Positions 1 through 64,000 of a DNA stretch of 64,000 nucleotides are shown here, one piece after another. The notes beneath the pieces are model-generated. The model searched no databases. It had not been told where the DNA came from and was given only the letters and a program-made list of their open reading frames with translations. Positions within the stretch are counted from its first letter, which is position 1. Each line of letters opens with the position of its first letter. Origin of the DNA: Strigamia acuminata (lineage: Eukaryota > Arthropoda > Chilopoda > Geophilomorpha > Linotaeniidae); assembly GCA_949358305.1 (NCBI GenBank), contig OX442316.1, positions 6,138,001 through 6,202,000 of the forward strand, in the 5' to 3' direction. The position numbers and the translations under genes were made by a program.

Positions 1-110
1 GAAATGTGAAATTACACATGAAATTAAATGAAAATGATTTCGTTTTTCTGCAAAACGCGCTAACCTACATTATGTACACCCTCTCTCTCCTGCTTTATGA
101 AAACAACGCC

Positions 111-860
111 CTACTTTCTCGCTTTCTTGGGCGACTTCAACTTCTTCGGCTTCGACGCCGGCTTCTTCGCCACAGCCTTCTTGGGCGTTTTCGTCTTTTT
201 CGCTTTCACGCTTTTCTTTTTCTCAACAACAACTTTCTTTGGGGACTTGGCCTTCTTCACCGCTTTGACTTTAACGGCCGCAACTTCCTTCTTCTTCTTC
301 TTTTTCGGCGTCTTCTTCGGCTTTTTCACCGCTTCAACTTTGACCTTCTCGGCGACCGGCGCCTTGGCTTTAACCGCCTTCTTCACCGGTTTCTTTGCGA
401 CCGGTCCGGCTTTCTCCGACACGCGGAAAGATCCCGTTGCTCCTTGACCTTTAGCGTGTTTTAAAACCCCGCTGGACACTCCTCTCTTCAACGCCATCTT
501 CAAGTGTGTATTGACGATTTTCGCATCTTTGCCCACGCTGTAGTGGCCCGTAATGTATTTCAAAATGGCTTGACGTGATGACCCATTTCTCTCTAATTAA
601 ATGAAATTAAAAATTAAAAATTAGCACCGGAAAAGAAACGGTAAATTCGGATTTATTTCGATCGAAATAATTAAAATTTAAAAGAGAAAAATTAAGAATC
701 GAATTAAATTCGTACCTTTAAGCGCATTAATAGCCGCAACTGACATTTCCATGTATTTGGGATGACTGGATGGAGCCTTGGGTTTTTTGGGTTTCGCCAC
801 GACCGCAGCTGTCTTGGCCCTACCCCGCCCTGTCGTTGGAGTTGTTGCGCTTTCGGACAT
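111..860 (-). CDS. Linker histone H1, two exons
   Basis: Exons 716-860 and 111-592 are joined through a 123-bp GT-AG intron (phase 1) and give a 208-aa protein. The short N-tail is followed by the winged-helix globular domain, roughly residues 35-108, with HPKYMEMSVAAINAL before the intron and SSRQAILKYITGHYSVG after it. The tail is a long Lys/Ala/Pro/Val-rich C-terminus with repeated KKPKK and SPKK motifs that bind linker DNA. H1 binds the nucleosome dyad and compacts chromatin in the nucleus. The intron inside the globular domain and the lack of an obvious histone 3' stem-loop in the 110 bases after the stop suggest a polyadenylated, replacement-type H1 rather than a cell-cycle cluster gene. 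That last point is inference. Confidence 0.93.
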
Positions 861-952
861 GATGCTGGATGCTGCAAAGTACTGGTGCTATAACTTCACT
901 CCACGTAGCATGGAGTGCAAATCGCAAAGTGAGAGCGGCGGCGCTCGCTCTG

Positions 953-1049
953 CTATTTATGGGCTAGGCGCCGACCTTATAGACAGCTACAAACAATTCC
1001 ATCTCGAACGTGTGCTAGAAAATGAGTCTGGCACCGCTCGTGTGTGTTT
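953..1049 (-). promoter_or_regulatory. Candidate H1 promoter: H1 box and TATA-like element
   Basis: On the minus strand AAACACA lies at 1043-1049, the motif known as the H1 box of histone H1 promoters. A TATA-like CCATAAATAG lies at 953-962, about 95 bases upstream of the H1 start codon. Order and spacing (H1 box about 80 bases upstream of TATA) fit known H1 promoters. No transcription start was measured. Confidence 0.5.
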
Positions 1050-2255
1050 CTTGCTTGCGAAAACAGCCCGTTTCACGCTTTAGTATCTGCATTCGCGACG
1101 GTTTCTCCACACTAACTTGCAGAGGAGAGACTCTGCTTCGATGTTTGCCACGCATTTTGTCGGTGATTGCGGGAAGTAAATCGTAATTAAGAAAAAACAA
1201 GCGATCGTCGTGCTCGTGGAAACACGATTTGCCCACATGTTTGCAAATAGCTGCGTAAATATGGTGAGTAGTCGCGATTAACCGGTTGGGAATAAGATTC
1301 GGATCTATTAGCTTGAAATACAGCAGAAAGTTGTGTTTTTCCGGGCGATAATAAGGGCGGGAACACGCGTGTACTTGCGAGCAACAAACACAAACTGCTC
1401 GTTCGCGCCATGTTGATATTTTTCCTATGCTTTACTACGGTAGTAAAAATATATTTTTTACGCAAATAATACGAATTGATAGACTTTAATATGTCGCTAG
1501 GGATGTTGTAGGGTGTTGTTTGAGGTATGGGGCAAAATTTGGGCGGTGTAGCGATGGTTTAGGTGGGTGTTTTTTTGAATTGGGTCTGAAGCTCGTGTAA
1601 TTATATGCGACGAGTTGCGAGTGACGTGGGTCAATTCTTGGTCAAAGGCTGAGAATTTTAAATCGTTTTCTGACTCGTTTAAACTGGTCGAATTATTTCC
1701 AAATGCTTTCTAAACCATGTCTACTGTCTTAGATGAAAATGTTTCGGTGGAAATAAGGTGGATTTTGAGGTGTCAATGAATTGTTTTGGATGTTGTTGTG
1801 CGCTGTAAAACTAGAATTGTGACGTCAGTGTTTGGCTTGGATTTTGCGGGGAAAAAATACATTTATTTTGCTAAAATAACACTGTAAGAGTTTGTGGCAA
1901 GGGTGGTTAAAGTGCGTGGATGCTTAGAGTGATTTTTTGATGGTTGGTGGAGGTTGGGATAAGTTTGGGACGAAGATGTTTGAGGGAGGTTGAGTTGGAG
2001 TTGATCATGGATGGAGTTCGGCAGACATGTTGGCCTGCTTTGGTTTTTTGGTTTTGAACTGAAATTTGTGTGCTAGTTTTTTGTACAAATTTGGGGAGAA
2101 TGTATTTTTTTGGTTGTAATTTAAAAATAGTTATTTATATATGTGTGTATTTTTTTTGTTTTTATGGATTATTAGAATTTTGTTGCGTGGAGTAGAGCAA
2201 GACGTGACAACGTGGATTTACGATGAAATGAAGATGAAATTAAATGGAGTTAGTT

Positions 2256-2286
<31 letters not shown>

Positions 2287-2821
2287 TTCATTTATTCATT
2301 TAACATAACATTTTTATTTATCTATATTTAATATTTGTGTGTGGATTTGTTAGTTTTAACTCGGTGGCATCGAAATGGTTTGAATTTTTAAACAAAGTTT
2401 GGGTCAACAGAACTTTGGCAGATCGTTCTAATGTTTGCGTTGTTTATAATTTATTTATGGGGGTGAAAAATCCAACTCTCTACCTTCCCGTGGTCACCCC
2501 TGGGAAAATTGATGGCGTACAAAGTATCCTTCAATGTTGCTAAATGAGAGCTCTGGTCCTTTTGCTTCTGATGGTCTCAGAATCATTAGGTGAATCCAAT
2601 TTTAAAGCTACTTTATTTTGTTTCTGCAATTATTTTTTCCATGTAATCAAAGTAAATCATTTGTGAAATGAAGTTGGGGGTGATTTTGGGACTGTGAAGA
2701 TGGAACCTGGAGATAGATAAGGGTAGCAAATAATATACACGTTAAACCTGTCCCTCCATCTTGTAAATTTTTAAGGGTAGGAAAAAAACAACTCGGATTT
2801 ATTGTACAAATGAGTTATAGT
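1050..2821. other. Intergenic DNA, no gene recognised
   Basis: Only short open frames without recognisable domains. A TTTA microsatellite fills about 2255-2300. At 1260-1269 an ATG is followed directly by a strong donor (GTGAGTAG), which could be a first exon ending at the start codon on the plus strand, but no matching downstream coding exon was found. The stretch contains long T-rich runs typical of non-coding DNA. Confidence 0.5.
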
Positions 2822-3831
2822 TTATTTCTCATTTTTGTAATAAATGTTTACACATCACACCATTTTTGTTGTAATATATTTATAGACTCAAACATTCATC
2901 ATTAGTCACACACAAAGTTGTAAATACTTAATTAATCCCATTGTTTCAATATTATAAGCAAGAGAAAGTTAGAATTGTACTGCATTCCAATTAAGTAATC
3001 TAGAAAAATGCAACCAAAAACATATTGTACGTTAAGAATATATATTTATTAACATTTTGTAGGTTAATCTTAACTGTAACAATTTAATTTAATATCATTA
3101 CTTCAAAAAATAGAGATCCCAATACCATAAATAATTGAATCATAAAAGTTTACAAATTTCCAAAATCCTATTATGGCCACTAATTAATGAGAAATGTAAT
3201 TTATGGCATCTAATTCTATCGATGTAAAAAACATTACAAATGTATTTTTTTTTGGTTTTTTTATATATTTTTTTTTCTGTTTTAAACAAACAATTATTTA
3301 TGGTAAATGTGTGCATATAAAAAATTCATCTAATGACCCATTTAAAAAAAAATTATAGTATACAACGAACTGTATTTTCGGGTTTAAAACTATTACTTTT
3401 TTTGGCCTTCACTTTTGTCCAACTCCAAAGAAACACAAAACAAGAGAGAAAATGATGATTTTTGAGCAAATGCCTCGGCTAATAAGATATGACACGGGCA
3501 AAAATTGTATATAATAGTTGTAAAAGGTTATAAACATATTCCAATTACTCTCAAATTTATAAAACTGTTTAAAAAAATCTCTTAACTACTTTAATCTTAA
3601 GTATTCTTTAAAAAACAAGCAAAAAAAATTATTTTTAAGTCTAAACAGAACAAAATAAAAAGAAATATTTACAATATATTAACCAAAACAGCTAAGCAAG
3701 TTAATCTTGATTTAAGGGCCAAAGCTTCAAAAATTGTCCGATTACCCACTCATAACCGGTTAAATGACATCACGTTACCCATTAAATACAAATAATAATA
3801 ATAATAATATTAATAATAAAATGACAAGTTC

Positions 3832-7049
<3,218 letters not shown>

Positions 7050-9285
7050 CTAAAAATACAAATTGAAATTAGGGAGTTTTCACAACTAAAATGTCAGCAA
7101 TGTGACGTTCAGTTCAGCTTATCATTTTACCCGATATCATTGTTTATGAAAGACATTTGAGATACAGTGCACGATAAACGACTCTTTCCCATACCGCGCC
7201 GCTTATTCTTATTAATTTTTTATTAATTTTTATTATTTTTTATAAATTTTATTCGTTATTTTAATTTTTTTTTTTTTTTATTAAATTGCTATTTTCTCAT
7301 TTTTAAACCGCGAGTGCCGATATTTATTCGCGATATTTCGTTTTCGATTATTCGGTAAAAATAAATTTTTAACACACACACTACGAGGAATGTGTCAGGA
7401 AGCTAAAAATGTATGTTGCTGAGATATGGGAAAGGAAATTGGAAGAAATTTTTCCATCCGATCTCAACAAAGCCATTTACCATTGAAGGGCGTTAGTTGT
7501 TTGTCTTTTTTTATATCTTAATTTTTTTTAAATCAATCTGTTATTTATGCTCCAATTCCTACCTTTTTACAGGTCACAGTTACGATCGAGTAGATGATTA
7601 ACGCAAATCATGTAAAACTGAAATTAAGAATTAAGAGGTAAAAAAGAAATCGAGGTGCACAAATGTGCGATGGGTGGTATAAATGAGAACTTGGCTTACT
7701 GCCGGCTATTCTACTGCGCATGCGTATCGTGAAAAAAATGCACCGTTGTTCCTCTAGAAACAAACCTATGCCACCATGTTAAAGCGCGTGCTAGGCATAA
7801 GCAATCGATGAATGGAATACTCGGAAATGGGGATTTCCGTGAGATTGCGAGTAAATAATAGCAAAATTTTGGGTATTTTAAATTTTTATTTTTGGTTTTC
7901 TTTTATTTTCCTTTCTGTTTATTATTTATTTCATATTTGGAGTTTTTTTTTCCGTTATTTTCGTTGCTTTGGGATGACGTCACCGTTGGAGATGCGCGGG
8001 AGAGTAAAAGACGATACAGTGTTGCGTCAGTGTCGGTTCGTGAAGAGAGAACTTTTGGGATCCTCGAGATATGTGTGGGTATGTTTGGTGGAGAGCTCTC
8101 AAAAAGCAGAAAGATGTTATGGAACTCTAATTCAAATCAAGGTTTTTTTAAATGAACAAATTTTATGAGATTCTGTCATTCTGGCCATGTGGTCGACGGA
8201 TGGATTGTGTTTGCCTGGCAGTGCTTTCGTTGCCGTGGCATGGGTTTGTAGGTAGATTACTACGATTGTCCCATTCAAGCACGCTCTTATCTTTCCACAA
8301 ACATTGGGGTGTTACATTGTTTATTTTATATGAATACTTGTTAGCATTCTGTGAAAATATGTTTTGGCATATTTATGCGATGATGCGGAATATTTAGGCG
8401 TTTCTACGAAGTAAATACCGTAACCTGGTGGAAATTATTAGAAATAACGATCTTATCTGTTGTCATGACCTTAAATGGAAGATGTAGATGAGCTCATGGC
8501 GGAAACTGAGATGAGAAGAAAATTTCATTTTTCTTTGTCTGCAGTTGGGTGTGTTTTTAGTTATTTTGTGACAAATTGAATTGGTTACATCAGTTAATCG
8601 TCCTTTGATCTGAATTTGTGGATCTTTTTGTTTTCTTGGTATAAGAATTATTATTTTAAAAATTATTATTTATCTCAAATTTTTCGACATCGATAGATAG
8701 ACTTTCGTAGAAAAACTTTTGAAAAAATAAAATATCAGTTTGGAAAAAAAAATTGTGATTCTTTCCGAATCACTCGGAATCTTCCGAATCCTTTTTAAAT
8801 CTCGCCCAATCTATTTGAATCCCAAAAATATGAGAAAGATTCTGAATCTTTCTCACATCATTTCCGATTGTCTTACTACCCGAATAGGAAAGAAAAATGA
8901 CGTTGACTAAAATTTTTATTTTCTTTTTAAATCATTGCAGATAGTTGGTGTATCCTGATCAGCAGCTGAACTATGGAGTTTGATTCAGAGGAAAAATTCA
9001 TTGGAATAAAATCAATTTTTTATATACAAAAGCTACAGGTAAAATTAAATAATTCTAATCAACCCAATAAAAAAACTTTAAAATGTCTTTTTGCTTTAAA
9101 ACTAAATTTTATTGTCTGGTGATAAGACCATGCATGCAAAGTACTAACCTAGATGATGGTGCCATCTAGTGTTCACGAACACAGTTATTACTAAGGTAGC
9201 GGGTCAATTTTATACACAGTCGAAACTCTTTATAACTAATCGCAAGGTACCCAAAAAATCGATTCGTTATAACAAGAATTCGTTA
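7050..9285. other. Intergenic DNA upstream of coronin
   Basis: This holds the presumed coronin promoter next to 7049. Plus-strand open frames at 7812-8168 and 8152-8397 carry no domain, are rich in Phe/Tyr from T-runs, and are judged non-coding. A GCCACCATG at 7770-7778 opens a frame of only 11 codons. Region 8755-8890 is built of short CCGAATC-type words and may be an old repeat. Confidence 0.45.
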
Positions 9286-9595
9286 CAGTAGAACCTCGAT
9301 TATCGGAACACCGGGAATACGAACTTTCGGTTATCCGAACGGCAGTCAAGTGATTTTTTTATCGATTTTTAATCTTTTTTGATGATTGTCACATTATTTT
9401 AATCGGTTTTTTATGTTTTTTGACAATTTTTATCCATTTTTAGTCGATTTTAATGCTTTCTAACTATTATCTTTTTAACTTTTTATTTTCATATGCAGTA
9501 CAGTATGTGTATAAATCTAATGTTCTATTATCCAAACAATTCGGTTTTATGAACACCAAAGTCCCCAATTAGTTCGGATAATCGAGGTTTTACTG
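9286..9595. mobile_element. MITE of Tc1/mariner-pogo (Tigger) type, TA target site
   Basis: The left terminus CAGTAGAACCTCGATTATCG (9286-9305) is mirrored by the right terminus ending at 9595 (CGATTATCCGAAC on the other strand), and each end is flanked by TA. Internal DNA is AT-rich without a transposase frame. This is the terminal style of pogo/Tigger-type elements. A second, diverged terminal-repeat-like sequence (CAGTCGAAACTCTTTATAAC, about 9218-9237) suggests it may sit inside an older related element. Confidence 0.7.
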
Positions 9596-12039
9596 TATAT
9601 CGAAATTTTTTAACATGGTGTTCTATGGCCACCCAACCAAACCAGTCATTTTTTAGGTATTCGCTATATTAGTTTTTGTTTTCACAAATTGTCTACGTAC
9701 AAATTGTCTAGTTCCCGAATATACGCTAGACCAGAATGTGTTGAGTGCTAGAGTGTTTGTATCACTTTTTGCTTTTGGAAATGAATAGAGTGTTGAAGTC
9801 GGGCCCAATCAAGCTGAAATAGTGTTTTATTCAAAATAAAATACATGCTAGGGATTATCATCCTATTGGGCATTGGATGCTGCACGGAGTGCACGCATCC
9901 TGATCTGTGCACCATTATTTCGACTGGTGGCACGTGAACAAGTTTATTGGCGCCAACACTCGCTGTTTTCACTTTCCTATTGTTTGTAGCGCCGCCATAA
10001 TGTTGTGGCACGACCTTTGTGATTTGCATAGAGTAAATTAATCGTATTCAAATTTGCTAAATATTCTCTTATTCTCCATCATTATTTATGTTGTTATGTT
10101 GAAATTTTAATAGCAGTATTTTTATTTTTAGAATGTTGATGTGCTTGCCATTTTGAGATAACTTGTGAGCCTGAAATAATCGATCGTTTATGGTAGGTAA
10201 CCGTGACTGATGTCATTAACAAATAAGCATTTTGTATGCATAGAATTACAGCATTACAACAATATAGTAAATAAAATGATTGCATAAACATAAGTTATAT
10301 GTTATAATTGTAGGTTCACACGGGTTGGATGTGGATTGACCCTATCTGAAGCACCAATCAGATTTGAGAGAACTAACCAAGATGGTGGCCAAGAATCAAA
10401 TGGCGTTCTATCAATAACTTAAAGGCACACCGACTCAATCAAACCCCTTGATTCGGTGCAGTGCAAGATGTTCAGTAGGTAGGTTATATCATAGACTTAA
10501 TTTTTTGTATTAAATTGCTGATATGACCATGTAATAAGACTAATAAGTCTACTAGCATATCTAACAAAAGACAAAACGCACATGCCTAGTGCAAGTCCAA
10601 AACTGTTGCCGATATCGGAAAGTAAGGCAGTGAATGTGTAGTTCCTGACTTCATGTATATGTTCCACTATATTAGTACTCATACTAAGTTGAATAAGAAA
10701 AGGTTGATTATTGTCTTGAACTTGTGTGTAGGAATTTAACGTATATGCAGTTTCCTCGCACAGGCGAATACATGGACATGATTTAGTTAAGTTAGTTGAA
10801 ATTTTTATGAACGTCTGAAGACTTGTTTTAGCCATTGCTTTTGATTCACACGGTAAAAGATTGTTAACCGTATTTTTTAGAAAAGGTAATCTAGAAAAAA
10901 TATACTGGTATGTATTTAATTACGTAGATTTTGATTTTGGTCTTGTGCTTTTCTTACTCGCATAAATTGGCATTTTGAATTTGCTCAAGAAGACAAGTTG
11001 TTCGACGTTTTCTACAATCTGATTTTTCAATACAGGGATTTGTCGAACTCATCAGTCGATGAAACTGAACAAAATAAGAAAAATTGTTCTAATGTGAATT
11101 TTATTAGGCGCATTATAAGTTGTGGTTTTGACGGTTTTTACCATTTCTATAAATGGAATGGACACAAAAACCGTCAAAACCATCAGCAAAAATCGCAAAC
11201 CCAAAATCACGACTGGAGTGGTTTATGAATCGGTTTATGCTGGGTTTTGGAACGCACCTCAACTGTTGCGGACGAAATAATAATAACCAGCCACCAAGTT
11301 TTCTAATTTCCCTTATTTCCCTTAAAAAGGCTATTATTTGAAGGTAATCATATTTTCTGAATGATAAAATATAAAATAATAATTTCTACGATGGGAGAAT
11401 TAATAAGTTGGAAAGAATGGATATCATGTCCGAGTGATCAATTACTTAGGGTCAACCGGAATAACTTATTCTAGGTGTGTTTGAAAAAGTGAGGGAAGTT
11501 TCTTACAAAACACATCCGAATATCAATCATTGTTGATGCATGCACTGGGAGGTGGGTGGTCGATGACAAATCAAACGCTTCAAAATGAGTAGAATCAGGA
11601 TCGCTAACAAATCCCTAAATCAATTTGGAAATTAAAATCCGTAAAATCTTTGATTTCAGTATTTGTAATTGTAATAAACGATTTCTTTTTCATACTTGGT
11701 AGAATGCATGTGGACATCTGTAGATTGGTAATTCCTCATACACAAAAATGGGAATCACAAACGATGAAAATAAGCCAGAATATTCCGCTTCAGCTGAAAC
11801 GAAATCTAGTTTAAGTATGTTTATCATTTATTTCAGTTGTTTTAGTTTTAAAAAGGAGAAGAAAAAAAGATTCCTTATGTGTAAACATTACATTCGCTCC
11901 GATTTAAGCCAAAATATTCAGCTCCATGAGCCCCCTTGTCAAAGACAACTGACCGGCCTTTGACCACGTCATTAATTTTCGATATTCTTATCCAACGAAA
12001 ATACCGTGTGCGGCTTTGCTGTCGAGCTTTCGTCGTTGC

Positions 12040-13354
12040 TCATTTGGCACGTGCACCCAAGCCACATCCAAAAACACGGAGAAATATCACGGTCGGATTT
12101 TGTCCATTCCATAACTCTTCCGGGACCAAGTTCCAGTTTGTTTTTGTCATCACACGGTTTTTCACAAAAACCACTGTTGCTAATGCTTCTGCCCAGAAGC
12201 GCAATGGCATTTTTAAGTCCAGTAGTAGCGTTCTGGTCGCTTCAATAAGAGTGCGGTTTGAGCGCTCAGCAATTCTGTTGCCTGATGGGCTGAACGGGAC
12301 AGTCATTTTATGCTTGATCCCGTGTTCCTCGCAAAATTCACGAAAATCGTTGCTGATGAATTTTCTGCCATTATCCGTTCGTAATCTGCACAACGCGTTT
12401 GCTCTCTGTTTTTCCGTCAGCGCTTTGAAGACGTTGAAAAAACCAAGACTTTGCGATTTATCTCTTAAAAAATACGCAAACTTTTTCCTCGTGAAATTGT
12501 TCGTCAAGACCATCGCGTACTTGGAGCCTGATAGAGATGGTGTTTGCAAGGGTCCTACCAAATCTTTATGAACAAGTTCCAGCGCTCTTTGAGATTGCAT
12601 GCCGGCGATGCGTTTGAACGGGGTTTTTGACATTTTTCCACAAACGCATGATGCGCATTTAGGCAGGCGCTTGTCCTTAAGCTCTAACCCATGCACCACT
12701 TCTTCGTTGCGCATTTCGTCGAGTGTTTTCTGGTTGACGTGGCACAATTGCTCGTGTCACAATGCCTTTTCGGTCATGTTTGCGGCTTCAGTCGCTGCTA
12801 CCGCACGCTCCTCTTGGCACGTTTTCAAAACGAACATGTTGCCATGTTTTATTCCTCGTACAACAACATCGACAATATCGGCCACCTCGTCATCAAAAAT
12901 TATTTTATATTTCTTTGCCGTCATCCTTGGAATCGACATTAAGTTCCCCTTTAGATCGGGAACATATAAGATATTAAATAAAGTGACCTTTGTCGGCGCC
13001 GAGCTCGAGAAGCAACAATTAATGATGATCTCGCCTCTTCCTTTCGCCCGCAATTTTGAGTCCTTTTTTTGCGGTGGTGTTAACCGTTTCGATTTCTTCC
13101 AGCGTTGTGAACCACTCGCGATGACACGATGTGTGCGCAGATGCACCCAAATGCAAGATCCAATCGGATTTGGTCAAACCGTCATCGTCTAGGTCGACAA
13201 CAAACGCGTGGTGTGGCAGTCCCGTATGCACCAAGTTGAGCGTCGCTCGCTTTGATGTGGCGACATATGCGCTGCGGAGCTGCGCCTTGTGCAAATTTTG
13301 CCGCTTCTTTCGGCTGTTACTTCGCAAATAAGCTTTTCCGGGGATCGAATCCAA
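12040..13354 (-). mobile_element. Ty1/Copia retrotransposon pol fragment, broken
   Basis: Three overlapping frames read in order: a protease-like stretch (SDWILHLGASAHTS, with the catalytic Asp of the usual DSGASxH replaced), the copia linker (LFNILYVPDLKGNLMSIPRM), GAG-pre-integrase (CASCVCGKMSKTPFKR) and an integrase core with LRTDNGRKF and RIAERSNRTL carrying the second Asp and the Glu of the DDE triad. Frames change at about 13.1 and 12.75 kb. No reverse transcriptase, RNase H or LTRs are seen. It lies in the large intron between exons 6 and 7 of DEG/ENaC copy A and is absent from the same intron of copy C. Confidence 0.85.
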
Positions 13355-14276
13355 CAGTTCCTGGCTATATGGCTATATGGCGATCGACTCCAATTCTCGT
13401 CGATTCACGTCTGGTTGGCGAGACTTTGCCACATAGGAACAGGCCGCCATTTTTGGATTCTGGAAATAGTTCTAGAACTAGATCCGATTCCAGGTTTCAT
13501 TGAAACTATCCGAGCATCAATTGTTTCAGCTCTGTTCACAAGTGCCTTACAGTGTGAACAGACTCTGCATTGCGTTTGACTAATTTTTCCTTGCGTTGCG
13601 TTGCGTCGCCGCTTGTGTGAACACAAGTGTGAACCCACCTTAAGGGGCTGTCTGGATGGGGGGAGGGAATTTAGCATGGCTGGGTATAGGCGGGACCAAT
13701 TTAGGAGCGCCAAACCTGTCCGGGCCGAAGAGCTGGTCCGGGCTACAGAGCGTATACTGTATATTATTTGTGCATTAAATGATGCATTCCACAAAACGTA
13801 TTATCATTCGATGCAAAAATTCATTACAAAATTCATTGCAAAATAATTTCAGTGTATTTTTGAACCATATGAATAGAGATCAAATAACCACAATAATTTC
13901 TTAGGTTAAGAAGTTTTGTTACTCACTGAATTTAAAGTGATAGCAATTTCCAAACGGTGTAGCTACAACAGTTTCATTTGCTCTTCCGAACTTTAAGTGA
14001 AGTAATCCCTGAAAATAGAATTTTCACTGAATTTACTCCTACCACAGTGCGATCGTACATACCTCTAAATGCCTTAACCCATTCACCATCAATTGCAATT
14101 TCGTTAATTTCCATAGATTTTGCAACGTGTACTTTGGTTTTGTCAAATATAAATCTAATAATTGCACATCGCACCAACTGCGATAATTTAAAGTCGAGCG
14201 ATTTCGATTGAAGTAAGTTTTCTTATGATATGACGGTTTTCGATCATCTCCACATAAAGTAAAGGATGGAAATTTT

Positions 14277-15470
14277 GGGCCGCTATTCCACGCGCGACAC
14301 CCGTTATTCGTTGGAGCGACATCGCTACAACGAATACCGTGTGTATGATTTGGCGCGACACACGTATTGGTTGGCGCGACGTGGTTTATTTTCTAGATTT
14401 TTTACCTGTGTAAAATTTTGCAAAGTTTTCTAAAATTTTGTTAGATTTTGTAAAATTTTGCTAGATTTGAGAAGTAAAGTGGTATGGTACGAAAAGTACT
14501 GTGTATCTGTACCAGTACCGCTGCAGAAATCCACACAATCTGAAATTCTGGTTTGACTACAGTTTAGCAATCAAACTTGGCAAATTGGGACAAACATTTA
14601 TTTAAAATGCAAATTTCTCGAGAATGAAAGCTCGGATCGTTAAAAACTAAACACCAAACGAAAGAGCGAAAAAAACTGCACCAGTGACATTGATGAAACA
14701 ATACTACCCGCCACTAACGATTAATATATATATTTAATTGAACAATACAAACATATTTTTAGACCCCCGTGGTAACCCTCGTCGCATTGTCGGGCCGCTT
14801 TTATGTGGGCCACCCGGTATATTTGTTTGCCATGCCGCTGCCAATGTTGAAAGCGCGGCATGAATTTCCGTGAATTTGCGTGTGAGCGAAGCAGGAAAGC
14901 TTCAAAATCTATCGCACAAGCGAGGAACGGAATCATCGTGTTTTTGGTGCAGCAAACGGATACGTTTCGACAGCATCATGCACGCGATTTCCGGCGACTC
15001 CGAAGAACACGTAAAAATTGTTTAAATTTTATTTAAACTTTTATTTAAACTTGTTTAAAATGTGAAATTTTGATGAAAAACACAGATTTCAAAATGTTGA
15101 TGAAACCTGAATGAAGTACACAAAATGTTGATGAAACTTGAATGAAATACACAAAATGTTGATGAAACTTGAGGTCGTTACCGTCGAGCCGACACGGTTT
15201 GAGTCAGAGAAATTGACGTCGTTATTACGACGTGTCGCGCCAACTCATGTCGCGCCAATCCACTTTTGTTGCTACCACGCATATGAGCAAGAGCGACATG
15301 TCGCGCCAATTCATCTTAGGGCACAAGGTTTGCAAAATGACGCTCTTGTTGATACCACGCATATGAACAAGAGCGACGTCGCGCCTCTGCATTTTTGCCG
15401 TCAGCAGCAAGATGGGTTGGCGCGAAATCGTATGTCGCGCCAACCCATGTCGCGCGTGGTACGTAACACC
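14277..15470. mobile_element. Non-autonomous DNA transposon with 8-bp target duplication, inside copy A exon 5
   Basis: The 1194-bp insert is flanked by GAAATTTT at 14269-14276 and 15471-15478, while copy C has a single related site. Its ends share an imperfect 23-bp inverted repeat containing CCACGCGCGACA. Variants of the word TTGGCGCGACA recur in both subterminal regions (14290-14390 and 15228-15460), like transposase-binding subterminal repeats. An 8-bp duplication fits hAT-type and some other DNA transposons; the superfamily is not certain. No transposase frame is visible. Confidence 0.72.
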
Positions 15471-17976
15471 GAAATTTTACATAACCTAGGTATTCCACTT
15501 CTACCACATTTCGAGTAGAAAGTTTGTAGTAATACGATGCACGTTCTTGAATCATAATTGTAGCAGTTGTAAGACATGCGAGCAACGTTACAAACCACAA
15601 CCAGTTGCGGCCATCATTTTTCTTTGCTATTTCTAATCGTTTGTTCTCGTTTACGCACTTGGTGTATTTCTTAAACACGATTGCTTCCATCTGAGAAAAT
15701 GACTTGATGTTTTGTCTTTTATGTATCCACAATACAACATGTTGTAGGATATTGATAATTGACACCAATGATAAACCCATAAATAAACCCAAACTGCCAC
15801 TAATATCGGTCAGTAAATTGTTTTCATCGTAGGCCAAGCGCTCGGTTAATGATACTTCCGATTGCCCAAGCGAAAAGAACATAACTAAATCGTTTGGAGA
15901 AATTTCATGCGTGTGCATCAATGACGTGGACGCAAGTCGATTACACGTTCTGGTGCATTTACACTTGGTCTGAACTTTAGGTATTAGAATTGTAGTGTAA
16001 GCGTTGAAGAAACTGGTTGCAGCAATTGTTTTATTTCTCGATTGGCAAGGTGGAAGGTCGATACTCGAATCGAAAAATGGCAATCTATTTGTACGTAGTT
16101 TATTGAGTTTCTTAAAGCAATATTAATTTATGTTTGAGTTTTCTTACCTGCATTTTGATTGCTCATCAATTCTTCTGTTTACGCAATTTTTGTAACATCT
16201 CAAGAATTCTGCATCGCTGACGCAAGGGGTTTTCCGAGTATTGCCAAAATTATACTAGATTTTAAGGGAGACAAACATATAGCGTAGGGAGATAAACATA
16301 TAACATCGATGAATGAATAAGAACGGTAGTAATAATTTACTTTTCGAAAGAAGGTTTTTACGTTCAATGCGTAACGGCTTGGATAAAAATTGATCCATGA
16401 AAAGTCAATTTGATCGTTTGACGCTCCTTGTAAGAAAATTTGCAAACACTTAGATTAGCTAATAATACTACGGTAATTGTAAAAGAAAATTATTACAATT
16501 ATATATGTTGCATTGCATAATTTCTGCTTTCGAATGCTGACTTTTATGGTGAATTGTAATTTGTTTTCTCGCAACGTATCTATTGAATTAAATTGTACAT
16601 CAAACGCTATTGAAAAAATCGTGACTTTTTAATACTCAACCATTCATGTAAATTTTGGAACATTGTCCGAACATTTCTTTAGACAGTGATATCTGTAATT
16701 CATCCAGGGAATAATTCTATTAATAAAATACTAGTTTAGTAATCTTGATGCGATAATGCGAAAGCAAAAAAAATTCCACCTCGTACTCTTACATTTAGTA
16801 CTTCTACTTTGTCTAGGACGATTGATTCGTTTCTAAAATGCCACAATTTAGAATAGTCCACGTTATCCTCCTTCCATACTTTTACAAACGGAATGGCACA
16901 GGTGAGGAAGTCGGCTCCTAATTTTTCTTTCATTAATTCGATCATATAGTCACTTTGAAACGAGCACAACACTATGGGTTGAAACTCTAGTGATCGCAAT
17001 TTGCCAAAGTAAATGTCAACTGCCAGTGGTTCGTCCAAAAAATAATTGATTCGGTCCGTTATTTGACACAAACTTATTATTAGACAGCACAACACTACGC
17101 AAGCCCATAACACGCGGAAAATAATGGAACGAGATGAATCGATCAAATCTGCATATTCGTCTGGCATTTGGTGATTGGAATAACGTGAAAAATATTTGAC
17201 AGTTTTATAAATTGTGCGGCGATGTTTTTTATGAATCCAAACAAATGGCATTTTGTGAGTGTGGTTAAATGTGATATAATGTGGTTGGTTTATCAGTTTG
17301 GAAAATAATATAAACCTCTACCTCGTCAATGTTGAATGGCCATAGGTGAAGCGGTGAAGCGAGATGGTTTGCTCGTTGCAAATGATCAACACTATTGGTA
17401 ATTTTGTTTGAAAGGTTGTTAAATTGTGAATTTTCTTTTAGTGTTGTTATTATCCGTAATTGCTTTCTACATGTGTGCAAAGATAATTTTTTTTATGTTC
17501 TCTTGCTCTTTTATTATCTTATCGTGTGTTAGTGCAACTTTATGTGACACGAACATGTTAAGTAAGTAATCGCTATTTAAAATTATCAACTTTATGGTTT
17601 ATGTTGAATATGTGATAAATTGGGATTTTGCTAGTATAGTGAAGCAAAATCTAGATTATACTAAGGAAAATAAATGTGCTAATTTAGGAATTGTCTAATT
17701 TCTCCATTTTAACACAGAACTTTAAAGAAAAATCCACCGCCAGGTTACACTCTTACTCTGGGCTATGGACAGTACGAATCTTCAGTCTAATTACGAAGGC
17801 AAATAAAACAAGGCATGTCAAGCAGAAAATTGTTTATTCGACCAAAACATACAGGGAGAATAAAACAAAACGACAAAGATGATCTCGGCGGCGTCAATTT
17901 TCTGCAAGGGAGGGAAGAAACAATTAGTGCTAAATAAACAACATTGTATCCAGAAAAACTTGGGAGGGACCATTAG

Positions 17977-18075
17977 CACATTTATTTTCCTTAGTATAAT
18001 CTAGATTTTGCTTCACTATACTAGCAAAATCCCAATTATACAACAGTGAAAATAAATGTGCTAATTTAGGAATGT
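17977..18075. repeat. DIRS internal complementary region
   Basis: Bases 17977-18040 are the reverse complement of the left terminus (about 17618-17680). Bases 18041-18075 are the reverse complement of the right outer end (about 20240-20270). The segment lies between the recombinase frame and the left (3') terminus, where DIRS elements keep the template used to complete their circular intermediate. Confidence 0.8.
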
Positions 18076-19190
18076 TCGTAGCCCCTTAACACAACAGAAG
18101 CAAACTCTTCCGATGCGGATTCGATCAGTCTGTTGTAGAATTTCTTGAAAACAGAGGCCGTCGACCAATCGGCGGCTTTGATAATGCACTCTAAAGACAC
18201 TCCTCTGCTAGCCGCGAAAGAAGTGGCTGCAGCCCTGGTCGAGTGGGCCGAGAAGATGGAGGTATCCACCCCCGCGTCGGAGAGGACGTCCTTAATCCAT
18301 CTCGCGATGGTTGTAGAGGAAACCGGGGAAACGGTGGAGAGCCGGAAAGGAACAGTTGCTTTGAACCACCCCTAAAAGGTGCGGAGAAGGCAAGGTAATG
18401 GCGCAAGGCAGTCACCGGACACAGGTCTTTGTCGTGGAAGGCCGCGATGCGAAAGGGTGCCAGAGACGCGGACTTACGAGACCCGCACAGGGGAACCACG
18501 CAAAAGGTGTCGAAAAACGAGATGTCTGCTGAGAGAAGACGAAGGTCGGCCGCTCTGCCCGCTAAGGCAAGAGCTAAAAGAGTGGCCAGTCGCTGATTTC
18601 TCGACAGCCCCGAAGGGTTAGGGACGGAAAAAAGGTGTTTGAGGTGTACCAAAACCGGGCCCACGTGCCAAATGTTAGAGTATTTCGGGACAGCAGGTCT
18701 AGAGAGGGATACGCCTCTCAGAATCCGGCGAATGACCGGATGGGAGCCAAAATCCTCCCCCCCCCCGACAGGGAGACTAATTGGGAAATTGCCGACCTGT
18801 GACAATTGACCGAGCTGTAAGACCTGCCCTCACTGAAGAGCGAGCCCAAGAAGTTGGCTACGTCCATGGTAGCTGGTCGAATAGGGTCCACGCCGCGAGA
18901 TTGCGCCCAAGTCCTCCAGTTGCCCCAGCAATTGGAGTAAGTCCTACAGGTGGAGCGTTTCCACGAGGCTCCCACCAATTGGGCAGCGTCTTCTGAAAGT
19001 CCGATCTCTCGCATTCTACCGAGGACAGTTTCCAGGCCGCCAGGCGGAGGGATCCGTCCAGGATGAGCGGGTGACAGTTCCCTTCCAGATCTTTCAGAAG
19101 GTCGTCGAACAGGGGAAGCAGGAGAGGTGGGGCCACCAATAGGGGCCAAATCGTCTGAAAAGATAAAAGAGGTAAGACGAGGCAAAAACA
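18066..19190 (-). pseudogene. DIRS tyrosine recombinase, frameshifted
   Basis: The N-terminal part has a core-binding fold (SWKRSTCRTYSNCWGNWRTW, then VANFLGSLFSEGRSYSSVN). A middle part carries LATLLALALAGRAADLRLL with the first catalytic Arg region. The C-terminal part, in another frame, has HSTRAAATSFAASRG (the HxxR box) and a Tyr in FKKFYNRL. At least two frame changes break it. These enzymes integrate DIRS circles instead of a DDE integrase. Confidence 0.8.
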
Positions 19191-20213
19191 AACAAAAGGG
19201 AAACGTACCGGAAACCAGCTCTGGCTGGGCCAAACCGGTGCCACTAGCAACAATCTAGTTGGAGACGGAGCAGATCTGACCCTGCTGATGCACGGGGAAA
19301 TCAGGCAAAACGGGGGAAAAGCGTAATTCAGCGCAGGGCCCCAATCCTGGACCATGGCGTCGAAGGCAATGGCCTCCGGGTCCGGACGCCAACTGAAGAA
19401 CTCCTTCAGCTTGCGATTGCGGTAAGAGGCGAACAAGTCGCGAGAGAAGGGTCCAAGGGTCTGCTCCAGACAGTCGAAGACTGACCCATCCAAAGACCAA
19501 TCCCCGCTATCAACGATCCCGCCCCTGGATGCAAAGTCCGCCGCAATATTGAACTTTCCCGGGATGTGCTCGGCCTGAATAGAGAGGTTCCTAGACATGG
19601 CCCAAGACCAGATGTCTTGAGCCACCGCCGTAAGGTCCGGAGACCGAGGACTCCCGAGGTGGTTAATCGCAGTGACCGCTGAAGTGTTGTCCAAGCGGAT
19701 CTTAACAATCCCGTCTTTAAGGTCTGCGGCGAGGGCTTTGATGGCCCAGAAAGCAGCCAAGAGCTCTAACACATTAATGTGTTTGCCTAGTAAAAAGGAG
19801 GGCCACTTGCCTCCCACCGAAACCGAGTCACAACTTGCCCCCCAACCGGAGTCAATACTGACCAGTACCACCTTGGGTAAGAGGGATCTGCCTTGGCAAG
19901 AGTCCAGATTAGACACCCACCAGGATAGCTCGTTTCTGGACTCCGTGTCCAGAATGCAGACCGAGTCAAAAGAACCCGAACGTAAGAGGCCCGTTTTCAG
20001 CACCTGCAGACCCCTATAATGTAGTGGGGCGGAGGAAATGGCTAGAGAAGTTGCATTAAGCTTACCTACCACCGAAGCCAAAAACCGGATGTCGACCACC
20101 CCCGAGCCTGAAAGCAAAGTCCTAACGGAGCTCTTAATGTCCGAAATTCTGTTCGGCGGAAGGCTAACTCTCATAGCCTCAGTGTCGATAAGAAAACCGA
20201 GGAAGGTTCTGTG
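19190..20213 (-). pseudogene. DIRS reverse transcriptase end and RNase H
   Basis: The frame opens with RTFLGFLIDTEAMRVSLPP (RT thumb side of the palm), then the DIRS connection region, RNase H with SIDSGWGASC, KHINVLELLAAFWAI, IRLDNTSAVTAIN and AEHIPGKFNIAADFASR, and the DIRS tail DLFASYRNRKLKEFFSW. Open across RT end and RNase H, but truncated at its start by fusion with the right terminus. Confidence 0.8.
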
Positions 20214-20752
20214 TTAAAATGGAGAAATTAGACAATTCCTAAATTAGCACATTTATTTTCACTGTTGTATAATTACAAGTGCATTGGTCTTGGTTGTCAC
20301 AGCAACCCAGTTGTCATAGTTTTTAAGTTTTTGTCGTTACATTTCTGTACGCCTTGCAAGTTGTTGTTGTTGTCGTTCACGTTAACGAAAACGTTCTCTT
20401 TAATTCCTCTCACAGTTTACTGGTAAATTAAAAAATATATAAACCGGTTTACATCCTCTCATCACACCGTTGCCGTCAATCGGTCTTCACAAGACCGAGT
20501 CGAACTCATCGCGTGCACGGTGTGTTCCGCACTCAGACCTGCATCTCCGTAACACACAGTCGGCCAACACTTCACCATGCAGGACGGTTTTATTTCTTTT
20601 GCCACACACAGCAGTATAGCCACACACGGTGCTAATGACACCATCAGCGATGGTAATCGAGTCTACAAACACACATGGTTACTGAATACGTTCACACCAC
20701 ACATGACCACAACACTATGCATGCAGATACACGTCGCACACGCTGATGAGTC

Positions 20753-21423
20753 ATGTTGAATTATCGTGCGACGCCGCTTGATGATTTGCCTGCGCCTAGC
20801 GTTTTACTCATAAGTCAAAGATTAAGAATATTCTTGCCGGGACCAGACAAAAATTATGGCTACGTTGGGGTAAGAGATGTGACTGATAAATTAAAGAAAC
20901 GACAACAGAAACAGAAGATGGCAAATGACAAACATGCAGCTTGATTACCACCATTTATAATGGGATAGCGAATCTTAATGCAAAAGAAAAATAAGACTTG
21001 GGTGCCTGGGAATGTTGTAAAACTAGCTGAACAACCACGATCACACTGGGTTGAAGTATTCCGACGCAATCAACGACATTTGCGACCAGCGCGTAGATCA
21101 CTGAATTTTGATAGTAGGAAGGCTGAACCAATATAGGAGCCAGTGGAAAAAATTCACGAGTCGATTGAAGAAGTAGAAAAGGGATATCATTGCCTGATGA
21201 GCAAATTAAACTGCCAAAGGAAAATCAGGAGTTTGGGCAAGTGGCGGTAACAGTATTAAAGGAAACAACTCATTCCAGTGTAGAACCAGAACAAGTTGAA
21301 GGAACAGATGTTGAACTACAACCGATTAAAACAAGATACGGACGAAAATGTGTTAAACCAATTAGATTTTGTTACATTGAATGTATTGAATTTGTAGAAA
21401 CTTTTATTTGTATAATTTTAATT
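20753..21423 (+). mobile_element. Gypsy-type (Mag-like) retrotransposon, C-terminal pol remnant
   Basis: LNYRATPLDDLPAPSVLL begins a typical integrase C-terminal region. Across stops and a frame change it continues with LKKRQQKQK, KNKTWVPGNVV, VFRRNQRHLRP and TRYGRKCVKPIRF, the usual end of Gypsy/Mag-lineage polyproteins. Protease, RT and the integrase core are absent, so only the 3' end remains. It runs toward the LTR-like segment at 21501. Confidence 0.75.
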
Positions 21424-21500
21424 TAAAAAGAAACATGTTATGTACGGAGTATTAATTATTATTATGAATTACCAATAGGTTATTCTGTTAACTAGGTCAT

Positions 21501-21779
21501 TGTTGTGTATGCGGGTGCACCATATTGTGGAGTTTTCGGGTTTTGACGGGCGATAACGATCGCCAGGGGGCGGGCGGGCATACAAGAATATGTCCGATAG
21601 ACGTTTTGGGGGTAACTAGCCAATTGGGGGCTGTTCTTTGGGGTCAGCCAATCAGAGCTGGCCAATGCGATACATAAAGAGGAATTGTTTTGTAATAAAA
21701 TCACTTGAAGTTAACTAGAGCTTGTAGTCGTGTCTTGGTAATTTCGGGTCAGCTAGTCTCAGCTTTGGGATAGTTTACA
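21501..21779 (+). repeat. Probable 3' LTR of the Gypsy remnant
   Basis: The segment starts TGTTGTG and ends TTTACA (TG...CA rule). It contains a TATA-like ACATAAAG near 21671 and AATAAA near 21697, and lies just downstream of the Gypsy pol end. It is GC-richer than its surroundings. There is no second LTR in the window to prove the borders. Confidence 0.45.
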
Positions 21780-22192
21780 ATATGTATTTTGTAATTGATA
21801 ACAATAGCTTGCTGTAAAACAAACAACGATCTTGCACTGAAGTTGCTAGGAGTTTTTACTGCCTAGCAACTTTCCAAAACATGAATAAACAGTTTGTAAT
21901 GCAAATTTGAGCGTGTCAACGACGTTTATTTCGACCAACAGTTTAGCCCTAAATAAGCCCTAGTTCAGCTGCAATATGAAGAAGACCAAGCAACAGCCTT
22001 TCTGATGAGTAGTACTTGATAGAATACTACATTTGATAGAATACTACAGTCATGTGACCTAATTAATAGAACTTTTGAAAATTACATAAATAGCCTCGCA
22101 CCAGTTTTAATACACACTGACCACATACTGTATTAGTAGTCTGTGTCTACAAACAACAGTTATCTAGATAGGTCATATTGTAAACTTATTTT

Positions 22193-23800
22193 TTATTTAT
22201 TAAATTGCTGATATGACCATGTAATAAGTCTACTAGCATATCTAACAAAAGACAAAACACACATGCCTAGTGCAAGCCCAAAACTGTTGCCGATATCGGA
22301 AAGTAAGGCAGTGAATGTGTAATTCCTGACTTCATATATATGTTCCGCTATATTAGTAGTCATAGCAATATCGGTCAGTAAATTGTTTCCATCGTAGGCC
22401 AAGTACTCGGTTAATGATACTTCCAATTGCCCGAGCGAATAGAACATAACTAAATCGGTTGGAGCAATTTTATACGTGTGCAACAATGTCGTGTACGTAA
22501 GTCGATTACAAGTTCTTGTGCATTTGCACTTGGTTTGAACTTTAGGTATTAGAATTGTAGACAATGCTTTAAAGTAACTGGTTTCAGCCATTGTTTTATT
22601 GCTCGATTGGCAAGGTGGAAGGTCGATACTCGAATCGAAAAATGGCAACCTATTTGCATGTGGTTTATTGAATTTCTCATTAATTTTTATATTAATTTAT
22701 GTTTGAGTTTTCTTACCTGCATTTTGATTGCTCATCAATTCTTCTGTTTACGCAATTTTTGTAACACCTCATAAATTCTGCATCGTTGACGCAAGGAGTT
22801 TTCCGAGTATTGCCAAAATTATACTACATTTTAAGGAAGACAAACATATAGCGTAGTTATATAACATCGATAAATGAACAAAAACGGTAGTAATAATTTA
22901 CTTTTCTAAAGACGATTTTCACGTCCACTGCGAAACCGCTTGTAAAAAAATTAATCCATGCAAAGTCAATTTGATCGTTTACCGCTCCCTGTAAGAAAAT
23001 TGCAAACACTTAGCTAATAATGCTAATTGTAAAAGAAATTTATTACAATTAACATTGTTGCATTGTTGCATAATTTTTGATTTCGAATGCTGACTTTTAT
23101 GTTGAATTGTAATTTGTTTCCTCGCAACGTATCTATTGAATTAAGTTGTACATCAAAAGCTATTGAAAATAAAGTGACTTTTTAATACTCAACCATTCAC
23201 GTAAATTTTGGAACATTGTCCGATCATTTCTGTAGACAGTGATATTTTTAATTCATCCAGGGAAACATTCTATTAATAAAATACTAGTTTAGTAATCTTG
23301 ATGCGAGAATTCGAAAGCTAAAAAATTCCACCTCTTACGCTTACATTTAGTACTTCTACTTTGTCTAGGACGATTGATTCGTTGCTAAAGTGCCACAATT
23401 TAGAGTAGTCCACGTTATTCTTCTCCCATACTTTTAGAAACGGAGCTGCACAGGCGAGGATGTCAGATTTTTCTTCTTTCAATAATTCAATCATATATTC
23501 ACTTTGAAACGAGCACATTACTATGGGTGGAGACTTTAGTGGTTGCAATTTGCCTAAGTAAATATCAACTGCCAGTGGTTCGTCCAAATAATAATTGATT
23601 CGGTCCGTTGTTTGATACGAAGTTATTATTAGACAGCACAACACAATGCAAGCCCATAACACGCGGAAATAATTGGAACGAGATGAATCAATCAAATCTG
23701 CGTATTCATCTGGCATTTGGTGATTGGAATAACGTGAAAAACATTTGACAGTTTTATAAATTGTGCGGCGAAGTTTTTTATGAATCCAAACAAATGGCAT
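22193..23800 (-). CDS. DEG/ENaC copy B: intact two-helix chimera
   Basis: Exons 23345-23800, 23201-23269, 22902-22988, 22717-22823 and 22193-22649 join in frame to 391 aa with no stop. The N-terminus is cytosolic (MPFVWIHKKLRRTIYKTVK), with SNHQMP where the family usually has the HG gating motif. TM1 (RVLWACIVLCCLI), PPIVMCSF, a Cys-rich exon with C-Y-x-x-C, LPFFDSS and CKCTRTC follow. The last exon then jumps from NLLTDIA of unit 1 to MTTNIAEHIYEVRNYTF and TM2 (LLSDIGNSFGLALGM) of unit 2. Compared with copies A and C, unit 1 TM2, the linker and unit 2 TM1 and ectodomain are deleted. The result has normal two-helix DEG/ENaC topology with a short ectodomain (usual proteins are 500-700 aa). Splice donor of exon 2 (GTGAAT) is weak. 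It may be functional or recent debris. Confidence 0.75.
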
Positions 23801-24647
23801 TTTGTGAGTGTGGTTAAATGTGATAAAATGTGGTTGATTTATCAGTTTGGAAAAAAATATAAACCTCTATCTCGTCAATGTTGAATGGCCGTAGGTGAAG
23901 CGGTGAAGCGAAATGGTTTGCTCGTTTCAAATGATCTCCACTATTGGAACTTTTGTTTGAAAGCTTGTGGTAATTTTCTTTTAGTGTTATTAATTTCCGT
24001 AATTGCTTTTGCATATTTTTATTCTGTATTTTTATTACTATTTTACTGCTACTGCGTGATGGAGTTTGTTTAATTTATGCAAATGACTTTCTATTGCACG
24101 CAAATAAATGTTTGTACAAAATGACATTAGTAAAGTACAGATCCTGAATTGCTACATTGGTGATATTAAAAGTCAAGTGCACTGAGTGGAATTGTTACAT
24201 TTTCTAAAAGCCCGTATTAAAAAACCAATAATCATCGAGAAAAAAAATTAAATTGTTTTAGTAATTATTTCATAATAACAATCTAAAAACGTAGTTAACA
24301 AAAAGCAATGCATGATGGTCGAGGTAAATAAAACAAGTGATCTTTGTTGGGATCGCCACACAGTGGGTGGTCAGTACAAATGACATCATGCTGGGGATGA
24401 CAAAGTGTAACTCAACATATAGCTTTCTACTTAATGCTAGGGATTATCATCCTATTGGGTGAAGGATGCTGCACGCATCATGATGTGAGCACCATTATTT
24501 CGACTGGTGGCGCGTGAACAAAGTTTTTCGCTCATTGGCTCCAACACACGCTGTTTTCACTTTGTAGCGCCGCCATACTGTTGTGGCATCACCTTTACAT
24601 AAAGTCAATTAGTCATATTCAATTTTTTTTAAATATTCTCTTGATAT

Positions 24648-25622
24648 TGTTACATGTATTTTGGGGTTTTAAACGGTTTAACACGCAACGTATGTTATGC
24701 CTAGTGATAGGAGTATGAGTGAGTGTTTTTGCATAAAATGGAGTCAGAGTTTTATTTCAGTTTCAAATGGGTTTTATTAACCGGACAAACAAAGTGTTTG
24801 TTCGATTCCTTTATCAGTTTACATTTAATTTAAACAATACAAATGGTCTATTCATTGTCACATTATCATTAATCGAGTTTGAATAAATTGGCATTCACAT
24901 TTTCAATTATTACAAATAAATCTCAACACTTACCATGTTTACATGTACTCACTTATCCAGATAAGTGAAAATGCGAATATTACTTTTGTGGAAAACTGCA
25001 TGCGTTTACAAAGAATCAGTTTTCTAACAAAGGTGACGTCATAAGACGTTTTTAACTCTGTTAAACTTGCGCATTAGTCTTCCACAATGCACTGCGCAGA
25101 AACAACATGTCACAGCATTGTTGTGACGTCAGCTTTTCTAGATAAGTAATGAGTGGGTGTTTACATTGCAAATGGCAATGCGCAAAACACCCAAAATCTA
25201 CCTCAAACAAGTGGATTTTAGTTTTCCAGATAAGTTTGACTTTTCTGGAAAACTGATTTGTTTACATGATCAGTTTTCCAGAAAAGTAAATTTCGCATTT
25301 TCACTTATCTGGATAAGTGAGTACATGTAAACATGGTAAATGTCTAACACCTTTCAAATCAACAATCAAATCAAACAAAAATAGAATCGTCAGCCGTACT
25401 CGAGCGACATCAGAGAAGAGAGAGCTCTGTCGAAAAGCGGGCGGTTTTATAGCAAATCTGCCATAACCCCCATTCTCAAATTAATCGGTCCAGTGACATG
25501 GCGGTGACGAATAACGTTCGTCAGCGCCATTTATGGCCGAAATTTAGCAACGTTTAATGATAATAATGCCTAATCGAGCGCTACGGATCGGCCGTCGATC
25601 GGGACGATCCGTGCGCGTGACA
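24648..25622. mobile_element. Solo LTR, 4-bp target duplication, with nested MITE
   Basis: The segment begins TGTTACATG and ends GCGTGACA, flanked by ATAT at 24644-24647 and 25623-25626. At the same place copy A lacks this DNA. Without the nested MITE it is about 570 bp. No internal retrotransposon sequence remains, so it looks like the product of LTR-LTR recombination, Gypsy-like by duplication size. Confidence 0.62.
24933..25336. mobile_element. MITE with about 45-bp terminal inverted repeats, TA target
   Basis: CCATGTTTACATGTACTCAC opens the left arm at 24933 and is repeated inverted at the right end (25336), with flanking TA on both sides. Arms contain the inner palindrome CACTTATCCAGATAAGTG, and further TTTTCCAGA/TCTGGAAAA inverted words lie inside. 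No coding frame. Nested in the solo LTR. Confidence 0.8.
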
Positions 25623-28600
25623 ATATGTTGAAATTTTAATAGCAGTATTTCTATTTTTAGAATGTTGATGTCCGTGCCATTTTCAGATAACATGTGAGCC
25701 TGAAATAATGGATCGTTCATGGTAGGTGAGTGACTGATATCATTAACAAAGAAGCATTTTGTATGGATAGAATTACAGCGTACAACAATATAGTAAATAA
25801 AATGATTGCACAAACATAGGTTATATGTTCTAATAATTGTAGGTTCACACAGGATGGATATGGATTGACCAATCCGATGCACCAATCAGATGTGAGAGAA
25901 CTAATCAAGATGGTGACCAAGAATCAAATGGTGTTCTATCAATTACTTAAAGGCACACCAACTCAGTCAAATCCCTTGATTCGGTGCAGTGCACGATATT
26001 AAGTAGGTAAGTTATACCGTAGACTTAATTTTTTTTATTAAAGTGCTTATAGGACCATGCAATAAGCCTACTAGCACATCTAACAAAAGACAAAACGCAC
26101 ATGCCTAGTGCAAGCCCAAAACTGTTGCCGATATCAGAAAGTAAGGCACCGTATGTGTAATTCCTGACTTCATATATATGTTCTGCTATATTAGCAGTCA
26201 TAGCAAGTTGAATACCAAAAGGTAGATTATTGTCTTGATCCATTGTGTAGGAATTTAGCATATAAGTCGTTTCCTCGCACAGGCGAATACATGGACATGA
26301 TTTAGTTAAATTCGCTGAAATTTTTATGAACGTCTGAAGACTTGTTTTAGCCATTGCTTTTGAGTCACACGGTAAAAGATCGTTAATCGTATTGTTTAAA
26401 AAAGGTAATCTAGAAAAAATGTTTTTAATTACATAAATTTTGATTTTGGTCTGGTGCTTTTCTTACTCGCATAAATTGGCATTTCGAATCTGCTCAAGAA
26501 GACAAGTTGTTCGATGTTTTCTACAATCTGATTTTTCAATACAGGGATTTGTCGAAATCAACAGTCGATGAAACTGAACAAAATAAAAAAAATCGTTCTT
26601 ATATTAATTTTTATTAGGCGCATTCAAAGTTTCGGTTTTGACGGTTTCTATAAATGGAATGGACACGAAAACAGTCAAAACTATCACCAAAAATCGCAAA
26701 ACCGAAAATTACGACTCTGGAGTGGTTTATGAATCGGTTTATGCTGGGTTATGGTTTCAAAATGGCCGCCTCGAAAGTTAGAGCGACGAATCAGATTTCC
26801 AAGTGTCGTAAACACTTTCAGGAGAACCGTCTACCTCTCAACATGTGAGTAAATGCAAAATTATTCTTAAATAAGGGATCCACACTTCCGATTGGTTGGT
26901 TAAATGAAAGAAAAGGCCTTTTTATACACAATGTACTCGCACGATCGTGATGCAAAAATGATACAACAAACGGGCCTAAAAACGTACACATTCACGGTCA
27001 AGCACATTTTTGTGTTCTATTTTGGCCGTTTTTATAAATGGCATGAACGGTATAAACCGAAACTCAATAGGTGGAGTCACCTTCCTTACTTTTGATTACT
27101 TAAAGAAGGTAATTATATTTTTTAAATGATAAAATAATAATAATTTCTATGATGGGAGAATTAATAACTTAAGTGTGAAAGAATGGATATCACGTCCGTG
27201 TGATCAATTAATTAAGGTCCACCGGAGTAACTTATTCTGGGTGAGTTTGAAAAGGTGAGTGAAGTTTCTTACAAAATACATCCGAATATCAATCGATGTT
27301 GTTGCATGCACTGGTACGTGGGTGGTCGACAACAAATCGAACGCTTCAAAATGAGTAGAATCAGGATCGCTAACAAATCCCTAAACCAATTTGGAAATTA
27401 AAATTCGTAAAACTGTTGATTTCAGTATTTGTAATTGTAAAAGACGATTTCTTTTTCATACTTGGAAGATTGCATTTGGACATCTGTAGATTGGTAATTC
27501 CTCATTCGCAAAAATGGGAATGAGAAACGATGAAAATATGCCAGCATATTCCGCTTCAGCTGAAACGAAATCTACTTTAGTTATGTTAGTTATGTTAGGC
27601 TCATGACAAACTCTTAACCAAATTTGCTTTTGGAATCGATTTTCGTCCTTTGTACCCAATATGGATTGAAAAAATATTTTACAATATTGCATTGTCCGGG
27701 CTACAGAGCGTACACTGCATTAAATATTGCATTCTACAAAACGTATTATCATTCGATGCAAAACTGTATTACAATATGCATTGTAAAATAATTTCAATGT
27801 AGTTTTTGAACCATATGAATAGATATTAAATGACCTCAATAATTTCTTAGGTTACGAAGTTTTGTTACTCACGGAATTTATAGTGTTTGCAATTTCCAAA
27901 CGGTGTTGCTATAACTGTTTCATTTGCTATTGTTGCGAGCGTTAAGTGAAGTAATGTCTGAAAATAGAATTTTTACTGAATTTACTCCAACCTTAGTGAG
28001 ATCGTACATACTGTACCTCTAAATACTTCATCGCATTTCCCATCGTTTGCAATTTCGTTAAATCCCATAGGTTTTGCAACGTGTACTTTGGTGTTGTCAA
28101 ATATAAATCTAATAATTGCACATCGCACCAACTGCTATAATTTAAAGTTGAGCCACTTTGATTGAAGAATTTTTCCTTATGAAATGACGGTTTTCGATCA
28201 TCTCCACACAAAGTAAGGGATGGAAATGTTACTTTACTTAGGGATTCCACTTCTACCACATTTCGAGTAGTAAGCTTGAAGTAATACGATGCACGTTCTT
28301 GAATCATAAATGTATACATATAGCAGTTGCAAGACATGCGAGCAACGTTACAAACCACAACCAGCTGCGGCCATCATTTTTCTTTGCTCTCGTTTATGCA
28401 CTTGGTGTAATTTTTAAACACGACTGCTTCCATTTGAGAAAATGACTTAATGTTTTCTTTTTTATGTATCCACAATATGACCTGTTGTAGGATGTTGATA
28501 ATTGACACCAATGATAAACCCATAAATAAACTCAAACTGCCACCAATATCGGTCAGTAGATTGTTTTCATCGTAGGCCAAGCGCTCGGTTAATGATACTT

Positions 28601-28840
28601 CCAATTGCCCGAGCGAATAGGACATAACTACATCGCCTGGACCAATTTTATACGTTTTTATCAATGACGTGTACGTAAGTCGATTACACGTTCTGGTGCA
28701 TTTACAGTTGGTTTCAACTTTAGGTATTAGAAGTGTAAACAAAGCTTTAAAGAAACTGGTTTCAGCGATTGTTTTATTTCTCGATTGGCAAGGTGGAAGG
28801 TCGATACTCGAATCGAAAAATGGCAATCTATTTGAATGTA

Positions 28841-30158
28841 CAACCCAGTTGCAAAAATATACAATCACTCCACCTTTTCAAATAAAGTGCTTTTTCTTTC
28901 AATCACTGTGTAGTTATGAAATAGAAAAATTATCTGAAACCAACTAAACTAGGTTAATTAAACTCTCCTCTTTCAGTGGAAAAAAAGTTTTTAACAATAT
29001 TCAAAACACATCAAAAGTTATCTTTATTTTTGTAACTGTACCACATTTCAAAATAATCCAATCAGCTCATTCGAGTTTCAAAAATATACAATCAGTACTG
29101 TGTATTTCCTCCTTTAGCTTTACAAACAGCTTTCATACGGTCAGGCATGGATAATACAAGTTTAGAACATTGCACAGGTGTAATCTTGTTCCATTCGTCT
29201 TGTAAAACACTACACAACTCAGCTTTGGTTGTTGCTTTACGCAGTCAAAACCACTTCAAAACCACTTGGAAGACCAAAAATTACTAGTAAAAGGGATGAT
29301 AAAGCATTAAATCGAGTGCTAAAAGGAAAGAGACATGCCACTACACCTTAAATTACCGTTGAATGGGAAAAAATTATCGGCAAAAGGTTTCTGATACCAC
29401 AACACGACGACGACTCAGAGGCCTGGATTATGGTTTTTACCATGCAAAAGAAATACCTCTCCTTACAAAGTTGCACATTATTAAGCGAAGAAAATGGGTT
29501 AATGAGCACAAGGATTGGACAATAGATGAATGGAACAACATCATTTGGAGTGATGAATCCAGATTTTGTGTTAGGCATCTGAGTCGTCGTCGTGTTATGG
29601 TATCAGAAACCTTTTTGCCGATAATTTTTTCCCATTCAACGGTAATTTAAGGTGTAGTGGCATGTCTCTCTCCTTTTAGCACTCGATTTAATGCTTTATC
29701 ATCCCTTTTACTAGTAATTTTTGGTCTTCCAAGTGGTTTTGAAGTGGTTTTGATTGCGTAAAGCAACAACCAAAGCTGAGTTGTGTAGTGTTTTACAAGA
29801 CGAATGGAACAAGATTACACCTGTACAATGTTCTAAACTTGTATTATCCATGCCTGACCGTATGAAAGCTGTTTGTAAAGCTAAAGGAGGAAATACACAG
29901 TACTGATTGTATATTTTTGAAACTCGAATGAGCTGATTGGATTATTTTGAAATGTAGTACAGTTACAAAAATAAAGATAACTTTTGATGTGTTTTGAATA
30001 TTGTTAAAAACTTTTTTTCCACTGAAAGAGGAGAGTTTAATTAACCTAGTTTAGTTGGTTTCAGATAATTTTTCTATTTCATAACTACACAGTGATTGAA
30101 AGAAAAAGCACTTTATTTGAAAAGATGGAGTGATTGTATATTTTTGCAACTGGGTTGT
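28841..30158. mobile_element. Tc1-like element with about 585-bp inverted repeats (fold-back form)
   Basis: The element starts CAACCCAGTTGCAAAAATAT and ends with its complement, flanked by TA (28839-28840 and 30159-30160). The two arms, about 28841-29425 and 29570-30158, are nearly identical inverted copies and include the 5' half of a Tc1 transposase gene in each arm. Only about 145 bp between them are unique and code for part of the catalytic core (KRRKWVNEHKDWTIDEWN, IIWSDESRF). Inserted in the exon 4-5 intron of DEG/ENaC copy C; copies A and B lack it. Confidence 0.9.
29240..29580 (+). pseudogene. Tc1-type transposase remnant
   Basis: Pieces in different frames read GRPKITSKRDDKAL (second helix-turn-helix region), TTRRRLRGLDYGFYHAKEIP, LLTKLHIIKRRKWVNEHKDW and IIWSDESRF, which carries the second Asp region of the DDE/D domain. 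The frame is broken, and the C-terminal third is replaced by the inverted arm. Not a functional enzyme. Confidence 0.85.
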
Positions 30159-31954
30159 AGTTGATTGAGTTTCTTACGGTATTATTAATTTATGTTGGAT
30201 TTTTCTTACCTGCATTTTCAGTCTTCATTAATTCTCTGGTTTATGCAGTTTTTGTAACACCTCTTGAATTCTGCATCGCTGACGCAAGGGGTTTTCCGAG
30301 TATTGCCAAAATTATACTACATTTTAGGAAGACAAACATATAGCGTAGTTATACTGTATAACATCGATGAATGAACAAGAACGGTAGTAATAGTTTACTT
30401 TTCTAAAGAAGATTTCTCCGTCAAATGCGTAACCGCTTGGAACAAGAGTAATCCATGCAAAGTCAATTTGTTCGTTTATCGATCCCTGTAAGAAAATTTG
30501 CAAACATTTAGCTAATAATGCTAATTGTAAAAGAAAATTATTACAATTAACATTGTTGCATTGCATAATTTCGGTTTTCGAATGCTGACTTTTAGGTTGG
30601 ATTGTAATTTGTTTCCTCGCAACGTATCTATTGAATTAAGTTGTACATCAAACGCTATTGAAAATAACGTGACTTTTTAATACTCAACCATTCACGTAAA
30701 TTGTGGAACATTGTCCCAACATTTCTGTAGACAGTGATATTCGTAATTCATCCAGGGAAACATTCTGTTAATAAAATACTAGTTTAGTAATCTTGATGCG
30801 AGAATGCGAAAGCAAAAAAATTCCATCTCGTATGCTTACATTTAGTACTTCTACTTTGTCTAGGACGATTGATTCGTTGCTAAAATGCCACAATTTAGAG
30901 TAGTCGACGTTATTCTTCTCCCAAACTTTTAGAAATGGAGCCATACAGGTGAGGAAGTCTGCTTTTGCTTCTTCTTTCATTAAGTCGATTATATATTCAC
31001 TTTGAAACGAGCACATTACTATGGGTGGAAACTTTAGTGGCTGCAATTTGCCGACGTAAATGTCAACTGCAAGTGGTTCGTCCGAATAATAATTGATTCG
31101 GTCCGTTATTTGATACGAATTTATTATTAGACAGCACAATACTACGCACGCCCATAACACGCGGAAATGAATGGAACGAGATGAATCAATCAAATCTGCG
31201 TATTCATCTGGCATTTGGTGATTGGAATAACGTGAAAAACATTTGACAGTTTTATAAATTGTGCGGCAAAGTTTTTTGTGAATCAAAACCAATGGCATTT
31301 TGTGAGAGTGGTTAAAAGTGATAAAATGTGGTTGATTTAACAGTTTGGAAAATTTAAACCTCTACCTCGTCAAAGATGAATGGCGACTGGACGGTGGAGC
31401 GAAATGGTTTGCTTGTTTCAAATGATCTGCACTGATGGTAATTTTGTTTGAAAGGTTGTTAAATTGTTAATTTTCTTTTCGTGTAATTATTTGCCGTAAT
31501 TGCTTTCTACACGTGTGCAAAAAAAAAATTTTATGTTCTCTTGCTGTGTTATTAGTTAATTTATTGAGTTTTCGTGCAACTTTATGTGACACGAACACGT
31601 TAAGTAATAAAAGATAAGTAATAAAATTATCAATTTTGTCGTTTAGTGGTAAATTTAAAAAAATAAAACTCGGTTTGCTGGTAATTTTTCAAATAAAGTT
31701 CAAAATGTTTTGGGATTATTTCTACACATGCTTCAGCTGCATTAGCAAATCTATAAGGTCTCTTGTAGATGGGCACAGTAGACAGGATCTTATTACGCGT
31801 TTTGTGTAATAATGTTTTACAAATTTTTTGTTGGTACTTTTATTACTATTTTACTGCTATTACTTGATGGAGTTTAATTAATTGTTTTTCGATGAATGAC
31901 ATTTCTTTGCACGCAAATACTGTGTGTGTTTGTGCAAAATGAGAATGCTCTACA

Positions 31955-32520
31955 CCGGCCAGCACCAAATATGCGCGACCCAAATTTGCGCCGTCTTTAT
32001 TTTGGCTCAAATTTGCGCCGACCCAAATTTGCGGGATTCAAATTTGCGCCGGCCCAAATTTGCGCCGGCCCAAATTTGCGCCGGTCCAAATTTGCGCAAC
32101 ATACGTCACGACTGACCGCCAGGCGCGCCTTGGGATACCCTCAACCCCCTTTGCAGGGTTTCTTCATTTCGTCGCCCTCCATTTAGTTGCCCCTTATTTA
32201 ATTTCCGACCATTACTCAATGGAAGGAGAATTTCTTTAAAAAAGTGGTAAGGTTAGGTTCGCGGGGGGTCAAGGGGGGGCGCTAGCCCCCCCTTGTTAGG
32301 CATTCTTAGGAATACGAGAGGCGGACTCAGCCTAAAAGCGGCGGCGACAAAATGTACTGCGCATGCGTCGCGCTAATTTGACCACGCGCAAATTTGGGTC
32401 GGCGCAAATTTGGGTCGGTGCAAATTTGAATCGCGCAAATTTGGTTGGCGCAAATTTGGGTCGCGCAAATTTGAATCGCGCAAATACGGGTCGCGCAAAT
32501 TTGATTTGCGCTAATCTGAA
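31955..32520. mobile_element. Element made of inverted arrays of a 15-bp repeat
   Basis: About eight CAAATTTGCGC units with 15-bp spacing lie at 31970-32100, and about nine inverted GCGCAAATTTG units at 32385-32515. The roughly 280 bp between them is a GC-richer core. Compared with copy B (24130) the DNA is inserted in the array flank just before CCTGAATTGCTAC. Because 15 is a multiple of three, open frames read as ANLxR repeats that imitate pentapeptide-repeat proteins. Most likely a MITE with subterminal repeats. Confidence 0.65.
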
Positions 32521-32975
32521 CCCTGAATTGCTACATTTGATGATATTAACACAAAATGGGGGTTCAATGATACAGTAGTCGGTTTTAACCTTGGAATACA
32601 ATGTAGAAATTTATGAAACTTGATTTTAGCGTGACAAATTATATCAAATGTATACATTATACGTATAATTTAGTTTTGGAGTGATGGATAAGTGCAGTTT
32701 AATTACTGAATTGTACGCGATTACAATCAAAACTCGATAGGTTTTGAGAAGTTTTGTTTGATCTCGTTTATTAAAAAGTTCCACTTTCGAGTACAGCTGC
32801 AGCCAGTTTTTTCGGCTTAAACTTTTGTTTTGGTTTTCCACTGTCATGGGTCGACACGCCGTCCATTGTTAGGAGTTCTAGAACAATCTTGATTCACACT
32901 CATTTCTTTCACTTTGCTAAACTCATTTTGTAGAAATGATTGCACCACCCGATGTGTGTGGACAAATTATCACAG

Positions 32976-35900
32976 TTAGTGCTGTTGGCTTTCATCATTT
33001 TGTTCCGATGCTACCGAGTAAGTTACAACCATGTTGCCGTCCTTCGGTGCTTCGCTGCTAAACAGTGGTTTCGGCGACCGTCTAGAAATGAGATAATTAT
33101 ACTATTCAATCACTACCATTACAAACCTGTAAATTCTAACTAACGTTCTCATGTAAAGCAGTGCAACACCAATGAAGACGAGTAGTAAAATTCCCGAGCC
33201 AACTCCTATTGCAATTCCTAAATAAAAACAACATAACTCATAGGATTATGTCACACAAGTGTCTGCTGACCCATTTGTATACCTGTGCTTCTTGCTGCAG
33301 AAATTTCATCATCACTGTGAGCTGATGCTAAAAAAATTGATCAATTGTTTGGTTTGTTAGTTCGGTTTATTTATACGGTGTATACTGCATACCTGAATTG
33401 CTGAAAATGGAATTATTATCCATATCCACTAGAATTAATTTAAATAAATATAATTATTAGCAAGAGCCATTAGAGAAAGTAGCATTTAGTGGCTTACGTT
33501 GACATGTGGGATCTGTTGCATTCCAAAGTCCATTATCTTGGCAAATGCGGCGACTAGAACCGACTAATCTGTAGCCGGGGAAACAGTGATATTCCACTAC
33601 GTGGTTGTACGTTGTTGCTTGATCAACTAGGTATGATCTGCCATTCTCTATAGGTGATGGCCGGTCACAATCTACCCCTAAATCCAGTTGTTGAAAAGTA
33701 TATTAATAATGGTCCGACATGGTTTACGAAATATATTTACATTGGCATTCCGGAGCACTGCCACTCCATTGACTCGTGGTTAAACAAATTCTAGTTCCAT
33801 TTCCAGTAAGCTTTTGACCTGTGCTACATTTGTATATGGCTACACTGCCAGCCACGTGATGGCCAACTTCTATAGAGTCAATACTGGGAGTTCTGTCGGG
33901 AGGTCCACACAAAATCTCTGTAAAAATAAGTTGTTTGACAGTGATTCCATTAAGATGCGATATTTTATTTATTACCTAGACACGCGGGAGGTTCTCCACT
34001 CCAGTGACCAGTTTGTAAGCAAGTGTGCTCATTCTCTCCAACTAATTTAAAATTGTCCTCGCATTTGTAAATAACAGTACTCTCGTAATAAGTAGCATTG
34101 GCGGGCAGTGTGAAGGTGCCTCGACTAATGGGTTTTGGAAACAAACAGTCGATATCTGTGACAGAAACTGCAATTAGTTGAGTAGAATTTTATGGTTATA
34201 CTCAAAACCACCACAACGTTGACCTGTTCCAGCCGGTTTACGCCTAACTGTGAACTGTGTTCTACTACGTGGAAAAGTAGTTATATTCCTTTGACAATGA
34301 AACACTTTTGTTGATCGATCACAATGTCTGAAGTTCTTTACAAATATGGTGTTATGAGCTACTTTTTTGTGCCACTACACCAGTGATACGGCTCGAACAA
34401 TAGGTCAACGTTGTGGTGGTTTTGAGTATAGTAATGTGATTAAATTGAAACAAACGTACATTGGCATTTCGGTTCGGGAGCATTCCATTCACCACTCGAT
34501 TGGCAAGTGTGTAACGCTTCTCCTTTTAATTTGAATCCATCTTTACATCTGTATTGGATAGTGGAAGCTATTTTAAAAGAATCTTTGGTTCCTGCTCGAT
34601 CGTTGCCGCTGACAGATACTATTGAATTCACAGGCCGGGTAGGCTCAGGACAACGAATTTCTAGAGATTAAAATCGCTAATAATTAGTCATTCGCTCGTG
34701 TTGTTTTCATTTTCTCATTTACCTTTGCAACTTGGCGTTGCTCCATCCCACTTTTTATCTTCCTGACATGTTCGTAACATTGTACCCACTAATTTGTAGC
34801 CCGACGTGCAGGAATAAGACACCGAACTGCCGAAATAAGTAGTTTCGTTGATATATTCCAAGACAGCGTAGGGTATTGGTTGTACACGTCCGCAATCAAT
34901 GTCTAGAATGTGAATTGTTTGTTTTAATAAATGTTTGGTGAAATGTGTTTGGTTTTACATTTGCATTTCGGTGCTTGGCCTGACCAGTTTCCTGTTGGTA
35001 GACACGTCCTGTTCATTTCGCCTTCCATTATGTAACCTGGATCGCAAAAATATTCAACCGGTGATCCAACCGTAAACTCGTAGCCCACCACGTAGGAACC
35101 AACGTAAACATCCGGTTCCCCACAGGAAATGACTAAATAAATCGTTGATTAACGTTAGTTTGAATATTTTATTCAACTTAACTGACTCACTTTCACACGA
35201 CGGCTCTTCCGCAGTCCATTGGCCGTTACTTAAACACCTTCTCTCAACAACACCTCGCAACACATGATTTTCAGCACACCGATATGTCACGCGGCTGTTG
35301 TAAGTTGTGGCATTGTCAGGAAGAAAAAAAGTTCCACTTTGCAGGGGAATTGGCAGTCCACAATCAACATCTGCATAATTCAGAATTAGTAGAATATATG
35401 AAATGTCCTGTAAAGGTGGAAACACAAGGGAGCGGGTAAAATTCCAAAGCTTGCTAGTACAAGTTTCAAGAGGGAGTCATTTACAAGCTTCCTTGACCCG
35501 CTTTTGGCTTACCAGCTTAACTGGCAAACTCAGGCTACTGTAGCTAGCTATTCGTAGGTAGCTATACTCAAAACCACCACAACGTTGATCTATTTCAGCC
35601 TGTTTACGCCTAACTGTGTACTGTGTTCTACTACGTGGAAAAGTAGTTCTATTCCTTTGACAATGAAACAACTGTTGTTAATCGATCACAATGTCTGGAG
35701 TTCGAGTACAATTCTGGTGTTGTGAGCTACTTTTTTGTGTCCCTACACCAATGAAATAGATTAACGTTGTGGTGGTTTTGAGTATAGCTAGAAATTCCCG
35801 CCAAAATTTCCTCCAAGAATTTTCTCAAGATTGTGATTGGCTGTCAAAGTCACATGACCAAACTACCAGCAAGCTTGAAGCTGGTAAATCAAACTCAGTT

Positions 35901-38900
35901 GGATCGGAGCGGGTGAGTACAAGCTCGCTTCAAAGCAAAGCTTTGAATAAAAACGCAAGCTTGTGTTTGCTCAAGCGGGCGAGTTTTTAGCCGCTTTTTC
36001 AAGTAAAAGCAAGCTTTTAAATTTTACCCGCTCCCTTGTGTTTCCACCTTTAGTTATTATAAAATGTGATTATTCACTACTTACATTTACAAAAGGGTGT
36101 TCTACTCGACCACTGACCACCAAGCAAACATGTAAGAGTGCTTTCCCCTATGATTTCGTGTCCAGCGTGACACGTGTACGTTGCATTGCTGCCGACTTGA
36201 GTTCCGACTACACGAAGTGTCCCGTTTAAAATTTGAACAGGATCTGCGCATTTATTTACTGAAAGTAGAAAATGTTGTTACAAATATCTACATGTTTTGC
36301 TTCAAATTGTACGAGGAATTTTATTTTACTCATGCATTTTGGCTCTTCTCCTTCCCATTCACTTTTTTCCCCACACATTCGCACGCTTGATCCAGATAGA
36401 GTATAGTTTTCTGCACAGCTGTAAATTGCTCTCGCACCAAACGTAGTTCTATTGTCAGCTAACAGCATTTGTCCGTGATCCAAAAAATTCGGAAGTCCGC
36501 ATTGCACATCTATGAGATTGAATTTAATGTGTTAAACGTTGGAAAGTTTGCAAACAGATTTTGCTTTACATTCACAGGTTGGAGGTGAACCACTCCAAAA
36601 TCCGGTTTCGAGGCATTTTTGTGTAGCTCCACCTACTATTCGACTATCTTGTGGGCATCGATACTTAACTACACCTCCAATTTTCGTGTCTACAGATTCA
36701 ATCGTTGTGTTCATATTGGCTGCTGGACTTCCGCAAGATGGAGGACCTGGTAAATTAGCATTTTAATATTTTTCAACACGATGGAATAGGATTTCTCAAC
36801 GTTTTTACTCACCATATTGACAAATCCACAATAAATAGTCGAGGTTACACCCTACATCGTTCCACAGCCAATTTCGCCCACCGTCGTAGACGGCGCAGTT
36901 CTGCTCTCCGTTGTAGTTATTTGGTTGATCATCGCCCCATAATGGCGAAGCTACTTGCTGCCCCGTGACCCATCGCCATGTGCGCACTTTAGTGCCAGGA
37001 ACTTTAGTCATTCCCAACCAAAGAAGAACTTGGCTCATTCGTGAGCGCAGTCGCTCCATTTCCGTCGCGAGGAAATTCTGAAACGAGTTGCTTTACCACT
37101 TTTTCATTGCAGATTAAGTGGGATTAAACCGTCGTACCTGTGTTACGTTTGTTATGTGATGTGTTAAGTCTCCCCCACGGTTTTTGCAGTATTGTCGAGC
37201 AGAATTGAAATTCCCACCTTTGTTTAGCTGGAATTCGTAACATAGTTGATCAAATGTTGCTACGTGCATGGGGTCGCTTTCATTCGAACATCGTTCTCTT
37301 GGAAATTCTGATTTAAAATGATTTATAATATCTCCAGCTGTTTGCAGCGATAAAGATAAATTTTACCTTGAGTGGTGAATACTTGAACTTCACACAAACT
37401 GAGTGCGCCTTCAACGCCCACGAGTTGAATGAAAACATAACGCCCTTTTTCAGGTCTAGCGCATTGAAAATCTTTGGTAGAACCTGCGTCTATAAATTAC
37501 AAAAGAAATGACAGTTGCTTTCATTTATTTGCGTTATAAATCATGACCAGTAGTTTTGACCAGGGCCGGATTTACTCATACTCAAAATAAGCAGTGGGGG
37601 CCCCGGAAAAAATCCCATAATGTATTTAAATCGGATATATAATATATATTTTCAACTTTGTAAGTAATTTTTTTCTCTGTTGCATATACGGTATATTTTT
37701 TTTTTTTTTTTCAAGAGATAATAAAAGTGTAGTTTTTAGATTTTTCAAGATTAAACTTTAAAATTTTGTGCTTAGGGGCCCTGGTTTTGACAACTCTGAT
37801 TTCTTCAATTCAGGTCAGTTTTAACTTTCAATTAAACACATACAAGTGTTGTTTGTAAAATATTTGCGGGCTCTAGTTACTGGTAATGTGCAGAGGTGCC
37901 TGCTTCCTGTGTAAGTGAGAATTATTGTAATTGTTCTACATGTGTAACTTTGCTTGGAGGGTGAGGAAGTACAAACACGGCACTGCATTTAAGGTTAAGA
38001 AAACTGAATACTCACTAGTGTCAATGATGATTCAGTACTTTTCATTGAATGATAAAAAATGTAACAGGAAAGGTTAGTGGCAGCATTGCAGAGGTGTAAG
38101 ACCTGGTAATAACCTAATACCGTTTATAGCAAATCTGTCAAGCGTTCAGTGAAAATTGGTTTAAGTGAATATCGTTAAATCAACCTTTGCGGAGATAGAT
38201 TTAAAAATATCTTTTGTATACCTAGCTTTTCAAATGAGCTTACTCCACCCTCAATTCATGCAATTCATGCATCTTTTAACTTATTTGAGTCATTCAAGGA
38301 CAACAAACAACTGTAATCACTTAATAGTTCAATTAAACAAGTTGAAAAGAAGGAAATCAAGCACAATCTCTTTTTTTTTTTTAGTGTTTTAAGCTGTTAT
38401 TATTATTGCATGGTTTTACTGCAATTACATTGTGACATTTGCATTTATTCTGGGTTATTATGAAATGCTTGACCTTGTGCTTATCACAAATAGCCCCAAT
38501 ACAAGTTAGCACATTGAATTGATTAATTTTGAATGTCCCTGATTCGAATTGGGACATTGCGATCTATCATACGTAATTATTGATGAGAGTTGGTAGATAA
38601 AAAGAGTGTTGACTACGGACTGAGAATCTTGGAAATCCCTGTCAAACTTTAAGGATTATTTATTTTTTAAGTAGTTTTTTATTTCTCAAGAAAGAAGGAA
38701 TTCTACATCTTAAAGGTTAAACATTTAAAGTCTGCTCAAAGTAAATTGCTATTTAAGGATTTAAGATTTTTTAAATGTCTGAGCAGAACCTTAAATACTC
38801 GTTTTCACATGATTTAATGGGTTAATGAGATGTATAAAGTAACATCAACTTACCCATGACTCCGGGATGCCATGCACAGAGCCGGTTTTTTTGCACACTG

Positions 38901-41145
38901 GTGCTGTTGCCTATTCGTATTTCCATGTCTTGGAGTTTGACATTGCCACAACATTTCCGAGCTAATATTCTCACTATTTTCACTTCGTATGGCCTTAGTA
39001 GGTCCACTCGCCACCATGGCGAAATTTCTTTTCTAGTTTCGGTGCAATATTTATTGTCGTGTAGAGTCGTCAAGTCTCCGTCATTGGCGTGGGATGGATC
39101 TCCACCTCGGGCTGATGTGGATTGATTAACTGGCTTTCGATAAGCCACATTTATTGCTGAGTAAAAATCCAGTCGAGTTAATAATTGTGGTGCGAAAGGT
39201 GCCCATATGGTTCAAAAATATATTTTACAATATATTGCTTTTCACTTAATGCATTCCAAAATGTACAGTCGTGGACAAAAAACTTCCCTTCAGTTTATCT
39301 ATCAGGTGGCATAAAAATCCATTGAGATTTAATGCATCAATCTTGACTCGGTCTCTCGTCTTACCCTAACAACAGTATTAAAAGATAGACCGGGCAAATA
39401 ATGATAGATAAACTTAAAACAGCGACACAAAAGGGAAGTTTTTTTGTCCACAACTGTACATAAGTATATTTGTACATTAAATAATGCATTTTATAATATA
39501 ATTGAAAAAATGCAATCATATTTGACTAAAAATAGTATTGTAAGACATTTTGCAAAATGTATTATCATTTGCAAACCTATAGCATGCACAAATGTATTTC
39601 AAAATGCGTTCTCGCAAAACCAATGCATTCCAAAATAGATTGCAATATAATTTCAGTAGCTGCATTATAAAACTAAAATATTTTGTATTTTACTTCAATT
39701 TTAAACCAAAAATGACATCATTTCCTGTTTAAACCCATGTTTAAACTTAAAATACACTCAAACTAAAATTTTTATTTTTATTTTTGAATGCAGCTAGTGT
39801 ATTTTTGAATTGTATAGGTAAATTTTAGGATTAGTTACCACAGAATGGTGAAGTGTTTGACCAGCTCTCGTCTTCAGAACAGTTAATTGAAGTTGGCCTG
39901 TGGTTTGACAAGAAAAGTGACTTTTAATACAATACAATATGCGATGTTAGTTTCATCCCATTTGATGACTTTGTCTGTTTTGGTATACAAAACATTGAAT
40001 TTTTACCCAAATAAATAGTATCCATCGTCACATGTAAACGTGACTTTGGTCCCAGTGACCAATGCTTCGTCACTGATGGTCACTCTAGCGTTAAGGGGCA
40101 CGGCAGGAGGTGGACACCGGGCTACATAAATAGAAAAAGAAAAAAGGTTATCCAAATGACCTCGTTTGCACGCACCACAGATCGGAGTTTACTTTTTAAA
40201 TTATGATTTATTTGGAATCTGAATGCAAACTTGAGCTGAGATTAAACTTAAAAGCTCAAAACTCTGTCTGTTTATTTGCACAAACTACCGCTTCCTTCGT
40301 CGCCTCAGGGTCAAGGCACGGCAGTTTGCAGTGCCCAAGCTGTCTACTGTACATCAAAAAAGAAATATCTAGGATTGACCTAGTTATACAAACTCGCTCG
40401 CTTCCACGCAGATTTGTGCAATTTTTTTCAAAATTCAAAATTAATCACCAAAAATGAGAAATTTTGATTGACCCGAGTCATTTTCTCATATTAATTTAAT
40501 AAGAATTTAAAATTCTGTGTTAAAAAAGCGACATTTTAAAATTAAAGTTTAGTAATCCAGAAATAAAAACACTTTTTTGAAATTTATATTCAAATTGAAG
40601 GTCGTGGGAGCAAGAAAAACGTGACATTTAGAGTCATAGCAAAAGTAGGACACAACTTTCAACACTCACACATCCAATTTACATTTTTATTATTAAAAAT
40701 ACTACGTTATGCTGTTGTTAGAGTTAGATAAGTGTATGTAACAACTGCCATTATAACCTGTGTGGTAAATTACTTATTATTAAATTTCAGGATACTAATT
40801 AGCACTATTTTGTTCAGAAACATGGAAACGTTTGGTGAAACAGCCGGATTCTTCTACGAGTGAAACGCACATTATTATTTCTATGAATTTCTCAGCTGTG
40901 TGCATCTAATTTTAAAGTGTCCACCGTAGTGGCCTAAATTTCCCATAAAGAGAGTAACGATCAACAACGGCCTCCAACCCTGCTCAAGGGCAAGAATTGG
41001 GTTTGATGAAGGAAATAACAAGAATTTGCAAACAATTGTGAACTGAATATTTATCTGGCAATGTGCCGGTATACTTGTAAAATCACTTACCTTTTAGATA
41101 AATGGGAAGAGAAGAAAATAGGAGCAGAAAAAGCAAAGCGGCCAT
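32976..41145 (-). CDS. fw: Furrowed-like selectin-type receptor (lectins plus CCP repeats)
   Basis: Twenty-one exons, all phases matching, encode 1056 aa: 41091-41145, 40007-40121, 39839-39897, 38854-39156, 37367-37489, 37138-37307, 36813-37077, 36570-36746, 36330-36509, 36085-36258, 35191-35370, 34959-35132, 34723-34902, 34460-34660, 33976-34155, 33741-33917, 33498-33677, 33393-33428, 33283-33327, 33127-33217, 32976-33081. Order: signal peptide MAALLFLLLFSSLPIYL, CCP1 on two exons, F-type lectin (SPWWRVDL, RKCCGNVKLQDMEIRIG; residues 77-218), C-type lectin (QPNNYNGEQNC, WNDVGC; 219-363), ten one-exon CCP domains (364-964), a short stalk, TM (GILLLVFIGVALLY) and a 40-residue tail. This is the architecture of Drosophila furrowed, a cell-adhesion receptor of the plasma membrane. 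Another in-frame ATG lies 52 codons upstream; the inner one was chosen because it starts a signal peptide. Confidence 0.93.
33283..33428 (-). other. Two small symmetrical stalk exons of the furrowed-like gene
   Basis: Exons 33393-33428 (36 nt) and 33283-33327 (45 nt) both start and end in phase 1 and encode the hydrophilic stalk (LDMDNNSIFSNS and ASAHSDDEISAARST) just outside the membrane helix. Either could be skipped without a frameshift. Confidence 0.6.
34201..34426. mobile_element. MITE, CTCAAAACCACC family, member 1
   Basis: Inverted termini CTCAAAACCACCACAACGTT with flanking TA(TA) at both ends, about 226 bp, in the intron between furrowed exons 14 and 15. The inside contains CTACTTTTTTGTG and CTACACCAGTGA, shared with members at 35567 and 61179. 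Confidence 0.82.
35413..36050. mobile_element. MITE with about 31-bp inverted termini, carrying a nested MITE
   Basis: The left end AAGGTGGAAACACAAGGGAG (35413) is mirrored exactly at the right end (36050), with flanking TA. It fills the intron between furrowed exons 10 and 11. Nested inside at 35567-35782 is member 2 of the CTCAAAACCACC family, about 87% like member 1 over its arms by eye and flanked by TATA. Insertion order is therefore large MITE first, small one later. Confidence 0.8.
35567..35782. mobile_element. MITE, CTCAAAACCACC family, member 2 (nested)
   Basis: About 216 bp with termini CTCAAAACCACCACAACGTT, flanked by TATA on both sides. Internal words such as CTACTACGTGGAAAAGTAGTT and TGACAATGAAAC match member 1 closely, so the two moved recently. 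Confidence 0.8.
39266..39456. mobile_element. Tc1/mariner-type MITE in a furrowed intron
   Basis: CAGTCGTGGACAAAAAACTT starts at 39266 and its near-complement ends at 39456, flanked by TA. About 191 bp, no coding frame. It lies inside a wider diverged repeat (about 39204-39640) rich in ATGCATTCCAAAA words that also appear near 13770 and 27730. Confidence 0.75.
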
Positions 41146-42144
41146 CGAGGCCTGTCTGAAACGAGTTGCCAGACCTGTTGTGTCACGTGATTCTGCATCA
41201 TGTATTGCCTGAAGGCATACGGGGGAGACTTGCTGATGCAGGTAGAGCTTCATAATAGGAAATACAACTTCATTCAGGAAGTGGAAATTAAATTTAGACA
41301 AAAAAAGAGGCTTAAGGGCAAGGCATTATTGGTATAAAAACATTCAGTATAGAATTAACTCGCAATTAATTTATTTCCCAATTTGCGTGTAATTTTATTG
41401 TCAAAATGGCTATTAATGTGGTTTTTGTTGCAAATATTAATGTTTTCAACCAGTTCAAGGAAAAGGATTTTTTTTAATGTTTTATATGTGAATCTAGATT
41501 CTTTTTAGAAGCTGTTTAAGTTGAAACGAATAGAAAAACAGTAACAGGTAATAAAAGGTTCTGAATGGCACTGTAGGAGTAGGTCAATTGAGTAATGGTG
41601 GGAATATTGATCTGACTGTTGACCGCAGGATCGAATTTTGATTGACGAATGAGTTTTATCCAAATCAAAGCATAAATTAGTTAAGAACCACATGAGAATT
41701 GGGATTAGCAATTTAGCATTCGGTTGGATGCAGGATGCTGCACGTCGGCAGATGTATCACAATACTGCCGCCCTCTGTGTGATTATTGGGGTGAAATGCG
41801 TTTAGTGTGCATTTTCACGATTTTCGCGATTTTCACAGGACCCTAATTAAAATTTTTTTTTAAACAAAAGACTGCTTTTGAATATCTTTTTAAAGAAGGG
41901 TCCTGAAAATAGTTGCAAGGAGAGCCCCCTCAGACCAAAATTTTGCTTCTGAGGCCCTAAAATCACATTCAATAATCCGCATCTAGCGAAACACCGACAA
42001 TATTCTAGTCTTATGGCGGACGGACGACGTCCCTCTAATGTGGCGCCCTTGTGCAATGCACAACTTTAGTGCTGGACTGGTCCGGCGGGCTATCGGGAAA
42101 TTCCCGGTGGCCGGTAACCCGGTGGCCCGTGGTGGCAATCAACG
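41146..42144. other. Intergenic DNA upstream of the furrowed-like gene
   Basis: Presumed promoter of the minus-strand receptor. A segment at 41720-41790 (GGATGCTGCACG and following) weakly resembles the flank shared by DEG/ENaC copies A and C. Nothing else recognised. Confidence 0.4.
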
Positions 42145-42440
42145 ATGCCTGTGAAGACCTGGGATGAGTTTGAGATAGCTTTCCAAACCCGTTTCGCGCC
42201 TTCAGATAGTCAGCTGCTTGCCAAAGTGGTAACTATTAAGCAGGCGAAGGATGTAACAGCGCTACACATCTAGACAGATTTGGACGCACTGTTTAATCAA
42301 ATGCAGGTACCTACAGCTGATGAATATAAAATAAATTATGCTTGTCACCTGTCCCTGTGGCTCGACCCATCCAGATTTCCTGGTACTAAATTTGTACCCA
42401 GTCCAGCTCTGCACAACTTGCACATACGGTTGTGTCAGCC
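42145..42440 (+). mobile_element. Retrotransposon gag fragment
   Basis: From ATG at 42145 the frame reads KTWDEFEIAFQTRFAPSDSQ, then LAKVVTIKQAKDVTAL, one stop, and LDALFNQMQVPTADEYKI, matching the pattern of the Retrotrans_gag domain (W-x-E-F ... F-x-P ... L-x-x-x-x-Q). No pol follows; a hAT-type MITE is inserted just after it. Confidence 0.6.
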
Positions 42441-42475
42441 TTGGTGCCAGGGGAAAAACTAAGAACAGGAAAAGT

Positions 42476-42663
42476 CAGGGGGTATGACATTCAACCGAAT
42501 CTCTGACATGGGCTTTCGAATCCCGTTCCGAATCCCCGAATCTTTACATTTTATAAAAATTTTGAATTTTTTGTTGAAAATTAGACAAAAGTTAAAATAA
42601 TCATCTAAATCTTTCCGAATCCCAACCGAATTCCATTCGAATTTCTGATTGTCGTACCCCCTG
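42476..42663. mobile_element. hAT-type MITE with 8-bp target duplication
   Basis: Termini CAGGGGGTATGACA and TTGTCGTACCCCCTG are inverted repeats, with GGAAAAGT duplicated at 42468-42475 and 42664-42671. The CAGGGG start and 8-bp duplication fit hAT elements. 188 bp, non-coding. Confidence 0.78.
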
Positions 42664-42671
42664 GGAAAAGT

Positions 42672-45600
42672 CTTACACTGAGGGAAAACATAGCGATCTG
42701 GCAATAGACATTTTGAACCAGGTTTCTCCGAGTGTTTCTCTGTCAAAAGACTGCCTTAAAATGTACACATGGTGCAATTTTACTAACTGGGATGCCATCT
42801 ATTGTGAATCGTAGTAATCTCCGGAAGTTAATAAGGAGTCTCCAGAGATGGCGCTAGTGCTTTGGGTAGAATATTTAAATAAATTTATAGTATGGGAATG
42901 ATGTCACACGTATCAACATGAAACGACAGAAACGAGTCGTTTTGGACTTTTTGAATGCAGCTACTGATTTTTTTAGTGCATGACGTAGTGATTTGGAAGA
43001 TTTAAACGATTTGTAATTTTAATCATCGAGTATACAGCGATTTACAGGAATGTCGTCGTCTCGGCGCAAATGTAACGCATGGTGTTGGAAGATAGAATTA
43101 AATACAGTTGGAAAACAGTCAGTGGTTGGAATGGAAGTAAGCACAGAAGCGTTTTGGTGGAGACTCGAGGAAACTTATTAATCTAGATTTCAGGCAGGTG
43201 ATATCAAGGGGCGGAAAATTGGAGGAATTTAAACACATTTGTTTTTTCGTGGCATTAAATACAGATTTCACTAAAATTATGCATTTGAAAAATAAGTTTT
43301 GTTAAGTTCTATTATAAAATATTTTGTATTAGATGATTTATTCTATGTATAGTTTTTATGTATGTTATGTGATCATGTGATAGGTCACATGACTGTTTTT
43401 GACTTCCAAGATGAATTGTGCAGGCTCAAGCATGTTTACTTAAATAATTGCTTTGTGATTTATTAATTTTTTTGAGGGGGTCTAAAAATCCAAAAATTAG
43501 CGTTACGTAATTTATGGACGGCCGCTAATGTGAATCCTCTGTGAATAAACGAGTCGTTTATGTTTATAATAACTCGTGTGCCATCATTTGGACTGCTGTG
43601 CCACTCTCTACATCTAACAAAAACAACGTACGAGCCGGCCCTGGGAGCAGAGCCGCTCTTGCGGCTGCGGAACCACCGAGAAAGAAAAAGATGATCAATT
43701 AGTTATCGAATTGTTGTCTCGGTAGTGCTGGTTTCAAAAGAAGAGCTCTTTATGGTTGGGAGATCCTCGTCTCTCTCTATTTCGGTTTTACCTACTTTGA
43801 TTTCTGTCTTTCCTTATTGCTCATTAAGAGTTTTGTTTCATTGGGCATGAAAACGGTTTTGTTTTGTGTGAAACCTTCCATCTATATATAATATGTGCAA
43901 AATATTAAGCACTGGGTATTAACATTTTTGAGTGTATTTGTTTTTGCATTTTAAATTGACCCAATATCCAGCAAGTGGCCTTAAACTAAATTGACAAAAT
44001 TTTCAATGATGTGGGTGTGGTATGAATGGCGCCAGATATCTGTAAAATAATACATGTTATTTGCATTATTCGTAATAATGCGAGCGAATTCAATAAACAG
44101 TCTGATTAAACAATAAAATACATTTTAGTAATTGCTATTCAATGATAGGTTTTGCATGAAAATCTATCAAACAGTTCTGCTTAAACAGCACGGTTATAAT
44201 GGAGCTTGGTGACACATTTCGTAGATCATGCGATGGCTAATATAAATTCACGCCATTTAGGCATGGATAAATGAACAAGGAGTTTAATCCGTCAACTTTT
44301 TTTTTAACCTAAACCTAAGGCAAAACAAGAATTGCATATAAAACAAACAAAAAAAAATTCCAGACGAATAAATTTTGTTTTCACTTTGTCGTCTAGCATG
44401 ATAATTGACCTTAGAATGAAACTTGAACGGAGCTTCGTTAATAATAATCCCAACAAAATGATTACTCTGTGGATTACGTCTTTCTTTATTGCGCTTAATC
44501 TATTTGAAGTGAACGCAATGGGTTTTTAAGATGTGTAAAGTGTGTTAATGTTACCAGAAGTAATAAATAAACCTATTTAACTTGTGCTCTCCCGAGGTTT
44601 GGTTTCTCGTTCATGCAGCACGCTGAATTTATTTAGACTGAGCATTTTTCAATTACAATTTCTGTTATGATGTTTCCAGATATTGGCGTCACGTGGCCTG
44701 TATCCAATTTAAAAAATTAACAGCATGAAGCTGGGCATGGGTGATGATGCGCAGAATAATTAGTGAGAACTGTTAAGTTAGGTGTTTACACATGAGTAGT
44801 AACAATTTCGATCCAAATCCAAACAGATTTATTCTATTTGGTGTAATTAATTTATTTTTTTACAAAAAAAACCTACAATTCAAGTCCATGTTGGTGTTTT
44901 TGGTTGTAATTTAGTTCACACTTCTCTTATTTGATTTGATATTGCCTAATAATTCTATTGAAAGCTGTATTTGTCTTATTTCTTTGTTTTGTTGCTTTCC
45001 CCTACATTTGAAGTTATCTGGACACACGTCCTTGTGTTTTTAATGTTTCGACAACCAAACCATGACAAAAACAACAGCCTACGACAAATAAAAAACACAT
45101 TGAAAGCAACAAAACTTTCCTGTAGTTGCATTGAAGCGTAAGAAAAAGAACCAAAACGATTTTTCACGTAAAAACCATTAGAAAATATAATTGAAGAGAA
45201 TAAAATCTGATCCCCTACACCACGAGAACAATTAATTGATGGAATACCAGCGAGTATTCCCATTGCAAAATTGCTAATTTTATTCCTTCGCTTTTATTAT
45301 GCCGAGTGCAATGCTGTAGCCGTGTGGCAGCCTTTCAATTTCAAGGTGAAGTGGACTGCAGTGGCGCGGTCAACGATTCATGTCACTTTTCATAAGGTGT
45401 GGAAATTCTCCGAACCAAATGCTGTCTCCACCCCTCAGGCTCCAAGCCAGACCAGATTTCAAGGGCAACTGTCACCCCCTTATTACAAGAGGGTAACCGA
45501 GTACACATGATAGGGGGCTCCGAACCAGCTTAAAAGGGGTCAGAATTTCGCCTTGACATTCACCAACTTGATCTAACGGTACCCGTAGGCAATCTAATGG

Positions 45601-48600
45601 TTCACCTATGAAGAATTTATGATTTTCTTTTGTTCGCAGCTCGCAACTCGTTAGTTAAAACGTGCAATTAATTGCATTTTCGAGCAAAAAATCGGCGCAA
45701 AAATTGCATTTCAGTGGAAAAACTCGCAAAATATCTAATCTGCGATGCATTAAATTGAGCTGTACGTCGGATAACGGTTATGAGAATAGTAAAATTATAA
45801 AATTAGTCCATAATTTAATGTCTATCATAGGTGTGTGGGGCGAGGGAATCACGATTTTTGCCTCGGGGCACGGGCGAAAAAGATTCATAAGCAAGAACCC
45901 ATCCTGGCTCACTCCACCCCCGCAGTTGACCGAAACTAGGTAAGTTGGTTCGGCGTAATTTCGCGCGAAAGTGAAATCGAATTTGGTGCTCGGTCGACGA
46001 CGAGCAGCGCTCATTCGATGCTCCATTTCCTTTCGATTTTTCCGCGCAATTTACTTGTTAGTCGATTTGTTTTTTGACGGATTTCAATGAAACACTCAAT
46101 TCATTTTCACGCGGGGCTTCATCCGTGTGTGACATTGTTGGTTGGTAGTGTGAGGCTCACGTGACATAAATTAACTTGTTTTTTCTCTCTCTGTCGCTCA
46201 CTCTTCATGCCTGGCAGCTGTTTTTCCTTTTGCTAAGAATCTAGGGCAACGGGTTGGCTGAACACACGGAGAAAGTTGTCTTGCGCACATAACACACATC
46301 GCACACCAACACAACAGCCATACCTTTAACAAATCCGAACGTCTTCATGTAAGTACGTTTACTTTCACTTAGAAATTCGCGTGCAATTGGTGGAAATTGA
46401 CACATTGCGTATGTTTTTTGGGATAAAACATCGGAGTAAGGATTTAAGCGTGCGTTTTTAGTTTAATGTTTAAATGCAGGGACGTGATTTGACTTTGAAA
46501 CTGTTTTTTAAAGATGACACGGTTAAATCCTTGATAGTCGATCACAGATTGTGCTGGGTGTTTGGTTTTAGTGTTTGAGGTCAGTTTTTCAGGTATTTGG
46601 AATGGGTGAAATGTTTTTTTTTGTACTAATTTTCGCCTTGGTATGACAGAAGGCGTGAATTCGTTAAGTTTTATTATTGCATTTCGATTGAGTGGCGATA
46701 AAATGCGAATTGTTCTTGCAGGATGTTGAACTCGTTTAAGTTTCAGTCGTGAACTGCTATGAATTGACCACGTGATATTGCTCGGCCTTGACAATTACGG
46801 GACAGAAAAATCGAAGCCAGTTATTTTGGGTGGGATGTAGGTAAACGGGAAGTAAAATTTTATTTTAACACGTGACACGAATATTCGGTCTAGGAAATGC
46901 TGCTTGACTAATGATACGCGGAATCGTGAAAAAATATTATTTTTTTTTATAAATGATTAAAACTACTTTCAATTATAAATATAAAACTATAAAGAATAAC
47001 ATGGAAGAGTGGTTACTTCTTCATCCCACTTGAAATATTGAGGGTAAATAATTTCTATTCGTAAATAAACGGATTTGAATGAAAAGTAAATGAAGTGCCA
47101 AATATTTTTGGCGAAATGCAAATGGCGAGTGAAAGCGGCGCCATTGTTTACGACACAATGGCGGGTGGTTACCGAGTTCGGCTTGGGTGGTGTGGGATGG
47201 CCATCCAGCTGAATCCACGTGCTTCATGCCCTACTTGGATTCCTCCTTATATTTGGGTCAACTCGGAACCCGGTTCGCTGACCAACTCGCGCAAATCGCG
47301 ACTGCAACTTCAACTTCGAGGCCGCCATGATTTTTATCAAACAAAACAATTGATTTCTGCCTTGCAACGGGACTACTCAATTTGTGACATACATTAGATT
47401 AATCAACGACTAATTTGAACAAATGTGACTCAAGATTTTTTTGTTGCCCCTTTTTGGTTTTGCTCGATCGATTTGAATTTTTTCTCTTTCCCTGGATTCG
47501 ATACTACATGGCATTTCGGGAATGAAACAGGTACGCAACAATATTTTATTCATTATACAATATCCGTATGTCGGAATTATATTCTTTTATATTCCCACAA
47601 AAGGTCTTGACCTTATGTTTTACTGACCTTTAAGATACAAGTATAAGCGAGGCCATTATGGGTGTGCAGTGTTTTGTTTTGGGTGCTTTGAGCACCTTTT
47701 AATTGGGAAAATTGGATTTTTTTTAGAATTTGTGGTTGGTGATGTCATTAAGGTGAGTTTTAGATTTTTTTTGGGTTTCAGGAAATAAGTAATTATTCAT
47801 GCATATGTAAAGATGTTAGAAGGTTTCTCTCTTACTAGGTTGCACGTCAAATGGAATTATAAGCATGTTGTTTAATGGATTTGGATGAAAAAGAAATATT
47901 TAGATCAAGATTACTGTTAGACCTGGCTTATGGTGCCATGGTGAACTCAGTCACAAATATTTTTTTGTTTGGTTTAGAAGAAAATGAGCAATTCATCAAA
48001 CCTTTTATAAGCTATAAGCCACCGTAGCTGTAGATAACAGAATGAATGCATTGAGAAAAGCTCTAGTTTACGATCTTGATCCATTTGTCAAAAGCTTATC
48101 GGGATAATCTTGTGTGGTGCAAGTAGGAAGTGCAAATAAATGTTCATTGTTGTTATAGATTTCTTATTATTTGTGGTGACCAACATATTATCTGAATGCC
48201 TATCTAAGTCGTGGATCTTCACGATTTGCCACACAGATATATGGAATCAATTGACCCGTAAATCTAGTTTCATTTTAATCATAGTTTTTATTTAGAATTA
48301 TTTTCTTTTTTTTAATTTGAGTTCACGAAAACTGCTGTTTGGTGTGTTTTTCATCCCTACAGCATAAAATTAGCAATAAAAACGGGTGCAGTTTAGCTGA
48401 AATCTGATCGAGATTGAAGATTAGGCGAGCTACTCTTTGTATTTCTTTACGTACGATGGTTTATCGCCTATAATGTGTGTTATTTCATTTCAATAGAGTG
48501 AATTTTTGTTAAATTATTCGAGCTGGAATTAATTACGTGTTACTAAGTCGTTTTTGAATCTCTTAATTAAGTCAGTAGAACGTAAATGCAATTCAATAAG

Positions 48601-49045
48601 CTGTTATGGAAATCAAGGACTCTTAATTCATTCAGTGGCTAGAATTAATGGCGGCATTTGCAAGTTGCGCATGAACTTTGTTACAGAAAAGGTTAAAACT
48701 GACCATGAGGAGGTGTACCTGTGCGTGCAGAATTATTCCAACTTCTTGTTAGGCATATAAATAATTAAATAGCCTAATTAAAACTTTTGATTTTGTCTTT
48801 TGGCTTTTGGTTTTCGGGAAGTAAAATTAAAATGAAGCATTTTCTAAGCATTTTTTGAATTTGGTTTTTTAATCTGGTCTAAACTTTATTTATTGTCAAC
48901 GTTTGTGATTGAATTGGTACTGGGTAACGGTAGTCTTCAAGGTTATTCCATTAAATCACCTTGATTAATACAATTTTTTTGTCTGTTTTTAAATGAAGGC
49001 CACCCATAATTTGCAAGCAACGGTAACCAAGGCAATACTGCAGTC
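42672..49045. other. Long intergenic stretch before the metalloprotease
   Basis: No gene supported. Short frames at 44332, 45271, 45662, 46444, 47095 and 47425 lack domains. A good donor (CATGTAAGTACG, 46347-46358) after a GC-richer, CpG-containing segment at 45960-46350 could mark the promoter and a 5' untranslated exon of the metalloprotease. A strong donor (ACTAGGTAAGT) lies at 45938. Both are inference. Confidence 0.4.
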
Positions 49046-52000
49046 ATGTTTTTACGCCATGTGAACATCGTAATAATTTCCATCATTTTTGGATTATGCT
49101 GTGGTTTCCCTTCAGATCAGGTTAATCTGGCTTTATTCTTTTATATTTTCTGTATTGTATGTTGTTTTCAAATAGTGCATTGTTTGATTGGAATTCTTAT
49201 TTCTTTTTTGTTTGGTTTTTTTTATTTTTTTGTAGATGCGCACAAAATTGACACTTGAACGCTTAAACAAAATATTTAATTGGAATAATGATGGTGAGTA
49301 ACCTCGTTATATGAATGTTTTGCAAATTGTGCTAGGGTAGTTTAAACATGCAACGAGATTTGTGTTAGATTGGAGATAAGAAATGCAAACAATTGTGCAA
49401 ATTTTAATCCGAAAATTTGCTCAAGGGATTAAAATATTTACTTTTTATTATTTTTTTTTATTCTTTTATTGTCGTTTTATAATTTTCTTGTTTACTGTTG
49501 GGATTTTGGGCGAGGGTTAGGTGATGAAATGCAGCCAAATTAGTATTCCGTATCCAAGAAACCGATTTTTTAGCCAAAAACTAATAATAGTTGTTTGTAA
49601 ACCTCTGTGTGTAGTTTGTTTTTATTACCATACACCTGAAGTAGGAAATAAACTGAGCAGAACATTGGATGAATAAGAAAATAACATAAAAATTGATGTT
49701 TTTTTGACTGGAAATAAATTTTAGTGTAAAGTCAGAAGTTCAAATCCATTTGCAGTGACTGCTTTGGTTTGTGGTGGTGTATGTAAACAATTGTGACCAA
49801 TCCATGGGTCAGCAGGTGGTCACTGATAATGTGGCAGAACAAATGTGATAAACACGATCCATGGGAGGTCTTCGATCGATCGAAGCAGGAAGGAAACTAA
49901 CTCCGTGATTCAACTTTTAATTTTTTTTTTAAATTTCTTTCAGTACCTGAATACGAAATCATTCAAATACGGTCGAGAACAAAACGTGAAACAGACAGCG
50001 ATGTGGATAAAGTGATACACGTTTCGGCTTTTGGACAAAATTATAAGTTACGATTGAGGAAAAATGAACATTTAGTGAAGAATTCTCGACACTTGAAAGT
50101 ATTGTTAGCCGACGTCAAAGATGGCCGCTTAGAATTGAAGGAAGATTCAACTTCGCCGGTAAGAAATCAAATCGTAGAACACTAATTTTTTCGTCAAGAA
50201 ACATTGATTTATTGAGCTCGATTTGCACACAATAGAACAAGATAAACGAACAAATTATGAGATGAATTAAAATATCGTTGATGATTTATTGAGAGCTTGA
50301 TTTGGCCGTGTGCTAATTATTCACTTTTATGTGAGTAAAATTGGTTTCCTAAAATGGTTGTATAAACCATAGAAAAGTAAGGAAATTCCATTTTAAGTCC
50401 ATACGTGCGATTTACTCTTCCTCTTCCGTGTTATTTTATATTTTATTTATATTTTATTGGTACTTAGACATGTAAATTATTTACCGTCTGAGCAATTGTG
50501 CAGTTGTGGTTTGTAGTAGACCACCTTGAGTTCGTCTGATTATTTGTATTATTAAAAGACTTGATACGGAAAGGAAAGTTTAATTTACCATTTTTTATTG
50601 GGCACTTTTTTGTATCAAAGTGTGAAATTAGGTCTGGAGTGGAATGGAATGCCACCTTGTTGTGTGGTTTATGATTAGAAAACGAGAAATCTTCCGCAAG
50701 TGGGAAAACTTGATTGAGGTCAGGGGGTTTGCGTATACGAGTGGAATTTCAATTGGGTCGTAAATGGAAATAAATATAATAGTAAACATTTGTTTTTGTT
50801 TTTTTACTAAATGAAATTGATTATTATTATTTTTTTTGTAGAATTCGACTGAAGCTGAAGATGTTGGAGACGCTTATCATGATCTGTTGAACGAAGCTGC
50901 CATCACTTTACATCACGACAACAGCGGTGCACTTTATGTGGTGAGGAATTAATTGAGTAATTAAAATTAAACAGTTTCGTTTTTCAGGTTGCCGACACTA
51001 AAATCTTTAATATTTTTTTCTTTTGAAGTAAAAATTTTAACGTTTTTGTTTGGCGGCATTGAGGGCATTAACCAGAAAAGAATTTTTCAATTTAAATGTC
51101 TTTTTTTCTTCCACGATTGATGTGCGTTGCCCTGTGAAGTTGTAAACATTTTGCTTTGTGAAATTCACAGTTTAGTGAATTGAGATTAAAACGTTGTAGA
51201 TTATTTAATAATATCACGTTGTGTAAATAGGATTGCTTTAATCGACTGTAATTAGCAAAAATAATTAAGATATTTGAAAACGAATTAGTACGACCACTTA
51301 AGTGTTTAAGATTATCAACAACTTTTTTAAACAAAAAAGAATTATGTAACTAAAGATGATTTGGTTTGTGTGTCGTTTGTCATCGAGCATTGGTCATTCA
51401 ACGCACGTTTTGCCCCGTGACACAATTCCGAAAGCTCAGTGTTTCTTTCGCAAGATCATCTTGCATTTTCACTCAGTGAATTAAATATTAATGAATTTTG
51501 GATTAGTTGGGATGAAATTTAGTCGAATGGGCGTTATTTTAATTTATTTTTACGATGACCTGTTTAGAAATTTTCCTTTCAATCGACCAAAATGAGAGTA
51601 TAAGATTGCGAAGAATAAAACTTAACACATGGTCTGTTTTTGCTTTGTTTCTGTATACAGGAAGGAACAATAGGGCAAAATCTAGTCATCAAACCGATTC
51701 GTGTTCCACTTTTAAATGATATCACAAGTAATGAAGAAAGCAGTTTGGATGATGAAATGTTTTTGGACGACGATGAACTGGGAGAAACAGCATCGAATGA
51801 CACCGATTCTTCATCCATTCACGTTGTATATAAACGGAAACAAGCAGAAATTACTGGCGCCAGTGATTACCGTAAGTCATTAGCACGAGCAAATTAAATA
51901 AGACGCAAAGAAAAAACAACAACACAAAACAGCTTTTTTTATTTGAAGAAAATGTGTTTTGACTTTTGACTGCCTATTTAGCGTGCATTAAGCGATGCAA

Positions 52001-54559
52001 GGGAGCGTGTTATTACAATTCCATTCCAGATACGCAACACGCAGTCAAGTGCATCGAAACTGCACCCACCATTACTCAAACTCTTATTCTTTACTAATAA
52101 AATAATTCTTCGTGTTTAAAAGCAACATAATTATCTATATTGTTACAGTTTTGATGGAGCCGGATCAAACACCTACAAGTAAACCATCAACCCGCTCAAA
52201 GCGCGAAGCACCCGACACGATTTGGCCGGAAGTTCTCGTCATAGCTGATTACGACACGTATAACATGCACGGGGCAAATAGCATCAACATCAAGCGTTAT
52301 TTTGTCAGTTTTTGGAATGGGGTTTGTTGTTGCATCAAATCTAACTATTTAAAAAATAAAAAAAATACATTTTTCTTTTTGTTTTCAGGTAGATCTTAGG
52401 TACAAACTCTTAACCGGCCCGCGTGTGCGCATCAGTTTAGCAGGAATTATAATTTCTAAAGTAATTTTATGCAGGAAATTTTTATTTTTATTTTTTTAAA
52501 TTATATTTTTGTGTGAATTTAGGGTCGAGATGCTACGCCGTATTTGGAGAAGAATCGCGTGAAAGGCGACGCTGTGGACTCTGCAGCGGCACTTACCGAC
52601 ATGGGAAAATACTTGTTCCGCGAAAGGCGGTTACCTACGTACGATTTGGCGGTGGTTGTCACTAAGTGAGTAGCTGGTGTGGTGCATTTGCATTCTGTTT
52701 TCTTGGTTGGGTATCTGTCGTTTTGTCTGACCGGCTTTGGGCTTCCTGTGTGCAGACTGGACGTTTGCCGCCGCCAGAAGACCGGTTCGTGCAGTAAAGG
52801 AACTGCAGGTAATAACTACGTTTTCTTTTTTCACTTTTCACTTGTGGGTTCGTTTCATTTCCTTCGCAGAGAGCCGCTGTGTTTGATCGATGGATCTAGA
52901 GGAGCTAAACTCTCGACAAAGTGTTGAAATAATGGCATGTTTCCTTTTCTTGTTTTAGGCTAGATTTGTGTCGCAAACAATTTCGTTCTGGTAATTGCAA
53001 CACGGGCACTGCAGGTAACATTCTAGATAGGATATTTAAAAAAAAAAAAAAAGATGGCCGTTTTTCAGTTTCCGGTTTCTCTTTTGGAGCTTGTTTCTTG
53101 TTTTTCTTGTTTTTCAGAACTCCTCAACTTTCGGACCTTTGTGTATCTGATTTCTTTAGCATATTGTTTTTCTAAATGTGAATAATTAATGATTTTGTCT
53201 ACGAATTGTTTTAGGTTTTGCTTATGTTGGTGGTGCTTGCGTGGTCAATTCGCGTTTAGAGAAGGTGAACTCTGTCGCGATAGTTGAAGACACCGGTGGA
53301 TTCAGTGGTATAATCGTCGCCGCGCACGAAGTTGGACATTTGTAAGGAAATAAACTTAAAATAAAATATGGCAAAATAGAAATTGTTTTTCTTTGTACAG
53401 ACTAGGTGCAGTGCACGACGGTTCTCCGGCTCCTAATTATCTGGGAGGCCCCGGTGCTGAGCACTGTCGATGGGAGGATGGTTACATAATGAGTGACTTG
53501 CGCCATACAGAACGTGGATTTCAGTGGTCCATTTGCAGCATTCAGCAGTTTCAACACTTTTTAAAGTATTATTTTTCTCATTTGACAAAAAACGACCCGT
53601 TTTTTCATTAACGTTTAGCATGGTTTATGTAGCAGCGACACGGCAACGTGTTTACATAACATGCCGCACGAAGATGAAGAACTGCCAAGGATTTTGCCAG
53701 GACGAATGCTCAGTTTGGATGCACAGTGTCGGAAAGACAGGGGCACCAGTGCCTGTTTTGTAAGATTTAAATTATTTAGACAAAAATTTATTAATAAATG
53801 CATGTTTTTTTCAATTTTCAGAAAGATGATCGAGTGTGTGCCCAACTGTTTTGCTTTGACAGTAAATCTGGTTACTGCGTTTCGTATCGGCCTGCCGCTG
53901 AAGGGTCTCCGTGCGGAGATGGACAGTTTTGCATCAACGGGCGCTGTCTTTACGAACACGATAATTACATACCTGATTTTACGAAAATTAGCGAGACTGT
54001 TGTGTACGAACCGGAAACTGCCGCAACGCATTCGAAAGCCGTGTTTAGTAAATCGGGCGTCACGGTAAAGAGTGACGATAAAAATGAGGCGACAGAAGCG
54101 CCAATTTTACACAGAAGTGCACGTACAACGGCTCAGGTATTGCGCAATGATTGGCCCCGGGAGAAGAACGGTGAGCTCATTACTGCGAGAGAAGTTCTAA
54201 AGGCTATTTTCAATATTTCTTCTTCGTTTATCAAATACTGGGCTCATGCTTCATCTCCGGTTTCTTCACTTTTGATTAACACATTTCAGAAGGCTTCGAT
54301 TTGAATTCGAATAGCTTTTTCTACTCTTCTGAGGGTGTTAATTGATCGAAAGACTTTTTTAACTACTTGGAAATTAAATGTAAGCGTGGACTGATTTGTT
54401 TTTGTTTTTATTTCAGGAGGGTCTTGTGTAGATGTCCTGGCCACTTTGACCAATGGATTAAGTTGTAGCCAATTTCTTAGGAGTTTTGGACACCGATACT
54501 GCTCTCATTCCTACATTGTTAATAATTGCTGTGCATCGCGGAGAGGACTTTGTGTCTAA
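49046..54559 (+). CDS. Secreted ADAM/ADAMTS-like metalloprotease (M12B), no thrombospondin repeat
   Basis: Exons 49046-49120, 49236-49293, 49944-50158, 50842-50940, 51661-51871, 52149-52321, 52389-52460, 52523-52665, one of 52756-52808 or 52959-53014, 53215-53341, 53401-53565, 53619-53759, 53822-54170 and 54417-54559 give about 674 aa. Signal peptide (MFLRHVNIVIISIIFGLCCG), prodomain, furin site RSKR at about 235-238, reprolysin domain with the zinc site HEVGHLLGAVHD (about 404-415) and Met-turn YIMSD, then an ADAMTS-type Cys-rich region (LPRILPGRML, AEGSPCGDGQFCINGRC) and a C-terminal Cys-rich tail. It would cleave extracellular matrix or surface proteins after prodomain removal. Anomaly: the border between the exons ending 53565 and starting 53619 is one base out of phase, next to a T5 run; all later exons agree with one frame. 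Could be a sequence error, an unusual splice or real damage. Confidence 0.88.
52756..53014 (+). other. Pair of mutually exclusive catalytic-domain exons
   Basis: Exon 9a (52756-52808) encodes KLDVCRRQKTGSCSKGTAG and exon 9b (52959-53014) encodes KLDLCRKQFRSGNCNTGTAG, counting the codons shared with neighbours. Both accept phase 2, leave in phase 1 and have good AG/GT sites. Either one links VVVTK to FAYVGGACV; both together would shift the frame, since each adds two bases modulo three. They arose by tandem exon duplication. Confidence 0.82.
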
Positions 54560-54901
54560 CACGAAATCATGTTTATAAGTTAAGAATTTCGTGATTTTCC
54601 TTCTTTTTTTAGAAAAAAAAAATTCAGAAGTGTTAATAATTTAATTTTAAGAAGCAAATCTCAGCGATTTTGTTTAGTTTATGTGCAAACAAGCATTTGA
54701 AAATTAGACTCATCTAAAATGCGTGTTTTGTTTACCACGTTTTAGTCGATGAATCTTGTGTTTCTGATGTGTTGGTGTTTTGTCCGCAGAAACGTGAAAC
54801 TGTTGAGGAGAATATGTGCTTTTGTGTTATTATCTTGTTTTGTTCTGTTTTGTTTGTTTTTTAAAAATAAACCACGACCACGATTTTCTGATGTATAAAG
54901 T

Positions 54902-54914
54902 TTTATTGAATAAA
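54902..54914. terminator. Opposed polyadenylation signals of metalloprotease and LPMO
   Basis: AATAAA on the minus strand is at 54902-54907 (for the LPMO, 177 bases past its stop), and AATAAA on the plus strand is at 54909-54914 (for the protease, 350 bases past its stop). A further plus-strand AATAAA lies near 54866. The two convergent transcripts would overlap at their 3' ends. Confidence 0.5.
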
Positions 54915-55083
54915 CAAAAATAGCCAAACATTATAAACGGATCACGCACACACACTAAGTACTAAGAAACCGAAATTTTGGTGTTTTATATTCGCAGAAA
55001 AATACTAACTTAAATGAGATGGTCACTGTTAAATAATGACAACTTTTTAACGATGAAAAAGAACATCTTTTATTTCTGTTTAA

Positions 55084-55889
55084 TCAGGGATCGATTTTTA
55101 TATCGGCGCAACCACGGAATGTTTCTTGTGGACCGCAACCAGTTGCATGACCTCCATTCTCACATTTTCCCCAATTGTTTCCTATCAAATACGTTTATAT
55201 TTATAGTTCATTCATCAACAAACACATCCTTCATACGTACCTGAATTATAATGCCATTGTACAACACAGTGGTCGCAAACAACGTCGTGAGGCAACCTAA
55301 ATTCAAGTTTGTAATTTTTTTGAGCAGTCACTCTGACTCGACCGCTAGATCCATCAGCTTGCTCCAAAACATGCTTATCGAAGCAATCTTGGGTTGCATC
55401 TGTTTTATTCGATGACAGCGGACATAATCGCAATTCAAACCAACCTTTATGAGCAGTCGTCAACTCGACCCAAGTTTTTATTAACTAGGGAGAAAACATG
55501 ACTGAGAAATGCTCCTAAAACAAAAATTACTAAATAAATATACCTGTCCTTTGTTGTACGTTCTCGTGATAACTCCTTTGCCGTATTTCCCGCCTAATTC
55601 GTGGGGACGGGGCTCTGGGCTGTGCCAGGGATCGCCACAGATGCCACATTTACCTCCATTTCTTAACCACTGGGTCTAATATGCAATGAGTTATATTAGC
55701 GAAATCAGGACGGATTTTTGCCTCGTTTTTTACCGTGAAACCACCACAAAACAATTCATTGTCGTTGTAGTTAACGGGTGTTTTAAATCCGTCTCTCCAT
55801 GCCGAGGCTCTTGATGGTGGATCTCTGAGTCTTCCGTGACCTAAAACAACGCAGAAAAATACGCTCCATAATATGGCGATACGAATCAT
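55084..55889 (-). CDS. AA15 lytic polysaccharide monooxygenase
   Basis: Exons 55734-55889, 55544-55675, 55241-55484 and 55084-55181 give 209 aa. The signal peptide MIRIAILWSVFFCVVLG ends just before His18, which becomes the N-terminal copper-binding histidine (HGRLRDPPSRASAW). Other AA15 hallmarks are NYNDNELFCGGFT, GGKCGICGDPW, HELGGKYGKG, AHKGWFELRLCP (second brace His at residue 108, mature 91), CDHCVVQWHYN and FRGCADI. The axial position appears to be Phe in QETFRGCAD. The family is copper-dependent and cuts chitin or cellulose oxidatively. It is secreted and in arthropods serves gut digestion or cuticle remodelling. Catalytic domain only, no binding module. Confidence 0.95.
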
Positions 55890-58800
55890 TTTGAATGAAA
55901 GAAGTTCCGAACAGATGTCATTTAATTTATACTAGTTTTGGATGATGTTTTATCAGTTTGACTCATCATATATTTAGTAGAAGAGGTGATTAACTGTTGT
56001 CAAATGTTTTATGTGCGTAATATTCTCATGTAATCTATTTCTTAATTGAAGTTGATGTTTGCTTTTGATAGTACCGGTATTTATTACCCTGAAATGTTTT
56101 TTTTTTTTGCTTTTTATCATTAATTGGAATTTTTTTGTTTCAACAGCAGAGGGGCCCCCTGTTTAGGTTTTTTCAACAGATCGATGTTTTCAAAACAGAA
56201 AATGAGTTGATTGAAGTATCAATTGCGAAAATCTGTGTGTTCTCAATTTGTAGTTGAAGCCCTGAATTCATTTCTATTTTTTTAAAACAAATTTTTGGAA
56301 AGATAGGGAAAAGGAAAAACACTTTTTGTAGCATGTGTTTGTTAATTGAATTACTTTTCTCTCAAATTTGTATTTCTATTACCGGTAGAGTTGTAGGATT
56401 AAGTTTATTCAATTAAACACTTTTCAGTTTTATGTTTTATTTGAGAATAAGAATATCGAATACAATGCGATACCGGTATCTGGTAACAGCACGTCGTTTT
56501 GTAAGAATGAGAAAATTGAGAAAATAAACAAGAGGGATTACTGATTAAACTAATTTTCGATTTTGTTTTATAGACATTAGGAAAACCTTCACGATGCACG
56601 TTTAGTGTGGAATGGAAACTGCGTGAGCATGAATGGAAATGAGGCGTTTTATAAAAATTTGCCAATCAGTGAAACACAGTTTAGACACATGACGAGATAC
56701 AGGTTCGAGTTTAATGTTTTTATGTGTTTTTAACTGTATTAATTAAGAACTGCAATTACAGGTGAAGCATTGAATGGTCGGTCACAATTTTCGCTTGTAG
56801 ACGGTGTCATCTTATTCCAGGAAAAACCGTTGGTTCCGTTTCATCAAAGTTTTGTCTTCATATTGTGACTGGTATGGTCTCGCCAATGTAACTAGGGGAC
56901 TAATAACACTGGGTAGGGACGCATACATCACGTAATAATAACGAGACTCCCACAATATTGGTTGGTTGGCCTTTATTGTCGTTGTCTAGGGGTATGGGGA
57001 ATCCCGCTACCCGTTGCAGGGGTGCTCGAAGGCACGCCGCACCGGCAACCGGCCCGTCACACACTGGGCATGAGTCCAATGTGTGACGTGGTCGGTTCAA
57101 CATTACATTCATGCTGTACTTACCTACAGCCCGCAGTGACCACTCATGGAGGCTGTATTGGGTGGAGAACCCAGATACTGAGCATCGCTGTGGTGAATGG
57201 GAAGGAGATGCAGAGTCCTCACAGCCGGGACAGACTTGTCCCCTCAATGACCACCACTGGAACTCTTACCACACGACCGTCCTGGTCGGTGTCCGCACTC
57301 TCTCTACATCTCCTCCCACACCACTCCGCTCCCTCCTTCCCCCGGGCTAGATCACTTTCCCCAATCAGGGGGTGATCTTGGGGCCGCACGGTGGTGTGTG
57401 GCAGTGACGTGGGTCACCCCAGGTGGCCAGACGGTCACAATATTTTGGGGGATGCAGACTACGTAAGGCGGCCTGCTCTTTGACGCCGTCTCGAGTTAAA
57501 AATTAGTAACTAATTGTGTAACGGTGCTGTTGATAAAGGCGCTGCATCTTCTCGAGTGTCTCGCTTCGCTTCGCGCTGTATGATTGCGAATTGCGATGGT
57601 AAATAACGCAATCCGATGGCTTTGACTGCAGTTCAAGTTAGTTAATATGTAAAATTGTAGAAAACGTGCAAGTTAGGCGTAATTTGAATATTATATGTTG
57701 AAAATTTGAAGAAGGCAAGACGCCACCTTGATTTTCTTCATTGTCGTGCCTATCGCCATCTTGAAATTTTCATCTCCGTGTTGAAGAACCGTACGAATTA
57801 TTACGGTTACCAACCGTACTCTTTTTGATATGGGAAAAAAAAGATGTACCGTACTCTTTTCTTTTTGGTTTTTGAGGCCAAACGTGTACTCTCTTGGAAA
57901 TTTAACCTCCCTCTATGCCTGGCAGCAAAAACTCCCATTAGTTTTGCATTCAAAATTGCTAAGAGAAATGTAAATGGTTTGCCAGAAAGCTAAAAAAAAA
58001 TAGTTTAAAATGGATTTTTATTCGATATTTAATCGATTTTTAACCGATTCTGTGTACTCATTTATACGTCGTGGAATTGTAAAATATACTTTTTCTATTT
58101 TTGATTTTCAGAAAGAAGTTGAAACCAGACACCGAACTTAGCTAGGGCCAACACCTGCGCTTGCGGCCTAGCGAAAAAGTAAACATAATACAACTTAATC
58201 TTTTTAATTTAAATAACTTTGGTCTGCAATTTTTCTTTGACTTAGGAAGAACGGAAGAAGTTTCTGGTTTTCTCTAACGACGGCTTTATCCACATGGTCG
58301 TCGTCTTTGGTGAAACCGTGCAACGAGGTTTTCTTCCCTGATTATTAGCATCGATGACAAGAAAAATATGAACGATGGTGGTTGCATTAACGATTTATTA
58401 GTTTTGGAGCACGTTCAGTATTTGAGGCAAGAAGACGCCATTCGACATCGCACGAAGACTGAGAAAAAGGTGAACAATGCGATTGCATCAAAGATCGATT
58501 TCTGACAATTGGGGAGCACGTCCAGTATTTGAGGCAATAACATGCCATCCGACATCGCACGAAGAAGCAGCTGCTGGCAAGAAAAAGATGAACAACGTGA
58601 CTGTATCAACAATTTATCACTTTTTGGAGCACGTCCGGTATTTGAGGCAATAACACACCATTCGACATGCACGAAAACGAAGCGTGCGTGAAATGATCCG
58701 GTTGTGAGGAGTGTTTCACGGCTAGGAACTACAAGGGCGATTTAATGAAGGGGCGCAACGGGTGCCTGTCAATGCGCAGACCAGAAGTGCAAACTAATCC

Positions 58801-59583
58801 TCCGTGAATACGGGCTCTACGTGGGATGAGAAGTGACATTTATGTTGCTGAATCTGCAACACAACACAACTCGTTGTTCATTGAGCGATACTTGCGACCA
58901 CGTTCTTCGGATTCACTGGACAATCGAGACTGGTTAGGAAAACTGTTCGATCACCAATTTTGTGACAGAAAAAATATGACGGAAGTTTGAGGTTAAAAAG
59001 AAAAAGAAGCGGAGTGAAGGTTCGGAAAACCGGGATTTCTAAATACTGAAGTCATTTCACGAATTGAGCGCTCATTGTCGCAAATAACTCTTGGATTGTA
59101 CTCGGTAGTCTACCGGACTCTGTGTGCAATTTTTCACCGATGAATAGAAGTAATAAAATAGTTTAGACGACGGTTTTATTGTTTTGGAGCGGTGAGCAGA
59201 AAATGGGAGGACCGCGAAGGAACAGATCAGAAGTACGAACAGGTTTATTGCTAATTATTTCCTTGGTTTTAACGGGCGGGGATTGCCGGTTGGTTGGTTG
59301 GTTTGGTTGGTTCATTACTAATTTCTGTGTACTTATGATTGAGTTTTTCAAAATAGGAATAATGTTAACATTAATGTTTAAAGAGGATTTTATTTTCTAT
59401 GTTTACAAAAAATAACTCCTATCTAATATGAAAATTGTTAATCTTTAACAAATTTTCTTCTGTGTATTTTAGAAATATAAAGCAAATTAAAGAGTTTAGT
59501 CGCAGGTATTTATTGTCTGTTGTAAAGATACGGGAAAATTTGGAATGATAAAGACGGTCTGATCTGCACTTCACAATTGGAAC
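55890..59583. other. Intergenic DNA with a GC-rich island and a short tandem repeat
   Basis: 56950-57450 is distinctly GC-rich; frames on both strands (56900-57247 minus, with RPRHTLDSCPVCD; 56962-57375 plus) look like a degraded non-LTR or other mobile element, but no domain could be fixed. Around 58350-58680 a unit of about 110 bp containing GAGCACGTCCAGTATTTGAG is present three times (markers at 58418, 58525 and 58638). 58700-58900 contains a Cys/Arg-rich stretch without a clear family. Confidence 0.4.
58350..58680. repeat. Three imperfect tandem copies of a ~110-bp unit
   Basis: The word GTATTTGAGGCAA recurs at 58418, 58525 and 58638, each followed by an ACACCATTCGACATCGCACGAA-like stretch and an AAGAAAAAGATGAACAA-like stretch. 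No long open frame runs through it. Confidence 0.7.
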
Positions 59584-60285
59584 TACCATACATAAGGCAC
59601 CATCCTGTTGCTAGTCACTGTTTCATATTTTGGGAATTCTGCTATTAGGTTCCGTCCTGTTCCTAGTCAACTTTCTGTCCATTGGAACGTTCTGATTAGG
59701 TTCCGTCCTGTTGCTAGTCAACTTTCTGTCCATTGGAACGTTCTGATTAGGTTCCGTCCTGTTGCTAGTCAACTTTCTGCCCATTGGAACGTTCTGATTA
59801 GGTTCCGTCCTGTTGCTAGTCAACTTTCTGTGCATTGGAACGTTCTCATTAAGTTCCGTCCTATTGCTAGTCAATATAATTTCCATTGGTACTCTACTAT
59901 TAGGTATCGTCCTGTCGCTAGTTGTACATGATGGTGTAAAGAACAATAACTAGCGACAGGACGATACCTAATAGCAGAGTTTCAATGCACAGAAAGTTGA
60001 CTAGCAACAGGACGGAACCTAATGAAAACGTTCCAATGCACAGAAAGTTGACTAGCAACAGGACGGAACCTAATAAGAACGTTCCAATGCACAGAAAGTT
60101 GACTAGCAACAGGACGGAACCTAATGAGAAAGTTCTAATGGACGTTATATTGACTAGCGACAGGACAGTACCTAATGGTAGAGTTCCCATGCACAGCATA
60201 TTGACTAGCGACAGGACAGTACCTAATGGTAGAGTTCCCACGCACAGCATATTGACTAGCAAAAGGACGATACCTCTTCATGGTA
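59584..60285. mobile_element. Foldback-like palindrome of 51-bp tandem repeats
   Basis: The left arm has about six copies of a 51-bp unit (TTCCGTCCTGTTGCTAGTCA at 59650, 59701, 59752, 59803, 59854). The right arm (59945-60280) has about six inverted copies. A 20-30 bp spacer separates them, and outer ends share TACCAT. Long inverted repeats made of short tandem units are the hallmark of Foldback-type transposons. Because 51 is divisible by three, open frames run through both arms on both strands, but these are repeat artefacts. Confidence 0.75.
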
Positions 60286-61178
60286 CAGAACATGGTGCAT
60301 GATACTTATTCGTACAGCACACACGGACAAACAAGGAAAGGACAAACATCTCATGGCCACATTGAGAAGGAACAAACAAGTGTAATGGTACCGAACAGAA
60401 AGAAACAATGATGGTATAGTATATTCGAGAAAAAATGCGGTAGTACATTTAGGATTAGCATTACTTTCCCTTCCCCGCACCAAGTAACCCAGAGAAAGAA
60501 CAATTACCTTTGATGTCAATCCATACTGACCTAAAATAAAAAACAATTCCAAAGTAGAAATCTACCCACACTAAGCTTATGCCAGTACTATAAAGTTGAG
60601 TTTGCAATCACTTTAATGTTAAAACATACACAATGAGTTCAGGATGTTACATTAAAATCAATTTCTAGCTACTGGGTACATTGCAACCAATACAAGCTAA
60701 AAAAAAAGAAAATACCAAATTATTGACTTTTAGCCCAGTGATAAAAGAAATTTATCTTTTGTATGATATGCCTTTGTATTAATATTATATAATCCACACC
60801 CAATTCGTAAAGGATTATTCCAAGTGTGATTTCTTTGCCACGATTGCTTGGTGCTAATTTACATCTCATAAAACATTCCTTTTAAGTTCTAAAGAAACAC
60901 CTTGGAAGAACTAAAAACTGGAGAATACTTGATTGCATGGTTAGCAACACTGCTCATTAATAAGCAAAAAACACATCTTTAATCTAATGTTTTGTCCATT
61001 CATGTAACAACAAGTTATCTGACTAATCACTAAACTTGAGCAACGTGCAGTTGACAGAATTTCCTTTTAATTTAACCGTCTTTCGTTCTGCCAGTACCAT
61101 ACCAGCTGTTTGTTTGTCTAACGTTCTATAATCGTTTCACAATAAAATCCTCTTTCACTTACGCAAAATATCACTATA
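60286..61178. other. Intergenic DNA, nothing recognised
   Basis: AT-rich sequence without domains; a minus-strand frame at 60256-60552 has no recognisable features. Confidence 0.4.
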
Positions 61179-61632
61179 CTCAAACTCACCATAAGAGACA
61201 CACCACTAACAACAGTTCCTATTGGCCGAGCCCACCGGAAACTGTGGCCGAGCCTATTTACTCCTTACTGCTGCCTGTATTATTCTACCAGGAAAAGTAG
61301 GTTTCTTGTGATTTTTATTACTTTGTTTATTTTCGGTATTTGAAATGATGTAAATTGACTTATATGTAGTAATAAAATATTGTAAAAAGTCTGAAAGCAA
61401 TGTGTTATGTTTTAACTTCTTCAAATTACATGATTGTTTAGTTCGTTAAATTTATCGGTTGCTTTCTCCAGCTGGTTTTCAAATGTAAGATTGATTGTTA
61501 TGTCTGGACACAAAATGGCTTCTCGTAACTCAAGCGTTTGTATTTTGGCCTACTTTTATGTAGCCCTACACCAGTGAATAGGCGGCCAATAGGAACTGTT
61601 GTTAGTGGTGTGTCTCTTATGGTGAGTTTGAG
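61179..61632. mobile_element. MITE, CTCAAAACCACC family, diverged member 3
   Basis: Left terminus CTCAAACTCACCATAAGAGA is mirrored at the right end over about 50 bases, with flanking TATA. The internal CCTACTTTTATGTAGCCCTACACCAGTGA-type block (written here in pieces: CCTACTTTTATG, CTACACCAGTGA) matches members 1 and 2. About 454 bp. Confidence 0.75.
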
Positions 61633-61685
61633 TATACAAACTATTTCTAATTTGATCAAAACTGAAACAAACGCAATTAACTATA

Positions 61686-61827
61686 CTCTTTCCACACTCA
61701 AGAGTGACCCTGGAAGCTGGGCTCCCATTGGCCGAGCTATATAACTTGTGTAGCAGTAGTTGCATTGCAGTTCTAAGTAGGCCAATGGGAGCCCAGCTTC
61801 CAGGGTCACTCTTGAGTATGGAAAGAG
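61686..61827. mobile_element. Small hairpin MITE
   Basis: Arms beginning CTCTTTCCACACTCAAGAGT and ending with the near-complement extend for about 50 bases each, with TA on both sides and a 40-base loop. It lies 54 bases from member 3 and shares the C-T-C start, so it may be a related minimal form. Confidence 0.7.
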
Positions 61828-63712
61828 TACCTATACTAATTGAATTGCTCTTACTTTTCTCGGAATTAATACTTCTCACCTGATTGGTAAGTTTCAGACT
61901 ATTTTACACAGGTTACTGCGTTTAATTTTTAAAAAAAAAACCAATTCCTAAGTGGTTAATTAATATTCACACTTATTAATCATCTTCTTGGATGATGGTG
62001 AGTGGTGATGGTGAGTGTTAGGCTTCTCCGCAACACCATCTTCGTGATGAGGAGAATATAACTTTATAAGTAAATTGATAGACAATGTCCACCGTCGTAC
62101 TGCGTGTGACACAAACAACGACACCTATCACATTTCTAATCATTGCATGAACAAGAATTTTTAATTTAAAAAAAAAATCAATAAACTTTTAAAATCAAAT
62201 TGTACAAAATCGTCCCCTTAATGCCTAATCCGGTATTTTTGCCTGTAAAAACTCATTGCGTCACACTTGCTGGTAGAAAATCTCATTCGCGGTGGTGGAC
62301 TGATGGTGGTCCTTTTCATTTTCGCTTCAGTTTTCGTGCGGCCCGCTCGCCGACGTCACTCCACTAGGTCGTAGAACCTGCAAAGAAATGTTTACAAATC
62401 TAACTTTTTACATTTCTTATTTTGTGTCGGAAGTCTAACTACTTTAAAAAACATGTTAAACTTTGGTTTGGACTCCAATAAATACAAAAAAGAAGGGTTT
62501 TTCCCCCTTCTGTTTTTTGTATTTAGGAAAAAAAGTAGTTCCATTTTTGGATTTGATGGATTCGAATTCGAAATTCCATCTAAAACTAGCAGCTAAAATT
62601 AGCAGCAAATAATAGCTACAATGCTGAAAAACCGCTAATGATTTTTTAAAACATTTTTATAAAATACAAACCGTAAACCGTAAAAATCGGCCGGCGTGAC
62701 GTTGCTGACGTGTTCAAACAATAGCCGCCATTAGTGACGCCTTCCCACAATGCAATGACGAAGCGGATGATTTCACGATGGCTCGTGCGACACGACTTTC
62801 AAAAAGTGTGATCTGTCGCGTGGTCATCCGCCCGTTAAAAATGAAAAAGCTAAAACAGTACAATTTTTCGTAACATCTAAACGATAAAATTGGAGTAAGA
62901 ATTTTACTGTAAAATTTGTTTGTCAAGTTGACAGATTTTTCGGGATTTTCTATCGGAATGACCACTTTTTCAAACTGCGCGCATTTCGTTAGAAAGTCAT
63001 TTGGTGAATAACAAGATGGCTGACTTGGTAAGGCACCGCGCACCGCATCATGTCTTTTGCTACAACTGCGCCAACTAGCGACAAATTAAGACATCAGTGC
63101 CTGTTGTGATTCGGTTAATAATAATCATTAATCCTAATAACATGTAAATGATCACGACAACTCTTCAAAAGGATAAATGGAAAGTTTTTACGGATTATTT
63201 TCGGTTTTCAACAAACAGTCACATAAAAGTATTTTAATATTTTATACGGAGTAATGTTTATTACAAAATGTAAACTCTATGTCTGATATAAAAGTGTTAA
63301 ATCATCTCAATTTTGTGTTTATTTACTTTAATAAGTTAATGCGACCCGCTTTTGTCGGATTTAAACGTCAAAATTTTTATTTTTGTAGGGAGTCATCTGT
63401 TGCAATTTTCACTTCTTATAATTTCTAATGCCAATGCTGACCTCCTTTTCTTAAACTATGGCCAGGACACGTGAGCATTCGCACACTATTCCACTATTCC
63501 ACTATTCTCACACACTTAACATCCCATGTATTACATTTTAAAATTTTGGTCATAATTTGCATTTCTTTACTCTTGGAGGATTATTTATCACTTATCAGAA
63601 ATCAAACTGGATCTGCGTGCTTTACTAGTTAGACATGTCGATAGCATCGCTGGAAAAATGGACATGACTGACACAAAATTATTGTTGTGGGCAAGTTTCC
63701 TTTTTATTGCAG
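61828..63712. other. Presumed upstream region of the P450 gene
   Basis: Contains a 62477-62515 hairpin (AGAAGGGTTT and its complement) and a CpG-bearing stretch at 62690-63060, including a minus-strand frame at 62714-63043 without domains. The first coding exon of the P450, expected to hold the start codon and membrane anchor, was not identified with confidence here. Confidence 0.35.
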
Positions 63713-63840
63713 ACATTTCTCCTGTGGCATTACTACAAAGGCGGGGCACGGATTAGGAAATTGATAAACAAGTTGCCAGGACCTTTCGCATGGCCACTCA
63801 TTGAAAATGCTTTGGAACTAACTCTATGTGGATCACGCAG
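63713..63840 (+). CDS. Cytochrome P450, CYP4-like, partial (one N-terminal exon)
   Basis: After a polypyrimidine tract and AG the exon reads TFLLWHYYKGGARIRKLINK, then LPGPFAWPLIENALEL and TLCGSRR, ending at a GT donor in phase 2. A hydrophobic anchor end followed by a basic run and a proline-rich hinge (PGPxxxPxxxN) is typical of microsomal CYP4-clan enzymes, which hydroxylate fatty acids, hormones or xenobiotics. The Gly of the usual PLIGNA is Glu here. The remainder, including the haem-binding Cys, lies beyond 64000. Confidence 0.72.
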
Positions 63841-64000
63841 GTTTGTTTGATTATTCATACAGCAAGTTTGTGCCAGTTTATTGCTTTTTGTACTTTATTT
63901 GCATAAATTGGGTTTATTATTTTCCCAATGCTAATTTATTTTTCATTTCTTTTGTGATACTACCGTAGTATGGCAGATGTGAAAAATAAGCAACACTTAA

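Follow-up and report, generated by a model that had tools for sequence, protein, structure and literature searches.

To our knowledge, the known DEG/ENaC channels are built from two-helix chains, and the solved structures are trimers. The usual pore motifs are a G-A/S-S tract in TM2 and a His-Gly before TM1; as far as we know, these are usual in the family but are not criteria for membership. In the K2P potassium channels and the two-pore channels, internal duplication of the subunit gene reduced the number of chains per channel, as it would in the double gene that we describe here. The parents of those channels are fourfold, and two is a divisor of four, whereas the DEG/ENaC parent is threefold.

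Among solved proteins, the nearest to one of the copies described below (copy B) is BRTNaC1, the broad-range thermal receptor of myriapods (PDB 8ymr, 8ymw, and 8ymx; E = 1.2e-15), and the nearest to the second unit of copy A is PDPNaC1, the proton-gated channel of the centipede Scolopendra (PDB 9jf7; E = 2e-11). BRTNaC1 has one two-helix unit per chain, and its chain of 431 residues is similar to copy B, except that about 25 extra residues before TM2 of copy B fall in an alignment gap. PDPNaC1 and unit 2 of copy A are alike in their thumb cysteines and in the DIG.S.GL...G start of TM2. PDPNaC1 is a homotrimer of single-unit, 421-residue chains with nine exons, unfused (PMC12714832).

Engineered ASIC concatemers, like the double gene, have two or three DEG/ENaC subunits per chain joined by cytosolic linkers, and they are reported to give currents (PMC4529235, PMC10329638). 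Unlike the double gene, they are man-made, draw on one gene family, and have short designed linkers. With two ASIC1a subunits in one chain, typical ASIC1 currents are reported (PMC4529235), which suggests that a two-unit chain is physically possible. That paper argues for tetramers, and smaller bands were observed that may be breakdown products. We found no natural tandem or fused DEG/ENaC in the titles and abstract beginnings of the open-licence literature, which is a weak test of absence. In a paper on Drosophila DEG/ENaC (PMC3583452), a search for tandem or fusion wording gave one match, a reference title. When we sought relatives with the fusion, using the two-unit protein as the query, there were none among 3803 candidates at E of 0.01 or better. 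The database returned no DEG/ENaC at all, which suggests that it contains few spliced animal genes, and we attach no weight to this result.

The window (the 64,000-nucleotide stretch of Strigamia acuminata DNA that we analyzed) contains three tandem DEG/ENaC copies, A, B, and C, all on the minus strand (Table 1). In copies A and C, two DEG/ENaC units lie within one gene and have one exon in common. This arrangement of the DNA is real, but the preliminary description of the locus overstated it: both double copies are damaged, no copy of the three is intact as a two-unit gene, and the evidence does not support a working tandem channel encoded in the window. We think that the locus probably derives from a fused tandem subunit that was once translated, is decaying here, and is reverting to a single unit.

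Table 1. Features of the DEG/ENaC locus, in positions of the window.
Feature	Position	Strand	Basis
Copy A, damaged two-unit DEG/ENaC gene	10497..17251	-	gene model and lesions
Unit 1 of copy A, exons 1-3: 17251-16793, 16716-16641, 16606-16497	within 16148..17251	-	gene model
Unit 1 of copy A, exons 4-5: 16427-16341, 16254-16148	within 16148..17251	-	gene model
Copy A fused exon as far as the insert: LPFF region, CKCTRTC, TM2 (unit 1), linker, TM1 (unit 2)	15471..16084	-	open frame
Copy A linker: the 41 residues that separate the TM2 (unit 1) and TM1 (unit 2) hydrophobic windows	15607..15729	-	hydropathy
Copy A insert, 1,194 bp, inside the fused exon	14277..15470	-	8-bp direct target repeat AAAATTTC at either end; imperfect inverted ends
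Copy A, remainder of unit 2	10497..14276	-	gene model; end of fused exon is 14276-14063
Copy A, unit 2 exons after the fused exon	14008-13927, 11793-11696, 11614-11507, 11064-10958, 10890-10497	-	gene model
Copy B, one two-helix unit in six exons, no lesion found	22193..23800	-	gene model
Copy C, damaged two-unit DEG/ENaC gene	26025..31298	-	gene model
Copy C fused exon: last part of unit 1, disrupted linker, first part of unit 2	28017..28827	-	gene model
Copy C TGA between the units, in frame with unit 1	28374..28376	-	linker 17 bp shorter than that of copy A
Copy C TGA in exon 5, in frame	30218..30220	-	reading-frame mapping

Both units belong to the DEG/ENaC family. Against the Pfam ASC profile (PF00858; cut-off 23.6 bits), unit 1 of copy A alone scores 41.0 bits, in two stretches, and unit 2 alone scores 49.8 bits, so each exceeds the cut-off separately; copy B scores 73.7 bits. 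By hydropathy, each unit has two membrane helices, one on each side of a large outer domain. The units also have in common a run of eight cysteines in the thumb and palm of the outer domain (255, 264, 268, 279, 293, 321, 323, and 327 in unit 1; 663, 669, 676, 687, 702, 726, 728, and 732 in unit 2), which favors the fused tandem. Reading the translation by eye, we find GLS and N-H-Q in unit 1. Unit 2 has GMC, and the linker has no His-Gly, so unit 2 deviates from the usual pore-lining motifs.

A single open frame in copy A (16122-15316, minus strand, 268 codons) includes everything from the LPFF region of unit 1 to TM1 of unit 2. As had been described, the LPFF region, CKCTRTC, TM2, a linker of about 40 residues, and TM1 of unit 2 are in one frame, at least in copy A. 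The linker is mostly hydrophilic, and its proposed cytosolic location fits the usual DEG/ENaC topology. Two further observations favor the fused tandem: both other frames of the copy A linker carry stops, and the linkers of A and C lack AATAAA and ATTAAA. A conceptual two-unit translation of copy A (825 positions, with 8 X at the insert) has four hydrophobic segments, at 43, 380, 440, and 783, in agreement with the four membrane helices that were claimed; copy B has two. The FPSxTLC motif is present as FPSFTLC in A and as FPSLTLC in C, and in both copies five more exons, with GT donors and AG acceptors, complete unit 2. (AlphaFold gave a mean pLDDT of 38.0 for the contiguous TM2-linker-TM1 piece of copy A, 204 residues with no relatives, and we did not use this as evidence.)

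The preliminary description had an uninterrupted exon at 14063-16084 in copy A, and this exon is indeed open from TM2 of unit 1 to TM1 of unit 2, but the insert cuts it: TM1 of unit 2 is parted from FPSFTLC, and the frame ends inside the insert at 15316. The acceptor of intron 3 in copy A is CAA, while it is CAG in B and C. The corresponding exon of copy C was also called uninterrupted, and it is not. Relative to A, 17 bp are missing in the linker and 8 bp are added after TM1; as a result, unit 1 reads into an in-frame TGA, and the frame is lost over TM1 of unit 2. Such a stop, lying between the units, had been named as evidence against a fused gene. Copy C does have one, although this one seems to be a lesion of that particular copy. 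The lesions in both double copies and this stop count against the fused tandem.

As to how the fusion arose, the five introns of unit 1 and the five of unit 2 show one set of phases (0,1,0,0,2), in both A and C, so the shared exon is the last exon of one gene fused with the first exon of its neighbor. Copy B follows unit 1 as far as LLTDI and then the end of unit 2, joined in frame at 22367/22366. The identical intron phases and the in-frame deletion in copy B argue against a chance neighborhood. We propose a head-to-tail duplication of a six-exon DEG/ENaC gene, followed by loss of the DNA that separated the two genes, so that the last exon of the first gene would have run straight into the first exon of its neighbor. 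The order of these events is our reconstruction from the anatomy. The product would have been one chain with two channel units, four helices, and a cytosolic linker. The double gene and its flanks on both sides were probably then copied in tandem, as the similarity of A and C extends beyond both ends of the double gene, which supports the fused tandem. Later, both double copies in the window were damaged, and in copy B one in-frame deletion would have removed TM2, the linker, TM1, and most of the second ectodomain, leaving a two-helix subunit. Copy B retains its extra residues before TM2, so it is at most a putative working channel.

Was the double chain translated? In unit 2, A and C differ at 103 positions, yet there are no in-frame stops in 326 codons, where 4.5 would be expected (P = 0.010). 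This suggests that unit 2 was still being translated for a period after the copies had separated. This is one comparison (A vs. C), and the test on single branches is weaker (P = 0.06 for A, 0.20 for B, and 0.10 for C). Unit 1 has one stop where about six would be expected (P of one or none = 0.02). Outside the damaged linker, gaps in the coding sequence preserve the frame, while intron gaps of 1, 2, 4, and 5 bp are common. We also considered the introns as a neutral yardstick and rejected them, because two aligners were at odds: the first gave 90.7-96.6% A-C identity per intron (eight introns), and the second gave a pooled divergence of 13.5% over 871 sites. We attribute this to large gaps in the long introns.

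These tests bear on the idea that the fusion was never useful. On this view, a deletion joined the neighbors not long before the copying of the locus, and from then on the double copies were dead. In its favor, both are broken, and the sole lesion-free copy is the single-unit B. Also, dN/dS is 1.07 (0.60-2.38) on the branch to A and 0.75 (0.42-1.57) on the branch to C. With the 0.38 found for B, these values also enter the case for the fused tandem. The A-C value for unit 2 is 0.80, which is close to neutral and counts against the fused tandem. However, there are too few stops in either unit for dead genes, and the coding gaps keep the frame in a way that the intron gaps do not, so we consider this explanation unlikely.

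Another explanation, which we consider quite unlikely, is that these are two overlapping or abutting single-unit genes and that the double chain was never made. The transcript for unit 2 would start near a Met at 15690, and that of unit 1 would be spliced or cleaved within the linker and end there. A Met (SQ-MEA) lies some 28 residues ahead of TM1 of unit 2 in A as well as in C, and each of these copies has a donor of score 5.0 just past this TM1. In A, the acceptor-like TTTTCTCAG precedes the Met, and its score of 2.9 exceeds that of the weakest real acceptor (2.2), but this acceptor is lost in copy C. Donors in the copy A linker score at most 3.6, whereas 25 real donors have a median of 6.7, and linker acceptors score at most 3.95 in A, with none above the cut in C, against a median of 9.45 for 24 real acceptors. 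The linker's lack of either polyadenylation hexamer and the lack of a stop for unit 1 in copy A also argue against separate genes.

Finally, we do not favor, and think very improbable, a copy A that still works by splicing out the insert as a new intron: the remainder of A has no in-frame stop and the insert ends have splice-like sites, but the strongest pair (donor 15480, score 6.3; acceptor 14324, score 6.8) breaks the frame (phase 0 into 2), a frame-keeping pair needs a donor at 15469 that is under the scoring cut, the intron 3 acceptor is altered (of the nearby AGs listed, with frames judged by eye, two shift the frame and one reaches a stop), and the branch dN/dS of A is about 1.

If the fused tandem once worked, then, judging from the engineered ASIC chains, the chain most likely either provided two of the three pore subunits, with the third coming from a single-unit partner, or left a spare unit outside the pore. 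It is also conceivable, though unlikely, that another copy of the gene, undamaged and located elsewhere in this genome or in a relative, makes the two-unit chain and pairs with a single-unit chain of the copy B type, which would fix a 2:1 ratio, with the partner having been regained from the tandem by deletion. Copy B illustrates a route back, in which a single in-frame deletion turns a tandem into one chimeric subunit. The damage to both double copies limits the significance of the locus. If a natural tandem is real, it would be an even-numbered fusion within an odd-numbered channel, and it would make it testable whether covalent linkage fixes the order and stoichiometry of DEG/ENaC subunits in nature.

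All three tandem copies (A, B, and C) of this DEG/ENaC gene were modelled from splice borders. In the double copies (A and C), the first channel unit (unit 1) is encoded by five exons and part of a sixth. This fused exon continues into the first membrane helix (TM1) and the start of unit 2, which five further exons complete, in agreement with the preliminary description. Intron 2 of unit 1 is 34 bp as modelled (16607-16640, 23160-23193, and 30655-30688 in the three copies) or 61 bp: by eye, there are two frame-keeping acceptors, and the alternative lies 27 bp downstream. Depending on which acceptor is used, each unit 1 differs in length by nine residues; the rest of our argument is unaffected.

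Gene copies and other elements in the window
Feature	Position	Strand	Content
Copy A	17251-10497	-	Unit 1 then unit 2
Copy B	23800-22193	-	Single unit
Copy C	31298-26025	-	Unit 1 then unit 2
Unit 2 intron of copy A	12043-13173		Copia-like retroelement pieces (rve integrase core, E = 3e-13; Pol_BBD, E = 3e-9)
Between A and B	18066-20213		GC-rich element with long minus-strand ORFs
Intron 5 of copy C	28839-30159		Inverted repeat, two 587-bp arms, 98.6% identity
ORF inside that inverted repeat	29363-29602		Tc1/Tc3-type transposase HTH match (E = 3e-8)
Reading frame	114-596	-	Linker histone H1 (PF00538, E = 3e-19)
Exon-sized frame	35057-35476		Sushi repeat
Exon-sized frame	38825-39211		F5/8-type C-like domain
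Exon-sized frame	53798-54301		ADAMTS cysteine-rich domain
Repeat array	59600-60275		Copies ~51 bp apart; self-match in opposite orientation too

The inverted-repeat element in copy C is a recent one. We take the GC-rich element to be a DIRS-like retroelement; the Pfam matches of its 451-residue ORF (Dam and PCIF1_WW) are all sub-threshold.

In copy A, a single open frame (16122-15316) runs from LPFFDSS through CKCTRTC, the second membrane helix (TM2), and the linker into TM1 of unit 2. The linker had been put at about 40 residues, and we count 41 between hydrophobic windows; both of its other reading frames contain stops. By hydropathy, A has four hydrophobic segments and B has two. When the two units of A were scored singly, both were above the cut-off for Pfam's ASC family (41.0 and 49.8 bits, versus 23.6), and both contain the same run of eight cysteines. 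Modelling the linker piece with AlphaFold was uninformative.

The fused exon had also been described as uninterrupted coding sequence in both double copies, with no stop between the units, but it is broken in each of them. In copy A it is split by a 1,194-bp insert (14277-15470), and the frame of unit 1 terminates inside this insert. The insert has AAAATTTC on each flank and imperfect inverted ends, and it looks like a transposable element. Also, intron 3 ends with CAA in copy A and with CAG in B and C. Relative to A, copy C is 17 bp shorter in the linker and 8 bp longer after TM1, so an in-frame TGA (28376-28374) separates the two units and unit 2's TM1 is out of frame. A second TGA lies in exon 5 of C (30220-30218). 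The absence of a stop between the units therefore holds for the open linker of A and not for C, and neither A nor C is an intact double copy.

Copy B matches unit 1 up to LLTDI and then continues in frame with AMTTNI..., which is the end of unit 2, including its TM2. About three bases (TTG) are common to both sides of the join, as judged by eye. B is without the TM2 helix of unit 1, the linker, and, from unit 2, TM1 and most of the ectodomain. We found no lesion in copy B. It retains both pre-TM2 stretches in series, and the ~25 extra residues form a gap in the alignment to BRTNaC1 from a myriapod, which is the nearest solved chain by sequence (E = 1.2e-15). The predicted protein may or may not fold normally.

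In both A and C, the five introns of unit 1 have phases 0,1,0,0,2, as do the five introns of unit 2. (The sixth phase entry for A is the insert, not an intron.) Given these matching phases, the fused exon is most readily explained as a junction, in which the final exon of one six-exon gene runs into the opening exon of its neighbour. Over 163 residues in the final part of each unit, the two are 28% identical (E = 3e-11), so their duplication is old relative to the copying of the locus. The similarity of A and C extends beyond the double gene on either side (10095-11250 with 25624-26754, and 16095-17601 with 30157-31645), so the copied module was the double gene.

We do not favour the possibility that the two units are made as separate products. 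Scored with a splice-site matrix built from 25 donors and 24 acceptors of these genes, the linker contains only weak sites. Its best donor in A reaches 3.6, compared with a minimum of 1.5 and a median of 6.7 for real donors. Its best acceptor in A reaches 3.95, and no acceptor passes the cut in C; for real acceptors, the minimum is 2.2 and the median 9.45. These scores do overlap those of the weakest real sites, and there are stronger sites directly after TM1 of unit 2 (a donor at 5.0 in A and C, and in C also a donor at 5.6 and an acceptor at 4.9). However, the acceptor-like site ahead of the Met codon at 15690 in A is absent from C, and we found no AATAAA or ATTAAA in the linker. (Each fused exon has one AATAAA, upstream, within the coding part of unit 1.) Around the insert in A, the best splice-like pair is out of frame, and the donor of an in-frame pair scores below the cut. 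There are no start candidates for unit 2 outside the fused exon, and the only candidate of its own is the Met codon at 15690, so translation of unit 2 would most simply be as a double chain.

Neither A nor C has an in-frame stop in the 326 codons of unit 2 that start at TLCGDD and run to the end of the unit. Random placement of the 103 differences would yield a mean of 4.5 stops, with a probability of 0.010 of yielding none. In unit 1, a single stop is present (in C), versus 6.2 expected, or 5.7 in a second run (P of one or none = 0.02). The test is a weak one when each branch is taken separately: the probability of seeing no stop is then 0.06 (A), 0.20 (B), and 0.10 (C). Branch dN/dS for unit 1, from parsimony counts (373 aligned codons, 363 scored, 2000 bootstraps), was 1.07 for A (95% interval 0.60-2.38), 0.38 for B (0.20-0.78), and 0.75 for C (0.42-1.57); A exceeded B in 98.7% of bootstraps and C exceeded B in 91.9%. 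When A and C were compared directly, dN/dS was 0.88 across 373 codons of unit 1 and 0.80 across 347 codons of unit 2; a 52-codon stretch covering TM2 and the first part of the linker, with few changes, gave 0.40. The near-neutral ratios of A and C speak against long-lasting constraint. Our reading is that the double genes were probably translated for some time after the split and later released to decay.

Predicted proteins that carry two ASC domains exist in databases, and some of them may be artefacts of gene prediction. Among titles and the starts of abstracts on tandem, fused, two-ASC, or concatenated channels, we found no natural tandem DEG/ENaC. Among solved structures, unit 2 of A is closest to PDPNaC1 (E = 2e-11), in which three identical two-helix subunits form a homotrimer (PMC12714832). 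This match and that of copy B to BRTNaC1 suggest an arthropod host. Oocytes expressing an engineered chain of two ASIC1a units are reported to show typical ASIC1 currents; that paper argues for tetramers and mentions smaller bands, possibly breakdown products (PMC4529235). Three-subunit ASIC chains make channels, according to PMC10329638. Since these engineered chains give channels or currents, a natural two-unit chain could function as a channel as well. It might lend one of its units to a neighbouring pore, or it might assemble with a single-unit chain, for example that of copy B.
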